Shown here: positions 1-64,000 of the stretch, one piece after another
Layout of the letters: every line of letters begins with the position of its first letter
Position numbering within the stretch: position 1 is the stretch's first letter
Source of the DNA: Bryobacterales bacterium
GTDB taxonomy: Bacteria; Acidobacteriota; Terriglobia; Bryobacterales; UBA6623
Assembly (NCBI GenBank): GCA_022823865.1
Contig: JAJEHF010000112.1
Coordinates: 1-64,000 of the forward strand
Direction: 5' to 3'
DNA length: 64,000 nucleotides
Translations under genes and position numbers: made by a program
Notes under the pieces: generated by a model
The model's input: the letters and a program-made list of their open reading frames with translations, nothing else
The model's database searches: none
Told to the model about the DNA's origin: nothing

Positions 1-1
1 G

Positions 2-3000
2 ACCCCCGGCACCAGCGGCAGCGAGCTGAGTTCGGGGGTGCTCACTTCGACAGCGGCAGAGCGGTTCTACGGGCTCTCGGGAGTCTTCACCGTTGGGGCG
101 GCGCCCGCGACGAAGCTGGCGCTGGCCTCGGCCACGGTGAACCACTCGGAGCTGGCGCTGGCCTACGGCGAGGATCTGGACCCGGACGAGGTTCCCTCGC
201 CGGGGGATTTCGCCGTCAGCGTGGACGGGGCCGCGGCGACCGTCTCGACGGTGGCGGTGAGCGGGAGGACGGTGACGCTGAGGCTGTCGAGCGCCGTGCC
301 CATCGGGGGGACGGTCACGGTGAGCTACACGGCGGGGACGACTCCTCTGCGGACGCTGCTCGGGAAGCTGGCGGCGGACTTCCGGGCCACTGCGGTGACA
401 AACGAGACGAAGCCGGTGCTGTCGGTGGGTGCTCCGAAGGTGATCGAAGGGGGTGCCGGAGCGAACCCAGTGCTGGCCTTCGAGGTCACGCTGGCGCCGG
501 CGAGCGCGCAGCAAGTGAGGGTGGATTACGCCGACTCCGCGGCGGGGACGGCGACGTCCGGGACCGACTACCAAGCGCTGACCGGCGGCACGCTGACGTT
601 CGCGCCGGCCGAGACGACCAAGACGGTCGGCGTCACGGTGATCGGGGACGTGCTGGAAGAGGGCAACGAGACCGTGGTGCTGGAGCTGAGCAACGCAGTT
701 AACGCCGGGCTGGAAGGGGGTGGCGAGACGTTGCAGGCGACAGGGACGATCATCGACGACGAGGCGCCGGTCGCCGGGGATGTGCCCGTGACCTGGGCAC
801 TTACACCGGCCAATCTTGCCCCGGGGGAGAAGTTCCGGCTGCTGTTCGTCACGTCCAGCAGGACCAATGGCAGACCGGGCCGGATCGCCACCTACGACGA
901 GTTCGTGCAGCAGGCAGCCGCAGACGGCTCCGTGGCGCTTCGACCCTTCAGCCAACACTTCCGCGTCGTTGCGAGTACGGAGACGGATCATGCCCGCGAT
1001 CACACTCTGACCCTCTTCAGCCCCTCGGATCGCGGCGTGCAGATCTACTGGTTGGGCGGGGCGAAGGTCGCGGATGATTATCGCGACTTCTACGATGGCA
1101 ACTGGTCCTCGCACGAGCCGCGCGATCCAGACGGCGAGCCGCTAGCTGCCGATATCGAGGTCTTCACCGGTTCCGAGAGCGACGGCACCAAAGCTGACGG
1201 CCTGCATCTGGGACAGAGGGACGGGGAGGTCCGGGGAGGCTCTCCTGGGAAGGCTGGCAGCGAGCTGAGCGACACAGGCCTCCTCTTGGACTCGGATTCA
1301 CCGAGCCGGCTGTACGCCATCTCGGCTATTTTCACGGTCGTGCCTGCCCCCGCCACGAAACTGGCGCTGTCCACGGCCGAGGCGAACGGGGCCGAGCTGA
1401 CGTTTTCATATGAGGCGGATCTGGATCCGACCTCTGTGCCAGGTCCGGCTGATTTCAGCGTGATGGTTGCCGGGAGCCCTGCATCCGTGGCGGAGGTCTC
1501 GATCAGCGGGCGGGCGGTGACGCTGACCCTGGCGAGTGCAGTGGGCATCGGGGATGTGGTGACGGCGAGCTACACCCCCGGGGCGAAGCCTGTTCGGACC
1601 GTGCTCGGACGACTGATCGCGGGATTCTCGGATTTCGCTGTCACCAACAACACGCAGCCAACCTTGTCGATCAACGCGCCTCGGACCGTCGAGCCCGACA
1701 CCGGAGAGATTGCTTTCCTAGATTTCGAGGTGGTGCTCAGTCCCGCAGCTGACGCCGCCGTCACTGTCGATTACGCGATCTCCGAAGCGGGGACGGCGAC
1801 TTCCGGAACCGACTACCAACCATTGACAGGGGGCACGTTGACTTTCGCGCCCGACGACACACGCCGGACCGTTCGCGTGACCGTAATCGGGGATGAGCGC
1901 GAGGAAGACGACGAAACTATCGTGCTGGAGCTGGCCAATGCTGTCAACGCCGCGCTGAGAGGGGGCGGAACAACACTGGCAGGCACGGGAACAATCATCG
2001 ACGACGAGGCACCCGCAGCCGGGGAGGTTCCCGTCACTTGGGGCCTGGCCCCTAGCGGCCTGATCCCCGGCGCCAAGTTCCGGCTTCTGCTCGTGACATC
2101 CACCGGTAGGAATGGTCGGCCAGCGGCGACCCTCCCATACGACAGGCATGTGCGCAGCGCGGCCTCGAGCGGCCGGGCGGCCTTGGAGCCCTTTGGCGCT
2201 GGCTTTCGTGCGCTTGTCAGCACGGAGACCGATGATGCCCGGGACCACACAGCGACGACCTTCTCGACGTCTGACCCGGGCGTGCCGATCTACTGGGTCG
2301 GCGGCGCGAGGGTCGCCGCAGACTACCGCGAACTCTACGGCGGCAGCTGGGACTCGAATGAGCCCCGGGACGAGAACGGGGACTTGGTTGCGGCTGATAT
2401 CAGAGTCTTTACCGGCTCCGAGAACGACGGTACGAAGGCGGCGGGCGGTCTCCATATCGGCCATCCCGATGCCGACGTGCGCTCAGGCTCTCCGGGGAAG
2501 AACGGAGCTGAAATGAGCGATGGACTTCTCAGCTCGAGGACGACGGCTCGCCTTTACGGGCTGTCTGCTGTCTTTACGTTGGTGCAGGCTCCTTCAACGA
2601 TGTTGGAACGCGTCTCGGCAGTCGTGAATTGGTCGGAGCTAACCCTCACGTACGCCTCCGACCTAGATTCGGACTACACTCCGCCACCGGCAGAGTTCAA
2701 CGTGGTGGTCGACGGCGTTGCGGCGACAGTCGTTGATGTGTCGGTTAGCGGATCGCGTTTGACATTGGTCCTCGCAGAACCGGTGCCGATCGGCGGAACT
2801 GTGACCGCGGGGTACACGGCCGGTGCCCGTCGCCTTCGTTCCGTGCTCGGGGTGTTGGTGCCGGATTTTCCACTCTCTGCCGTTCAGAACGACACGCAGG
2901 CACAGCTCTCAGTCTCAGCGCCGCGCGTGGCTGAAGGGGATGCAGGAGAGGAGCGATCCTTGGATTTCGAGGTGTCGCTGCGGCCTGCGGTCGCGTATGA

Positions 3001-6000
3001 GGTGACCGTCGACTACTCCGATGTCAGCGCGGACGAAGGCACTGCGACTTCTGGTAGCGACTACCGCGCACTGAATTCCGGAACGCTGACGTTCGCGCCC
3101 TACGATACGTCCCAAACGGTTCGCGTGACAGTGCTCGGCGACGCCGTTCCGGAACCGGACGAGACTGTCGTTCTGCGCCTGAGCGCCCCCACGAACGCCG
3201 CATTCCAATCGGGCGGCCCCACACTTGACGCGGCAGGCAAGATCGGCAACGACGATGTCCCGGTCCGAGAGGTCCTCTCCACGTGGGGCTTGGTTCCAAG
3301 CGACGTTGCCATCGGGGGCTCGTTTCGGTTGCTCTTCGTCACATCCTCCTCGACACGAGGCGTCTTCTCGCGAATCGATCGATACGACGGTCACGTGAGA
3401 GATTCGGCGTCGACCGGGAGGGCAGCAATCAGACCGTTCAGCCAACACCTTTGGGCGCTCATTAGCACGGCGGAGGTCGAGGCTCGCGAACATACAGTGA
3501 CTGGTTTCACGACAACCAGCCAGGGTGTCCCGATCTACTGGCTGAACGGGGGCAGGGTCGCGAACGACTACCGGGACTTCTATGACGGCAACTGGGCCTC
3601 GAACTCACCCGTTGACGAGCTCGGCGACGACGCTAAGACAGATTTAGGAGTCTTTACTGGGTCGGCTAGCGACGGAACTAGGGACCCAAGCGGCTTCTAT
3701 CCCGGTAGCCTACTGGCCGAAGACGTTCGCCTCGGGAAGCCACATGTTCCCGGAAGCGAGATTGCCAGCCAAGACGTCATTGAGGCAACGGGATCCGAGC
3801 CAGTATACGGCCTTTCCGGGGTATTCACCGTCGTCGCACCGACCGGGGCCGTCATTCCGCTGGTCTCAGCGACGGCGGAGGATGAGAACTTGACACTGAC
3901 CTATGGAGAGGAGCTGGATTTTGACTCGCTGCCGGCTCCCGCGGACTTCACCGTCACGGTGAGTGGTGTGCCGCGTCCTGTCACTCAAGTCACCATCACT
4001 GGTTCGAGCGTCAACCTGAAGCTTGCAAGCGAACTTGTGCTCGGAGAAGCCGTCGCAGTCAGCTATACGGCAGGGACGAATCCGCTGCGAAGTCAAACCG
4101 GAGTCCAAGCGGCCGCGCTCTCGGGATTCGTCGTGCAGAACTTGACTAAGCGGAAGCTGCTGATCGGGGCGACGGCCGCGTTCGAGGGCGAGCCCCTAGT
4201 GTTCAGCGCCACCTTGTCTCCGGCGAGCGACCAGACTGTAACGGTCCAGTACCGGACCGAGAGCGGGACCGCGACACTGGGATTGGACTTCGTTGAGACC
4301 ACGGGCACGCTGACGTTCGTGCCGGGTGAGACATCCCAGGCCTTCACGGTCACCACGATCCAAGATGACCTAGACGAGCCGAACGAGACTGTCGCCGTGG
4401 TCCTCAGCAATGCCACGAATCTCGTCTTCGCCGACGATCAGACGGAGGTCACTTTGGTCGCCACGATTCTGGATGACGACGAGACCGTACCCCTCCGTGT
4501 CCCCCCGACCTGGGAGCTAGTCCCCAGCGGATTGGCTGACGGTGATGCGTTCCGCCTGCTGTTCGTCTCAAGCGAGGCCGCGGAAGCCGTCACCGAGAGT
4601 ATCGCCCTCTACGACCGCCACGTTATCGAAGCCGCAGCCGCTGGTGACGGCGCGATTCGAGCATTCAGCCAGTTCTTCTGGGTGCTTGCTAGCGTCGCGG
4701 GCATCGACGCCCGCGACTACACGACCACGACATATACCAACGTTGATCTGGGTGTCCCGATCTACTGGCTCGGCGGGGCCAGGGTGGCAGACAACTACGA
4801 GGACTTTTACGACGGGGAGTGGGCCTCGAATTCACCCACCGACGAGTTCGGAGAGTCGGTGCCCGCCGGAGTGGAGGTATTCACCGGGTCGAACACTGAC
4901 GGCACTAAGGATTCCAGTGGCAGGTATCTCGGCACCTTGGTTCAAGGTGCGGTGACCTTGGGCAAGCCGGGCACGAAAGGACTGGAACTGAACGCAAACG
5001 AGCGGAAGCTCAAGACGTCCCAGCGACCACTATACGGGCTTTCCGGCGTGTTCATCGTCGACAAGGATGCCAGGGTGCCAGAATCCGCCACCGAAGCGAC
5101 TCTCGAGATCACACCCGCCGCCGTCGTGGAAGGCTCGGATGCCGTCTCGGTGAGCTTCACTCTGAACTTGGCTAGGCCCGCTCGGACGGACCAAGAATGG
5201 GAGATTCAGATACGAGACGAAACCGCATTCTCTCCGAATGACTTCGCAGCTACGCCGCGCCTTCAGACGGTCTCGATGGCATCCGGCGAGACCAGCGCGC
5301 ACGGTAGTTTCGAGATCTCGACGACGCGGGAACTGGACGGCATTCCGGAATGCCCGGAGTCGGTCTTGGTGCGAGCCGTGGGGACCACGGATTCCGGCCT
5401 GCGCGTTACATCGGCCTCGACCAGGCTGAGTGTCATCGACTCGGAGGCTACCGACGCTCTCTGCGGGCCGCCCGCTGACGGTGCGACCATCGTGCTCGCA
5501 CCGACCGGAGCTCGGAACCCTGAGGATTCAACGCTTGGTCCGCCAACGGAAATGCCCGACACGGGGCCGCCTGAGAGGCTGGGGACGTCTGCGGAGTTCG
5601 CCGTCTGGACCGACCGCGCCGGATACGAGCCGGGCCAGCAGATGCGGCTCTTCCGGTCCGTGGCCCCTCAGTCTGACGGCGACAGCTACACGTTCTTCTA
5701 CTACCTAGAGAATACGCGCACTGGTGCTCGGCGCTATTTCGCTCCAGGAATCCGCTCGACCGGCTTAGAGCCAACGGTTGTGGATCAGTACGGGATGGGC
5801 GAGGGCTCGTTCCGGCCCGCAGGATTCGAGCCGGCCATCAGGGATTTGATCTGGTCCGGCGTGGCACCAGGAATTGGCGCATGGCGGTTCGTGGCCGAAG
5901 TTCGCAGCGCAGACGCAACGCAGGTTGTGAAGGTCTCCCATGCCAGATTCGTTGTGTCGGCAGGGGAGCCACGGCAAATCGGCGATCCCGATGAGCCCCT

Positions 6001-9000
6001 CGTGCTCACGGCTGACCGGACATTGTACAGCGCCATCGTTTACAAGCTGCGAGGCACCGTGCGCGTCGGCCCCGGCGTGACGCTGACAGTGGAAGCGGGA
6101 ACCTTGGTCAAGGCTCTGGGGCCGGATGCCATGGTGATCGTGGAGCGGGGCGGCAGGATCGAAGTCCAAGGGACCCGTCGTGATCCCGTTGTGATGACAT
6201 GCGACGCTCCGGTCGGCCGCCGCGAGCCCGGCTGCTGGGGCGGGCTGGCAGTCTTGGGTCGTGCCCCGGTGGACCCCGGCGATGTAGTCCCCGGACAGTC
6301 GCCGACCGACGCGGGGATGCAGTACGGAGGCGACGCTCCGCATGATTCCAGCGGATCGCTGCGGTTCCTGCGCGTCGAATTTGCCGGTGGAGGCACGGAA
6401 GGCGGTTCGCCCAATCCGGCGCTCGGCTTTTATGGCGTCGGCTCTGGCACTAGGGTCGAATTCGTGCAGGCCCATGCGGGACGGGGCGACGGAATAGCGT
6501 TTCGCGGCGGGACGGCTAACTGTTTTTGGTGTGTGTCGAGCGGCTCGCTTGGGGATCTGCTGGACTGGTCGGAAGGATGGCACGGGAGTGCCCAGCACCT
6601 GTTCCTGCGCCAGGGGGACGGGGCGGGGCACGGGATCCACGGACACGGGAATGGAGGCAACGCGGAACAAGCCGGCTTGCCTGCCGTGTTTAATGCCACC
6701 CTCGTCGGGGGGGCGGATGTTCGACCGTCGGGAGCAGTCGGAGACGGGATTCGGCTCAGCGGAGGCGCTGCGCTGACGGGGGGGAACTGGGTGGTGGTCA
6801 ACTTCCGCGGTCTGGCGGTTCAGGCGGGGGAAGTGGAGGCTCAGAGGCTCGGCAACGGCGGCGAGGGTTTGGGCAACCTGATCCTGCACGGAAACGGAGG
6901 CGGCCGCTGGTTCGACCAGGTCGCGGACAGCATCCGCCCGCTCGTCGACTTCACCCCCCGGAGCCCCGAACTGATCAACGTGCGCAATGAGCCGAGTCCG
7001 GACCCTAGGCCCGCGAGGGATTCTAGGGCGCTTGACGGATTGGCTGCAGTCACGCCTCCCGCAACAGGTGGCCCTTGGGATCGCGCCCCTTACGCCGGTG
7101 CGTTCGGGTCGTGGCTCTGGACCGAGGAGTGGACATTCTTCGGACGCGAGGCCGACCTTCGATTCGTCCGGCTGCCGGTGCTCTCGGTCGAGGCCGCCTC
7201 GGCTAGAGAAGGCGATGTGATCGAGTTCGTGGTACAGATGCAACCGCAGAGCCAAGACACGGTCACCGTCCGGTACCAAACGGCGAGCGGAACAGCGACC
7301 GAAGGTGCCGATTTCCCCCATTCCTCCGGGACCCTGACCTTTCTTCCGGGCGAGACCGTCCAGACGATATCCGTCCCGATAAGCGACGATGAATTTCCCG
7401 AAGAGGTAGAGCACTTCCTGATCCGGTTCACCGAGCCAACCAACGCGGAATTGGCGGGCCGCGCTAGGGCCCTGGAGCGCCTCGGCACCATCTACGGCAA
7501 TGACATGCAGCCGCTCGAGGTGCCTCCGACATGGAGACTTGTCCCGACCGGTATCGCTGCGGGTGATTCGTTCCGCTTGCTGTTCGTCTCGTCCACCGCA
7601 AGGGACGCCTCGGCCTATGGAATCACTGCGTACGACGACCACGTGCGGACGGCCGCCGCGGCTGGCCATACCTCGATTCGGCCCTACAGCGGCCACTTTC
7701 GGGTGCTCGCAAGCACGCGGGACGTCGAGGCGCGGGTACACACCCTTTCCACGTACGATTCCGATGCAGGCCAGACCGGCGTGCCGATCTACTGGGTGGG
7801 TGGGGGCCTGGTTGCCGATGACTACCGCGACTTCTATGGCGGGAACTGGTCTTCCAATATCCCCACGGATGAGTTCGGAAGCGTGGTCGATCCCGGGATC
7901 GAGGTCTTCACTGGCTCCGCCAGCGACGGCACCCGCGATCCTGGTAGCCGGTGGCTTGGAACGCAAAGCCTTCCTGCTGTTCGGATCGGCAAGCCGGGGG
8001 AATCGGGCGACGAACTGGACGCCGGCCAAGAAAGGCTCCAAGGCTCAGAACTCCGCTTCTACGGCCTCTCAGATGTGTTCGCGGTGACGCAGGCTAGTCC
8101 GGCCCACCTGCATCCTCTTTCCGCTACCGTGGACGGCCAGCGCTTGGAACTCACCTACGAAGAATCGTTGGACACGTCGAGGCCACCGTCCACAGATCAC
8201 TTCACGGTCAAGGTCGGCGGTGTTGTGCGAACCGTCTCGGAGGTGGTCGTCGAAGGGCCAACGGTGGTTCTTCGGCTGGAGCGTCCCGTGCACGAGGACG
8301 AGTCCGTGACAGTCAGCTACCACACCCTGAGCCACCGGCCAACGCGTCTGCGGGGCGGTTCCGGGAGGCTTGTGGCGGTATTCGGGGACAGGCCGGTCTC
8401 GAACGAGACGACGCTGGTCCTGTCTGTTGCTCCGGCAGGTATCGAGGAGGGGGCTCAAGGGGAGGCGCCCACTCTCGACTTCGAGTTCTCGCTCAACGTA
8501 CCCAGCAGTTCCGTGGTCAGCGTCGATTACGTGGACACAGGCACGGGCACGGCGACGCCGAACGTAGACTACGAAGCTCGGGCCGAAGGGACTGTAATCT
8601 TCGCACCCGGCCAGGTGTCCCGGATCGTAAGCGTCAGGGTCTTGGGGGACGACATCCCCGAGCCTTCTGAGACCGTTGTGCTGCGGATAAGCGGAGTGGA
8701 GAACGCAATACTGGCAGGGGCAGTCCGAACCTTGGACATCAAGGGGACGATCCTGAATGACGATTCTCCCCGGATCCGAGTCCCTCGCACGTGGAGACTG
8801 ACTCCCCCGGGGCTAGCTGTCGGGGACTCGTTCCGACTGCTCTTCGTCTCTTCCGTCGGACGCGATGGCAGGGCCTCGGAATTCGCCGAGTACGACGGCC
8901 ATGTGAGAGCGGCAGCCGCGGGTGGTCACGGCGCCCTTCGGCCTTTCAGCGACAACTTCCAAGTCCTTGCCAGTTTCGATGGCTTGGACGCTCGCGACCA

Positions 9001-12000
9001 CACCGTGACGCGGTACAACGAGCGCGACTTGGGTCTCCCGATCTACTGGCTGGGGGGAGACAAGGTCGCGGACGATTACCGGGACTTCTATGACGGGGAT
9101 TGGGATTCGAACGACCCGAGGAATGAGTTTGGCGGTGAGGTGGGTTCGGGAGTCGAGGTCTTTACCGGGACGGCCAGCAACGGAACCGGGCATGCCGAGG
9201 GCCGCGTCCTTGGCTCTGAGGAGTTCTCCGGTGTCCTGCTCGGGCACCCAGGCCAAAGCGGTAACGAGCTGGACTCCGGCAGCATCAGGCGTGAGGGACT
9301 GGAACTGGGCCTGTACGGCCTCTCCGGGGTCTTTGTGATCGTACCACCCAGCGGACGAGTGGCGTCGCTGCGTAGTGCAACAGTGAACGGTGACGAGTTG
9401 AAGCTGGCGTATGCGGAGGCCTTGGACTCCGATGGAGTACCCGCTGCGTCGGACTTCGACGTGACAGTAGGAGGCGTGGACAGAAGCGTACTGAACGTTG
9501 CCGTTGAGGGAGACAGTGTGACGTTGCATCTGGCCGAGAGGGTGGTGATCGGCGAATCTGTCTCCGTGACATACACCCAAGGGCCGCAGCCCCTCTTCAC
9601 GGCAGTGGGCGCGGCCACGGAGCCGTTCTCGGGCCACCCAGTCACGAACGAAACGCCGTTCGAGTTGGCGGTCGGTGCTGGCGGCGTGCTCGAGGGCGGT
9701 AGGGGATCGACACGGATCCTCGTGTTTGAGGTTACGCTTCCGGTACCCGCGGACCGAGTTGTTACGGTCGACTACGCAGATTCGGAGGGGGGCACGGCGA
9801 CTTCGGGGAGCGACTACGTGCCGCCGGCGGAAGGGACGTTGGTCTTCGAGCCTGGGGAAGTTCTCAAGACGGTAGCAGTGACCGTTACTGGTGACGACTT
9901 GGAGGAGGTCTCGGAAACAGTGATCTTGCGTCTGAGCGCTGCGACGAACGTGGCCCTCCCGGGAGGCCGCGAGACCTTGGACGCCGAAGGAACGATCTTC
10001 AATGATGACGCGCAGAAGCGGGAGGTGCCAGCCAACTGGAGGCTGATTCCCGAAGGACGCTCTGTCGGCGACTCGTTTCGCCTGCTGTTCGTCTCATCGC
10101 TCAAGCGCGACAGTAGACCTCTGGGACTCGCCGAGTACGACGGCCATGTCAGGGCGGCCGCCGCTGCTGGCCATGGGGCCGTACGGCCCTTCAGCGATCA
10201 CTTCCGAGTCTTGGCGAGCTCTGACGGCGTGGACGCTCGCGACCACACCGTGACGTTGTACGACGAGATGGATTCCGGTGCCCCAATCTACTGGCTGGGC
10301 GGGGACAGGGTCGCGGATGACTACCGGGACTTCTACGACGGCAGCTGGGATTCTAACGAGCCGAAAGACGAATTCGGGGACAAGGTGGGTTCCGGAGTCG
10401 AGGTGTTCACCGGAACGGCTAGTGATGGAACTGGGCATGCCGAGGGCCGCGTCGTCGGCTCGCCGGAGTTCGCGGGTGTTCTGCTCGGGCAACCGGGCAG
10501 GAAAGGGATGGAACTGGACTCCGGTAGCATCAAGCGCGAGGGACTCGAGCTGAGCCTGTACGGGCTTTCCGGGGTCTTCGTGATAGTACCGCCTAGTGGG
10601 CATGCTGCAACGCTGAGTGCCGCGACAGTCACCAGCGACGAGTTGACGCTGGCGTACGGGGAGGCCTTGGACTCCGATGCAGTGCCCGACGCGGCGGACT
10701 TTGAAGTAACCGTGGGGGGAGTGGCTCGGAGCGTACTGGACGTGGCCGTTGCGGGGTCCAGCGTGACCTTACGGCTGGCGGAGAGGGTGGCCATCAACGA
10801 AACCGTGTCCGTGACATACATCCCGGGATTGCATCCCCTCCGCACGGCGTTGGGCACACCTGCCGACTCGTTCTCGGGCCGTCCGGTCGTAAACGAAACG
10901 CCGGTGGAATTGTTGGTCGGCTCTGGCAGCGTGTTGGAAGGCGGTAGCGGCTCGAAACGGATCTTAGCGTTCGAGATTACCCTAGCGGCACCGACCGATC
11001 AGGTCGTGTCAGTGGGGTATCGCGATTCGCAGGAGGGCACGGCGGTTGCTGGCAGCGACTACGTGCCGCTTGGGGAAGGGACGATTGTCTTCGAACCCGG
11101 AGAAGTCTCCAGAACGGTGACCGTGACAGTCCTCGGTGACGATCTGGAGGAAATCTCGGAAACAGTGATCCTACGATTTAGCGGTGCGACGAACGCGAAG
11201 TTGGCCGGCGGGGCTGAGGCCTTGGACGCCGTGGGAACGATCTTCAATGATGACGCGCGAAGGCTGAGCGTTCCCGCCAACTGGGGACTGATTCCCGAAG
11301 GACTCGGAGTCGGAGATTCGTTCCGGCTACTGTTCGTCTCCTCCACCAAGCACGATGCTAGGGCCCTGGAACTTGCCGCCTATGACAGCTATGTGAGAGC
11401 GGCTGCCGCAGGAGGCCACGAGGACGTCCAATCGCTCAACGATCACTTTCGGATCCTCGCGAGTTCCCACAGCATCGACGCTCGGGACCACATCGTGATG
11501 TTGTACGACGAGCTTGATTCCGGCCTCCCGATCTACTGGCTGGGCGGCGACAAGGTGGCGGACGACTACCGGGACTTCTACGACGGGAATTGGGATTCGA
11601 ATGATCCGACCAACGAATCCGGTGGGCGAGTGGGCCGCCGAATTGAAGTGTTCACCGGAACCGCCAGCGACGGAACCAAGCACGCCGACGGCCGTTTCTT
11701 TGGCTCGCTGGAGTTCGGCCAGGTTTCGGTTGGGCGTCCCGGCGAGAACGGCAAGGAGCTGGACTCCGGCACCAGCCGGAGGCGTGGGCTCGAGTTGAGC
11801 CTGTACGGCATTTCCGGAGTCTTCCAAATCGTTCCCATGGGCGAATCGAGGTTGGCACTCAGTTCAGCCGCCGTAGACGGGGCACGCCTGAAACTGACCT
11901 ATTTGGAGGCCTTGGATCCGGAGTATCAACCCGATCCAAGGGATTTCACGGTCATCGCAGCCGGCAGCCCCATAGCGATCTCGAAGGTGGAGGCCGGAGC

Positions 12001-15000
12001 GGCTGGAGCCATGCTGACACTCGCCAGCGAAGTTGCCGTCGGTGCCACGGTGACTGTCGGTTATGCCCCTGGGCAGGTCCCGATGCGGAGCCTGGCCGGG
12101 ATTCAAGCCTCCTCCCTAGCGGACGTGCTCGTGGAGAACCTTACGCGGTCACAGTTGTCAATCGGGGAGGCGGTAGCACGAGAAGGCGAGCCACTGGAGT
12201 TCTCCGTCAGGCTGTCCCGGGCCAGCCCCGAGCGAGTCACGGTTCGCTACGGGGCTCGAAGCGGAACGGCGACGGAAACCGCTGATTATGTCGCTGTGTT
12301 GGGGCTGCTCAGCTTCTTTCCTGGAGAGACCGCCAAGACCCTCTTGATCACGACCTTGCACGACGATCAAAGCGAAGCTGTCGAGTCGGTATCGATGGTC
12401 CTGAGCGATCCGACAAACGCTTGGTTTGTCGACGGGCAGACCGAAGCTGTGGGAATCGGTCGGATCCTTGACGCCGATACAGTCGCTCCTGTGCCGGTCC
12501 CGCCTACCTGGGACGCCGTTCCCGATGGCGTGAGCGACGGCGGTTCCTTCCGTCTATTGTTCGTCACGTCCCAGACCGTGGATGCCTCGTCAGACGATAT
12601 CGCACGGTATGACAGGCACGTGATGGAGTCTGCCTCTTCGAGCGAATCTAGGATCGCGCCGTTTGCAACCTATGTCCGGGCACTCGCCAGCACACCCGGG
12701 GTGGATGCCCGCGACCATACAGCAACGCTCGCAACGGAAGCCGATCAAGATGTCTCTGTCCATTGGCTGGGTGGCGAGAGAGTCGCGGACCACTACGGCG
12801 ACCTGTATGACGGCAACTGGGATTCGAACAAGCCAACGGACGAGTCCGGGAATCCAGTCAGTGGAGACGCTAGGGTCTTCACGGGATCGACCCGCAGCGG
12901 AACGAAGGATTCTTCCGGTGCTCACCTCGGATCCCAGCAGGCCTTTGGGATTCTTGTAGGCAGGCCTGCGGAGTCTGGGCGCGAGCTCGACTCCGGGGAG
13001 GCGAGCCAGCCTCTGCCGGGCTTGCCTCTGTACGGGCTGACAGGAGTGTTCCGGGTAGATGCACGAGCCAGCCTGCCAGCCACGGCGGCTGGTGTGCGCC
13101 TTGCCCTAGCACCGTCGCGCGTCTCCAAGGGAACTGCATCGATAGAGGTCGAGGCAACGGTGACTCTCGCCGGGCCGGCGGCCGAGGAGACCGAGTGGGC
13201 ACTGCGTGTGCGAGGGGCGCCGTCTGTCATTGCCAGCGATGTCTCTGCAACGCCCTCGGTCTTGAACGTGACCGTCCCGGCCGGGCGAACCACGGGCAAG
13301 GGTACTTTCACGCTCTCATTGGCTCGCTTAACAGAGACTGTGACGCAATGCCACGAGACCCTCATCGTCGAGGCTGTTCCGAAGCGTCGGCCACAGTTCG
13401 CCGCAGCCACCCCGACGGCAGCTCTCCACCTAGCCGACTTGGTTGCCGAAAGCGCGACTTGCGCAGGACTTGCCGGCATCACGTCGGGCAAGGCCGTGTA
13501 TGGGACCGATTCCGACGGCTGGCGCACCCGGGCTGCAGCGAAGCCACGACCCTCGTACCCCGGGCCACCGGGAACTTCTGCTCGGCTCGACCTCTCGACG
13601 GACCTGACCGCTTACGCGCACGGGCAGCCTCTTCGGGTGCTGCGAGCACTCGGTCCGGAGGGCGATGACCGTTCGTACACATTCTTCTATTACTTGGAGG
13701 AGATTCGTACAGGCCGACGGTATTACTTTTCCCCGGAGACCGGATCTAATGCGCTCTCGGAACGCGTCGTCGATGCGTTCGGAATGGAGGACGGGGCGTT
13801 CGCGGCCAAGCGCATTCCGATCATCGAGAGGGAGTTGGCGTGGGAGGGAACAGTTCCCGAGGCTGGTTCTTGGCAGTTCGTCGCGGAAGTGCGCAGTGCC
13901 GATGCGGCACGGGTCGTCAAAACGGCACATGCAAAGTTCCTGGTTTCAGCACGGCAGCCGGTGCACGTTAGTGAGCAAGATCGACCCGCCGACATTGTTG
14001 CCGATCGCGTCTGGACGAGTGAGACGGTCCACAAGCTCCTGGGACCGGTGCGGGTGCGGGCAGGGGCAACGCTGGTCATCGAGGCTGGCACCTTGGTCCA
14101 GGCTCTAGGGTCCGAGGCTAGGATAGTCGTTGAGCCGGGCGGCAGGATCGAAGTACGCGGTACTCGCTCCGAACCCGTTGTGATGACATGTGACGCGCCT
14201 GTCGGTTCGCGTGCGGCGGGCTGCTGGGGTGGTCTGACTGTGATGGGCCGAGCGCTGGAAAGGCGCAGAGTGGGTGGCGAAGCTCGATTCGAGGCCGCCG
14301 TTCAGAGGGAACTTGGCGGCGACGTTATCGGGGACTCGAGCGGTACTCTGCGCTACTTGCGGGTCGAGTTCGCAGGTGGAGGCTCCCCGCCGAGCCCGGC
14401 GATTTTTTTGCACGGGGTCGGGCAAGGGACAACGATCGAGTTCGTTCAATCTCACGAGAGCTTGGGGAGCGGAATCGAGTTGCGGGGCGGAGATGTCCGC
14501 ATCGACTACTGCGTCTCGAGCGGAGCGCGCGGAAACTCCTTCGCGTGGTCGGAGGGATGGCGCGGAGCGGTGGGGCACCTGTTCGTTCGGCAGGGGCCAC
14601 AAGGAGGACACGGCATCTCCGCCGTCGGTAGCGGTGGAGATACGGTTGCGGCAGGCTGGCCGGTCATCCAGGGCGCGACATTGGTGGGCGGCGGACCACG
14701 CGAATTCTCGGGTGTGGCCAGCGACGGCATACGGCTGCGAAAAGGAGCTCGGCTCAAGGCGGAGAGCCTGATTGTGACCGGCTTCGCGGGTAGCGCGATC
14801 AGCGCTGGCGGCGCTGAGGGAGGCGAGTTTTTGGCCGGGCGCAGCGGCGTTAGGAACGCGATCATTCACAGCAACGGCGGGCTCTACGGAGTGGCCCAGG
14901 TCGCGGCGAGCGTGGCTCCGTACGTTGACTTCTTGGACATGGACCCAAGACTGCGTAACGTCCGCTACGAGCGGAACCCTGACCCTCGGCCACGGATTGA

Positions 15001-15442
15001 CTCTGGCGCGATGCGCCGAAACGCACTCGAAGGGGCTCCGGTCGCCGATGGCATCGGCGAGAATCCGGCGTACACCGGGGCTTTCGGTGCGTGGGACTGG
15101 ACCGAGGAATGGACCGTCTTCGGGCGCGAATCGGATAGTCTGGTGCAATTCGAATCTATGGCCGCCCGCCAACGAGCGCAGTACCTGGATCGGCTTCGGG
15201 AAGGGATCAACGGTACGGCTCGACCAGCAGCGTTCCTTGCTGAGCGCGACCGGACGGGCTTGGCCGCCAGCACTTTGTTTGTGCTGCCATTTTTCGCCGC
15301 AACTTCCTCTCCGGAGGCTAATCCGCCAGAGCGTGTCTCGGTTGCGCTATCGCTGGAGCTTGTTCAGGATCGGACATCGCGACCCTGTCTGGTTCGACCC
15401 CACAGCGAACTGAGTTCAGTCTGTGGCCTAGGAGGCGAGTAG
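2..15442 (+). CDS. Giant modular secreted/surface protein (Calx-beta, SwmB-like and unnamed repeat domains, two parallel beta-helix inserts), 5'-partial
   Basis: Frame is open from nt 2 (TPGTSGSELSSGV...) through the listed GTG at 38, so the ORF start is not the gene start; stop TAG 15440-15442. Nine 'VPxTWxLxPxGLxxGDSFRLLFV...IYWLGGxKVADDYRDFYDGNWDSN...EVFTGTASDGT' units. Calx-beta signature 'GTATSGTDYxxLxGTLTFAPGETxxTVxVTVxGDxxxExxETVxLxLSxxxNA...GTIxxDD'. Confidence 0.95.
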   Translation, partial: TPGTSGSELSSGVLTSTAAERFYGLSGVFTVGAAPATKLALASATVNHSELALAYGEDLDPDEVPSPGDFAVSVDGAAATVSTVAVSGRTVTLRLSSAVPIGGTVTVSYTAGTTPLRTLLGKLAADFRATAVTNETKPVLSVGAPKVIEGGAGANPVLAFEVTLAPASAQQVRVDYADSAAGTATSGTDYQALTGGTLTFAPAETTKTVGVTVIGDVLEEGNETVVLELSNAVNAGLEGGGETLQATGTIIDDEAPVAGDVPVTWALTPANLAPGEKFRLLFVTSSRTNGRPGRIATYDEFVQQAAADGSVALRPFSQHFRVVASTETDHARDHTLTLFSPSDRGVQIYWLGGAKVADDYRDFYDGNWSSHEPRDPDGEPLAADIEVFTGSESDGTKADGLHLGQRDGEVRGGSPGKAGSELSDTGLLLDSDSPSRLYAISAIFTVVPAPATKLALSTAEANGAELTFSYEADLDPTSVPGPADFSVMVAGSPASVAEVSISGRAVTLTLASAVGIGDVVTASYTPGAKPVRTVLGRLIAGFSDFAVTNNTQPTLSINAPRTVEPDTGEIAFLDFEVVLSPAADAAVTVDYAISEAGTATSGTDYQPLTGGTLTFAPDDTRRTVRVTVIGDEREEDDETIVLELANAVNAALRGGGTTLAGTGTIIDDEAPAAGEVPVTWGLAPSGLIPGAKFRLLLVTSTGRNGRPAATLPYDRHVRSAASSGRAALEPFGAGFRALVSTETDDARDHTATTFSTSDPGVPIYWVGGARVAADYRELYGGSWDSNEPRDENGDLVAADIRVFTGSENDGTKAAGGLHIGHPDADVRSGSPGKNGAEMSDGLLSSRTTARLYGLSAVFTLVQAPSTMLERVSAVVNWSELTLTYASDLDSDYTPPPAEFNVVVDGVAATVVDVSVSGSRLTLVLAEPVPIGGTVTAGYTAGARRLRSVLGVLVPDFPLSAVQNDTQAQLSVSAPRVAEGDAGEERSLDFEVSLRPAVAYEVTVDYSDVSADEGTATSGSDYRALNSGTLTFAPYDTSQTVRVTVLGDAVPEPDETVVLRLSAPTNAAFQSGGPTLDAAGKIGNDDVPVREVLSTWGLVPSDVAIGGSFRLLFVTSSSTRGVFSRIDRYDGHVRDSASTGRAAIRPFSQHLWALISTAEVEAREHTVTGFTTTSQGVPIYWLNGGRVANDYRDFYDGNWASNSPVDELGDDAKTDLGVFTGSASDGTRDPSGFYPGSLLAEDVRLGKPHVPGSEIASQDVIEATGSEPVYGLSGVFTVVAPTGAVIPLVSATAEDENLTLTYGEELDFDSLPAPADFTVTVSGVPRPVTQVTITGSSVNLKLASELVLGEAVAVSYTAGTNPLRSQTGVQAAALSGFVVQNLTKRKLLIGATAAFEGEPLVFSATLSPASDQTVTVQYRTESGTATLGLDFVETTGTLTFVPGETSQAFTVTTIQDDLDEPNETVAVVLSNATNLVFADDQTEVTLVATILDDDETVPLRVPPTWELVPSGLADGDAFRLLFVSSEAAEAVTESIALYDRHVIEAAAAGDGAIRAFSQFFWVLASVAGIDARDYTTTTYTNVDLGVPIYWLGGARVADNYEDFYDGEWASNSPTDEFGESVPAGVEVFTGSNTDGTKDSSGRYLGTLVQGAVTLGKPGTKGLELNANERKLKTSQRPLYGLSGVFIVDKDARVPESATEATLEITPAAVVEGSDAVSVSFTLNLARPARTDQEWEIQIRDETAFSPNDFAATPRLQTVSMASGETSAHGSFEISTTRELDGIPECPESVLVRAVGTTDSGLRVTSASTRLSVIDSEATDALCGPPADGATIVLAPTGARNPEDSTLGPPTEMPDTGPPERLGTSAEFAVWTDRAGYEPGQQMRLFRSVAPQSDGDSYTFFYYLENTRTGARRYFAPGIRSTGLEPTVVDQYGMGEGSFRPAGFEPAIRDLIWSGVAPGIGAWRFVAEVRSADATQVVKVSHARFVVSAGEPRQIGDPDEPLVLTADRTLYSAIVYKLRGTVRVGPGVTLTVEAGTLVKALGPDAMVIVERGGRIEVQGTRRDPVVMTCDAPVGRREPGCWGGLAVLGRAPVDPGDVVPGQSPTDAGMQYGGDAPHDSSGSLRFLRVEFAGGGTEGGSPNPALGFYGVGSGTRVEFVQAHAGRGDGIAFRGGTANCFWCVSSGSLGDLLDWSEGWHGSAQHLFLRQGDGAGHGIHGHGNGGNAEQAGLPAVFNATLVGGADVRPSGAVGDGIRLSGGAALTGGNWVVVNFRGLAVQAGEVEAQRLGNGGEGLGNLILHGNGGGRWFDQVADSIRPLVDFTPRSPELINVRNEPSPDPRPARDSRALDGLAAVTPPATGGPWDRAPYAGAFGSWLWTEEWTFFGREADLRFVRLPVLSVEAASAREGDVIEFVVQMQPQSQDTVTVRYQTASGTATEGADFPHSSGTLTFLPGETVQTISVPISDDEFPEEVEHFLIRFTEPTNAELAGRARALERLGTIYGNDMQPLEVPPTWRLVPTGIAAGDSFRLLFVSSTARDASAYGITAYDDHVRTAAAAGHTSIRPYSGHFRVLASTRDVEARVHTLSTYDSDAGQTGVPIYWVGGGLVADDYRDFYGGNWSSNIPTDEFGSVVDPGIEVFTGSASDGTRDPGSRWLGTQSLPAVRIGKPGESGDELDAGQERLQGSELRFYGLSDVFAVTQASPAHLHPLSATVDGQRLELTYEESLDTSRPPSTDHFTVKVGGVVRTVSEVVVEGPTVVLRLERPVHEDESVTVSYHTLSHRPTRLRGGSGRLVAVFGDRPVSNETTLVLSVAPAGIEEGAQGEAPTLDFEFSLNVPSSSVVSVDYVDTGTGTATPNVDYEARAEGTVIFAPGQVSRIVSVRVLGDDIPEPSETVVLRISGVENAILAGAVRTLDIKGTILNDDSPRIRVPRTWRLTPPGLAVGDSFRLLFVSSVGRDGRASEFAEYDGHVRAAAAGGHGALRPFSDNFQVLASFDGLDARDHTVTRYNERDLGLPIYWLGGDKVADDYRDFYDGDWDSNDPRNEFGGEVGSGVEVFTGTASNGTGHAEGRVLGSEEFSGVLLGHPGQSGNELDSGSIRREGLELGLYGLSGVFVIVPPSGRVASLRSATVNGDELKLAYAEALDSDGVPAASDFDVTVGGVDRSVLNVAVEGDSVTLHLAERVVIGESVSVTYTQGPQPLFTAVGAATEPFSGHPVTNETPFELAVGAGGVLEGGRGSTRILVFEVTLPVPADRVVTVDYADSEGGTATSGSDYVPPAEGTLVFEPGEVLKTVAVTVTGDDLEEVSETVILRLSAATNVALPGGRETLDAEGTIFNDDAQKREVPANWRLIPEGRSVGDSFRLLFVSSLKRDSRPLGLAEYDGHVRAAAAAGHGAVRPFSDHFRVLASSDGVDARDHTVTLYDEMDSGAPIYWLGGDRVADDYRDFYDGSWDSNEPKDEFGDKVGSGVEVFTGTASDGTGHAEGRVVGSPEFAGVLLGQPGRKGMELDSGSIKREGLELSLYGLSGVFVIVPPSGHAATLSAATVTSDELTLAYGEALDSDAVPDAADFEVTVGGVARSVLDVAVAGSSVTLRLAERVAINETVSVTYIPGLHPLRTALGTPADSFSGRPVVNETPVELLVGSGSVLEGGSGSKRILAFEITLAAPTDQVVSVGYRDSQEGTAVAGSDYVPLGEGTIVFEPGEVSRTVTVTVLGDDLEEISETVILRFSGATNAKLAGGAEALDAVGTIFNDDARRLSVPANWGLIPEGLGVGDSFRLLFVSSTKHDARALELAAYDSYVRAAAAGGHEDVQSLNDHFRILASSHSIDARDHIVMLYDELDSGLPIYWLGGDKVADDYRDFYDGNWDSNDPTNESGGRVGRRIEVFTGTASDGTKHADGRFFGSLEFGQVSVGRPGENGKELDSGTSRRRGLELSLYGISGVFQIVPMGESRLALSSAAVDGARLKLTYLEALDPEYQPDPRDFTVIAAGSPIAISKVEAGAAGAMLTLASEVAVGATVTVGYAPGQVPMRSLAGIQASSLADVLVENLTRSQLSIGEAVAREGEPLEFSVRLSRASPERVTVRYGARSGTATETADYVAVLGLLSFFPGETAKTLLITTLHDDQSEAVESVSMVLSDPTNAWFVDGQTEAVGIGRILDADTVAPVPVPPTWDAVPDGVSDGGSFRLLFVTSQTVDASSDDIARYDRHVMESASSSESRIAPFATYVRALASTPGVDARDHTATLATEADQDVSVHWLGGERVADHYGDLYDGNWDSNKPTDESGNPVSGDARVFTGSTRSGTKDSSGAHLGSQQAFGILVGRPAESGRELDSGEASQPLPGLPLYGLTGVFRVDARASLPATAAGVRLALAPSRVSKGTASIEVEATVTLAGPAAEETEWALRVRGAPSVIASDVSATPSVLNVTVPAGRTTGKGTFTLSLARLTETVTQCHETLIVEAVPKRRPQFAAATPTAALHLADLVAESATCAGLAGITSGKAVYGTDSDGWRTRAAAKPRPSYPGPPGTSARLDLSTDLTAYAHGQPLRVLRALGPEGDDRSYTFFYYLEEIRTGRRYYFSPETGSNALSERVVDAFGMEDGAFAAKRIPIIERELAWEGTVPEAGSWQFVAEVRSADAARVVKTAHAKFLVSARQPVHVSEQDRPADIVADRVWTSETVHKLLGPVRVRAGATLVIEAGTLVQALGSEARIVVEPGGRIEVRGTRSEPVVMTCDAPVGSRAAGCWGGLTVMGRALERRRVGGEARFEAAVQRELGGDVIGDSSGTLRYLRVEFAGGGSPPSPAIFLHGVGQGTTIEFVQSHESLGSGIELRGGDVRIDYCVSSGARGNSFAWSEGWRGAVGHLFVRQGPQGGHGISAVGSGGDTVAAGWPVIQGATLVGGGPREFSGVASDGIRLRKGARLKAESLIVTGFAGSAISAGGAEGGEFLAGRSGVRNAIIHSNGGLYGVAQVAASVAPYVDFLDMDPRLRNVRYERNPDPRPRIDSGAMRRNALEGAPVADGIGENPAYTGAFGAWDWTEEWTVFGRESDSLVQFESMAARQRAQYLDRLREGINGTARPAAFLAERDRTGLAASTLFVLPFFAATSSPEANPPERVSVALSLELVQDRTSRPCLVRPHSELSSVCGLGGE
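782..5060 (+). repeat. Module array A: four ~1245-bp tandem modules
   Basis: VPxTW motif starts at about 782, 2028, 3272 and 4497; the window starts inside a preceding module. Confidence 0.9.
5560..7165 (+). repeat. Parallel beta-helix insert, copy A (second-order repeat)
   Basis: Protein 'YTFFYYLENTRTGARRYF...VGPGVTLTVEAGTLVKALG...GGRIEVQGTRRDPVVMTCDAPVG...CWGGLAVLGRAP...WTEEWTFFGRE'; near-copy at 13557-15150. Confidence 0.9.
7517..13060 (+). repeat. Module array B: five ~1245-bp tandem modules
   Basis: VPxTW/VPANW motif starts at about 7517, 8777, 10021, 11267 and 12494; modules 6-8 are the most alike at nucleotide level. Confidence 0.9.
13557..15150 (+). repeat. Parallel beta-helix insert, copy B
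   Basis: Protein 'YTFFYYLEEIRTGRRYYF...VRAGATLVIEAGTLVQALG...GGRIEVRGTRSEPVVMTCDAPVG...CWGGLTVMG...WTEEWTVFGRE'; 'cccgttgtgatgacatg' occurs at 6185 and 14174 (offset 7989 bp). Confidence 0.9.
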
Positions 15443-15908
15443 CATGTCTGCAGGCCGGGAAGCCGATCCTAGGCTGGCAATCAACGTGTGTGCCGACAGA
15501 CAGGCGAGCCAGCTGGGGATGGAAATGTACCAGCCGCTGCCTGGCTGGCTGAAGCTGGCGCGTTATTGCTTCGGTGCGAGACTCAAGGGGGATTGGAAGG
15601 CCGGAGGCGACGGCCAAGAGAGCCGACAGGGCAGGCGGCACATAAATCCTCCCAGCTCGTTCTCCTCGTGGCGCTCTCGCTACGCGTTCCCGCGACGGAA
15701 GTGGTCTGCCGCGCCGCAGCGAGCTTCGCAGCATGTACGAGTACGGTGGGCCGGTGAGAGTGGTCCCGAACTGCCTGTCCGCGGGAACGGTTCAGCAGGG
15801 CCGTTTGGACTGGTCGATGAATGCAAGCCGCGCCGAGTCGAAGACCGAGCCAGAGATTCCAAGATTTCCGGCCGCTATGCGCGGGTGGCCCGGAAATGGG
15901 TGCTTCGT

Positions 15909-18900
15909 ATGCTGACGGCTCTGTTATGTGCTGTGGTCACGACGGCCAGTCCCGTCCACGACGAGCGCGATGCCTTCCTGCCCGCGTGTTTTGCCGAAGG
16001 GGGAAACCCGCTGGGAACGCTTGACGCAGGCACCATGGCGGCGCTGGGAACCGCTCCAAATAACGCCCCCGGTTTAGAGGAAACGCTCGTCTTTCGAGTC
16101 AAGAATGCATGCAGTTGGAGGGGCCCGTCGCCGTTCATGCAATCATCGGCGACGACATCAACAGGTGTGTCCGGGGGCAGTGGCCACACCACGGACGGCC
16201 CCCAGATTGGGCATCACAGTGTTGCGACGAGTCAGACACTGGAGGGCGGTCGGATTCCTGCCTTGCCGGGACTCCCCGACAGTAGTCTCGGCCGCATTGC
16301 GCCGAGCGTCTCCGGTACGCAAGCGATGGTTTCGCGGCAAGCCGCGGCCCCGGCCACCTTGCCGGACCACGGAATTCGGCTCATCCCGACCGATCCAGTC
16401 GGATCCAAGACCCGGATCGACCGGATCGGTAACGGTCGGCGCGAGTTGGCTCTAGAAGGTTTGCGGCCCGAAACGCCAAACGGAGCCAGAATCGGCTACG
16501 ACCACATTGTTCCTCGACTCGCCGCCGGTGGGATCGGACAGCTATCTGGCGACTCAGGAGCCGACCAAGGCGGAAGCACCGGTTCGCAGGGTGTGCCCGC
16601 TGGCGAGGAAGCTCCGGCAGGGACGCAGTCTGTGCAGGTCGTTGATCTCGGCACGTCTGGGTCCATCACACTCACGCTGGAAGGTGGCAGGTGGATGAGT
16701 CACGAGGGGCCGGTAGCAGACGGGTCTTCGATAGCTGCCGCGAACGGAAGTTCGTATACGTTGAGGTACAGGTATGGCCACTGGTCCGCAGAGTTCGTTC
16801 CAGAAGTGAGGAGCATCGTTGGGACAGGACTTGTCGCGACTTGGTTAGAAGATCGTAGCGGATATCGTGTTGGAACGACGGCCCATCTGTCGAAGGAGGG
16901 CCGGGGTGAGGTCTCGGTGGATGGTGCCATGTACCGGGTCTGGGAAGAGGATGGCTCACTTTGGGGTGTGCGCTTCGATGCGCCGCCACATGGCTCGGAA
17001 CCCATCGATGGCCACTACAGCATCGGCCTCCGTGATCAACATATTGCGACGCTCGTTGAGGACGACAAGGAGACCGCCGCCAACGAGGAGGGGACTCGGA
17101 TCCAGGTTGGGGGCGGCGACTTCTCGGTGGACCAACTGCTCGGGGAGGGCTCGGCCGCGTCTGTTGGGAATAGCATCGTGCCCGACGTCCTTGCCGAAAT
17201 CCTAGATCTGAGAAACACTGCGCACGCTCTGTTGGTTAGTTTCGGCGACGACCCGAGCTCCAGTGCTTTCTTGGAATCCGAACTGGATCGGCTCTGGGAG
17301 GAGGTCATAGTCAACATCAAGCGGATATTCCAAGGTGCGGTGCGGGAGTGGCAGCCACTGATTGCTGCGAAAAGGGCGATAGAACGAGAAGAAGATGTCG
17401 TCGAGCAATTCGACGCTGTGGTCACTGCGCTGTCCAGCCTTGAGGCGTTCCAAGCAGCCACTAGCGAGGACGGAGAGGGCATATTCAGAGAGGCCAAGAA
17501 GGGGGAGATCGGCGCCGCTAACGTTTTCGCCGCTCGGCTTTCCAGATCAGAAGCGATCCTCAAGGCGACCGGAGATACGCGTTACGGAGCGGTAAAGACC
17601 GAGGCGCGGAGGCAGCGGAGAGCCGAGGGTGAATTTTCCCTGCGCGGGCCCGGCGCAGGTGCCGGAGTATTCGCATATTCGACGATCCCGGACACGGAGC
17701 GGGCTTCTCGCATAAGTCTCACAGGGGACTCGACCTATCTGGGAGAGACAACAGCGGTCGATGGCGAAGGGAAGTTCTGGACCGCGGATCTTGAGTTGGA
17801 AGTTCGATTCGGGAACGAGACTGTGCGCGGACTGATTACCGGATTGTCGGACGAGAGAGGCAGACCGTGGGTCTACCAGCGGGGGGAGGTCGATGCCATC
17901 TTCCTCCCCGAAGCGAAGCTCGAATTCGACGCAGACTGGGTCGCTCGCCAGAGCCGATCAAATTCGGCTCTGATCCAATACGAAGATAGGTTTGTACGAA
18001 CACGTTCTGTGTCGCGATCGTCGTTCGAGGGGCACTTGCTTGGGATTGGGCCACAGGCAGGCCACCAGGCAGTGGGAGCTTGGTCAATCGGAGTCCCTCA
18101 GGATGGAACTGAATACCTCGCCGGGGCCTTCGGTGCCGTTTTGGTGCGGGATCCGAAGGAAGACGGTCAATCCGGTCCGAGCATCCCGGAGACTGCGACG
18201 CCAGAGACTACGGTCCTGCCGGCAGGGTCCGACATCGAGGATGGTGTCCTGACGCTGACAGGAACGCTGTATGGTCCGAATCCCGAGACTACGCTGACAC
18301 GAGCGGATTGGGATGACGAAATCTTGCTCTTGGACGAGGGGCGGAAGATTGCGGACGTATACGAGTTGCCGCTGGAAGAGGCTCTTGCGAGGAATGGAGC
18401 GGAGCGGGCCTATCTTGGCAGGAACCTTATCCACATGGCGCTCGCAGAGATTACCGATCTTCGGACGGATTTGGCGGCCGTGGTTGGTCTGGGAGATGAA
18501 GGGCCGGCCCTGCTCCGGGAGCGTTCGAGAATTTGGGGCGAGGTCAACGATAGCGTTCAGGCCAGAATCTTCGGGACTGGCGACAAAGCAGTGTCAGAGA
18601 GGGATTTCGCGAATGACGAAGCAGTCCCGGCAGGCGATCCAAGGAAATGGTCGAGCGGGTACCCGACGGCACCCGACGGTAGTCCTGAGGATGCGGCCGC
18701 GCTGAGGGCGATTGACGCGGTCCTGTCGGCACTGCGGGCACCCCGTGCTCTAGCAGAGGCAGTCGCCAAGGGCGAACGCGGCGTATTCACTCGGAGTGAC
18801 GGTTCGCCTTTTCGCCCTCTCGCTGCTGGACAAATCGACGAGATCTGGGATCGGGTAGATGGACGGATTCAGCTCTGGACAGAGTCGACTGACTATACAC

Positions 18901-19553
18901 GGTTCGGCGCATGGAAGAAGCAGACCGCTCCGAATGCGTGGTCCGACTACCGTGATCGGACAGAGAACGACGAGAACGGTCCCAACGCCTTCGCCTACAG
19001 CCCCCTCCCTGAGGCAAACTACAACGACTACAGGTTCCCGGTAGGAGGAACGTCCAGATATAGCGGCAGGACGGTGGCCGTGCAGGGCAAGTCGTTCTAT
19101 AGGGGCACGATCAATCTGCATGTGCGTTGGCACGAGCCGCAGCGGGGACAGTACGACGCCGGGATGCTCACCGCAGTGATCAGCGGTTTGGAAACAGAAC
19201 AAGGAAACGCCATGCGGTACGTGGATCCGGAAATAGGTGGCGGAACAGAGCAATCCATTCGGGAGATCTACTTCGATGGAATCCGAATTGGCATCGACAG
19301 ACGATTCCGACTTCACTTCTCTGACCCGTTGCCGGAGGTGGTTGGAGTTGAGGTTGAGGATATCGGAACCGCTCCCGTCAATATAAGCAGCGATCCGTCC
19401 GTCACCGCTTCAATGACTGGTAAGTTCGTCGGAAGGACACCTGATGGTCCGCAGGCGGCGATAGGCACTTGGACGGTTCGTTCTGGCGGCTCCCGCAGGA
19501 TCGGCACTGGGGGCACGATCCACGGTAGCTTCGGTGTCGAGGTTGAACCCTAG
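15909..19553 (+). CDS. Large secreted protein with internal duplication, unknown function
   Basis: ORF 15444-19553, but in-frame ATG 15909 starts a signal-peptide-like 'MLTALLCAVVTTASP'; residues upstream of it do not look like protein. Two units: 'LAEILDLRN...FAYSTIPD...AVGAWSI..GTEYLAGAFGAVL' and 'LAEITDLRT...FAYSPLPE...AAIGTWTV..GGTIHGSFGVEVEP'. Confidence 0.8.
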   Translation: MLTALLCAVVTTASPVHDERDAFLPACFAEGGNPLGTLDAGTMAALGTAPNNAPGLEETLVFRVKNACSWRGPSPFMQSSATTSTGVSGGSGHTTDGPQIGHHSVATSQTLEGGRIPALPGLPDSSLGRIAPSVSGTQAMVSRQAAAPATLPDHGIRLIPTDPVGSKTRIDRIGNGRRELALEGLRPETPNGARIGYDHIVPRLAAGGIGQLSGDSGADQGGSTGSQGVPAGEEAPAGTQSVQVVDLGTSGSITLTLEGGRWMSHEGPVADGSSIAAANGSSYTLRYRYGHWSAEFVPEVRSIVGTGLVATWLEDRSGYRVGTTAHLSKEGRGEVSVDGAMYRVWEEDGSLWGVRFDAPPHGSEPIDGHYSIGLRDQHIATLVEDDKETAANEEGTRIQVGGGDFSVDQLLGEGSAASVGNSIVPDVLAEILDLRNTAHALLVSFGDDPSSSAFLESELDRLWEEVIVNIKRIFQGAVREWQPLIAAKRAIEREEDVVEQFDAVVTALSSLEAFQAATSEDGEGIFREAKKGEIGAANVFAARLSRSEAILKATGDTRYGAVKTEARRQRRAEGEFSLRGPGAGAGVFAYSTIPDTERASRISLTGDSTYLGETTAVDGEGKFWTADLELEVRFGNETVRGLITGLSDERGRPWVYQRGEVDAIFLPEAKLEFDADWVARQSRSNSALIQYEDRFVRTRSVSRSSFEGHLLGIGPQAGHQAVGAWSIGVPQDGTEYLAGAFGAVLVRDPKEDGQSGPSIPETATPETTVLPAGSDIEDGVLTLTGTLYGPNPETTLTRADWDDEILLLDEGRKIADVYELPLEEALARNGAERAYLGRNLIHMALAEITDLRTDLAAVVGLGDEGPALLRERSRIWGEVNDSVQARIFGTGDKAVSERDFANDEAVPAGDPRKWSSGYPTAPDGSPEDAAALRAIDAVLSALRAPRALAEAVAKGERGVFTRSDGSPFRPLAAGQIDEIWDRVDGRIQLWTESTDYTRFGAWKKQTAPNAWSDYRDRTENDENGPNAFAYSPLPEANYNDYRFPVGGTSRYSGRTVAVQGKSFYRGTINLHVRWHEPQRGQYDAGMLTAVISGLETEQGNAMRYVDPEIGGGTEQSIREIYFDGIRIGIDRRFRLHFSDPLPEVVGVEVEDIGTAPVNISSDPSVTASMTGKFVGRTPDGPQAAIGTWTVRSGGSRRIGTGGTIHGSFGVEVEP

Positions 19554-19849
19554 ATGCCAATCTCGGGGCATTCGGCCGCCGGAGCGGGCGAGCGCACTGG
19601 CAATTGGCGCAACTGTAAATTAATTCGCAAGATTCTCCCCATGGGTTATACTGGTGCGCGGCGAGACGTGGCACCAAGGGATATCGATCTGCTAGCATCC
19701 CAGTCGGCGAGACAGAGCGCTCGTCGACATGGTTCTGTGCTTCCCGTAGCTGCCGAGTGTGTACTGTTTTGGACTGGCCGCAGGATCAGCCCGGCGCTTC
19801 CGACCCATGCAGTGAGGCCGACGAACTTCGCCTCTGAGGCTGAAGAGGA

Positions 19850-21406
19850 ATGATGAACAAGCTGCTGCTTACCGCCTTGGCCGGCGCCATCATCGCGTAT
19901 GCACAGACCCCGGAAGCGCACATGTCAGAGACGGATCCGCCAGAAAAGCAGACGGCGGCATCTTGGCAGATGTTCGTGTCTGGGACTGCTGAGTTGGCCG
20001 ACTATTCCTATGCGGGGTATGCGTTCGGCAGGGAGGCGATCCCCGAAGTCAGTGGGCCGGTCTTCACGATCACGGACTTCGGGGCCAAGCCCAATGACGA
20101 AGAGTCCGACCACGAGGCAATCCAAGCTGCGATTGACGCGGCGTCGGTCAACGGTGGGGTCGTATACTTTCCCGAGGGTCTTTTCCTCACCCATACAGCA
20201 ACTGACTTCTACAACGACCCAATTTTCATTCGCGGTTCTAACGTCGTGCTCCGCGGGGCTAGCCGCGACAGTACGGTCGTAATGCAGGTACAACCTACGA
20301 CCCTAAAGCCCGCATACGGGTTCTGGTCGTTCAAGACCGAGCCGCTCCGTTTGGACAAGAAATCCCGCAAGATCCGAGTCGAGACTGATGCCTATAGAGG
20401 TCAATCGACGCTGCGCTTGGTGGCCAATGCACCGTGGAGCGAAGGACAATGGGTGCAAGTGAGTGCAACATTGAAGGAGCCGAATTCGATATCGGACCAC
20501 ATTTTCCCTTACGAGCCAACCAAGGAACATGGGCTCCAGAAGCTAGCAAGGGCGGGTCTCAAGATCTCCGAAGTTCACAGACTCGAATCAGTCGAGAGAA
20601 ATACCGTAACGTTCCGGGATCCAATGCTGATTGACATCATACGGTCCACCGACAATTGGCGGGTCCAGCAACTGAGTATGGTCACGAACGTTGGGGTCGA
20701 AGACATCGAGTTTCGTGGAAATATCCCGCCAGGGTATACGCATCACAACGGACATGATTCCACTTGGAGTGCCTTCCAGTTGCGCTTTTGTGGCGACTGC
20801 TGGATTCGCCGAGTGCGATTCCGAGACGTATCCAGAGGCATGCAGGTGACTGGGGGTTCTGGTGTGACAGTCGACGACGTGATCATAGAAGGCAGGAATG
20901 GGCATTACTCTGTCATGATCAAGGGCGGAAAGGGAGTTCTTGTGACGAACGTGAACGACTTGGCAAATCAGTATCACGGACCTTCCATCTCTCATGGCGG
21001 AGTGGGCCATGTTTACCACCGGGTTTCAATGCAACCTGACCAGAGCATCGACATCCACAAGACGGAACCGTCGCGCTACAACCTCTACGACATGATCCTA
21101 GGAGGCCGTCTGGACAAGAGCAGCGGCGGAGGGACACCCCCACGTCACCTGAGGGGCCTTACCTTCTGGAATTTCTGGAATGGGTTGACGGAGGCCCACT
21201 ATTCATTCAAATCGAATTCTCTAATAGATCCGAACATCATTGGTCTGCACGGGCAGCCTGCCACGGTCAATCTCGAGACGGTAGGTTTGCTTGATAGCGT
21301 AGGCGAGGATGTTCTTCCCGAAAGTCTCTATGAAGCGCAACTAGCTAGGCGATTGGAATTAGAGGAAAAGGCCTTAGGCGTGGCAGATCAATCGGATGAT
21401 CAATAG
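19850..21406 (+). CDS. Secreted pectate-lyase-superfamily (right-handed beta-helix) protein
   Basis: Signal peptide MMNKLLLTALAGAIIAYA; 'FTITDFGAKPNDEESDHEAIQAAIDAASVNGGVVYFPEGLF' is a typical pectate_lyase_3 start; later 'IRRVRFRDVSRGMQVTGGSGVTVDDVIIEG'. Confidence 0.85.
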   Translation: MMNKLLLTALAGAIIAYAQTPEAHMSETDPPEKQTAASWQMFVSGTAELADYSYAGYAFGREAIPEVSGPVFTITDFGAKPNDEESDHEAIQAAIDAASVNGGVVYFPEGLFLTHTATDFYNDPIFIRGSNVVLRGASRDSTVVMQVQPTTLKPAYGFWSFKTEPLRLDKKSRKIRVETDAYRGQSTLRLVANAPWSEGQWVQVSATLKEPNSISDHIFPYEPTKEHGLQKLARAGLKISEVHRLESVERNTVTFRDPMLIDIIRSTDNWRVQQLSMVTNVGVEDIEFRGNIPPGYTHHNGHDSTWSAFQLRFCGDCWIRRVRFRDVSRGMQVTGGSGVTVDDVIIEGRNGHYSVMIKGGKGVLVTNVNDLANQYHGPSISHGGVGHVYHRVSMQPDQSIDIHKTEPSRYNLYDMILGGRLDKSSGGGTPPRHLRGLTFWNFWNGLTEAHYSFKSNSLIDPNIIGLHGQPATVNLETVGLLDSVGEDVLPESLYEAQLARRLELEEKALGVADQSDDQ

Positions 21407-21525
21407 CTCATCAGCCTGTCGCAGAAGTCTTGGCCGAGCAGATCGCCCCGATTCCGCCGCATCCCAAGCACGGAAGGGCTGTTCGACCGGCTATTGATGG
21501 CGAGTCCAAAACGTTGAATGGCCTC

Positions 21526-21995
21526 TCATAGGCGTTCGATGCCTTCCACGGACGACAAGCTCACGATCGACTTTTCGAGTGGGCTGTCAGCTGCGACGAG
21601 TATCGGGGTGTGCGGGCGAGTTGGAATAGGCCGAAGCGCGTAGAACGAGGATTCGAGTATGGTACCGTGACTTGTCGAGAGGTGGAGGGCACTTGCCGCA
21701 ACGACCAGATCGGTTAGCCGGTACGGTGCGCCCGCGGATCTAGCGCGGTAAGCCAAGTCAGCGGCTGCCTCCGATACAGCTTCATCGATGGGGAGATCCG
21801 CGATAAACTTCGGGTTCTGCACAACCGCTCGTTACTTCTGCCGGCGCGCATCACTCCATGGTTCAAGTTCAACCGGCGCGCCAACATGCTCAGTGGGTAG
21901 GCGCGGCCTTGACGCGAGAACGCACAGCCGGGCCCGTACTTCGTCCAAGTCCAAGCACGTCTATCCACGAGTATCGACAAGTAGCACGAGATCAT
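21526..21995 (-). pseudogene. Decayed VapC-like PIN-domain toxin gene
   Basis: Two overlapping minus-strand frames: '[36 protein letters not shown]' (N-terminal PIN-like) and '[51 protein letters not shown]' (C-terminal PIN-like 'DLxVAxAlxHgxtl'). Confidence 0.45.
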
Positions 21996-22163
21996 CCTCT
22001 TCTACGAAGGGTGAGCTGTTCTGCGGAGAAATTCAAGAGAGCACATCTGTCAGTGCCGAGTTTCGGACTTCCGCTATCTCACGTTTTCAAGTCGGTAGCT
22101 GCGACGCCTCAGTGCAGATGCGAGAAATTTTGCAAAGTCATTGGGGTCTGTTACAATTTATTC

Positions 22164-24479
22164 TTGCAACGCACAGCGATTCTCTGGCCAGTCCTCGTGG
22201 TCGAAGCACTTTTCGCTTCCATCGCGGTCGCAGCACCAGTGCTGTGGTACGAACGCCCCGCAGGCGAATGGAACGAAGCTCTGCCTGTCGGGAACGGGCA
22301 TCTGGGTGGCATGGTATTCGGGCGAACTGAAATCGAGCGAATCCAACTCAACACCGACACTCTCTGGGCGGGATCGCCTCAGCAACGAGATATTCCCGGG
22401 GCCTTTCGACATCTCCCCGAAGTCCGCAGAATGCTATTTGCCGGACAATACGCAGAAGCAGAACGCATGGTTGAGGAAACCATGATGAGTGAGAGGGTCT
22501 ATCCCAAGGGCTATCAGCCTTTAGGGGACTTGTGGATTGAGTCCCTTACTTCCGCTCGGGCGAGCAACTACCGGCGCGAACTTGATCTCGAAACCGGTAT
22601 CGCTACGGCCGTCTGGACAGCCGACGATGTAACATTCAGGCGCGAGGTCTATTCGAGCGCCCCGCACGGCGTGTTGGTTGTCCGGGCCGAGGCTGATCGG
22701 CCGGGAGCGATCTCAATGCGAGTGCGTTTGGATCGTCGGGCCGATGCCGCCACGACCTTGAATGGCACCAAACTCGTACTGCGCGGTCGTGCCAGCCATG
22801 AGGGAAAGCAATTGGGAGTCCGCTTCGAAGCTCGGCTCAGAGCTGTCGCGGAGAATGGAAGCATCGAAGCCAAGGACGATTTCCTTGAGATCGACCAAGC
22901 CGACTCTGTCACGCTTGTTCTGGCTGCGGCCACCGACTATCACGGAGGTGAGCCGTCGGATGAGGCAGAACGGCGTCTGCAAGATGCAGCAATCAGCCAC
23001 TCCGCATTGCGTACGGCCCATGTCGAAGACCATGCCACGATCTTCAGACGCGTCCTTCTCGACCTTGGCGGGCACGCAAAGAAATCGGAGCCGGTCGACG
23101 AGCGCTTGCGCTTAGTCCGTGAGGGCCATCAAGACCCTGATTTGGTTGCCACCTATTTCCAATACGGCCGCTATCTCCTCATGGCGGCGTCCAGGCCGGG
23201 CACCATGCCCGCCAACCTTCAGGGAATCTGGAATGACGAGATGGCTCCGCCGTGGAACTCGGACTACCACATCAACATCAACGTTCAGATGAACTACTGG
23301 CCAGCGGATGTAACCAACCTTTCCGAAATGCAGGAGCCGCTGTGGGACCTTCTCGACAACCTGCGCGTGCGAGGCAGAAAGACAGCTAGGCAGCATTACA
23401 ACGCACGTGGCTTCGTGGCGCACCATTCTACCGATGCTTGGTGGTGGACAAGCCCGGTGGGGCGTGCTCAGTACGGTATGTGGCCCACGGGCGCGGCTTG
23501 GGCATCGAGGCACCTTTGGGAGGCATACCTGTTCAACCAGGATCGCGCCTTCCTCCGTCAGCGGGCCTATCCAATTCTGAAGGAAGCGGCGGAATTCTTC
23601 TTGGATTGGCTAGTCGAGCATCCGAGCACGGGCGAATGGGTGAGCGGTCCGTCGACCTCTCCGGAGAACGATTTCCGGACAGACACGGGAGAGCGCGCAC
23701 GGCTCACGATGGGGCCTGCGATGGATCAGCAGATCATTTGGGACCTGTTCACCAATATTCTCGATGCTAGCTCGGAGCTAGGTATCGCGGATGGCTTCAC
23801 CGACGAGATCCTCGCGAAGCGATCAAGGCTGGCCGGGCCTAGGATCGGAAGCGACGGGCGTCTGATGGAATGGCCGGAGGAGCTTCCGGAAGCAAGGCCC
23901 GGCCATCGGCACATTTCACACGCCTTCGGTCTACATCCGGGAAGCCAGTTCACTCTGCGCGGAACGCCTGGCCTCGCCCGTGCGGTCCGGCGGTCCATAG
24001 AGCACCGCTTGGCGCACGGCGGCGGTCGGACCGGATGGAGCCGGGCGTGGCTGATCAACCTCTGGGCTCGGTTGGAGGATGCGGAGAAGGCGCACGAGAA
24101 CTTCCAGGCATTGCTGGCCAAATCAACATTGGAGAATCTGCTCGACACTCATCCTCCATTCCAGATTGATGGCAATCTCGGCGGAACAGCTGCGGTGGCG
24201 GAAATGCTTCTGCAGTCCCACGCGGGCGAGATCCACCTGCTGCCGGCACTTCCGGCTGCATGGCCGCAAGGCTCGGTCCATGGCTTGAAGGCTCGAGGAG
24301 GATTCGAAGTCTCCATCTCGTGGGACAACGGGAAGCTGCAACGGGCGTCGATACTCTCTCTCGCAGGCAATGCATGCAAGGTGCGCGTTGCTGGAGCCGA
24401 CAGCGTTCGGACAATCAAGACGGTACCGGGAAAGACGTACTCGCTGGAAGGTGTCGCATCGAATGAACCGAAATTGTGA
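22164..24479 (+). CDS. GH95-family alpha-L-fucosidase, secreted
   Basis: '[46 protein letters not shown]', '[39 protein letters not shown]', '[17 protein letters not shown]', '[50 protein letters not shown]'. Start uncertain; TTG 22164 gives signal peptide [24 protein letters not shown]. Confidence 0.92.
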
Positions 24480-24568
24480 TCGGCGGAGTTCGACTGGCTC
24501 GCCGGCGGAACAGAGCGACGGGTCGAAGCGAACGGCAGCAGAGATTGCACCGTAAAGGAGAACAGCCT

Positions 24569-26167
24569 TTGGCCCGCACGGATTTCGATGTCATCGTTGT
24601 GGGAAGCGGGCCCGGCGGCGGCATTGCCGCCTATGCCTTGGCGCGAGCGGGCTTGCAGGTGGGCTTAGTGGAGGCCGGCCCGCGACTCAGTCTCGCCGGC
24701 TACAACCCACACAGATGGCCATACCAATCCCGCGACGGGCGACCTGACCGATACTGGCGGGAGAGCTTCCTTCGCGGACATTACACCCCGGTTGGTAACC
24801 GGCCGGGCCACGGCCAGATTCGGGCGCTGGGCGGCAGGTCGCTCTGCTGGGCAGGGCATTCACTTCGGTTTGGCCCGAAGGATTTCGAGCAATGGCCGAT
24901 TTCTTACGAGCAGGTTGCCCCCTATTACAGCCGGGCCGAGCGGCTGATGGGTGTCTACGGGAACCGCGACGGCCTCTGGAATCTGCCCGACGGTGAGTTT
25001 CTGAAGCCTGTTCCTATGCGTTGCGGCGAAGTGCAACTCCGGAAGGGAGTCGCAAGGCTGCGGAGTCGGGGCGCGAACATGGCCTTTGTTGCCCAGCGCA
25101 AGGCCATGCTGACCCAACTTCCGGACAAGCCCGAGTGGAAGTACCGTCAGAAGTGCCACTATTGCGGACACTGCACGGGTTGTGCTGTCGAGGCCAAGTA
25201 CACATCTGTCAACACACCGATTCCGCTGGCCGAGGAAACCGGCAACTTGACGATTCTGACCGAGTCAATGGTGACGCGCGTCCGCGAATCGCGGGACGGT
25301 GGTAGCGTCGCGGGCGTCGAGTGCCGATTTGAGGACGGCACGTCGCTGGATCTCAGCGGCAAGGCGGTCGTTCTCTCGTGCAGCGCCATCGAGACCGCTC
25401 GCGTGCTCCTCGCATCTTCCATCGCGAATTCCAGCGGCCAGGTGGGAAGAAACCTTGCGAGCCACTTCGGAGTCACTGTGCGCGGGTTCTTTCCCCAGAT
25501 CCTCGATCGAGACGCCTCCAACGACGACGGCACGAATTACTATCACTCGCTACTGACCGGGTTGTACTGGGACGAGCCGAGCCCAAATTTCGAAGGGACC
25601 TACCAGGTGCAGTGCGGCTCGGGAGTGACGGCTCACCGCCGAGTCATCCGTACGGCCCCTGGCTATGGCAAGGAACTCAAGACGAGGCTGCGGGAATGGA
25701 ACATCGGTCACGCAGGGATGAACATGCAGGGGACAACGCTGATCTCCTCACGGAAGTTCGTAGATCTCGATCCGGAACGAAACGATCAATTCGACATGCC
25801 TGTTGCGCGAGTGCATTTGCATTACGAGGACTCCGACGTAGCAATGGCACAGGACATGGTTGCCAAGTGCGAAGAGATCATTCGCGCAGGCGGAGGTGAA
25901 GTTCTGCACTCCCCGGGCACCGTCCGAGTGCGCGACCTTCATATGGACCGCAACCACTGGGTGGGAACGGCAAGGATGGGGGATGATCCAAGCGCTTCGG
26001 TCGTGGATTCAAGCGGCCGATCCCACGATCTGCCGAACCTATTCATCGCAGACGCCTCAGTCTATCCGGCCTATCCCGAGAAAAACCCGACGCTCACCAA
26101 CGTTGCCCTGTCATGGCGCACCGCCGATGGAATCATCGAGCGGTTTCGTCGTGGCGAAATCGGATGA
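24569..26167 (+). CDS. GMC-family FAD-dependent oxidoreductase
   Basis: 'DFDVIVVGSGPGGGIAAYALARAGLQVGLVEAG', 'QIRALGGRSLCWAGHSLRF', C-terminal 'NLFIADASVYPAYPEKNPTLTNVALSWRTADGI'. TTG 24569 preceded by aaaggag; preferred over the ORF-track GTG 24476. Confidence 0.9.
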   Translation: MARTDFDVIVVGSGPGGGIAAYALARAGLQVGLVEAGPRLSLAGYNPHRWPYQSRDGRPDRYWRESFLRGHYTPVGNRPGHGQIRALGGRSLCWAGHSLRFGPKDFEQWPISYEQVAPYYSRAERLMGVYGNRDGLWNLPDGEFLKPVPMRCGEVQLRKGVARLRSRGANMAFVAQRKAMLTQLPDKPEWKYRQKCHYCGHCTGCAVEAKYTSVNTPIPLAEETGNLTILTESMVTRVRESRDGGSVAGVECRFEDGTSLDLSGKAVVLSCSAIETARVLLASSIANSSGQVGRNLASHFGVTVRGFFPQILDRDASNDDGTNYYHSLLTGLYWDEPSPNFEGTYQVQCGSGVTAHRRVIRTAPGYGKELKTRLREWNIGHAGMNMQGTTLISSRKFVDLDPERNDQFDMPVARVHLHYEDSDVAMAQDMVAKCEEIIRAGGGEVLHSPGTVRVRDLHMDRNHWVGTARMGDDPSASVVDSSGRSHDLPNLFIADASVYPAYPEKNPTLTNVALSWRTADGIIERFRRGEIG

Positions 26168-26717
26168 CGGATAGATGGCATCAGGGTTGAGACTGACTCC
26201 ACAGCGGTCCAAGCTGTCATCTTGGGCACCACTCGTTGCGCAGCATTCCGGCACTGACCGGATTGCGGGTGCTGCTCCTATGGAGCGCGCGTCGGATACC
26301 TCGCGCCGACTGGCGGATAGTCACCAGAGGTTGACTTGCCTATCTATACCCGGTTCCTTGAAGTGGAGCCAGAGGCATGCTATCGCGGGTTCGTACCGAC
26401 ATCTCTTGATGTGGCAGTCGGCGCTCGGAAACGAGTCAGAGGCCGCGGCCACGTCGAGGCTCCCGCTGATTTCGAAAGCGACAGGAGAGATACGCGGCGC
26501 GCCGGGAGTCGCGACCGGCAAGAGCTTTGGCTGGTCGGACAGCATCGCATGCGTCCGCATCCTTCTGGCTGCGAGATCGAAGGCACAAGGAGGAAGTCAG
26601 TTCGTGCTGCACAGAGCTGATTGGGGAGTACGCTAGCGTGGTCTTCCGCAGCAGCACGACAGGCTTGCAAGTGATGGGCGGATCTTAGTGACAATTGAAA
26701 TGAGGAGGTAACGGGAA

Positions 26718-28148
26718 ATGTTGGATTTGAATCGTCGAGAAGTGTTGAAGTCGCTGGCAGCCGCGGGAATCGCCCCGGCTTCCAGTCTTGGCATCCCCGT
26801 CCAGGATTGTCCGAACGTCATTCTATGCATGGCCGATGACCAGGGGTGGGGCGACACAGGCTACAACGGGCATCCCTTCCTCAAGACACCTCATCTCGAT
26901 GCAATGAGCGAGTCAGGGCTTCGCTTCGACCGATTCTATTCCGGGGCACCGGTCTGCGCTCCAACTCGTGGAAGTGTCCTTACCGGGCGGCACCCGTTTC
27001 GATACGGAATCTGGAGTGCAAATGCGGGCCGCATGCTGAAAGAGGAGTTGACGCTCGCCGAGATGTTGAAGGGTCAGGGCTACGTGACCGGCCACTTCGG
27101 GAAATGGCACTTAGGCACGTTGACAAACGACCAGTTTGACGGTCGACGGGGAGGTCGAAAGCTCGAGAATTTTGCCCCTCCTTGGGAACATGGATTCGAC
27201 GAGTCGTTCTCCTCGGAAGTGCAAATGCCAACTTTTGACCCGATGAAGAACCAAGTCTTCCCGTCAAACTACTGGACCGGGCCCGGCCAGTACGCGACCG
27301 ACAATTTGGAGGGGGACGACTCGCGCGTCATTATGGACAGGGCTATCCCGTTCATTCGGAAAGCGGTGGAGAGCAGCACGCCGTTCTTTGCCGTAATCTG
27401 GTTCCACTCGCCCCACAGCCCCGTGCTCGCTAGCCCGGCCCACCGTGCCCTGTACGAGGGCGTCACGGAGAACGAGCGGCACTACTTCGGATGCATCTCG
27501 GCGTTGGACGAGCAAGTTGGCCGACTTCGGGCGACTCTTCGGGAGATCGGTGTGGCCGACAACACCATGCTCTGGTACTGCAGCGACAACGGCCCGGAGG
27601 GCAAGACGGCCCGTTCGGGACGGAACTGTGGTTCAACAGGGGGCTTGCGCGGCCGCAAGCGAAGCCTCTTCGAGGGCGGAATTCGAGTGCCGGGGATCTT
27701 GGAGTGGCCGAGCCGAATCAAGCCCGGCCGGTCAACCTCGGTGCCTTGCTCTACGAGCGACTATGTCCCGACCGTGGCCGAAGCGGCAGGTCTACAGATC
27801 ACGGCCGACTCCCGGCCGATGGACGGTTTGAGTCTGATCCCTATGATCGAAGATCGAATGACCGTCCGCGGGAAGGCGATAGCGTTCCAGTGCCCGGAGG
27901 GCGGGAAGAACGGGGCCGCGAGCCGCCTCGGGTCGCCTACCCACGCTCTGATCGGGGACAGGCATAAGCTCCTGTCGTATCTTGATGATGACCGCGACGA
28001 AGAGGACATGCTCTTTGACATCGCTCTCGATCCGGGGGAGCACTACAACATCGTCAGCGACCACCGCAATTTGGCCCGCAAGATGAAGCGGGAACTCAGA
28101 CGATGGGATGCGTCATGCTCCAGTAGCCACCAAGGGGCAGACTATTGA
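26718..28148 (+). CDS. S1-family sulfatase, Tat/Sec-exported
   Basis: 'NVILCMADDQGWGDTGYNGHPFLKTPHLDAM', formylglycine motif 'CAPTRGSVLTGRHPFR', 'GHFGKWHLG'; N-terminal 'NRREVLKSLAAAGIA'; strong SD gaggaggt upstream of ATG 26718. Confidence 0.95.
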   Translation: MLDLNRREVLKSLAAAGIAPASSLGIPVQDCPNVILCMADDQGWGDTGYNGHPFLKTPHLDAMSESGLRFDRFYSGAPVCAPTRGSVLTGRHPFRYGIWSANAGRMLKEELTLAEMLKGQGYVTGHFGKWHLGTLTNDQFDGRRGGRKLENFAPPWEHGFDESFSSEVQMPTFDPMKNQVFPSNYWTGPGQYATDNLEGDDSRVIMDRAIPFIRKAVESSTPFFAVIWFHSPHSPVLASPAHRALYEGVTENERHYFGCISALDEQVGRLRATLREIGVADNTMLWYCSDNGPEGKTARSGRNCGSTGGLRGRKRSLFEGGIRVPGILEWPSRIKPGRSTSVPCSTSDYVPTVAEAAGLQITADSRPMDGLSLIPMIEDRMTVRGKAIAFQCPEGGKNGAASRLGSPTHALIGDRHKLLSYLDDDRDEEDMLFDIALDPGEHYNIVSDHRNLARKMKRELRRWDASCSSSHQGADY

Positions 28149-28294
28149 TCGATTGGCAAGAAACAAGTTAGCGCTTAGCCGATAGTGCCTCCGGGCAAGA
28201 TCGACAGTCGAGTTGCCGATGACAATCTGTCTGCTCAGCTTCGACCGAGCGCCCTGATCCCCCGTCATGCCCGACGAACGCCCTTCCCACTTGA

Positions 28295-28585
28295 TCACAG
28301 TTCCTGCGACTCGCGCCAAAGCTGGCAGGCCGAGGAGAAACGATGGCGGGCGAGCGCTACCAGCGCGGCGGTCCGGAGCGATTCCTTGGAGCGATGCAGG
28401 TAGAGCGCTCGGTCGCTGAAGCCTAGTGCGGTAACGATGTCTTGGCGCGCCAAGGCCAGCTTGGCCTCGTGACGGCAGTGGGCGGCCTCGCTCTCTACGG
28501 CGAGGATGTCCTCGAGCCGCGTCCCGCATCGGTAGCATTTCGTCCCGGACTTGTACGGTGCCCCGCAAGTTGGACAGTTCGTCAC
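28295..28585 (-). CDS. Small zinc-ribbon protein with helical tail, last gene of Hsp70 cassette
   Basis: 'MTNCPTCGAPYKSGTKCYRCGTRLEDI' (CxxC...CxxC); 3 nt after the Hsp70 stop codon. Confidence 0.8.
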   Translation of the reverse strand: MTNCPTCGAPYKSGTKCYRCGTRLEDILAVESEAAHCRHEAKLALARQDIVTALGFSDRALYLHRSKESLRTAALVALARHRFSSACQLWRESQEL

Positions 28586-28588
28586 GGT

Positions 28589-30295
28589 CTACTCAATGAA
28601 GAACAGGATCTCGGAAAGCTCTCCTGCCACTTGATCTGCCTTCTCGTCATCTCCTCGCTGAACGGCGCCCTCCAACGCCTTCGCCAGGCGCTTGATCTCG
28701 GCGAGATCCTCGGCTGGAGCCTTCTCTAGCACAGCCTTTACCCTCTCCAGCAGCTGGCCTGCTGCGTCCGCAGCCGCCTGATCCGGGTCGTCTCCCAGAT
28801 CGAGCTCCAGCGCGTTGTCGTCGGGCCTAGCGGCGAGCGCGTCCTCGATTCTTCCGCTGATCTGCTTTCCGGTGCCCCTCTCTCGGGCGGAGATGTCAAG
28901 GATCCCGTCGACATTCAGCGAATAGCTGACCACGATCCCATCCTCGTATGCGTTCTCGTTCTCGTTCAGCCCGTCAAACGTGAACCCTCCAATCCGTGTG
29001 TTGTTGCGGGTGTCGGGATCTTCGCCTTGGAAGACTTCGACTTGGACGCTTGCTTGGTCCGGCGTGATCGAGAAGAACACATCACTCTTCGTGACTGGCA
29101 GCTTGGAATTGCGCGGGATTATCGGCGCGTAGTGGTGAAACGAGAGCAAACCGTCCAAGTCCCCTCGGGTTCTGATACCGAAGGTATAGGGAGTGATGTC
29201 GACAAGGACGCTGCCAACTTCCTCGCCAGCTTCCATTCCGGCCTGAATCGCTGCTCCGAGGGCGACGCAGCGATCTGGGTCCACCTCCCCGTGGGGAGCG
29301 ATTCCGAGGCGTTCTTGTAGCAGGCGCGACACGAGCGGAATGCGCGTGGATCCGCCCACAAGCAAGACGCGACCCAAATCTCCGGCCCGCACTTGTGCGT
29401 CATTCAGAGACCTTGTGACCTCGTCCAGACTGCCCTGCAGCAGTTCTTGGATATCGTCTTCGAAGGCAGAACGACTCAGTTCGTAGGACAGGTTCAGCGG
29501 TGCCCGGCCCGATCCCTTCAGATTGTCCTCCTCGATCACGGCGAACGGTGCCGTGGACAGCTTCTTCTTGGCGGCCTCGGCGGCGTGCCGCAGCCTGGCC
29601 TGCACGGTCCGGTCGCTCCGGTGCGAATCGTCCTTCGTCTCCTCATCGAGGTGCAGGTTGAGGCGCTCAACTATCAGGGCGTCAAAGTCGTCCCCGCCGA
29701 GGTGGTTGTTGCCGGCGGTTGCCAAGACCTCGACCACACCCTGCTCGATGGACACAACCGAAACATCGAACGTGCCCCCGCCCAAGTCGTAGACAAGGAT
29801 TTTCGATGCTTCGCTCGAATCGGATTCGTAGGCCAGCGAGGCGGCCGTGGGCTCGTTGAGTATCCGCTCCACCTTCAGACCTGCGAGTTCGCCTGCCTTG
29901 CGAGTCGCCTTCCGCTGGGCGTCATTGAAGTATGCAGGCACGGTGATGATTGCTCGTGAGATGTCACGCCGCAAGGTAGTCCGTGCGCGGGAGACCAACT
30001 CCCCGAGAATGTAAGAGGAGATCCTTTCAGGCGTGTAGTCGGTCTCCCCGAGCCTTACGACCTCATCTGAACCCATCTTGCGCTTGATGGAAAGGACTGT
30101 GCGGTCGGGGAATAGCACTGCTTGGTTCCGAGCCGGGCTGCCGACGACAACCCGGCCCTCACTATCCAAGCCCACGCAGGACGGAACGAGGCCGTCATCT
30201 CCCCCGTCAAGAACTTCGGGCAGGCCGCGCCGTATCACCGCAATGGACGAATTGGTCGTTCCTAGGTCGATTCCCACGACGAGTTCGCTAGTCAT
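28589..30295 (-). CDS. Short DnaK-like Hsp70 chaperone (~568 aa)
   Basis: 'VVGIDLGTTNSSIAVI', 'AIITVPAYFNDAQRKATRKAGELAGL', 'ILNEPTAASLAYE', 'ILVYDLGGGTFDVSVV', 'VLLVGGSTRIPLV'. ATG 30295 with GAGGTGA overlaps the grpE-like stop; no EEVD-type terminus and a short C-terminal lid. Confidence 0.95.
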   Translation of the reverse strand: MTSELVVGIDLGTTNSSIAVIRRGLPEVLDGGDDGLVPSCVGLDSEGRVVVGSPARNQAVLFPDRTVLSIKRKMGSDEVVRLGETDYTPERISSYILGELVSRARTTLRRDISRAIITVPAYFNDAQRKATRKAGELAGLKVERILNEPTAASLAYESDSSEASKILVYDLGGGTFDVSVVSIEQGVVEVLATAGNNHLGGDDFDALIVERLNLHLDEETKDDSHRSDRTVQARLRHAAEAAKKKLSTAPFAVIEEDNLKGSGRAPLNLSYELSRSAFEDDIQELLQGSLDEVTRSLNDAQVRAGDLGRVLLVGGSTRIPLVSRLLQERLGIAPHGEVDPDRCVALGAAIQAGMEAGEEVGSVLVDITPYTFGIRTRGDLDGLLSFHHYAPIIPRNSKLPVTKSDVFFSITPDQASVQVEVFQGEDPDTRNNTRIGGFTFDGLNENENAYEDGIVVSYSLNVDGILDISARERGTGKQISGRIEDALAARPDDNALELDLGDDPDQAAADAAGQLLERVKAVLEKAPAEDLAEIKRLAKALEGAVQRGDDEKADQVAGELSEILFFIE

Positions 30296-30977
30296 CGGTG
30301 TCACCTCGCTGGTTGCACATGTTTACAATAACCTCCGCAGTGCGCAGGACCTTCGTCCGCAGGAGGAACCCCCCGCGAACCTCCTCCACCACGGTGCCGT
30401 CACGCACCTCTGGATCCTTGCAGGTGCCCACGGCACTCATCGTTGACGCGTCAAACGGCATCCCGACAGTGTCGAGCCGCGACACCCCGTGATCCTCCAG
30501 CGTACGGTCAAACTTTCGCAGGACGAGACCCAAGGTCGATGCGAAGCTGGCAGGATTGGCGCCCGCCGATGCCCGCAGGCCCTCAGGCGAAATCAGCCCT
30601 TGCGCCAGCACTTGCGTCCGTTCGAGAGAGTCGCGAATTTCCAAGAAGCTAGTGATCACGGAGAGCGCCTCCAACCCTTCGCCCTGGCTAGCGTCTGCCC
30701 CATTAGCTGAGGCTGTCTGATCGCGCAGTCGGGCTCCCAGTTCGGCGACTGCGGCCATCGCCGAGTCTAGCCCAACAACGGATTTTTTCTGCGTCCGGTT
30801 TTGTAGGGCTACTTCTTGGCGCAGGGCCGCAACTTCCGAGTACAGGTCCACCAAGCCGCGGCGCTTCTCGGGGCTCGGCGCGGGATCGGCAGGAGTCGAC
30901 GCCAAGTCCTTCAGCCACGCGGCGAAGTCAGCCAGTATCGCGATCTTCCAGTCACTCTCGGAATGTTGCATGCTCAC
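30288..30977 (-). CDS. Divergent GrpE-like nucleotide exchange factor
   Basis: C-terminal GrpE signature 'MPFDASTMSAVGTCKDPEVRDGTVVEEVRGGFLLRTKVLRTAEVIVN'; central helical region; GTG start overlaps upstream TGA (GTGA). Confidence 0.85.
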   Translation of the reverse strand: MSMQHSESDWKIAILADFAAWLKDLASTPADPAPSPEKRRGLVDLYSEVAALRQEVALQNRTQKKSVVGLDSAMAAVAELGARLRDQTASANGADASQGEGLEALSVITSFLEIRDSLERTQVLAQGLISPEGLRASAGANPASFASTLGLVLRKFDRTLEDHGVSRLDTVGMPFDASTMSAVGTCKDPEVRDGTVVEEVRGGFLLRTKVLRTAEVIVNMCNQRGDTDD

Positions 30978-31270
30978 TTATCTTCCGCAGCACAGATCTC
31001 ACGTAGCCCCGGAGGCGTCCAAGCCCAATTCGCGGCCCGCTCCAACTCCGCCAAGGCATCTTCGAAGGAATCGCACTGCACCGGACCGGACAGCTCCGAT
31101 TGGACCCTCGCTGCTCTGTCCTTCAGCATGCCGTAAGCCTTGGCGACCAGCTTGAATCCGTCAGGGTCCCTGCTCGGAGGGTGGGCGCGCACGAGTTCGA
31201 GATAGCGCTGGCGGATTTCGGCGTCGTCCGCGTCGCACCGCAGGCCGAGGATGACATGTGGGCAGATCAT
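30974..31270 (-). CDS. Minimal J-domain protein with HPP in place of HPD
   Basis: 'MICPHVILGLRCDADDAEIRQRYLELVRAHPPSRDPDGFKLVAKAYGMLKD' matches J-domain helices I-III; the loop codons read CAC CCT CCG. Confidence 0.8.
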   Translation of the reverse strand: MICPHVILGLRCDADDAEIRQRYLELVRAHPPSRDPDGFKLVAKAYGMLKDRAARVQSELSGPVQCDSFEDALAELERAANWAWTPPGLREICAAEDK

Positions 31271-31355
31271 GTCCAGACCTCCCGCAAGTGAACGGTGCGG
31301 CCCCGACTACGGCGATTCGCATGGCATGCCCTCGTCATGTCTGGCGTTGCGGCTC

Positions 31356-33719
31356 TTAGAACAGGTCCCATTGGCTATCCAGCAGATCGAATTCAAATTG
31401 CTTGAGCGCAATTGCCAGCGTCGGCACGAATCGCGCTGCCACAGGCACTGAAAGTTGTTCGGCAGCGGCACGAACCGGCTTGATCTCGTTACTCGGAATC
31501 GAGTTGATCAGCTTGCGGAAGCGGCTAGCTCCGACTTCCTCGCCAAGCAGATACTTCACACTCGCAGAGTACAACAGCAGGATGCGCTGGTACGTTTTGT
31601 TCTGGGTTCGCGTCAAGCGGCGAGCTAGTTCGCCGCGCAGCACCTCTAGATCTGCGAATTCCACCGCCGCAGGAAATATCCGAAGGGCGTCGCGATCCGG
31701 GACTGCCCGCAGCACGCTATCCCAGAGATCGTCGAGAAGCAGTGACACTATCTTTGTTCCCGCCACGTTGTTGAACGCAATCGGCATCGGCTCCACAACG
31801 TCAGCGAGATCCGCAGGTGCAGTCTTGCAGGTGTCAAGAATAGCCTCGTGGAACAACTTCAAGAGCTTGTAGTTGTCCTTGGGGCGTATGGGGACCGGCA
31901 AGTCTATCAACTGAATTGCGTTCCAGACGATACATGCCGCTTTAGCTCGTGCTGACGGAGATGCGCCGTCTAGCGTACGCTCGTACGCGGCTAGGAGGCT
32001 GGGCCCCTTCGCTTCCGCGGACGAGGCGATTGCCTTCCATGCCAGCACAATGGGCTCCGACCTCGGGTTCACCACGGACTCCGCGTTGGACAGGTCACGT
32101 AGCGCTAGGGCGAGCCGCCCACCCTGCAGGTTCCGCTTTGCAGCCAACAACGACGCAGCTACCATCAATTCGCTCACGCGACGGTCGTGGCTAGCGTAGC
32201 CGCGGGCCTTTTCGAGAGCGGCCTCCGCCTTCCGATAGGCGTTGCTGCCAAGCCGGAGCTCTGCTAAGGCGATCCACGGACCCGGATCTCCGGGAACGGC
32301 GTCGGCATAGTGCTCGTAGGCAGAGATCAGCTCCGAGTTTTTCCTTGGGAAGCGGCTCTCCAGCAACACGACCAGTTGCTTGTGGGCAGCCGCGTTCGCC
32401 GGATCCTCGGCCACGCTCCGCCGCAACAGGTCTATGGCAGCGGACCGGACGCTCCGGGCGTACTTCTCGACGGATTCGAAGTCGAAGTCGCCCAAGATCT
32501 GACAGATGTCCTCTGCGGCGCTGTAGGTCAGTATCCAATCGCCCGAAGAATGAACCACTTCGGCCAGCTTGGCTAGGATCTTCGCCCGCGCAACGCGACG
32601 GTCGGAGTCGTCCGGGAAGGCCTGCTTGATCGCGTAGAATAGCTCGGCGAGGTCCGTCAAGTAGTCGAGAGACCCCTGACGCTTGAATAGCGATTGACAA
32701 TAGACTAGGAACTCGACGCACTCTGTCTCGCGCTCTGAAACGCCTCTCGAAATAGCATTCCAGTAGGCATCCTCATCAAGTTGGCCTGCCTCGACTGCGA
32801 GGTAGAGGGCTCGGATGAGCCTCAGTCTCGTGACGGAGGGACTGTGGGCGTCGACAGCCTTGGCGAACTCCCGGAGCGCCCGTCCTAGTTGTGCCGTTTT
32901 GGCCTCTTCCACCGCCCGACGCACGACCTGAGCGCGCTTAGAGATCGAGCGTCTGCCGACGCCCAGCAATCTCTCCATGTCGCTCCTTGCGGCCATACCC
33001 TCTGCCGCTCCAGGCTTGGCGTTGGCTCGAAGCACCTTGGTCGCGGACCGGAGAGGGAAGTCGGATGGCAGGCCCTTAAGCGCTTTCGCGACCGCTGGCA
33101 CGTCCCCCTGAATGTGCGCAGCCATCGCGACGCTGAATGCCCTCCAGTGGCGGAAGGCGGACTCGGGGGACAACGGCACCAAGGCTCGAGAGCCGGTCTC
33201 CCAATCGCCTCGGTCCAGAGGCTCGCTTGCCGACGCCATGACAGTGGCGTCGTCTCGGAACTGGCACGCGTCAGGGAACGCGTCAAGCTGTTCCCAGCAT
33301 CGGTTCAGAACTAGGTGGTCGGCGAGCATCACCTCGGCGTCGGGTGAGGGGGGATTGGACCGCAGGTGCCGCGCATAAGTGGCTAGGCGAGAGTCGGCAG
33401 GCTGGGTGTGCAGGAATGGCAGGATGTCGTCTGCCGTCGGTTCCCGATCGCCACCGGCGGATCCATGCAGCGCCGCATTCTTCCGGGCGGACTCGGCTTC
33501 CTCTCTCAAGCCGCGCGCCTCGAGTTCCTCGGCCCGCGCCAAGTAGGCACGGTGAAACAACTGGTCCAGATGCTCGGTCGGCACCCCCTTGAACTGTGCG
33601 AGACGAAGTGAGTCTAGGGCCTGCTTGGCATAACCCGCTGCAAGGCGGCCTCCGGCATGTCGGATCAGCTCCTCCTTGGTCTGAGGGCCGCCCTTTCGCT
33701 TGCGATTTGGCCTTCCCAT
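31356..33719 (-). CDS. TPR-like alpha-helical repeat protein (787 aa), first gene of Hsp70 cassette
   Basis: Repeated helical units ('AYAKQALDSLRLAQF', 'DPGPWIALAELRLGSNAYRKAEAALEKARGY'); basic N-terminus MGRPNRKRKGGPQ; ends 85 nt before the J-protein gene on the same strand. Confidence 0.75.
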   Translation of the reverse strand: MGRPNRKRKGGPQTKEELIRHAGGRLAAGYAKQALDSLRLAQFKGVPTEHLDQLFHRAYLARAEELEARGLREEAESARKNAALHGSAGGDREPTADDILPFLHTQPADSRLATYARHLRSNPPSPDAEVMLADHLVLNRCWEQLDAFPDACQFRDDATVMASASEPLDRGDWETGSRALVPLSPESAFRHWRAFSVAMAAHIQGDVPAVAKALKGLPSDFPLRSATKVLRANAKPGAAEGMAARSDMERLLGVGRRSISKRAQVVRRAVEEAKTAQLGRALREFAKAVDAHSPSVTRLRLIRALYLAVEAGQLDEDAYWNAISRGVSERETECVEFLVYCQSLFKRQGSLDYLTDLAELFYAIKQAFPDDSDRRVARAKILAKLAEVVHSSGDWILTYSAAEDICQILGDFDFESVEKYARSVRSAAIDLLRRSVAEDPANAAAHKQLVVLLESRFPRKNSELISAYEHYADAVPGDPGPWIALAELRLGSNAYRKAEAALEKARGYASHDRRVSELMVAASLLAAKRNLQGGRLALALRDLSNAESVVNPRSEPIVLAWKAIASSAEAKGPSLLAAYERTLDGASPSARAKAACIVWNAIQLIDLPVPIRPKDNYKLLKLFHEAILDTCKTAPADLADVVEPMPIAFNNVAGTKIVSLLLDDLWDSVLRAVPDRDALRIFPAAVEFADLEVLRGELARRLTRTQNKTYQRILLLYSASVKYLLGEEVGASRFRKLINSIPSNEIKPVRAAAEQLSVPVAARFVPTLAIALKQFEFDLLDSQWDLF

Positions 33720-34839
33720 ATTCGGATGTGGTCGCAGACGCGATGCCTGCTCCCCGGCGAGGGGCGTTTCGGATGCAGGGTCCTCCGCCCGGACCCCATT
33801 GGCAGGCCGTGACCCTCACGATAGTGTGGCACGGCGGATGCCCAAAGCATACCACTGTTGTGAACTGGAGGCCCGGACTGGGCCAGCGGCGAAGGATCCG
33901 TCGCCCGGCCGAGGAGTGGACCGCGAGCCCGACATCGTTTCCACAGCGTTGCTGCGAAGTCGCCTACCTTCCGGCAGTATCCGATGGTCTGATGTAGTAC
34001 CCCCATGCGCGCCAGTTCGGATGGATCCCCCGTCTCTTGATGCCGCGCCCACGCATCCGCCGCTGCCAGCTGTGACGGCTTCGCTTTCGCCAGTTCGACG
34101 CCGGGATTGTCGTCCTACCGCTCCCCAATCGCGCCTGGCCGCTGCGCGGTCGGATCGGGCGGAGGTGCGGCTCCCTCCCAGTCCAGCGATCCGCACGGGC
34201 CGCGAACGATGGCGTATCCGGTCACGCCGAACTCGTCCCGCTCGATCAGGCCCCGCACGATCTCGATCAGATCCTGGACCGTGCGGATAGCCCGCCTGTC
34301 AGGAGCCAGCGATATTCGGAATTCGCCGTTGCCAGCTGCGCTTCTTGGATATCCAGATCGTCGCGAGACTGGCGCGCGACCAATTCCTCCGCAGTGCCGT
34401 CGTATGCCTTGATCTGGAGATCCTCGCGATCCAGCCAAGCCTTCCACTTCTCGGGGAGCAGGCGAATGTGCATCCGATCGCACTGTGCTGAATTCCGTTC
34501 CGGTACAATCTGCTGTGCATGGCAGGCAACGACCAAGCCTGCGAGGACTCCGCGCGGGAGCGATTCCACGACACGGATCGGTCATTCACGATTTGCCGCC
34601 TGAGCGGCCTTGTCCTCGAGCATCGGCATGGCGAGCCGTCGATCGGCATCCTGCCGGACGGGACGCGCCTAACGCAGGAGGGCGGCGAGAGCGCCGTCGA
34701 CTTCCTGGATCGATGCGAGGGGCAGATCGTCACCGAGTCCGTGTCCGCCCGGGACGGCGATATTCGATAGGGGATTTCCAAGCGGCACGAGGTTGGGATT
34801 GGCCACGGTCTTGCCCTCCGTTGCCGTTCCAGTACGAGT

Positions 34840-35997
34840 TCAAGGCCAGCCTGTCGCCATCGACGCCAAGCCGAGTGCGGCGGCTGCCACGACTATCCAA
34901 GCTGTCCGCCACCGCGCGACAAACAGGGCCATTGCCGCAGCCACTGCAATAGCGAGTGCGAAGCCAGACGAGAGGGCTGCGCGCGCGAGGTCGACCGCAA
35001 CCACGGCCATCAGTCCCACGGCCGACGCATTCACCGCATTCAAGAACGCGGCGCTTGTCGGAGACCGGCGAAGGCGGCGCACCAACGGGTTCAGGATCCA
35101 CGCGAACACGAATGCGGGCAGGAAAATGCATATCGTCGCTGTTGCCGCACCAGCGGGGCCGCCGATCAAGAAGCCCAGAAACGTCGCCGTCGTGAGCACT
35201 GGCCCGGGGGTGAACTGGCCAGCAGCTATTGCATCGAGGAGTTGTTGGCGAGTCACCCATCCGTAATCATCAATCAGACCGCCCTCGAGGAACGCGATGA
35301 GGACGTATCCCGATCCGTAGAGCACGGAACCGACTTTGACAAAGAACAGGCCGAGCTTCGCAAGGTCCGCAGACTCTCCGCCCGCTGCCAGCAGGGTGCG
35401 GGTCGAGACGCAGAGCGTTGCCACGATGGAAATCGCTGAGCTCAGCAGCTGCGGAACGCGGAGGCAGAGCATGCCGACCGCGCCGCCGACCACGAGCGCG
35501 GGCACCTCGCCAAGGCCAAGCCAGACCAGCCCGGCGACGCCAACTGCGATGGCCCCCAGCCGCGAGTCCGTGACTGCCTTTCGACCAAGCTTCCAAACCG
35601 CCCCTAGGATGACGACCAAGATTGCAGGTCGAATGCTCGTCAGCACCGGAGCGGCCCCGGGAAGGGTGCCGAATTGCAGATAGCACCAAGCGAGCAAGCC
35701 GGTGAGTAGAGCCGCCGGCAAGACGAAGGAAGTACCCGCCACGAACAATCCCAGCGCACCTGCACGTTCATAGCCCAGATGCATCGTCATCTCGGTCGAG
35801 TTGGGACCCGGGATCAGGTTTGTCGCACCCATCAGATCAAGAAAGCGCTGCCTAGACAGCCAGCCCCGCCTCGAGACGAACTCGTCCTCCAGCAGCGCCA
35901 AGTGGGCTGCCGGCCCGCCGAATGCGATCAATCCAACGCGTAGGAAAGCCAGCGAGATCTCCGCCAAGCGCCCGATCCGATGGCCGTCCTGCGACAC
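34840..35997 (-). CDS. chrA: Chromate transporter (CHR family)
   Basis: Two CHR halves: 'FLRVGLIAFGGPAAHLALLEDEFV..RGWLSRQRFLDLMGATNLIPGPNSTEMTMHLGY' and 'FFVKVGSVLYGSGYVLIAFLEGGLIDDYGWVTRQQLLDAIAAGQFTPGPVLTTATFLGF'. GTG 35997 preferred over ORF start 36033. Confidence 0.92.
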   Translation of the reverse strand: MSQDGHRIGRLAEISLAFLRVGLIAFGGPAAHLALLEDEFVSRRGWLSRQRFLDLMGATNLIPGPNSTEMTMHLGYERAGALGLFVAGTSFVLPAALLTGLLAWCYLQFGTLPGAAPVLTSIRPAILVVILGAVWKLGRKAVTDSRLGAIAVGVAGLVWLGLGEVPALVVGGAVGMLCLRVPQLLSSAISIVATLCVSTRTLLAAGGESADLAKLGLFFVKVGSVLYGSGYVLIAFLEGGLIDDYGWVTRQQLLDAIAAGQFTPGPVLTTATFLGFLIGGPAGAATATICIFLPAFVFAWILNPLVRRLRRSPTSAAFLNAVNASAVGLMAVVAVDLARAALSSGFALAIAVAAAMALFVARWRTAWIVVAAAALGLASMATGWP

Positions 35998-36016
35998 GGT
36001 CCAAGCTCCGACGCAG

Positions 36017-36490
36017 CTATGTCCACTTGACAACCATCGGATCTGGGCGCAGCACCGCCGCGGCCCGCCCGGAGGTTCTTGCGCGAGCCAGCCCCAGGCA
36101 ACTGATTGCCAGTTTCATCAGACAGGTGTTCGCCATGCCCAGCAGTCCCGGCAGCCCGCGCTCTTGGGCACCGGCCGCGTCTTGGATCAGGGCCCTTTTC
36201 GAGTAGTCGCCGAAAGCTTCCCTGCTGGGAAAGATGCCGAACACGATGACGCCCCGTATGCCGAGGCTGGCCGCTTCGCCGCACTGCTCGAACGAGCAAT
36301 CGAAGGAGAGGTTCCAGAAGCCCGGCATTGAGGACACCGGAGTCCGCCAATCCTCGCAGCTTGGGCACGCAAGCGCACGATAGCTAAAGTCGGCAAGCGA
36401 GCGACCGGTATCTCCGACCAGCGAGTACAGGTTCTCGGACCTGCGCAGCCTTCTCGAACAGTGCGCGGGGAAGGCCACGGCACTAGGCAT
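36017..36490 (-). pseudogene. Truncated delta-aminolevulinate dehydratase (HemB) remnant
   Basis: 'RRLRRSENLYSLVGDTGRSLADFSYRALAC...PVSSMPGFWNLSFDCSFEQCGEAASLGIRGVIVFGIFPSREAFG..SKRALIQ' matches the HemB N-terminal third; '(L)PGLLGMANTCL' matches 'PDLLVITDVCL', then the zinc-Cys region and the catalytic C-terminal part are missing. Confidence 0.8.
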
Positions 36491-36522
36491 AGCAGCAATT
36501 CTCGGACCCGAGTTTCACGCGA

Positions 36523-39500
36523 CTATTCGCGGCGTTTCCAGTTCTCGAAGTTCCACAGCTCCGAATCCCACGCGTTCATCCGGACTCCCTCGATGTCGCT
36601 CGCGTGAGCCGAGACGGACCCGCGCTCAACCAGCGGAATGACCGAATAGCTGCGCAGCAGCAGGTCGTTCAGCGCTATCGCGAGTCCGTTTCGCTCCTCT
36701 GCGTTCACTGTGTGCTGGAGTTGTTCGTAGAGCCGGTCGTATTCCTCCGAACGATAGCGCTGTAGGTTTCCGCCCAGAAAGGAGTTGTCCGCTGCCGGAA
36801 TCTGCCCGGTGGTCCATGCGCCGAAGTAGCCTTCCGGGTCCGGCCCTGAGCTGCTGCGTGCAAACATCTGGACATCGGCGTAGAACCTGCCGACAGCGTC
36901 CGGACTGCTCGGGTCGCCACCGAAGAACACCGAAGCGTCGACATGCTTCAGTTCGGTCTGGACACCGATCTCGCCCCACCAAGCCTTGATGTGCTCCTGT
37001 GCAGCTTGGCGCACCGAGTTCGTCGATGTCTGAAACAGTATCCTCAAAGGGACGCCGTCGCGTTCCCTTGTGCCGTCTCCGTCCGAGTCCACGATTCCGG
37101 CGTCGTCAAGGATCTTGTTTGCCAGGGGGACGTTTTGGACAAGGCATTCGTCGTTGCGACCCGATGCTTGGGACGGCTGCTCGGTCCAGATGTTGCACGT
37201 CGGCCGCCCGGCGTGCTCTCCGTAGCCGGTCCGGGCCAAGGTCTCGCGGTCGATCGCCAGCGACAGAGCTCGGCCGACGACCGCATCGGTCAGGAACGGG
37301 TGCGGATTGGTCCCGCCCGCGTACTCCGAGCGGAGATCGCCGAGGCGGGCATCCGGATTGGTCTGGTTAAGTACGAGGCGCTCTACCAACGTTGAGAATG
37401 CCGATACAACGGTTCCTCCGCCTCCAGCAGAGATTGAGGCCAGAACGCGGGGCTCGACTTGGAGGTTCCACGCATAGTCTGCTTCCTTGAACTGGAGGAC
37501 CGAGCGCGCCGCGGAAGCTGCGTCACCCCCTCCCCTCAGGACGACCTCGCTGAAATACGGCTGGCCGACAGCGGCTCCGCGGTAGCTCGGGTTGAAGCGG
37601 TACTGGATCGTACCTTCGCCGCTGAAATCCGTCACGACATATGGACCGGTGCCGATGGGGCCGAGGTTCTCGGCGGAGCAACCCGCCGCCGCAGCACCCA
37701 CGCAGTCGGCGAACTGGGACGCCTGCAAGACGGGGCTCGAGGATGACACGAACGGTCCGTACGGATACGACTCCGGCCCCTTGAAAGTAACCGTGACTGT
37801 CCGCTCGTCGGCGGCATCGACCGAGGCTACATGGTCGAAGCGCCGCGTCGCGGCACACCCGCTGCCGGGTGCCGTGCAGTAGCGCCAAGTGAAGACGACG
37901 TCGTGCGCCGTGAACGGTGTGCCGTCAGACCAGACCACCCCCTCCCGGAGAGTCCAGGTAATCTGCGTGAGGTCTTCGGAGATGCCGCCGTTCTCCAGGG
38001 TAGGGATGCGCGTCGCGAGAGCGGCTACCAGCTGTGCATCCGGGTCGTACTCGGCCAACGGCTCGAGCACGAGCGACGCTGCCTCGGTGTCCTTCGTGCC
38101 TCTGGAGAGATACGGGTTCAGGATCGTCGGTGCCTGCCAGTAGAGCAGCGTCGCGGCGTCGCCGCGGCCCGCAACACCTTCACCGCCGCCCGCCGGTCCC
38201 ACCGCCGGGCCGCCCCCCGCCCCGGGCTGCCCGGGCTCGGTGCTGGTGGCCGGATAGTACCCGGAACCGACCAGGACCGGCAGGCCCTCGATGACGGCGC
38301 GCTTGGCAAGAGTCACCTTGCGCGCAGGCACGCCAGTTGAAGGTTCTCGCATTGGGTAGTAAAGGAACGCTTCGCCGAAGGCGGTGGCGGCGGCCACGAC
38401 ATTGCCGCCCCCGAACGGCTCGCTGCCCAAGGGACTGAGCTCGGAGAAACCCCGGCCTGAAGGTCGGCCGAGCGGTTCGCCGCTGAACAGCGTGCTCCCG
38501 TGCTGGTCGAGCGCGAAGACGTAGATCGGCCCACTATTCCAGCGGGGATCTGATGCTAGGGTGACCTTAGAGAAGTACCCTTGCGATTCGACTTCCCTAG
38601 CGGCGCAGCGCACGAACTCCCGCAGCTTGTCCTCGCTCGGATTGGCTTCTAGGGCGGCCGCGTTCACTTCCTCGCTGTAGCACGTCCCGGGAAGGTCCCG
38701 CAGATAGATTCCGGCCCCGACAACGGCTCGATGGCTGTCCCATTCGATTTCTACGACGTACGAGCTCTTGGGCTCGGGCTTGCCGGTAAGGAAGTTCGTG
38801 AAGGAGTAGTGCAGCCATCCGGAATCAGCGAACGTCATCACGCGGTGCAGCTCGTGAAAGTAGTCGGTCCCGAAATCGTCCACGAGCGTCTGCGACGTGC
38901 CCTCCCACGCAGGCCTTGGAGGGAACACTGCGATATGCGAGAGCGGTGCCTCGCGGGGCTGTGCGATCAGGTCGACGAAGAGATAATACGGGCCATGACG
39001 CCAGCGAGCGTCCTCGTGGAACGCCCGGCGAGCCTCCTCGGTGCCGTGTTCCTGCACGTACTGGGCAGCGCAGCGTACGAACGCTTCGATGTCCGTCCTG
39101 GTGCGGACCCCCCGAGCCGAGACGGTGTTGTCAATACAGTCCGCCCCGGCGTCGGCCGACTCGGACCCCAACCGGTATCCTGCCCCTACGATCAGCGGTA
39201 CGCCGTGCGAGACGACCCGCTTTAGGAACCCGACCTTCGGCTGGATCGCGCCAGTCATCGGATGGCGGCCCCGGTAGTAGATCAGCGCCTCGCCGAAAGC
39301 GTCCCCGACAGCGACAATGTCCCGGCCGCCGAACTGTTCCAAGGGTGTGTTCCTGCTCCCCCATTCGTGCAGCGCGTTCCCGTTGACCCGCACTCGATTG
39401 CCGGTCAGGACCTGGTTTCCAGCCAAATCCATCGCGAACACATAGACCGAGCCGTGACGCCATCGCGAGTTGCTCGTTAGGGCGCTCTTGGCAAAGTAGC

Positions 39501-40140
39501 CCTTCTCCTCGATCAGCAGCGCCGCGCATCGCGCAAATTCGCGGAGCTTCTGCTCGCTTGGCTTGGCTGCAAGCGCGGCCGCGTTCACTGCGTCGGCATC
39601 GCACGATCCGGGAAGGTCGGGCCTGTGGATGCCGGCACCGATCACTGCCCGGTCGCCGTTCCAGTCGACCTCGACGACGTACGAGCTCTTGGGCTCGTTT
39701 CTGCCAGTTTCCGGATTGTGGAACGAACTGTAGATCCAGCCCGCATCGACAATCGATAGCATGCGGTAAGTTTCCGAGAAAGGGTCGCCTCCGTAGACGT
39801 CGACCGAATTGCCCCAGGGCGTCCCTTCTCGGGAGCGATCCGGCGGGTACACGTGTGCGATGGCCAACTCGCCAGAACTCGCGACGCTGTCCACGAAGAC
39901 GTATGTGGTGCCGTGCTTCCAACGCCCTTCCTCGTTGAAAGCACGTCGCGCCTCGGCGGTGCCATGCTCCGTCAAGTACTCCGCCGCGCACCGAACGAAG
40001 GCTTGGACATCGCTGGTCGTACGCACAGCGCTTGCCACGATCCGGTGATCGCTGCAGCGGGCTGTGTCGCTCGCGGGGGCTAGTGCGGAATTCGATAGTA
40101 AGAACGCAGCGATAGTGAGTAAGCGGTAGTTTCTTGCCAC
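36523..40140 (-). CDS. Fusion protein: four Cache-like units + family-5 (peptide/nickel type) ABC substrate-binding domain
   Basis: N-terminal units 'AFVRCAAEYLTEHGTAEARRAFNEEGRWKHGTTYVFVD', 'EFARCAALLIEEKGYFAKSALTSNSRWRHGSVYVFAMD', 'AFVRCAAQYVQEHG...', 'EFVRCAAREVESQGYF...' in ABAB order; Gly-rich linker ~38165-38235; SBP_bac_5 part 'ILNPYLSRGTKDTEAASLVLEPLAEYDPDAQLVAALATRIPT...WTLREGVVWSDGTPFTAHDVVFTW'. Confidence 0.88.
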   Translation of the reverse strand: MARNYRLLTIAAFLLSNSALAPASDTARCSDHRIVASAVRTTSDVQAFVRCAAEYLTEHGTAEARRAFNEEGRWKHGTTYVFVDSVASSGELAIAHVYPPDRSREGTPWGNSVDVYGGDPFSETYRMLSIVDAGWIYSSFHNPETGRNEPKSSYVVEVDWNGDRAVIGAGIHRPDLPGSCDADAVNAAALAAKPSEQKLREFARCAALLIEEKGYFAKSALTSNSRWRHGSVYVFAMDLAGNQVLTGNRVRVNGNALHEWGSRNTPLEQFGGRDIVAVGDAFGEALIYYRGRHPMTGAIQPKVGFLKRVVSHGVPLIVGAGYRLGSESADAGADCIDNTVSARGVRTRTDIEAFVRCAAQYVQEHGTEEARRAFHEDARWRHGPYYLFVDLIAQPREAPLSHIAVFPPRPAWEGTSQTLVDDFGTDYFHELHRVMTFADSGWLHYSFTNFLTGKPEPKSSYVVEIEWDSHRAVVGAGIYLRDLPGTCYSEEVNAAALEANPSEDKLREFVRCAAREVESQGYFSKVTLASDPRWNSGPIYVFALDQHGSTLFSGEPLGRPSGRGFSELSPLGSEPFGGGNVVAAATAFGEAFLYYPMREPSTGVPARKVTLAKRAVIEGLPVLVGSGYYPATSTEPGQPGAGGGPAVGPAGGGEGVAGRGDAATLLYWQAPTILNPYLSRGTKDTEAASLVLEPLAEYDPDAQLVAALATRIPTLENGGISEDLTQITWTLREGVVWSDGTPFTAHDVVFTWRYCTAPGSGCAATRRFDHVASVDAADERTVTVTFKGPESYPYGPFVSSSSPVLQASQFADCVGAAAAGCSAENLGPIGTGPYVVTDFSGEGTIQYRFNPSYRGAAVGQPYFSEVVLRGGGDAASAARSVLQFKEADYAWNLQVEPRVLASISAGGGGTVVSAFSTLVERLVLNQTNPDARLGDLRSEYAGGTNPHPFLTDAVVGRALSLAIDRETLARTGYGEHAGRPTCNIWTEQPSQASGRNDECLVQNVPLANKILDDAGIVDSDGDGTRERDGVPLRILFQTSTNSVRQAAQEHIKAWWGEIGVQTELKHVDASVFFGGDPSSPDAVGRFYADVQMFARSSSGPDPEGYFGAWTTGQIPAADNSFLGGNLQRYRSEEYDRLYEQLQHTVNAEERNGLAIALNDLLLRSYSVIPLVERGSVSAHASDIEGVRMNAWDSELWNFENWKRRE

Positions 40141-40339
40141 ACAGCAAGGCTACATTGAGGCCCATCGAGATGTCAATATCACGCTCCAACAGGGAAGGAT
40201 TACCAGATTCATTTGGCAGTGCTAGACGAGAACCGGAGTCGCGTGAATCGTGAATATTTTTCCGATTGCTCTTGACATCCAGTGCATGATTTCTTGTCAT
40301 TTAAGAGTGATGCGGGAATCTAAGAAGGAGCAGAGATTC

Positions 40340-40610
40340 TCACGGAAATCTTTCCCCACAAACATCTCCTTGACCGATGTCATTCGCACGCTTCCGGATA
40401 ATTCCACCGCCGCGAAGTGGTTCGCCGACATCCGCTCGTCGGACAGGCCCAGACTTCGGCACATTGGTGGGTGGAGACAGGAGCTTGTGTCGAGCGTAAC
40501 TGACTGTTACACATTGGGTTAGAGCCATCCCACGCCTAGACTTCGGATCCGGATCTCCGGGATTTCTTTCGATTAGACTTGCCACATATTTCCCTAGGTC
40601 GGGCCGCCGC
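40340..40610 (+). pseudogene. Possible decayed N-terminus of an IS1595-like transposase
   Basis: 'SLTDVIRTLPDNSTAAKWFADIRSSDRPRLRHIGG' resembles the IS1595 start 'xxAxxWFExxRWPDGPxCPHCG' with the Cys residues mutated; no full transposase frame. Confidence 0.4.
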
Positions 40611-40997
40611 ATCGTTCCAACAATCCATCCTTTTCAGGAACTGAAAGCGTGCCTCTGGCTGGACTCGTTGCGATCAGAGACATCTTTAATCAAACGATGT
40701 TCCGAAGTCTGGACCTGCCTGCCCGCACTGCGGTTCTCGCACCGCCCTAGAAGGCTGCGCACATCCTTCCACGCGGTGTCACTGCCTCCCCGACAAGCGC
40801 TCATGGTGCGCGCCCCGAACGGTAATCCAGCGACATACGCATTCGGCCCTTCGATTGCGATGAGCCGACAGGCTGGTTGACTCCGCGCATCGCCGACTCG
40901 CGCCGCATGCGGCGCCGTGCCGCGAGCAGCTTCGGCCTCTGCACCCTGGACCCGCAACACGATACCGGCCTTCGCGCACGCGCTACACTCGCAGGAA

Positions 40998-42365
40998 ATG
41001 CCTGAAGCTAGCACGATCCGGGATGTTGCGAGCATCCTGCACCCTTTCACTAATCCCGCCAGTCACGAGCGTGAAGGGGCCTTGGTCATCACTAAGGGTG
41101 ACGGAGTCTGGGTTTACGACGAAGGCGGAAGAGCCTACTTGGAGGCGGCCTCCGGGCTATGGTGCGCGTCCTTGGGATTTAACGAGCCGCGCTTGGCCGA
41201 GGCCGCGGCCAGGCAGTTCAAGACGCTGCCCTTCATGCACCTGTTCGGCTCGCGCAGCCACTCTCCGGCGATTGAACTGGCCGAGCGGATTCTGAAGCTC
41301 GCGCCGGTGCCGATGTCGAAGGTCTTCTTCGCCAATTCCGGCTCGGAGGCGGCTGACACCGTCGTCAAGATCGTCTGGTTCTTCAGCAACGCTCTCGGAC
41401 GGCCCGAGAAAAAGAAGATCATCGCCCGCCGCGACGGCTTCCACGGCTCCACGGTCGCCGCCGCGAGCCTGACCGGCATCTTCCGCAATCACCGCAAGTT
41501 CGACCTGCCGATCCCGAACGTCATCCACGCCTCGCGCCCGCACTACTATCGCGGCGGCCGTCCCGGCGAGTCCGAGGAAGCTTACGCTTCTCGCCTCGCC
41601 AGCGAGCTAGAGCAGCAGATTCTCGCCGAAGGGCCGGAGACCGTCGCGGCGATGATCGCCGAGCCCGTGATGGGTGCCGGCGGCGTGCTCGTGCCCCCGG
41701 CCGGCTACTTCGAGAAGATCCAGCACGTCACAGACAAGTACGAGATGCTGTTCATCGCCGACGAAGTGATCTGCGGTTTCGGGCGGACGGGAAGCCTGTG
41801 GGGCTCGCAGACGTTCGGCATCAAGCCTGATATCTTCACGTCCGCAAAGCAGCTCTCGGCAGCGTATGCGCCGATTTCGGCCGTGGTCGTCAATCAGCGG
41901 GTCTACGACGTGCTGCGGCAAGGCAGCGACGAGATCGGGACCTTCGCGCACGGCTTCACGTACAGCGGCCATCCCGTCAGTACGGCAGTGGCACTGGAGT
42001 GCCTCAAGATCTACGAGGAAATCGATGTGGTCGGGCGCGTCCGTCGGCTCGCCCCGAGGCTGCAGTGGGGCCTGCGGGAGCGGTACGCGGACCACCCGCT
42101 GGTCGGCGAGATTCGCGGCGTCGGGCTGATGGCGGCCGTGGAGTTGGTGCGGGACAAGTCGACTAGGCAGCCCTTCGATCCGGCACTTGGGGTCGGGATG
42201 CACTGCATGGAACGGGCCGTGGAGCGCGGCGTGATCCTTCGCGCGCTCGGGGACGCGATCGCTTTCTCGCCTCCGCTGATCGTCAACGAGGCCGAGATCG
42301 ACCTGATCTTGGATCGCTTTGGCGAGGCGCTTGCGGACACGGCCGAGTGGCTGCAGGGGCGCTAG
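40998..42365 (+). CDS. Class III PLP-dependent aminotransferase
   Basis: 'VFFANSGSEAADTVVKIVWFF', 'MIAEPVMGAGGVLVPPAGYFEKIQ', 'LFIADEVICGFGRTGSLWGSQTFGIKPDIFTSAKQLSAAYAPISAVVV'. ATG 40998 preferred over ORF start 40917. Confidence 0.95.
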   Translation: MPEASTIRDVASILHPFTNPASHEREGALVITKGDGVWVYDEGGRAYLEAASGLWCASLGFNEPRLAEAAARQFKTLPFMHLFGSRSHSPAIELAERILKLAPVPMSKVFFANSGSEAADTVVKIVWFFSNALGRPEKKKIIARRDGFHGSTVAAASLTGIFRNHRKFDLPIPNVIHASRPHYYRGGRPGESEEAYASRLASELEQQILAEGPETVAAMIAEPVMGAGGVLVPPAGYFEKIQHVTDKYEMLFIADEVICGFGRTGSLWGSQTFGIKPDIFTSAKQLSAAYAPISAVVVNQRVYDVLRQGSDEIGTFAHGFTYSGHPVSTAVALECLKIYEEIDVVGRVRRLAPRLQWGLRERYADHPLVGEIRGVGLMAAVELVRDKSTRQPFDPALGVGMHCMERAVERGVILRALGDAIAFSPPLIVNEAEIDLILDRFGEALADTAEWLQGR

Positions 42366-42428
42366 GCTCGCACGCCGGATGTCCGAATCCGTCGACGCCA
42401 GCGCCCCGGGGCCTGCATAGGCAACCGT

Positions 42429-43466
42429 TCAAGTTACCGACCGGCGCTTGAGCTTGGGACGCTCGTCCTGATCGCTTGCCGGCGCGTCTTCGAAATCGGA
42501 GGGCAGGATCGGCTCGTCGCTTGCCTTGCGACGCAGTGTCGGCCGGCTGGGATCCTGCTCAGCTGGCTTGCGCCTCGCATGCAGCCTTGCCAAGCGTTCC
42601 TTGACGTCATCGAACTCGCTGCTGCTGACAGCGTATTCCGGCTGTTCCGGCAACAGCTGGTCGATCGTCTTCTGCACCTCTTTGATGCGGTTCTTCGTGA
42701 GCGGGTGGGAACTGAACGCCTTGGCGATCGCGTTCTTGTTCTTCTTCTGCATCGCCTTGAGCCGCTCGAAGAGCTGCACCGTCGCGGTCGGGTCATACCC
42801 CGCCTTGTACATGTACTGGACTCCGAGGAAATCGGCTTGGTGCTCAAACTCCCGCGAGAACTTCAGCATCGTCATGGGAATCGCGAAGTTGGCCGCCTGC
42901 TGGATGCCGTAGCCCGCCCAGCCGCCGATAAACAGCAGTGGGATGCTGGCGTATTGGACCAGTTGTGCCCGCGTCGCGTTGCGCGTGCCGTGGCGCGCCG
43001 CCACGTGCGCGATCTCGTGCGCCATCACGCCTGCCAGCTCGGCTTCGTCCTGCGCCAGCTCGATCAGGCCGGTGTTGACGAAGAAGTAGCCCCCCGGTAG
43101 CGCGAACGCGTTGACCTCGTCGGAATCGATCACCTTGATGGTGAACGGCACCTTGGCGTCGGAGTTGTTAACGATATTCTGCCCGATGCGGTTGACGTAC
43201 TCGGCGATCACGGGATCATCGACGATCTTGGCATTCCTCTCGACGTCGGCAGCCAGCCGCTTGCCGAGTTGGATCTCCTTGTCGAGGCCGTAGAAGTTTA
43301 CCGCCTTGCTGACGCCGCGATCCCCGATCTTGGAGACATCCTCCTTGTCGTTCTTGGGCTGGCGCTTGCTCTCTGGCTCAGGTCGGCCCACCTCGGCCGG
43401 GCAGAGGCTGGCCGCTAGCAGCAACACCGCTATGGGGAAACAAGCCTTGGATAATCTGCGTTTCAT
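42429..43466 (-). CDS. M48-family zinc metalloprotease, secreted
   Basis: 'GVMAHEIAHVAARHGTR' (HExxH), 'EFEHQADFLGVQYMYKAGYDP'; ATG 43466 gives signal peptide MKRRLSKACFPIAVLLLAASLCPAEV. Confidence 0.92.
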   Translation of the reverse strand: MKRRLSKACFPIAVLLLAASLCPAEVGRPEPESKRQPKNDKEDVSKIGDRGVSKAVNFYGLDKEIQLGKRLAADVERNAKIVDDPVIAEYVNRIGQNIVNNSDAKVPFTIKVIDSDEVNAFALPGGYFFVNTGLIELAQDEAELAGVMAHEIAHVAARHGTRNATRAQLVQYASIPLLFIGGWAGYGIQQAANFAIPMTMLKFSREFEHQADFLGVQYMYKAGYDPTATVQLFERLKAMQKKNKNAIAKAFSSHPLTKNRIKEVQKTIDQLLPEQPEYAVSSSEFDDVKERLARLHARRKPAEQDPSRPTLRRKASDEPILPSDFEDAPASDQDERPKLKRRSVT

Positions 43467-43590
43467 CGTGGTCCTCGTTCTGGGCAGCTCGTCTGCCTCT
43501 TCCTGTGTCAGGTCAGACGGGCGGGGGCAATGCAGCGTTGCAGCGGCCAGACTTTTGTCGCCGGCTTTACAATGCGACTTGGGTCGGCTG

Positions 43591-46005
43591 ATGCTTCTCC
43601 GCTTGGTGACAGCGATCGTTTTGGCGGTCCTGGCGTTGGGCGCGACCGACGGTGCCGAGGACCTGCGCAAGATCCGCTCCCTCGAATTGGACCCGGAGCG
43701 CTGCTACCGCGTGCGCGACGTCTACTTGGAGCGCGAGGACGTCAAGCTCTACTTCACGGACGGACATCTGATCTTTGCCAAGCCCGTGCTGGGCAGGACG
43801 ATCGCGGCGCTGTTCCTGGCTACCTCGCAGACCGATGTCGGCGAGGTTCTGGTGATTCCGCCACTGCCGTCCGAGCGTCAGTCGATGGCGCGGTTTCTCG
43901 ACGAGACGATTCTCAACGAGAAGTTCCGCAACGCCATGATGTTCTTCACCGATGACACGCCGGCAGCGCTCGACGCGGCGATCCAGAACTCGGCCGCCTA
44001 CAGCCTCGATGCCGAGGCGGGCGCGCGCATAGCGCCCAGATGGTCCTTCGTCCTGCGCAATCTGCTCGAAGGATCGGCATTGCGGGTGCTCACGGATCTT
44101 TATTCGGAGCAGGCGTCCCAGGCGGGGTTCTTCGTCGCCGCGGTACGCGGCAACACGCTCGGGCGATTCGACGTGGTCGTGGACCACACCCTGCCAGAAC
44201 AGGTGGTGACCGGGCAGCTGGTGCGCTCCCAAGGCCGCGACTACTACGAAGTCTGGAGCCGCTTCGAAGGCCGCTCCGTGCGTTCCGGCTTGAGGCAGCG
44301 CCAGCCACAGCCTGCCCGCTTTGAGGACTATCGCATTGCGGCGCGACTCGGCGCCGACCTGCGCATGCAGGTCAAGGCCGAGGCAACGCTGGCCCTCGAA
44401 GATCCGACAGCCCGCGCGCTGAGCTTCGAGATTTCGGACAAGCTTGCGTTGAGCGCGGTGACAGTTGCCGGCGAGCCGGTCGAGTTCCTGCAGCAGTCCC
44501 AGACCGTGCCTAGGCATCGCCGTAGCGCGGACGACGCCCTCGCCGTCGTGCTGTTGCCCGACTCGCTTGCGAGCGTCGGCCGCTATCCGATCGAGTTCGA
44601 ATACGGGGGCAAGGTGGTGTCCGATGCAGGATCGGGCGTCTACTACGTTGGGGACCGCGGCAATTGGTACCCGCGCGTCGGGTGGGACTACAGCAATTTC
44701 GAATTGACGTTCCGCTACCCGGCCAACCTGGACCTCGTGGCGACCGGCGAGCGCGTCGAGCACGTCACCGACGGCGGCATGAAGACCTCGCGCTTTGTCA
44801 GCGGAAAGCCAATCCGCTTGGCTGGATTCAATCTTGGCAACTACGTGTCGGCTAGTCGAGCAGTCGAGGGGTATCGCGTCGAGGTTCGCGCGACCAAGAG
44901 TGTCGAACGGCGCTTGCAGCCGCCACGCACGCCGGTCATCATGCCGGCGCCGGTGTTGCCCGGACGCCGCCGCAGACAGGCCGCACCGCCGGTGGTGGTC
45001 CTGCCACAGCTGCCTAAAGCCGATCCCTCCGAAGACATTGAGCGGATCGCGGATGAGAGTGCCGACGCGTTCCGCTACTTCCTCGGACGCTTCGGCGAGC
45101 CGGCCATGCCGGTGACGGTAGTGTCGCCTGTGCCGGCGGGCTTCGGCCAAGGCTTCCCCGGCTTGGTCTACGCCTCCACCCTGAGCTACTTCGAGAGGGG
45201 CGACCGCCCGCTGCGAGACCTGTCCGGGAATGCGCAGCGGTTCTTTGCTGATCTCATGCGGCCGCACGAGATCGCCCATCAGTGGTGGGGCAACGTGGTG
45301 ACATCGCAGATGGATCGCGACGCTTGGATCATGGAGGGTCTGGCCACCTATTCCTCATTGCTGTGGATCGAGCAGCGCAAGGGGACCGCCGAGCGCAACG
45401 AGGCGCTCGCCGCCTTCCGGCAGAATCTCCTGCGCAGGGTGGACGGCAAGACCGTCGAGAGCGCCGGCCCGATCATACTCGGACGGCGCCTGCGGACGTC
45501 GAAGCTACCCGAGGCATACCGAGTCATCGTGTACGAGAAGGGTGCCTGGATCTTGCACATGCTGCGCGGCATCATCGGGGACGAGAGCTTCTTCGCGATG
45601 CTGCGCCAGCTCTGCGAGCAGCGCGCAGGCGAGCCGGTGACCACCGAGCAGTTTCAAGCGCTGGCCGCGAGATTCGTGCCCGACGGCTACGGCGACGCTG
45701 ATCTGCGCGACTTCTTCGATCAATGGGTCCACGGAACGGGCATCCCGCGCCTGGCGGTCGAATGGGACCAGACCGCCAGCGGCGGTCGTCATCGATTCGA
45801 GATGAGCATCACCCAGACCGGGGTTCCCGAGTATTTCCCGCTGCAGGTGCCGGTGGAGGTGCATACCTTACCGGGCCGTTCGCTGGTCAAGACTGTCAGC
45901 GTGGGGGACGGCGCGGATCCGTCAAGCGTCTCCATCGTGCTGCGGAATCCAGCCTCTCGGGTCGCGATCGACCCGCAGGCATCGCTGTTGGCAGAGAAGC
46001 CTTGA
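43591..46005 (+). CDS. M1-family peptidase-like protein, secreted
   Basis: 'RPHEIAHQWWGNVVTSQMDRDAWIMEGLATYSSLL' (HExxH-18-E); signal peptide MLLRLVTAIVLAVLALGATDGA from ATG 43591. Confidence 0.92.
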   Translation: MLLRLVTAIVLAVLALGATDGAEDLRKIRSLELDPERCYRVRDVYLEREDVKLYFTDGHLIFAKPVLGRTIAALFLATSQTDVGEVLVIPPLPSERQSMARFLDETILNEKFRNAMMFFTDDTPAALDAAIQNSAAYSLDAEAGARIAPRWSFVLRNLLEGSALRVLTDLYSEQASQAGFFVAAVRGNTLGRFDVVVDHTLPEQVVTGQLVRSQGRDYYEVWSRFEGRSVRSGLRQRQPQPARFEDYRIAARLGADLRMQVKAEATLALEDPTARALSFEISDKLALSAVTVAGEPVEFLQQSQTVPRHRRSADDALAVVLLPDSLASVGRYPIEFEYGGKVVSDAGSGVYYVGDRGNWYPRVGWDYSNFELTFRYPANLDLVATGERVEHVTDGGMKTSRFVSGKPIRLAGFNLGNYVSASRAVEGYRVEVRATKSVERRLQPPRTPVIMPAPVLPGRRRRQAAPPVVVLPQLPKADPSEDIERIADESADAFRYFLGRFGEPAMPVTVVSPVPAGFGQGFPGLVYASTLSYFERGDRPLRDLSGNAQRFFADLMRPHEIAHQWWGNVVTSQMDRDAWIMEGLATYSSLLWIEQRKGTAERNEALAAFRQNLLRRVDGKTVESAGPIILGRRLRTSKLPEAYRVIVYEKGAWILHMLRGIIGDESFFAMLRQLCEQRAGEPVTTEQFQALAARFVPDGYGDADLRDFFDQWVHGTGIPRLAVEWDQTASGGRHRFEMSITQTGVPEYFPLQVPVEVHTLPGRSLVKTVSVGDGADPSSVSIVLRNPASRVAIDPQASLLAEKP

Positions 46006-46297
46006 CAGCGGCTTAAGTCGGGATCCGGCGACAGTGCGCTAGCTCTGCCGCCGCCAACAGCGGCGATGCGGGCGGCGGGGCAAATGGCACCCCCCACCGT
46101 CTAGCGCCAGAAAGCGAGCGCTGTGCCCGACTCACTTCGATGCTTCGACGCACGTTTGTTGTCAGGGCGCGTGTTATTGTGATGAAACGTAAACTGAAGG
46201 CGCTTCCGATGCTAACAGCGTGGCGTGCCGGCAAGGAGGTTTGGAGTTGCCACAATACGCCGCGCCCAATCGATGAGGGGCGCATGCCTGATTCAAC

Positions 46298-48292
46298 GTG
46301 AGTCGGATGGAGGGTTTCGTGCAGAAATTGCGCAATAGCCGGGCGTTTCGCGCCGACTGGAGCAAGCTAAGGGCGATCCAAGACAAGCGCTCCATCCTGC
46401 TCATAACCATCTGCTGTTTGACTCTCGCCATCTTGGGGAGCTTGCAACTCTTGTCGATCAAACGAATTAACCGTGCTCAGCACGAGCAAGCGTTGGTGGC
46501 CGCCCAGGGCTCGTTAAGGGTGCTCAATCGCAGCCTGCGCAGAGAAGTCTCACACCTCCTTACCGTTTTTCGCGCCGAGCCTCGCTGGGATCCCGCCGAA
46601 CGGGCCCGGCGCCTAGCCGAACGTTACTTCGTGTGGCACGAATCTTCTGCCAATGGGCCGGCGATCCACCACATCCTTCTGTACGATTCGTTAGGCAGGA
46701 CCCCATCGCGGCTTCAACAACTGAAGCTTCCCGAGTCGAGGCTGGAACCGGTCGGCTCGGGACAGAGTTACAAGGATCTTGCGGCTCGCCTGCAGTCGAA
46801 CGTTTCGCTGCATCGCAAGAGGATGGACCCGCAATGGCTCTCGACTTGGCTGTACTACCCTGACTTTTCGGCCTTAGTGCGGCCAGTTGGCACTCTAGGG
46901 CAAGAACTTGGCAATGGCGGCGAGCCCGAAATGTCGTTTGCCGGCTACTTGGTGCTGCAACTCGACGTTGAGTATATCTCTCGGCACATCCTGCCAGGTC
47001 ACTTGGGCGTCCACCTGTTCAACCTGAAGGATGACTTGCAGGTTGACGTGGCCTTCGTTGTAGACGGCGACGTCACGCACCTCTTCAGGCTCGAAGAGGT
47101 CGATATGTCTGCCCGAGCCGGCGCTAGTAAATCGGCGTCTCGCTACAGGTATGCGCTCGCTGCTGACGGCCATCGACTAGGCGCACGTTGGGTGGAGTCG
47201 GCAGACGCTCGCCGCCGCATCTTGCTGTCGGGGATCTCAGTGCCCCGTGTAGTCGCGAGCGTCGGCGGCGTCCAGCGGGTCGCGCTGAGGTCGGTCTCCC
47301 CAAATCCCGCCTTGATCGAGTTTGCTCGCTACCGCCCTAATCGCAAGCGGAGTCCCGAAGGGCGCGTCGGTGAAGTGCGAATGCTGCCCTTCACGCCGGA
47401 GCGCCCGAGGGTGTTCTTGGCTGCGGGGCGCCCGCGGCGGTTGGAGGTCGCCCTCAGGCACGTCGATGGTTCCCTAGAAGGTGCCTTGGCAGCCCAAGGC
47501 AGACGGATCCTAGCTCTCGGAACGGGCCTGTTCCTGCTGGTGGGCGCGGCCATGGCATTGGTTGTCGTCTCGCTGCGGCGTGCGGCGCACTTGGCCAAAG
47601 TGCGCTTGGAGTTCGCGGCGGCAGTTTCACACGAATTGAGGACCCCGGTCGCAGCCATCCGGGCGATGGGCGACAACATCGCCGAGGGCATCCTTGGAAC
47701 GGGCAAGCAGGCGCTTCGCTATGGCGAATTGATTCGTAACGAGGCGCAACGCCTGAGCGAGATGACCGAGCAGACACTGAATTTCGTGGCTCTCGATGCG
47801 GGTTCAGAACGGTATGAGGTGGTACCGCTCGACGTGTCCGCAGTGGTGGATGAAGCTGTGGCGTACGCGCAGCCGATCGCCGCACGTGCGGGCTTTGTCC
47901 TTGAGCGCGCCGACGGTGCTGACATACCGCCGGTACTAGCTGACGAGACAGCGCTTAGGCAGAGTCTTCGGAACTTGTTGAGCAATGCAGTTAAGTACGG
48001 CCTCCCGGGGCGCTGGGTCAAACTCGAATCGACTACCTCCTCCAAAAGCGAGCGGCGTGAGGTGGAAATCAGCGTCCACGACCGTGGTCCCGGCATCCCG
48101 GCGAAGGAACAGCGCAGCATCTTTGAACCCTACTACAGAGCGGTGGGTGCGAGTGACTCCAACGTGCCCGGCTCTGGGTTGGGACTGAACTTGGCGAAGC
48201 GCATGGTTCACCGTATGGGCGGCCGGCTGACCCTGCGCAGTGTGCCGGGGCAGGGCAGCGTGTTCACCATCCACCTCCCGGCCGCAGGCTGA
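46298..48292 (+). CDS. Sensor histidine kinase
   Basis: N-terminal TM, ~340-aa extracytoplasmic region, second TM, H-box 'FAAAVSHELRTPVAAIRAMGDNIAEGI', HATPase 'LRNLLSNAVKYG', 'VHDRGPGIP', 'GSGLGLNLAKRMVHRMGG'. Confidence 0.93.
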   Translation: MSRMEGFVQKLRNSRAFRADWSKLRAIQDKRSILLITICCLTLAILGSLQLLSIKRINRAQHEQALVAAQGSLRVLNRSLRREVSHLLTVFRAEPRWDPAERARRLAERYFVWHESSANGPAIHHILLYDSLGRTPSRLQQLKLPESRLEPVGSGQSYKDLAARLQSNVSLHRKRMDPQWLSTWLYYPDFSALVRPVGTLGQELGNGGEPEMSFAGYLVLQLDVEYISRHILPGHLGVHLFNLKDDLQVDVAFVVDGDVTHLFRLEEVDMSARAGASKSASRYRYALAADGHRLGARWVESADARRRILLSGISVPRVVASVGGVQRVALRSVSPNPALIEFARYRPNRKRSPEGRVGEVRMLPFTPERPRVFLAAGRPRRLEVALRHVDGSLEGALAAQGRRILALGTGLFLLVGAAMALVVVSLRRAAHLAKVRLEFAAAVSHELRTPVAAIRAMGDNIAEGILGTGKQALRYGELIRNEAQRLSEMTEQTLNFVALDAGSERYEVVPLDVSAVVDEAVAYAQPIAARAGFVLERADGADIPPVLADETALRQSLRNLLSNAVKYGLPGRWVKLESTTSSKSERREVEISVHDRGPGIPAKEQRSIFEPYYRAVGASDSNVPGSGLGLNLAKRMVHRMGGRLTLRSVPGQGSVFTIHLPAAG

Positions 48293-48507
48293 TCGCGAGC
48301 CGCTCTCGCCCGGCGCGCTCGCCGAAATCGGCGCTGGGCTGATCGCCGGGGCCAGCGAGCCGACGGAGGCCGAGTGGACGACGGCCCCCGGATCCGAGCC
48401 TGTCCTGCTCGCGCTATCCCGGACCGGAGCGCCATGCCAGCTCGCGTACGGCCTGGGCGGCCGGCACCTCCGTGCTAGCCCGGCGCCCATGCGACCCTGG
48501 AGCGTTC

Positions 48508-49980
48508 CTACGGCAGGATCGAGTCGTAGCGCAGTTCGCCGCCCTTGATCCGCCGCAGTCCCGTGAAGCCCGCCGCCGGTCGGGACAGCGCCTCGCCGTC
48601 ATGCTCATCGAAGAGCGCCTTGAGTCTCTTGACGACATCCGGATGCGAATCGGCCACGTCCCGCTGCTCGGAAGGGTCAGCCTCGAGGTCGAAGAGCATC
48701 ATGTCCTTGCGAGGATCTCCCGTCAGCACACCCGGATGCCGCGTGGGGTGAGGTTGCTCGAATGGCGCGATGATCGTGGTGCCGTCGGGGCTGCGGAAGT
48801 CGAAAGACGCATCAATGTAGCCTTGAATGTTCTCGGGGCCCCTAGACGCACCGGGGGCGCGAACGTGGAGCTTCCACTTGCCCGAGCGCACAATCTGAAT
48901 CCGGCCGCCGGACATCGCGAAGATGGCCTCGTGCGGACTGCGAGAGTCAGGCGACGTCATCAGCGGGAGGATGTCGCGGCCGTCCATCGTGCGGTCGGCG
49001 GGAAGCGACGCGCCGGCGAGCCCCGCGAAGGTCGGAAAGATGTCAATCGAGGCGGCAAGCTCATTGGAGACTAGGCCTGCCGGTATGCGGCCCGGCCACC
49101 ATGCGATGAACGGAACACGGATTCCGCCGTCCCAGGTTCTTCCCTTCATGCCGCGCAAGCCGCCGGTAGATCCGCCCCACGAGGGGCCGTTGTCGGACGT
49201 GAACACTACCAGTGTCTTCCGGTCCAGGTCGAGATCCCTCAGTTTCGCGAGGATCTCGCCAACGGACCAATCCAGCTCGCGAATGGCGTCGGCGTACAAG
49301 TCGTGGGGGGTGTCTGGCGTGTAGAAGTCCTCCGAGGCAGCGAGCGGCTTGCGGGGCATCGCGTGCGGGAGATACAGGAAGAACGGCTCGTCGGTCTTGG
49401 ATTCGATAAAGCGCAACGCGCGCTCCGTATAGCGCTTGGTGAGGGTGCCCTGAACGACCGGGTACTCGACCACCCGGTCTTCCTCGACGAGCTGGACCGG
49501 GCGCATGTCGTTCGAGTAGAGGATGCCGAAATGGGAGTCGAATCCCCGCTTGATCGGCAGATACTCCGGGATGTGCCCGAGGTGCCACTTGCCGATGCAG
49601 GTGGTCGCATAGCCCTGCTGCTTGAGGGCCTGCGCGACGGTGACCTCGCGGGCCGGCAGGCCGTAGTCGTTCACGCCACTGTCCGGAGTAGGATTGCCCA
49701 CAACGCCATGCCGGAACGGATAGCGGCCGGTGAGAATCGAGGCCCGCGATGGCGCGCAATAGGGCATCGGCACGTAGAAATCAGTGAAGCGCGCTCCCTC
49801 CGCAGCCATGCGGTCCAGATGGGGAGTTTGGAAGGAGGGGGGGCCGTAGGAGGAGAGGTCGCCGTAGCCGAGATCGTCGGCAAAGATGAGCACGAGGTTT
49901 GGCCGATCAGCTGCCTGTACAACGTCTGCCAGAAGAGTCCCGATGCTCAGAAGTAGGACTGCCGAGGAAGCTTTCCCCAT
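48508..49980 (-). CDS. S1-family arylsulfatase, secreted
   Basis: 'PNLVLIFADDLGYGDLSSYGPPSFQTPHLDRMAAEGARFTDFYVPMPYCAPSRASILTGRYPFR', 'CIGKWHLG', 'DNGPSWGGSTGGLRGMKGRTWDGGIRVPFI'; signal peptide from ATG 49980. Confidence 0.95.
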   Translation of the reverse strand: MGKASSAVLLLSIGTLLADVVQAADRPNLVLIFADDLGYGDLSSYGPPSFQTPHLDRMAAEGARFTDFYVPMPYCAPSRASILTGRYPFRHGVVGNPTPDSGVNDYGLPAREVTVAQALKQQGYATTCIGKWHLGHIPEYLPIKRGFDSHFGILYSNDMRPVQLVEEDRVVEYPVVQGTLTKRYTERALRFIESKTDEPFFLYLPHAMPRKPLAASEDFYTPDTPHDLYADAIRELDWSVGEILAKLRDLDLDRKTLVVFTSDNGPSWGGSTGGLRGMKGRTWDGGIRVPFIAWWPGRIPAGLVSNELAASIDIFPTFAGLAGASLPADRTMDGRDILPLMTSPDSRSPHEAIFAMSGGRIQIVRSGKWKLHVRAPGASRGPENIQGYIDASFDFRSPDGTTIIAPFEQPHPTRHPGVLTGDPRKDMMLFDLEADPSEQRDVADSHPDVVKRLKALFDEHDGEALSRPAAGFTGLRRIKGGELRYDSILP

Positions 49981-49982
49981 CA

Positions 49983-50312
49983 CTTGTGTTCGCTCCGTTT
50001 GGTGCCCCCCCAAAGCCAGCGGACCCACCCTTGGACCAGGCCGCCTCCGGCCGACCTCAAGACACGTTGCGGGTGCTGAAGTCCGAGTGCGCTGCCCGCA
50101 ACTGCGATCCGGGCGGCCTGCCGGGGGCTGGCATCTACGACAAGCAAGCTGAACTGGGGAGCGTTCGTCAAATTATAGAACTCGGCGCGGAACCGAAACT
50201 GGCTGCCCTCTGGCGCGTTGAAGTCGTTCTGGACGACAAGGTTGAGCATTGCAGCGACCGAAGCGGGGGCGGTTCGGAGCTGTTGTCGGCCCGATTCAAG
50301 ATTGACGATCAA
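49983..50312 (-). pseudogene. C-terminal fragment of a TonB-dependent receptor, frameshifted
   Basis: 'LNLVVQNDFNAPEGSQFRFRAEFYNLTNAPQFSLLVVDASPRQAARIAVAGSALG' resembles the last strands of acidobacterial-type TonB receptors ('FRAEFFNLTNxPxFG'); the usual aromatic terminus is absent and no barrel is encoded upstream. Confidence 0.55.
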
Positions 50313-50355
50313 GCGCTAGCGAATCGTCGCGACGATGGCCTATGCTTAGCTGTGG

Positions 50356-51315
50356 ATGCGGATACTTGGAGCAATCATGCACGGCATACTCGCATGGATC
50401 TTGGCCATCGGTGCCGCAGCGATCCCGCTTGGTGCAGCTGCGGCGGAGCCGCCGACCAAGGAAATCAAGGATCTGGCGTTCGCGAAGCGGCCCGCCCAGG
50501 CGCGGGACCTGTTTGAAGAGAGCCGTCCGAAGGACCAGGTCCTTGGCGCCGAGTGGCTAGAGGCGATGTCGTGGGTTGGCCGCGCCGGTGCCATCGCTGG
50601 CGACTGGAATCAGGCGGCGGACTATTCCGAGCGCACCCTCGAGGGATGCGAAGTTCTCTTGGAAAGCCGAGCCTTGGATGCCGACCCGAACGGTCCCCTG
50701 TCGATCGCGACCGGAGCGGCAATCGAGACGCTGGGCAAGTTCTACGATGCGATGGGGGACCGGGGCCAAGCAGTCGCGTTCCTGCGCGAGCGCCGGCAGC
50801 AGTATGCCGACACGAGCATCGAGACCAGGCTGAACAAGAATCTGTTGCTCTTGGACTTGGCCGGCAAGCCGATGCCGCCTCTCGATACCAGCGAATGGTT
50901 GGGAGAGCGGCGATTCGAAGCTGCAGATCTTGCGGACAACGTGACGCTATTCTTCTTTTGGGCGCATTGGTGTGAAGACTGCGAAGCCCAGAAGCCTGTG
51001 CTGCTGCAATTGCAGCGTCGCTTTAGAGGCAAAGGCTTCCGAGTGGTAGCTCCCACGCGGCTGTACGGTTATGTCAAACGCGGTGATGGCGCCAGTCCGG
51101 ATGTCGAGCGCACCCATATCGAAAAGGGCAGCGTAGCCGATCATCTTTTGCTATCGAAAGTTCCTATACCGATCAGCGCCGAGAACTTCGTCGAGTTTGG
51201 AGTCAGCACAACGCCCACATTGGTGCTGGTAGATCGGCAGGGTGTGGTCCGGCTGTATAACCCAGGCTTCATGGAAGAGGAGGCCTTGGCCGAGCGCATA
51301 ACGACCCTGCTGTAA
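50356..51315 (+). CDS. TlpA-like thioredoxin-fold protein with N-terminal helical region
   Basis: 'NVTLFFFWAHWCEDCEAQKPVLLQLQRRFRGKGFRVVAPT', 'STTPTLVLVDRQGVVRLYNPG'; signal peptide. Confidence 0.85.
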   Translation: MRILGAIMHGILAWILAIGAAAIPLGAAAAEPPTKEIKDLAFAKRPAQARDLFEESRPKDQVLGAEWLEAMSWVGRAGAIAGDWNQAADYSERTLEGCEVLLESRALDADPNGPLSIATGAAIETLGKFYDAMGDRGQAVAFLRERRQQYADTSIETRLNKNLLLLDLAGKPMPPLDTSEWLGERRFEAADLADNVTLFFFWAHWCEDCEAQKPVLLQLQRRFRGKGFRVVAPTRLYGYVKRGDGASPDVERTHIEKGSVADHLLLSKVPIPISAENFVEFGVSTTPTLVLVDRQGVVRLYNPGFMEEEALAERITTLL

Positions 51316-51571
51316 GCGACACCGGGCTCCTTGGTTCGAGCAGAACAAAGAACACGTAGCAGTCCTGTGGGTAGTCAGATAGAAATGCCATAGGCGCTGA
51401 TCGCCGATCAACCGCTTCCCGCCCCCTCGCATCGGTCGGCCTCTGCGTACGCACGAATATCCGGGAAACCTCACTGCGCCGGGCGCAACAGGCGCTACCA
51501 CGCGATCGGGAGCCTGCGCGGATCAGGGATGAACGGAGTCTCCGCCTTCGAGTGATGCCTCGATGGCTGGC

Positions 51572-52516
51572 TCACGGCTCCACGGTATGGAGTAGCGACT
51601 TGCCGCTTAGTCCAAGGAGCAGGTTGCGGACCGAGATCTCTGCCATCTGGCGGCGAGTCTCGATCGTGGCGCTTCCGAGGTGCGGCAAGATCGTGACATT
51701 GTCCAATCCGAGCAGCGGATGATCTCTGGGCAACGGCTCGGGATCGGTCACGTCCAGCCCGGCACTGGCTATCTGTCTGTCTCGCAACGCCTCGTACAGC
51801 GCCTGCGTGTCGACGATAGGTCCACGGGCGATGTTGATCAGAGTCGCCGTCCGCTTCATCTTCCGCAGCGCCGCCGCGTCGATCAAGTGATGGGTCGCCT
51901 CGGTCAGCGGACACGTCAGCATCAGGTAGTCCGACTGCCCGAGCAGCTCCTCGAAGGATGCGTATTCCGCCCCCAGCTGCGTCTCGGCATCTGCGCGCCT
52001 GCGACGGTTGTGGTACATCACGCGCATGTCGAAGCCGCGCGCCCGGCGCGCGACTTGTGCGCCGATGTTTCCCAGGCCGACGATCCCCAGCGTGCTGGAA
52101 TGGGCCTCGCGCCCGAGCATGTAGCCCGGGTCATAGCGCAAGAATTCGGGCGAGCGGGCATAGCGGTCGCCCTCCACAACGCGCCGCGCCGCGGCTAGCA
52201 GCAGCGCCAGGCCGGTGTCGGCTGTGGCGCCGTCCAAGATGTTGGGCGTGTTGCCGACCGGGATGTCTCGATCATGGGCGTCGGCAACGTTGATGTGATC
52301 TACCCCGACGCCGTAGTTGCTGATCACCCGCACGCCGGGAAGCCCGTCTAGCATGGCCCCGTCCACGAGTGGGTGGCCGTACGTGTAAATGCCGTCGACC
52401 GGCGGTGGGACGTCACTTGCGGGCGAGGGCCACGGCAGGAATTCGACGTCTGCCCCCGCGAATCCGATGACGGTCTCGTCCAGCGGGCCGTCTGCGATCA
52501 CACGGAAGCAAGCCAC
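51572..52516 (-). CDS. D-2-hydroxyacid dehydrogenase (glyoxylate/hydroxypyruvate reductase-like)
   Basis: 'LGIVGLGNIGAQVARRARGFDMRVMYHNR', 'LINIARGPIVDTQALYEALRDRQIASAGLDVTDPEPLPRDHPLLGLDNVTILPHLGSAT'. Confidence 0.93.
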   Translation of the reverse strand: MACFRVIADGPLDETVIGFAGADVEFLPWPSPASDVPPPVDGIYTYGHPLVDGAMLDGLPGVRVISNYGVGVDHINVADAHDRDIPVGNTPNILDGATADTGLALLLAAARRVVEGDRYARSPEFLRYDPGYMLGREAHSSTLGIVGLGNIGAQVARRARGFDMRVMYHNRRRRADAETQLGAEYASFEELLGQSDYLMLTCPLTEATHHLIDAAALRKMKRTATLINIARGPIVDTQALYEALRDRQIASAGLDVTDPEPLPRDHPLLGLDNVTILPHLGSATIETRRQMAEISVRNLLLGLSGKSLLHTVEP

Positions 52517-52553
52517 GGGGAAGGGATATTGTAGGACGCCCCGGCCGGTCCGT

Positions 52554-53573
52554 TCAGGGCCTCGTCCAGTGCGTGACGCCTGCGACCAGCACGCGGCTCA
52601 CCCTGCCCTCCAGCGCCATGTAGTGCAGGTGTGAGAGCGATTCGGCCATCGCGAAGCGGCGGTCCAAGAGGTTGCGATCCTCTCCCCAGACCTGTCCGGC
52701 GATTGCGTACGCATTCTTCGGCTCGCTGTCCAGCGTCTCTGCAATGCTGTCGCAGCGATTCCTGTGGTGCTGGCGAGTGTTCTCGATCCACTCGCGGTGT
52801 CCTTCGAACGGTCTGCCGTGCGACGGGACGACGCGCTCCACCTCGAGCCGGTGGAGCGCGCTCAGCGTCTGGAAGTAATCGCCCAGCGGATCGTCTTGAT
52901 AGAACCAGTGCACGCCGATGTTGGGCGTGACGGTCGGCAAGATGGCATCGGTGGAGAACAGCACCTTCTGCTCGCGGCAGTAGAAACACAGCTGGGACGG
53001 GGAATGGCCCGGCGCCGGGATCGCTTCCAAGGTGCCGCCATCGAACTCGATCCGCTCGCCGTCCGCGATCCCTCCGTCAACGTCGATCCGCTCGCTGGTG
53101 TGCGACCCGGCCGCCGCCGAGCGGCGCATCTGTTCCACGTGCTCAACGGGCACTCCGTGGTCGAGCAAAAAGGCTGCCGCCTCGGCGAAGTACTTGCGAT
53201 CTGGGCCGAGCGGCCTGACGAGCTCGGCTTCTCCGAACGGCATTCGCACCGGCGCGGCGCAGCGTCGGCGCAGCTCGGCGGCTGCCCCGATATGGTCGGG
53301 GTGCAGGTGGCTGACCAAGATCTCTCGAATGGATCCCCAACCTGCGCCGACGGTTGCCAGCGACGCTTCCAGCGACTGCAGAGACTCGTCGGTGCGAATA
53401 CCGCTGTCGAGCAAGAGGTAGCCGTCCCCGCGCTTGAACAAGAACACGTTGACGCTGGCCAGCGTCCACGGCAGGGGCAGGCGAATCTGCCATGCGCCGT
53501 CAGCTGCGGGCCAGATCTTCGGCGGGGAAAGTTGCGAAGCCAAGGTGCGGAGGGGTGTCCGCGGCGGCCCCAC
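52554..53573 (-). CDS. MBL-fold metallohydrolase
   Basis: 'ILVSHLHPDHIGAAAEL', 'AIPAPGHSPSQLCFYCREQKVLFSTDAIL', 'VVPSHGRPF'. Confidence 0.92.
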   Translation of the reverse strand: MGPPRTPLRTLASQLSPPKIWPAADGAWQIRLPLPWTLASVNVFLFKRGDGYLLLDSGIRTDESLQSLEASLATVGAGWGSIREILVSHLHPDHIGAAAELRRRCAAPVRMPFGEAELVRPLGPDRKYFAEAAAFLLDHGVPVEHVEQMRRSAAAGSHTSERIDVDGGIADGERIEFDGGTLEAIPAPGHSPSQLCFYCREQKVLFSTDAILPTVTPNIGVHWFYQDDPLGDYFQTLSALHRLEVERVVPSHGRPFEGHREWIENTRQHHRNRCDSIAETLDSEPKNAYAIAGQVWGEDRNLLDRRFAMAESLSHLHYMALEGRVSRVLVAGVTHWTRP

Positions 53574-53638
53574 GGAAGTCCTATCTTATCAGCGGGTGTT
53601 CCGCGCTATGGTGATACTTTGGCTGTCGCCCGAGCCGG

Positions 53639-54757
53639 ATGCAAGCGTTTCTGAAACTGCTGGTCTGTGTCGTGGCGGCGTTGGCTGGGATCGCGCACGG
53701 CCAGACGCCGCAGAACGACGCGCTTCGATGCCGCTCCGCGACTCTCCGGCCCGGCCTCGATTTCGATTTCCGTTTTGTCGCAGGCCACTGGTTCAGCCTG
53801 CCGGTCAAGCAGTTCTGGCAACGCGAGGTGGACCTCCGGGTTGTCATGCAGGTTGAGCCCATCAACGGCACTCCCGGCAAGATGAAGCGCGTGGGACACC
53901 GCCTCCAGGCCACGCAGCCCGTTCCTCTAGGAGTCTCCGGAGAGTTCAACTTCCCGAGCGCGGTATCGCTCGGCATCGGAGAATACCGCAGCAGTTGGCG
54001 CATTAGTGATAGCGATGGAAGATCGTGCCAGGGAACCAGGGTGCTCAAGGCCAAGCTGTCGCGCAAGGAGCGCGGCATAGACGTAACGCTCAAGCCGGGC
54101 GAGATCGTGGACACGGCGATGCACATGTTTCGGAACGAAGAAGCGATCGAGCGGCCGCATCTGAGATCTGCGCGCAGATTGAAGATCTTCATCAGTTTGG
54201 ACGTGCTCGGCCGCCGAGGCCGCGTCGCCCGGACCCGCTTGGTCCACATCCTGCCCCACATCGCCGCGCTGCGACAGCTCGGGCGCAGCCAGAGCTTCAA
54301 CCAGTTCTCGGTTGTGGCGTTCAGTTTCGAGGACCAGCGCATCGTGGCTCGCCAGGACTACCGGCCCACCATCGACTTTTCTCCGCTGACCAAGATGATC
54401 CAGCAACTGCGGCCCGACGCCGTCGACTACCGCGACCTGATGCGGGGAAGCGAGATGGAGTTCTTCGGAGAAATGCTGGCCGAAGAACTGCGGTTTTCCG
54501 AGATTCCCGATGGCGTGGTCTTCATCGGTCATGAGATGAACTTCGGCAAGCGGCTGCCTTCCGATGTCCTGGCTGGCTACCGCGAACTGGGTATACCGGT
54601 AGCGTTCTTTGACGGCTCGCGCTTCGCCTGGACCGGGGCCATGGGCAAGTTTGTGCGTGCCATGGATGGTCGAGAGTTTGTGCTGCGCAGGCCATCCGAT
54701 CTGGCCAAGGCGATTTCAGGCTTTGAGTCGCGCGTGCAGGCATTGAGACCGCAATAG
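53639..54757 (+). CDS. Secreted protein of unknown function, possibly VWFA-related
   Basis: Signal peptide MQAFLKLLVCVVAALAGIAHG; 'LKIFISLDVLGRRGRVARTRLVHILPHIAALRQL...PDGVVFIGHEMNFGKRLPSDVLAGYRELGIPVAFF'. Confidence 0.7.
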   Translation: MQAFLKLLVCVVAALAGIAHGQTPQNDALRCRSATLRPGLDFDFRFVAGHWFSLPVKQFWQREVDLRVVMQVEPINGTPGKMKRVGHRLQATQPVPLGVSGEFNFPSAVSLGIGEYRSSWRISDSDGRSCQGTRVLKAKLSRKERGIDVTLKPGEIVDTAMHMFRNEEAIERPHLRSARRLKIFISLDVLGRRGRVARTRLVHILPHIAALRQLGRSQSFNQFSVVAFSFEDQRIVARQDYRPTIDFSPLTKMIQQLRPDAVDYRDLMRGSEMEFFGEMLAEELRFSEIPDGVVFIGHEMNFGKRLPSDVLAGYRELGIPVAFFDGSRFAWTGAMGKFVRAMDGREFVLRRPSDLAKAISGFESRVQALRPQ

Positions 54758-54854
54758 CGCCGGGCCCGATGCGGGTAGAGAACATGCGACCGGGATCGAG
54801 GCGAGTCCGTGGCGGGCCGAGCGCGAACGAGCCTCCAGCCGGGCAGGGGCGGCG

Positions 54855-57800
54855 ATGAGCGCGCTGCAGCGCCGTGACTTCTTGGCGTGGCTGACGGTCG
54901 GTGCCGCGTTCCGACCGAGTCCGCTGCCGGCAGCGGAGGAGTTCCCGGTGCAATTCCGCGAGCCCGGACCTTGCGGCGACCTGCGCGGCCTGGTCGATCC
55001 TGCCGGCGACGCCTTCGAGCTGGAAGCGCGCGGAATGAGAATCGAGCGGACTCTGGCTGCGATGCTGCCTGACGGCGAGCTGCCGCTGGCCCAAGGCTTC
55101 CGCGGCCCGTCCCCGATGCCTCTGGAATACGTCGGGGAAGGGCAGCTGCTCCAGGCGCGCTTCGGCCCGGGCCCGGAAGGCTTCGCCGCCGGCCTGCGGC
55201 GCTGGACAGCGGCGCTAGGCGAGGTGCGGCGAGCCGGATTTCACGCCCTCCCCGACGACGTTGTGCGATTCGAGGTCGCCTCGGAAACCGCGGGCGGCCT
55301 CGAATACCGCGTAGGCCAGTGGCGCATGGCTTGGACGGGCGAACGGCTCTCCGGATTCGAACCGATCGCCGAAACCGTCACGAAGTCGCCGCGGCCTTTG
55401 TTCGCTGACGTCACGGCGGAACTCTTCGGCCACCTCGACTCGTTTCGCTATCAGCTTGCGAAGGGGGTTCCCTACTGGCGCTCGAGGCTCGATCCGGCCT
55501 CCGGCATCGGAATCTACGGCAACCAAGGTGTGGCGGTCGGCGACATCGACGCTGACGGCTGGGACGAGCTGTACGTGTGCCAGCCGGGCGGCTTGCCTAA
55601 CCGGCTCTACAGCCGGGGGGCGGACGGGATCTGGGCCGACATCACGGATGAAGCGGGCGTCGGGGTGCTGGACAACACCGCCCAAGCGCTGTTCGTGGAC
55701 CTGAGGAACTTGGGGCGCCAGGACTTGGTCGTGCTAACATCCGCCGGGCCGCTGCTGTTCCTCAACGACGGCTCGGGCCGATTTCGTTTCCGCGAGAACG
55801 CCTTCCGGTTCAACCAGCGGGCCCAGGGCACGTTCGCAGGCATGGCCGCCGCCGACTATGATCGCGACGGCAAGCTGGACCTGTACCTGTGCTCGTATCT
55901 GTACTTCCAGAGCGAGGATCAGTACCGCTATCCCTCGCCCTATCACGACGCGCAGAACGGGCCGCCGAACTTCTTGTTCCGCAACGAGCTGCAAAGCGAC
56001 GGGGAAGGCGCCTTCGTCGACGTGACGGCGGAGTCGGGATTCGGCGAGAACAATGACCGCTACAGCTTCGCCGCGGCATGGTGCGACTACGACGAGGACG
56101 GCTGGCCCGAGCTCTACGTTGCCAACGACTTTGGCCGGAATAATCTCTACAAGTACTCGGACGGACGCTTCCGGGACATTGCCGAGGAGAAGGGCGTGGA
56201 GGATGTCGGACCGGGCATGAGCGCGGCTTGGTTCGACTACGACGGCGACGGGCGGTTGGACCTGTATGTCACGAACATGTGGACCGCCGCGGGACAGCGC
56301 GTGGCTCGCGATGCGGGGTTCGGGCCGGTCCGCGACGGCGCCCCGCCGGAGGCGTTCCACGGTCACACGAAAGGCAATTCGCTGTATCGCAACGTAGGCG
56401 GGGGATCGTTCGAGTACAGCGCGGCGAGGGAAGGGGTGGAGATGGGGCGCTGGTCGTGGTCCGGCGACGGATTCGACTTCGACCTGGACGGCACCCCCGA
56501 GATTCTCGTGACCGCCGGGATGATCACGCATTCGCCGGACAAGGACCTGTGCAGCTTTTTCTGGCGCCGGGTCGTGGCGCAATCGGCCTCGGACACAACT
56601 CCCGTGCCGGACTACGAGACAGGCTGGAACTGTCTCAATCAAATGGTCCGCGAGGACTTTAGCTGGAACGGCAACGAGCCCAACGTCTTCTATGCTCGGC
56701 GCGACGGCCGGTACCGCGATTTTTCCGGGATCTCCGGGCTCGACCTGCCCGCTGACAGCCGGGCCTTCGCCGTGACCGACCTCAGCGGCGATGGCGGCCC
56801 TGACTTGGTGCTCAAGAGTCGGCTCGGGCTGCAGCTGCGGGCCTTCCGCAACCAGTCGGCCGGAAATCGCAAGCCCTTGGTGGTCGAATTGGAGGGCACT
56901 CGCTCCAACCGAGACGCGATCGGGGCGATCGTCAAGGTGGAAACCGACGGCGGAACCCGCGCGCAGTCGCTGGCGGCCGGGTCCGGCTACGTTTCCCAGC
57001 ACACCAAGCGCCTCTCGTTCGGACTGGGCGAGCAAGAAGTCGCCCGCAGGGTGACGGTCCGGTGGCCGTCGGGAGCCGAGCAGGCCTTTGAGAACCTGGC
57101 GGCGGGCTATCGCTACCGCATTCGCGAAGGCGCGTCCGAGACCCAGGCTGCTCCTCTGGCGGCCGCCAGCGTTCTGGCAGAGCCCGTCCAGCCGCTCCAG
57201 CCCGACAACCGCCTCGTGTTCGAGCCGACCTGGCTGATGGATCCCGTGCCGCTGCCCGAGCCCGCCGAGCCAGGCTTTCTGATACTGACGGATGGCGGAC
57301 TGCCGAAAGCTCCTTCGACAGTGCCGTTCCAAGTCGTGGACTTGAGCGCTGCGCCGCCGGATCGAGCCGCCGCTTTCGCGATTTTTAGGAGGTATCTGTT
57401 CGACTACCGGACCGGACTCCGGCTGCCGCTGGTGATGCTGGTAGATTCCCAGAGCAAGGTTCACAAGGTCTATCCCGGCTTGCCGGACGAGGGGGAACTC
57501 CGCAGCGATCACGAGAGCCTTCTCGCCCGCACCCGCGATACGGGCCTGCCGTTCGAAGGGCGCTATTACGTGACTTCCGGCACGAGGAACCACTTCCGCA
57601 TGGGATCCGCTTTCTTGCAGGCGGGGTATCCGGCCCTCTCCCTGCCGTATCTGCGCGAAGCGGCAATGGCACCCGGGGGCAACTTCAAAGCATGGCTCGC
57701 GATCGGGCAGATCGAGCTTCAGGCAGGCAATCTCGCCGAATCCGAGACTTGGCTCGAGCGGGCTGCGTCACTGAACAGTGAATCGCCCCAGGTTTGGAAC

Positions 57801-58337
57801 AACCTAGGCGGCCTGGCCATGGCCCGCGAGGACTTTCTGACTGCCTCGGAGCACTTTCAACGCGCCCTGGACCTCAATGCGGACCTTCCGTACGCACTGG
57901 TTAACGCGGCCCAGGCACAGAGCCGCCTCGGCGATTCGCCCGAGGCGGAGAGGTTGCTGCGCCGGGCCTTGGATCTGGATGCCACTGACTCGGAAGCGGC
58001 CAACCAGCTCGGTCTTGTCTTGGCCAAGCAGGGGCGGCTGCACGACGCTCGCACCTACTTCCAGCGGGCGATCGAGAACCAGCGCGATCACATCGAAGCC
58101 ATCAACAACCTCGCGATCCTGTACGTCCAGCTTGGACAGGTCGGCGACGCCATTGCCGCCCTCCGCTTCGGGATCGAGCAAGCGCCGGACTTCGCTACGT
58201 CGTATATGAACTTGGCGCGTCTGCACGCCGACCGGGGCGACTACGAGAGTTCTAGGCAAGCGCTGCGGCAACTGCTGGAGCGCAGTCCCGAACACGCTGC
58301 CGCAAGGCAGGCGCTCTTGCAACTGCAGGGCCGCTGA
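54855..58337 (+). CDS. CRTAC1-like FG-GAP/ASPIC-UnbV protein with thioredoxin-like middle and C-terminal TPRs
   Basis: 'GVAVGDIDADGWDELYVCQPGGLPNRLY', 'MAAADYDRDGKLDLYLC', 'AWFDYDGDGRLDLYVTNMW', ASPIC-UnbV 'GSGYVSQHTKRLSFGLGEQEVARRVTVRWPSG', then TPRs; Tat-like 'QRRDFLAWLTVG'. Confidence 0.9.
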   Translation: MSALQRRDFLAWLTVGAAFRPSPLPAAEEFPVQFREPGPCGDLRGLVDPAGDAFELEARGMRIERTLAAMLPDGELPLAQGFRGPSPMPLEYVGEGQLLQARFGPGPEGFAAGLRRWTAALGEVRRAGFHALPDDVVRFEVASETAGGLEYRVGQWRMAWTGERLSGFEPIAETVTKSPRPLFADVTAELFGHLDSFRYQLAKGVPYWRSRLDPASGIGIYGNQGVAVGDIDADGWDELYVCQPGGLPNRLYSRGADGIWADITDEAGVGVLDNTAQALFVDLRNLGRQDLVVLTSAGPLLFLNDGSGRFRFRENAFRFNQRAQGTFAGMAAADYDRDGKLDLYLCSYLYFQSEDQYRYPSPYHDAQNGPPNFLFRNELQSDGEGAFVDVTAESGFGENNDRYSFAAAWCDYDEDGWPELYVANDFGRNNLYKYSDGRFRDIAEEKGVEDVGPGMSAAWFDYDGDGRLDLYVTNMWTAAGQRVARDAGFGPVRDGAPPEAFHGHTKGNSLYRNVGGGSFEYSAAREGVEMGRWSWSGDGFDFDLDGTPEILVTAGMITHSPDKDLCSFFWRRVVAQSASDTTPVPDYETGWNCLNQMVREDFSWNGNEPNVFYARRDGRYRDFSGISGLDLPADSRAFAVTDLSGDGGPDLVLKSRLGLQLRAFRNQSAGNRKPLVVELEGTRSNRDAIGAIVKVETDGGTRAQSLAAGSGYVSQHTKRLSFGLGEQEVARRVTVRWPSGAEQAFENLAAGYRYRIREGASETQAAPLAAASVLAEPVQPLQPDNRLVFEPTWLMDPVPLPEPAEPGFLILTDGGLPKAPSTVPFQVVDLSAAPPDRAAAFAIFRRYLFDYRTGLRLPLVMLVDSQSKVHKVYPGLPDEGELRSDHESLLARTRDTGLPFEGRYYVTSGTRNHFRMGSAFLQAGYPALSLPYLREAAMAPGGNFKAWLAIGQIELQAGNLAESETWLERAASLNSESPQVWNNLGGLAMAREDFLTASEHFQRALDLNADLPYALVNAAQAQSRLGDSPEAERLLRRALDLDATDSEAANQLGLVLAKQGRLHDARTYFQRAIENQRDHIEAINNLAILYVQLGQVGDAIAALRFGIEQAPDFATSYMNLARLHADRGDYESSRQALRQLLERSPEHAAARQALLQLQGR

Positions 58338-58355
58338 GCCCCTGCCAGCACCGGG

Positions 58356-59360
58356 CTAGGCGCCGACGAGACTCTGCCACCAACGGCTCGAGGAGCCGTC
58401 CGGGGCGGTCCAGCCGGGGCGCTCTTGGACATTGACCCAGACATGCACGTGGGGCGACCCGCGGAAATACCAGATCATCGTCGGGCTTTCCAGCTTCCAA
58501 ACGTCCCACACCCCGTCGTTGCCGAGGTCCATGTTCTGATAGAAGGCCATCGTCAGCCTTTCCACGCCTCCGGCCGCCTCGATATGACGCATGGCCTCGT
58601 CCCGGTCGCGCTTGCGGAACGGCGAGAGCAGGTCACTCAGGGTCTGGCTCACCAGCTGGCGCTGGTCTGCGGACATCTCCGAGACCGGCAAGCCGTCCGG
58701 GGAGGCAGATGGCACGGCCGTGTGCACGCTGCGCTCCCGCGGCGCCCTAGGCTGCAAGGCCAGCGCCCGCTGCTTGCCATCGAGTGCCTGGAATACTCCG
58801 TTGGCCTGCTGTGCCTGGAACCAGTACACGTTATTCGGGTGCGTCGGCTTCTCGTAGAAGCTCTCGCCTTCATGGCCGTAGAAGATCGGTCCGCCAAAGG
58901 CGGCGCCTTCCACCGAATCCCCGTCGCAACGGGCCGTGCAGTGCCGGCCGGTGATGACAAACTCGAACTTTCCCGAGCCCGGCGTCCCGAACAGTGCCAC
59001 GGATAGGTTGCGCACGCTGCCGAAGTCGTCTCGGATGTGCTTCTTGAGCGAGTCGGCGAACTCCGGCGCGTGCAGATCCATGAAGATCTGCTCGATCAGC
59101 GCCTGCTGGTCGGGATTGAAGAATCGGCCCACCCGAGCGTCCGTGATGTGCCAGTTGTTCTCTACCCGCGAGCGCAGCGGGCTGTCGAACGGCAGCACCA
59201 CCGTCTCGGCCTGTGCCGGTGTGAGGCTCTCGTGCAGCTGAGCGACCAGAGTCTCTGGCGTGGCGGGCGCGCCGAAAGCGGGACCCGCTCCCAGTGCCGA
59301 ACTTGCCAGAGCGGCCGTGCCCAAGAATTCACGCCGATTCAAGTCGCTGCGGGTCTTCAT
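58356..59360 (-). CDS. DUF3500-like secreted protein (Tat signal)
   Basis: Tat motif 'NRREFLGTAALASSALG'; 'FVITGRHCTARCDGDSVEGAAFGGPIFYGHE', 'IWYFRGSPHVHVWVNV'. Confidence 0.8.
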   Translation of the reverse strand: MKTRSDLNRREFLGTAALASSALGAGPAFGAPATPETLVAQLHESLTPAQAETVVLPFDSPLRSRVENNWHITDARVGRFFNPDQQALIEQIFMDLHAPEFADSLKKHIRDDFGSVRNLSVALFGTPGSGKFEFVITGRHCTARCDGDSVEGAAFGGPIFYGHEGESFYEKPTHPNNVYWFQAQQANGVFQALDGKQRALALQPRAPRERSVHTAVPSASPDGLPVSEMSADQRQLVSQTLSDLLSPFRKRDRDEAMRHIEAAGGVERLTMAFYQNMDLGNDGVWDVWKLESPTMIWYFRGSPHVHVWVNVQERPGWTAPDGSSSRWWQSLVGA

Positions 59361-59596
59361 GGTTGCTGTAAACAATGGCTAGCCCAATGCGGCGTTGGTT
59401 ACCCCCCACGGTGCCTTGATTTGCGGTCAATCGCTCCGCAGGCCCGCGCCGTCGCGCCGTGGCAGAAGAAGCTCCAGGCGGTACGATGTTGACCTCAGGC
59501 AAGAGGCCCGTGCCCGTGCCGGCGATGGTTCTGTCGGAATGAGCAGGACCGTCGCCGGAAAGTCTGCTGGCTGGTTCGAGAATACCCGCTGAAGGA

Positions 59597-61057
59597 ATGA
59601 CCGAAACAGTCTCGATTCCGATGTGGTTGGCCGCCACCTTGGCCGCGCTGTCTGTGTGGGCCGTGGTCGACCGGATCCTCGTCCCGTGCGTCCGCAGCTT
59701 GATCCGCGGTCGGGTCAACCGCATGGTCGACCAACTCAATACACGCCTTCAACTCGGAATTCCTGCGTTTCACCGCACGAAGAGGCGGGTGCTGATCGAC
59801 AGGCTGACGAACGACCCCGCCGTGCAGGAAGCGCTGGCCGCCCGATCCCGGGAAACGGGACAGTCCCGCGACGACCTGTCGCGCGAGGTCGAGGGCTACG
59901 CCCGCGAGATCGTGCCGTCCTTTAACGCCTATGCCTACTTCCGGATCGCGTATCGCGTGGCGCACCGGACCGCGCAGCTACTGTATCGCATGAGATTGGG
60001 CTATGCCGACGACGTGGCGCTCTCGAAGATCGAACCCGACGCCAGCATCGTGTTCGTGATGAACCATCGCAGCAACATGGACTACGTGATCGTCGCTTAC
60101 ATGGTTGCGAACAGGACAGCGCTCAGCTACGCAGTCGGCGAGTGGGCGCGGATCTGGCCGCTAGCGGCGCTGATTCGCTCGCTCGGCGCGTACTTTGTGC
60201 GCCGCCAGTCTGGCAACCAGCTCTACCGCCGGGTGCTGGCGCGCTACGTGCAGATGGCGACCGAGGGAGGGGTTGTGCAGGCCGTCTATCCGGAAGGCGG
60301 GCTTAGCCGAGACGGTCGGCTGCGCGAACCCAAGCTCGGCCTGATCTCCTACATCTTGTCGGCGTTCGATCCTGACGGCCGCCGGGATCTGGTCTTCATT
60401 CCTGTCGGGCTCAACTATGACCGCGTCCTTGAGGACCGCTCGCTCATTGAGGACCTTGAACCAGGAACGGCCTCGCGGGGCAGAGTGCGTGTTTCAATCA
60501 ACTTTCTGCGCTTCGTCGCGAAGAACATCGGCTTGATGCTGCGAGGCGGCTGGTACCGGTTCGGCTACGCCTGCGTGAACTTCGGATCGCCAGTTTCGAT
60601 GCGAGAGTACACCCGGGCGCGAGGGGTCGATTTCCGCGCGCTGGATGCGGCCTCCCGCACCGCGGCGGTGCAACACATCGGTGACCAGCTGCTTCAATCG
60701 GTGGCGGCAGCGATCCCGGTCCTGCCGGTTCCGTTGGTTGCCACGGTATTCGTGCGGCAGCCGGGCAAGCGGCTCAGCGGACTCGAGATCAAAGCGCAGG
60801 TGCAGAGCCTCATCGACGAGGCCCAGCAGTCCGGCGCCTACGTCCACATTCCCCGGGCCGACCGCGAGTACGCGATCACGGTCGGACTGCGGACGCTCCT
60901 GCTGCGGCACTTTGTCGACGAGCAGGACGGCCTGTACATCGCTCGCGCCGATGCCGAGCGCGCTCTGCGCTACTACGCGAACTCGATCGAGCAGTTCCTG
61001 CGCGCAGGGCGACAGGCTCCGTCCGCCGGGGCAGGGCAGGCACGCTCGGCGCCCTAG
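59597..61057 (+). CDS. Glycerol-3-phosphate / 1-acylglycerol-3-phosphate acyltransferase-like protein
   Basis: 'IVFVMNHRSNMDYVIVAYMV' (HX4D), 'VQAVYPEGGLSRDGRLREPKLGLISYIL'; two further blocks as in PlsB-like enzymes. Confidence 0.85.
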   Translation: MTETVSIPMWLAATLAALSVWAVVDRILVPCVRSLIRGRVNRMVDQLNTRLQLGIPAFHRTKRRVLIDRLTNDPAVQEALAARSRETGQSRDDLSREVEGYAREIVPSFNAYAYFRIAYRVAHRTAQLLYRMRLGYADDVALSKIEPDASIVFVMNHRSNMDYVIVAYMVANRTALSYAVGEWARIWPLAALIRSLGAYFVRRQSGNQLYRRVLARYVQMATEGGVVQAVYPEGGLSRDGRLREPKLGLISYILSAFDPDGRRDLVFIPVGLNYDRVLEDRSLIEDLEPGTASRGRVRVSINFLRFVAKNIGLMLRGGWYRFGYACVNFGSPVSMREYTRARGVDFRALDAASRTAAVQHIGDQLLQSVAAAIPVLPVPLVATVFVRQPGKRLSGLEIKAQVQSLIDEAQQSGAYVHIPRADREYAITVGLRTLLLRHFVDEQDGLYIARADAERALRYYANSIEQFLRAGRQAPSAGAGQARSAP

Positions 61058-61082
61058 CTGCCATCGATGAATCCCGGATTGG

Positions 61083-62684
61083 CTACAAGCTGAGCTCCCA
61101 TCCCTTGCGGAACTGGGGCTTGACCCACTGGTTCGCCTCTTCGTTGTTGCTGAACTTGCCGGCCTCGTTGTCCCACATGAGCTTCCCCTCGAAATGCGCG
61201 GCGGCTGCTCCGAGCACCAGCCACTCCGTGAAGGGTGCGGCCAGATCAAAGTTGGAGCAAGCCGCCGACCCGCCCTTGGACGCGCGGATCCAGTCGTGCA
61301 CGTGGGCGGTAGTGTTACTGCCCGTAGAAGCCCCGGGGGAACGTGACAGGTACGCGGGCGGCAGCTCGTAGTCGGCCCACCTAGAGCCAGGCAGCAATCC
61401 GACACCCTCGCCGCGGCCGTTGGTGCCGAGGTGCCCCTTCGAGCCCACGAAGATGCAGTTGTAGCCGCTGGTGTCCGGCGACCCTGGGAATCCCGTGCGC
61501 CTGCCCCCACGCGGCCCGACTTGCGGCCCTTCCCCGGCGATCTTGCGGGCCTGAGCCGCGGTCATGCCTTCCGGCAGATAGGCGTCTCCGTTGGTGTTGT
61601 ACCAGTAGACAGACACCGGCGGCATGTTGAGCCGCGCCGCGAAATCGTATCGCAGCGTGAGCTTGTCCGGGAACGTGAACGGAGGCGAGGAATCCTTGTG
61701 GACGCACTCAACGCTGAGCAGGCTCTCCGGCCCCAGTTGCAGCCCCCAGTTCGCCGGCCCCAGGATGTGAATGCCCCAGTCGCCGATCAGGCCGGAGCCG
61801 AAGTCGTGGAAGCCGCGCCAGTTGAATGGCAGATAGAAGCCGAATTTCGACGTGTCGAACCCGCCTCCGCCCGGTCGCCGAGGGCCTGCATCCCTACCCG
61901 CCTCGCCCTGCGCGCTCCTCGCGGGCGGTCGCGGAATCCGCACGCGGCCCAGTCTGTCGCCACGGGCGCTCGCGAACTGCCGATAGTCTTCGTCGCCGGC
62001 CGTGAACGGGCGCTCGGCAGCGCCGCCGAGCCAAAGATCCCAGTCCAACGTCTCCGGCACAGGGCTGGGAGCCGCATGGCTGCGCATGCCCTGCGGCCAG
62101 ATCGCGGGACGGATCCAGGCGTGGACCTCGGTCACGTCTCCAATCTCGCCGGACCACAGGATCTCGCACGCGACGCGCGTCGCGTCATGGGAGTAGCCCT
62201 GATTGCCCATCTGGGTCGCCACGCCGTACTTGGCGGCAGCCTCTTTGAGGAATCGTGCCTCCCAAGCCGTCCGGGTGAGCGGCTTCTCGACGTAGACGTG
62301 CTTGCCGGCCTGCATGCAGGCGAGCGCGCAAGCGGCATGCATGTGGTCGGGAGTGCCGACCACGACGCCGTCGATGTCCTTGCCGGACTTGTCGAGCATG
62401 ACCCGATAGTCCTTGTATTTCGCGGCTTTCGACCAGTACGCGAACCCCTCGGCCCCGCGGTCCCAGTCCACGTCGGCAAGGGCGACGACATTCTGGGTCT
62501 CGCAGTGCGTCAATACAAGGGCCGGCCTTCCGCCGGCGCCGATCGAGGCTATGTTGAGCTTTTCGTTCGGAGACTTGTATCCCAGCGCCTTGAGCGACGG
62601 GACAGCCCCGTAGCCGCCGGTCGGAACCGCTCCTGCCAAGAGGCTGCCAAAGAAGAAATGACGTCTCGAAAGATCCTGTGCCAT
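61083..62684 (-). CDS. Gfo/Idh/MocA-family oxidoreductase (Tat signal)
   Basis: 'LSRRHFFFGSLLAGAVPTGGYG', 'KLNIASIGAGGRPALVLTHCETQNVVALADVDWDRG', 'GKDIDGVVVGTPDHMHAACALACMQAGKHVYVEKPLTRT'. Confidence 0.93.
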   Translation of the reverse strand: MAQDLSRRHFFFGSLLAGAVPTGGYGAVPSLKALGYKSPNEKLNIASIGAGGRPALVLTHCETQNVVALADVDWDRGAEGFAYWSKAAKYKDYRVMLDKSGKDIDGVVVGTPDHMHAACALACMQAGKHVYVEKPLTRTAWEARFLKEAAAKYGVATQMGNQGYSHDATRVACEILWSGEIGDVTEVHAWIRPAIWPQGMRSHAAPSPVPETLDWDLWLGGAAERPFTAGDEDYRQFASARGDRLGRVRIPRPPARSAQGEAGRDAGPRRPGGGGFDTSKFGFYLPFNWRGFHDFGSGLIGDWGIHILGPANWGLQLGPESLLSVECVHKDSSPPFTFPDKLTLRYDFAARLNMPPVSVYWYNTNGDAYLPEGMTAAQARKIAGEGPQVGPRGGRRTGFPGSPDTSGYNCIFVGSKGHLGTNGRGEGVGLLPGSRWADYELPPAYLSRSPGASTGSNTTAHVHDWIRASKGGSAACSNFDLAAPFTEWLVLGAAAAHFEGKLMWDNEAGKFSNNEEANQWVKPQFRKGWELSL

Positions 62685-62845
62685 CTGTGAGTTTCCGTTA
62701 CCGTGAGTTCGCGTGTCGGCCCGAACGCCGGGTTGCATCCATGATCGCGCATTCGCCTGCGGGGGGCGATCTGTAGCGCCTGAGTGTGGGCGAATAATGC
62801 GCCATCCACCATGCTTCGACGCTCGGCTAAGGCGGCTTCCACGCT

Positions 62846-63736
62846 CTAGGGAGCCCGCTCGGAAAGACGTTCAGCGAGGGCGGCTATGTCCTCCGGGCCG
62901 ATTCCGCAGCAGCCGCCGACGAAGCTGGCGCCTCGGTCGACGAAGCGCTCCGCTGCGAGCACGAACTGTTCGGTTTCGAAGTCTTCCCGCGCCTGCACCG
63001 AGACTTCGCCGTCCAAGGTGAAGCCCTTCGGCACGTTAAAGCGATTCGGGTAGCCGCCCGTGGGCAGATCGGTCAACTGGCTGATCTGCTCGATGCCGGC
63101 CTCGATCGCATCGGAATGGGTGCAGTTGAAGAGGAAGCCCGCCAGCGGCAGATCCGCGAGCGCCGCATGCGCGTCTTGGATGCTCTCGCCGCTGCGCAGG
63201 CCAGTTCCGGGCTCTTCGTCGAGCGTCCACGACACGTACACCGGGATACTGCGGGCGATTCCCGCGGCCAGAGCTGCCTCGGCGGCATTGCGCGATTCGC
63301 GGATGGAAGACATGGTCTCGCACAGGAACAGGTCCACGTGCGGTTCCAACGCCCGTGCGAGCGCGGCGTAGATCGGCCGCGCCTCCGCATCATCGATCAC
63401 GAGGTCCGGCCGGTAGCTCTCATCCAGCGGCGGCAGGCTGCCCGCGACTAGGACAGGTTCCGCTGATCCGTCCGCAGCCTCCCGAGCAAGTTGGCCGGAA
63501 AGCCCTGCAAGCTCGGTATAGCGGTGGGCTTCGCCCGTCTTGCCCAGATAGCTGGGAACGCATGAATAGCTGTTCGTCGTGACGATGCGGGCACCGGCCG
63601 CGATAAAGTCCCGGTGGACCGCTAGCACGATTTCGGGAGCGTCAACTAGTGCCTTCGCCGACCATAGACCGGATCGCAGCGCCGCGCCCCTGCGGATGAG
63701 TTCGCGTCCCATCCCGCCGTCCATGACGGTAACCAT
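62846..63736 (-). CDS. Homocysteine S-methyltransferase family protein
   Basis: 'VMDGGMGRELIRRGA', 'LFNCTHSDAI', zinc motif 'FVGGCCGIGPEDIAALAERL'. Confidence 0.92.
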   Translation of the reverse strand: MVTVMDGGMGRELIRRGAALRSGLWSAKALVDAPEIVLAVHRDFIAAGARIVTTNSYSCVPSYLGKTGEAHRYTELAGLSGQLAREAADGSAEPVLVAGSLPPLDESYRPDLVIDDAEARPIYAALARALEPHVDLFLCETMSSIRESRNAAEAALAAGIARSIPVYVSWTLDEEPGTGLRSGESIQDAHAALADLPLAGFLFNCTHSDAIEAGIEQISQLTDLPTGGYPNRFNVPKGFTLDGEVSVQAREDFETEQFVLAAERFVDRGASFVGGCCGIGPEDIAALAERLSERAP

Positions 63737-63807
63737 CGCGTAGCCAAGCGTATCACGCCGGGTCGGGGCCGCTTCGACCGCGATGGTGTCGCCAGTTCGC
63801 GCGGCAA

Positions 63808-64000
63808 TTAGTTCAGAATCGCCGAGTACACAAGAGCCGCGAACTTCTCCCGAAGCTTGAGGTCGCCGCCGGGGCGCACCTGCACCATCAGGATCCCGAT
63901 GAGTTGTTCGCTCGGGTCGATCCAGAAGACGGTGCCTTGGGACCCGCCCCAGTAGTAGGAGCCCGCCGAGTACGGGTAGTCCAGCTTGCCGCGGTCCGTC
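63808..64000 (-). CDS. Serine hydrolase / class C beta-lactamase family, C-terminal end (cut by window)
   Basis: Reverse frame reads TDRGKLDYPYSAGSYYWGGSQGTVFWIDPSEQLIGILMVQVRPGGDLKLREKFAALVYSAILN*; the 'YWGGxxGTxFWIDPxExLxGxLMxQ' block is typical. Not in the supplied ORF track. Confidence 0.85.
   Translation of the reverse strand, partial: TDRGKLDYPYSAGSYYWGGSQGTVFWIDPSEQLIGILMVQVRPGGDLKLREKFAALVYSAILN

Follow-up and report, generated by a model that had tools for sequence, protein, structure and literature searches.

How does a bacterial gene come to carry nine long repeats at perfectly regular offsets, what is the repeated domain, and what might so large a protein do? These questions are raised by the left end of the window, as we call the whole 64,000-nucleotide stretch analysed here, where a single open frame (2..15442, + strand) encodes 5146 amino acids (539 kDa) with zero internal stops. 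Contig C161 of this genome (6.07 Mb, 231 contigs) ends at base 1 of the window and the frame is thus truncated at its 5' end, leaving visible the 3' two-thirds or less of the full giant gene. The first-pass annotation had recognised nine units with a VPxTW motif and two inserts, had read their constant offset of about 8 kb as the copying of a whole block, and had predicted one more module upstream of the contig edge.

Nine units and two inserts were indeed found in the one frame, within a few bases of the positions proposed. All features given here lie on the + strand. Scored against a profile made from the nine, each VPxTW unit reached an E-value of 3e-81 or better; the domains, of 187 aa, occupy 782..1339, 2027..2578, 3272..3832, 4499..5059, 7520..8086, 8780..9340, 10025..10585, 11270..11830 and 12497..13057. 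A full repeat unit consists of one SWM_repeat (in module 1 at 110..340), a Calx-beta domain and the VPxTW domain. The SWM_repeat was matched by the curated models PF13753 of Pfam (4+2+2 stretches along the frame) and TIGR02059 of NCBIfam, and is lacking from unit 5, just past the first insert. Calx-beta (PF03160) gave nine matches above the curated cut-off, one per module, at 479..760, 1715..2002, 2957..3202, 4220..4414, 7211..7447, 8510..8695, 9725..10006, 10970..11185 and 12203..12418. Modules 4 and 9 are atypical, with a linker of 222 aa and an F.D.QTE motif (FADDQTE and FVDGQTE, respectively), as against 228-231 aa in the other modules, and each is directly followed by an insert of about 690 aa, here called the end cassette (A, 5060..7156, conserved core 5600-7156; B, 13058..15139, conserved core 13589-15139). 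The successive spacings of the VPxTW units are 1245, 1245, 1227, 3021, 1260, 1245, 1245 and 1227 bp, so that the pairs 1/6, 2/7, 3/8 and 4/9 are all offset by exactly 7998 bp; the end cassettes are offset by 7989 bp (YTFFYYLE at 5687/13676, PVVMTCDAPVG at 6185/14174). The first-pass offsets, 7997 and 7989, were accurate to within a base.

A repeat array of this kind, in a fragmented genome of 231 contigs and with contig ends falling inside the array both here and in a relative, might be an assembly artefact or a pseudogene, but we regard this as very improbable, and it is excluded for the visible part of the gene. The longest exact repeat within the array is 26 bp and its 4+5 module order is matched one-to-one in a second, independent genome of the genus; the array is therefore not an assembly collapse. 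Against decay, 5146 codons are open and the giant gene is under purifying selection, with a dN/dS of 0.24 in both orthologue pairs.

A search of the same genome for the missing 5' part found the VPxTW domain only on C161 and on contig C187, which carries a paralogue, colinear with the window gene (63% identity over 3570 aa) and followed immediately 3', as in the window, by a companion ORF. At the end of C187 (L005, bases 1-60) the letters are G and C only, which has the look of an artefact of assembly or sequencing. Both genes have orthologues in another genome of the genus, G001 (JAJDTX, Bryobacterales bacterium isolate jk18x1bzbins.53), in which contig C186 corresponds to the window (94% nucleotide identity over 28 kb) and contig C85 to C187 (96%). 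On C85 the giant gene is complete (427-20910): it begins with a signal-peptide-like sequence and has 14 VPxTW domains, 11 modules standing before the first cassette and 3 between the cassettes; it is followed by the companion and then by the start of a second giant gene (its own signal peptide, 3.7 modules, then the contig end). The last visible module of this second gene is 78% identical in nucleotides to the window, whereas the window and C187 share only 70%; the second gene is thus probably the start of the window gene's orthologue, and the likeness would place the window gene and its paralogue in tandem. A third genome of the genus, G009, has a short form with at least 3 VPxTW domains, one cassette and the companion, and a run of N inside. 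Judged by eye in the complete N-termini, a signal peptide stands immediately before the first VPxTW domain in four genes (both genes of C85, that of G009 and that of C60); the window gene itself is seen without its N-terminus. Homopolymers lie just 5' of the two C85 starts, 16 G before gene 1 (L047:404-420) and 8 C before gene 2 (L048, about 5365-5375), and are possibly sequencing artefacts or slippage switches.

At its left edge the frame encodes the C-terminal tail of one more VPxTW domain, truncated where the contig stops (2..94, translation TPGTSGSELSSGVLTSTAAERFYGLSGVFTV). Of this domain 154 residues are seen in C187 and the whole in C85, where the upstream module lies 1245 bp before the module-1 homologue, that is at about -463 in window coordinates. 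The module predicted near -460 is thus confirmed by its tail and by homology, rather than by direct extension of the contig. Its supposed rank, as the fifth module of a block A, did not survive: with 11 modules before the first cassette in C85, a five-module block A is ruled out. When window positions 292-28307 were compared with C186, and likewise C187 with C85, identity in steps of 500 bp formed a mosaic ranging from 81.6 to 99.6%; within the giant gene, dS in steps of 500 codons ranged from 0.01 to 0.32. This suggests recombination tracts between the two species or lineages.

Trees were built of the VPxTW domains alone and of whole modules. Modules 1, 2, 3, 4 and 5 each pair with the same-position module of the paralogous gene, and these positions therefore predate the gene duplication. 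A single clade unites modules 6, 7 and 8 (support 97/98 in the whole-module tree, 100/99 in the domain tree), and the two modules that the paralogue has there group with it. As they form a clade of their own, and as two of them are missing from the paralogue, the trees place their amplification as a local event, later than the duplication of the gene itself. Module 9 is the sister of module 4 (98/97); the end cassettes fall into an A clade and a B clade that each span both genes (100/99), so the variant module and its cassette were copied before the gene duplication. The first-pass annotation was right about the nested repeats, and right that the atypical last module and the end cassette had been duplicated, but it extended this to the whole block, and modules 1-3 pair with the paralogue and not with 6-8.

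Could an 8.0 kb unit of four modules plus a cassette nevertheless have been copied, gene conversion among modules 6-8 having later erased the pairing? Four pairs at an exact 7998-bp offset, the true duplicates 4/9 and A/B, and the patchy identity to the orthologue, a sign of recombination in the gene, would all fit such a history. The trees do not: the closest kin of modules 6-8 are the two B modules of the paralogue, not any A module (98/97), and forcing modules 1 and 6 to be sisters costs 99 log units and is rejected (AU test, p = 2.7e-5). Nor is a five-module block seen when the genes split, since against the three modules and the variant of the window the paralogue can set no more than two modules. 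Most copies are 41-61% identical in amino acids (41-78% for the 415-aa modules overall), and the supposed pairs 1/6, 2/7, 3/8 and 4/9 (49, 50, 41 and 50%) are matched by random pairs, which are no lower. Trees, AU test and pair identities together rule out a simple whole-block duplication; gene conversion could have masked an older copy of the block, but nothing requires it, and we strongly disfavour this account. The exact offset is accounted for by equal 1245-bp spacing and equal module number. The history was instead stepwise: a short ancestor with one cassette, as in G009, first had its end piece (last module type plus cassette) copied once; the giant gene and its companion were then copied in tandem, and modules were won and lost afterwards, one at a time or a few together.

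The end cassette has its own history. The first-pass annotation had called it a beta-helix; by sequence it matches nothing in Pfam, NCBIfam or the PDB. Its core also occurs as a free-standing, secreted-looking protein of about 570-630 aa in 26 of 41 genomes across the order, mostly in one copy per genome, and fused to SWM repeats in other large frames of the window genome (3656, 1330 and 1009 aa). The longest of these (contig C68, L086:1942-12909) has at least 7 SWM repeats and the same cassette, without Calx-beta or VPxTW. As the core stands free across the order, the giant gene arose when arrays of modules were added ahead of a household domain that was already old. Past cassette B, the C-terminal tails of the two paralogues show no conservation.

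The giant gene is followed 3' by a companion ORF of 1369 aa (15444..19553; core conserved over 16635-19550), as it also is in C187, C85, C186 and G009; the ORF matches no Pfam or NCBIfam model. Its family, with many paralogues, is present in 11 of 11 genomes of the genus and in 0 of the 30 others searched. The core has a dN/dS of 0.15-0.35; the first 400 codons or so (window 15444-16600) have 0.7-0.9 and no homology in the paralogue, so that the true start is probably further in. A stretch of about 60 aa from the N-terminal part of the companion recurs as repeats in other proteins, and a cluster of the family lies on contig C24 of G009 (about 28-89 kb). Downstream (19850-28148) are genes for a pectate-lyase-like/DUF4955 protein, a GH95 glycosidase, a GMC oxidoreductase and a sulfatase, possibly a set for sulfated or fucosylated glycans. 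A functional tie between these neighbours and the giant gene is unsupported, because G009 has other neighbours there (by eye, a DUF1549-like protein). Further along (36523-40140) is a 1205-aa protein in which a family 5 solute-binding domain is joined to Cache sensor domains.

What, then, is the repeated domain? No Pfam or NCBIfam model matches the VPxTW domains of the window, neither PF06482 (endostatin) nor PF07588 (DUF1554) giving a match at E<=10, and neither family has a match in this genome. A search of PDB sequences with the VPxTW profile returned only a chance match to nitrogenase. When domain 7 was modelled by AlphaFold with 46 diverse sequences, the prediction reached a pLDDT of 95 and a pTM of 0.91, as against a pLDDT of only 37 with the nine near relatives alone. 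Comparison of this predicted fold with the PDB (Foldseek) gave five matches at E<=1e-3, all of them endostatin (TM 0.62-0.70, best E 3e-5, probability 1.00), at about 14% sequence identity. As a shared fold alone can be convergent, common descent was checked by profiles and intermediates. The profile of 46 VPxTW domains matched that of nine DUF1554-type proteins of the phylum (probability 97.1, P 6.7e-11; for an unrelated control profile, 0.3 and 0.19), and the profile of those nine proteins in turn found endostatin in the PDB (E 3e-14). One protein (G331:C19:57.2-57.6 kb) was matched independently by PF07588, PF06482 and the VPxTW profile. No viral relative was found, by sequence or by fold.

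The domain thus lies outside PF06482 and PF07588 as these are curated and, as we conclude with very high confidence from the profiles and the predicted fold, is a third branch of the endostatin superfamily beside DUF1554 and endostatin. What is new here is that an unlabelled repeat domain is tied to this superfamily. With endostatin, the C-terminal domain of collagens XV and XVIII, VPxTW shares the fold, as predicted, and, by way of DUF1554, a distant homology; unlike it, VPxTW is bacterial, tandem, acidic and cysteine-free, with no collagen attached. Endostatin has conserved disulphides and a basic, heparin-binding surface. None of the VPxTW domains in the window contains a cysteine, so the conserved disulphides are absent, and all are acidic (pI 4.4-5.8, a statement on net charge only), which makes heparin binding of the endostatin type unlikely. 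Within the order, related endostatin-like domains are also found one at a time, in proteins without an array. Small single-domain relatives of VPxTW from other families of the order (L026, L027) have weak PEP-CTERM-like ends.

Closest in kind are the Len proteins of Leptospira (LenA-F, DUF1554/endostatin-like), likewise bacterial members of the endostatin superfamily, which lie on the surface, have expanded by gene and motif duplication, and of which single endostatin-like members bind laminin and fibronectin (PMC2063517). Each Len chain has one or two motifs, whereas here there are nine or more per chain (14 in the complete relative), with Calx-beta and SWM repeats between them; VPxTW also differs in being without cysteine and beyond the reach of the Pfam models. 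In length and layout, other giants are comparable. The Giant1-5 proteins of Apilactobacillus kunkeei, an animal symbiont, are extracellular proteins of 3,000-8,000 aa encoded by consecutive genes and shaped by duplication and short recombination tracts; they are Gram-positive proteins with beta-solenoid heads and other domains, and the abstract on them reports no endostatin-like, Calx-beta or SWM repeats (PMC12863079). Copy number of surface repeats likewise varies by module gain and loss in the periscope proteins (PMC8201768), but there the domains are small and near-identical and the hosts are Gram-positive cocci, whereas the window modules are diverged and 415 aa long. RTX-type giant adhesins are also very long secreted chains, of Ca2+-bound repeats with ligand-binding heads; the 1.5-MDa adhesin of Marinomonas, named in PMC8092209, is an example. 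In the window, the Pfam scan identified neither an RTX motif nor a type I secretion signal.

By analogy with the Len adhesins we propose, with moderate confidence, that the giant protein of this Bryobacterales (Acidobacteriota) bacterium is secreted and serves as an adhesive fibre with many binding sites. In other proteins, Calx-beta domains bind Ca2+. The protein would leave the cell and form a long filament, in which Ca2+-stiffened Calx-beta domains would present many endostatin-like heads in a row; as in the Len adhesins, the array of heads might bind matrix proteins or glycans multivalently, and changes in copy number would tune the length and avidity of the fibre. No surface anchor was recognised, the Pfam scan of the last part of the protein being blank. 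A less probable, but substantial, alternative is a structural filament of the cell coat or biofilm with no host ligand, in which the endostatin-like domains are spacers and length is the function. The domains are acidic, cysteine-free and fairly uniform, long bacterial proteins often contain Calx-beta and SWM repeats, and the single-domain relatives in non-array proteins also fit such a role; however, diversity among the copies under purifying selection suits several ligands better, and the bacterial endostatin-like proteins that have been assayed are adhesins (PMC2063517). One might also imagine, as an improbable third reading, that the array imitates the endostatin of a host collagen of the XV/XVIII type and blocks or dampens recognition by the host instead of fastening the cell to it. 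Its homology to endostatin would suit such mimicry, and sponge symbionts are considered to escape uptake with the help of eukaryotic-like proteins (PMC9531527), but its surface charge is unlike that of endostatin. Recent capture from a host is not indicated, as the domain is bacterial, occurs in several phyla and is also found in single-domain proteins.

Returning to the adhesive fibre, where would it act? The VPxTW domain was found in 3 of the 11 genomes of the genus, which thus does not need it, and in 4 of the 396 genomes of the phylum. Its nearest relatives in named genomes come from bins of Chloroflexi, Acidimicrobiia, Pseudomonadales and Prochlorococcaceae, and more distant ones from Verrucomicrobiales and Akkermansiaceae; those in other phyla lie in large frames of 1640 to 7664 aa, in one case with cadherin and fn3 domains alongside. 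We take the SB06xx and APA bins to be sponge-derived as well. G001, one of the jk18 bins, fits a survey of Ircinia sponges (PRJNA768976; PMC9531527), a link drawn from isolate names; the Ircinia placement concerns this relative only, the window genome being sister to a sponge symbiont. Calx-beta domains are reported to be enriched in the Ircinia metagenomes (PMC9531527). In a sponge, the ligand of the fibre would be the mesohyl matrix or glycans. A wider and less probable reading is that sponge symbionts of several unrelated phyla (Acidobacteriota, Chloroflexota, Actinomycetota, Pseudomonadota and Cyanobacteriota) share an undescribed endostatin-superfamily domain in giant secreted proteins which may bind or mimic the host matrix, a symbiosis adhesin either convergent or exchanged.

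For the evolution of such genes, a history at four levels (module, end cassette, gene and gene pair) means that a perfect repeat offset can arise without block duplication. For the symbiosis, a standing question is how bacteria come to live uneaten in the sponge matrix, and eukaryotic-like repeat proteins are the usual suspects. The VPxTW domain connects endostatin, a matrix domain of animal collagens, with bacterial adhesins whose binding to laminin and fibronectin has been measured, and as a cysteine-free domain of only 187 aa it is now available for direct binding assays.
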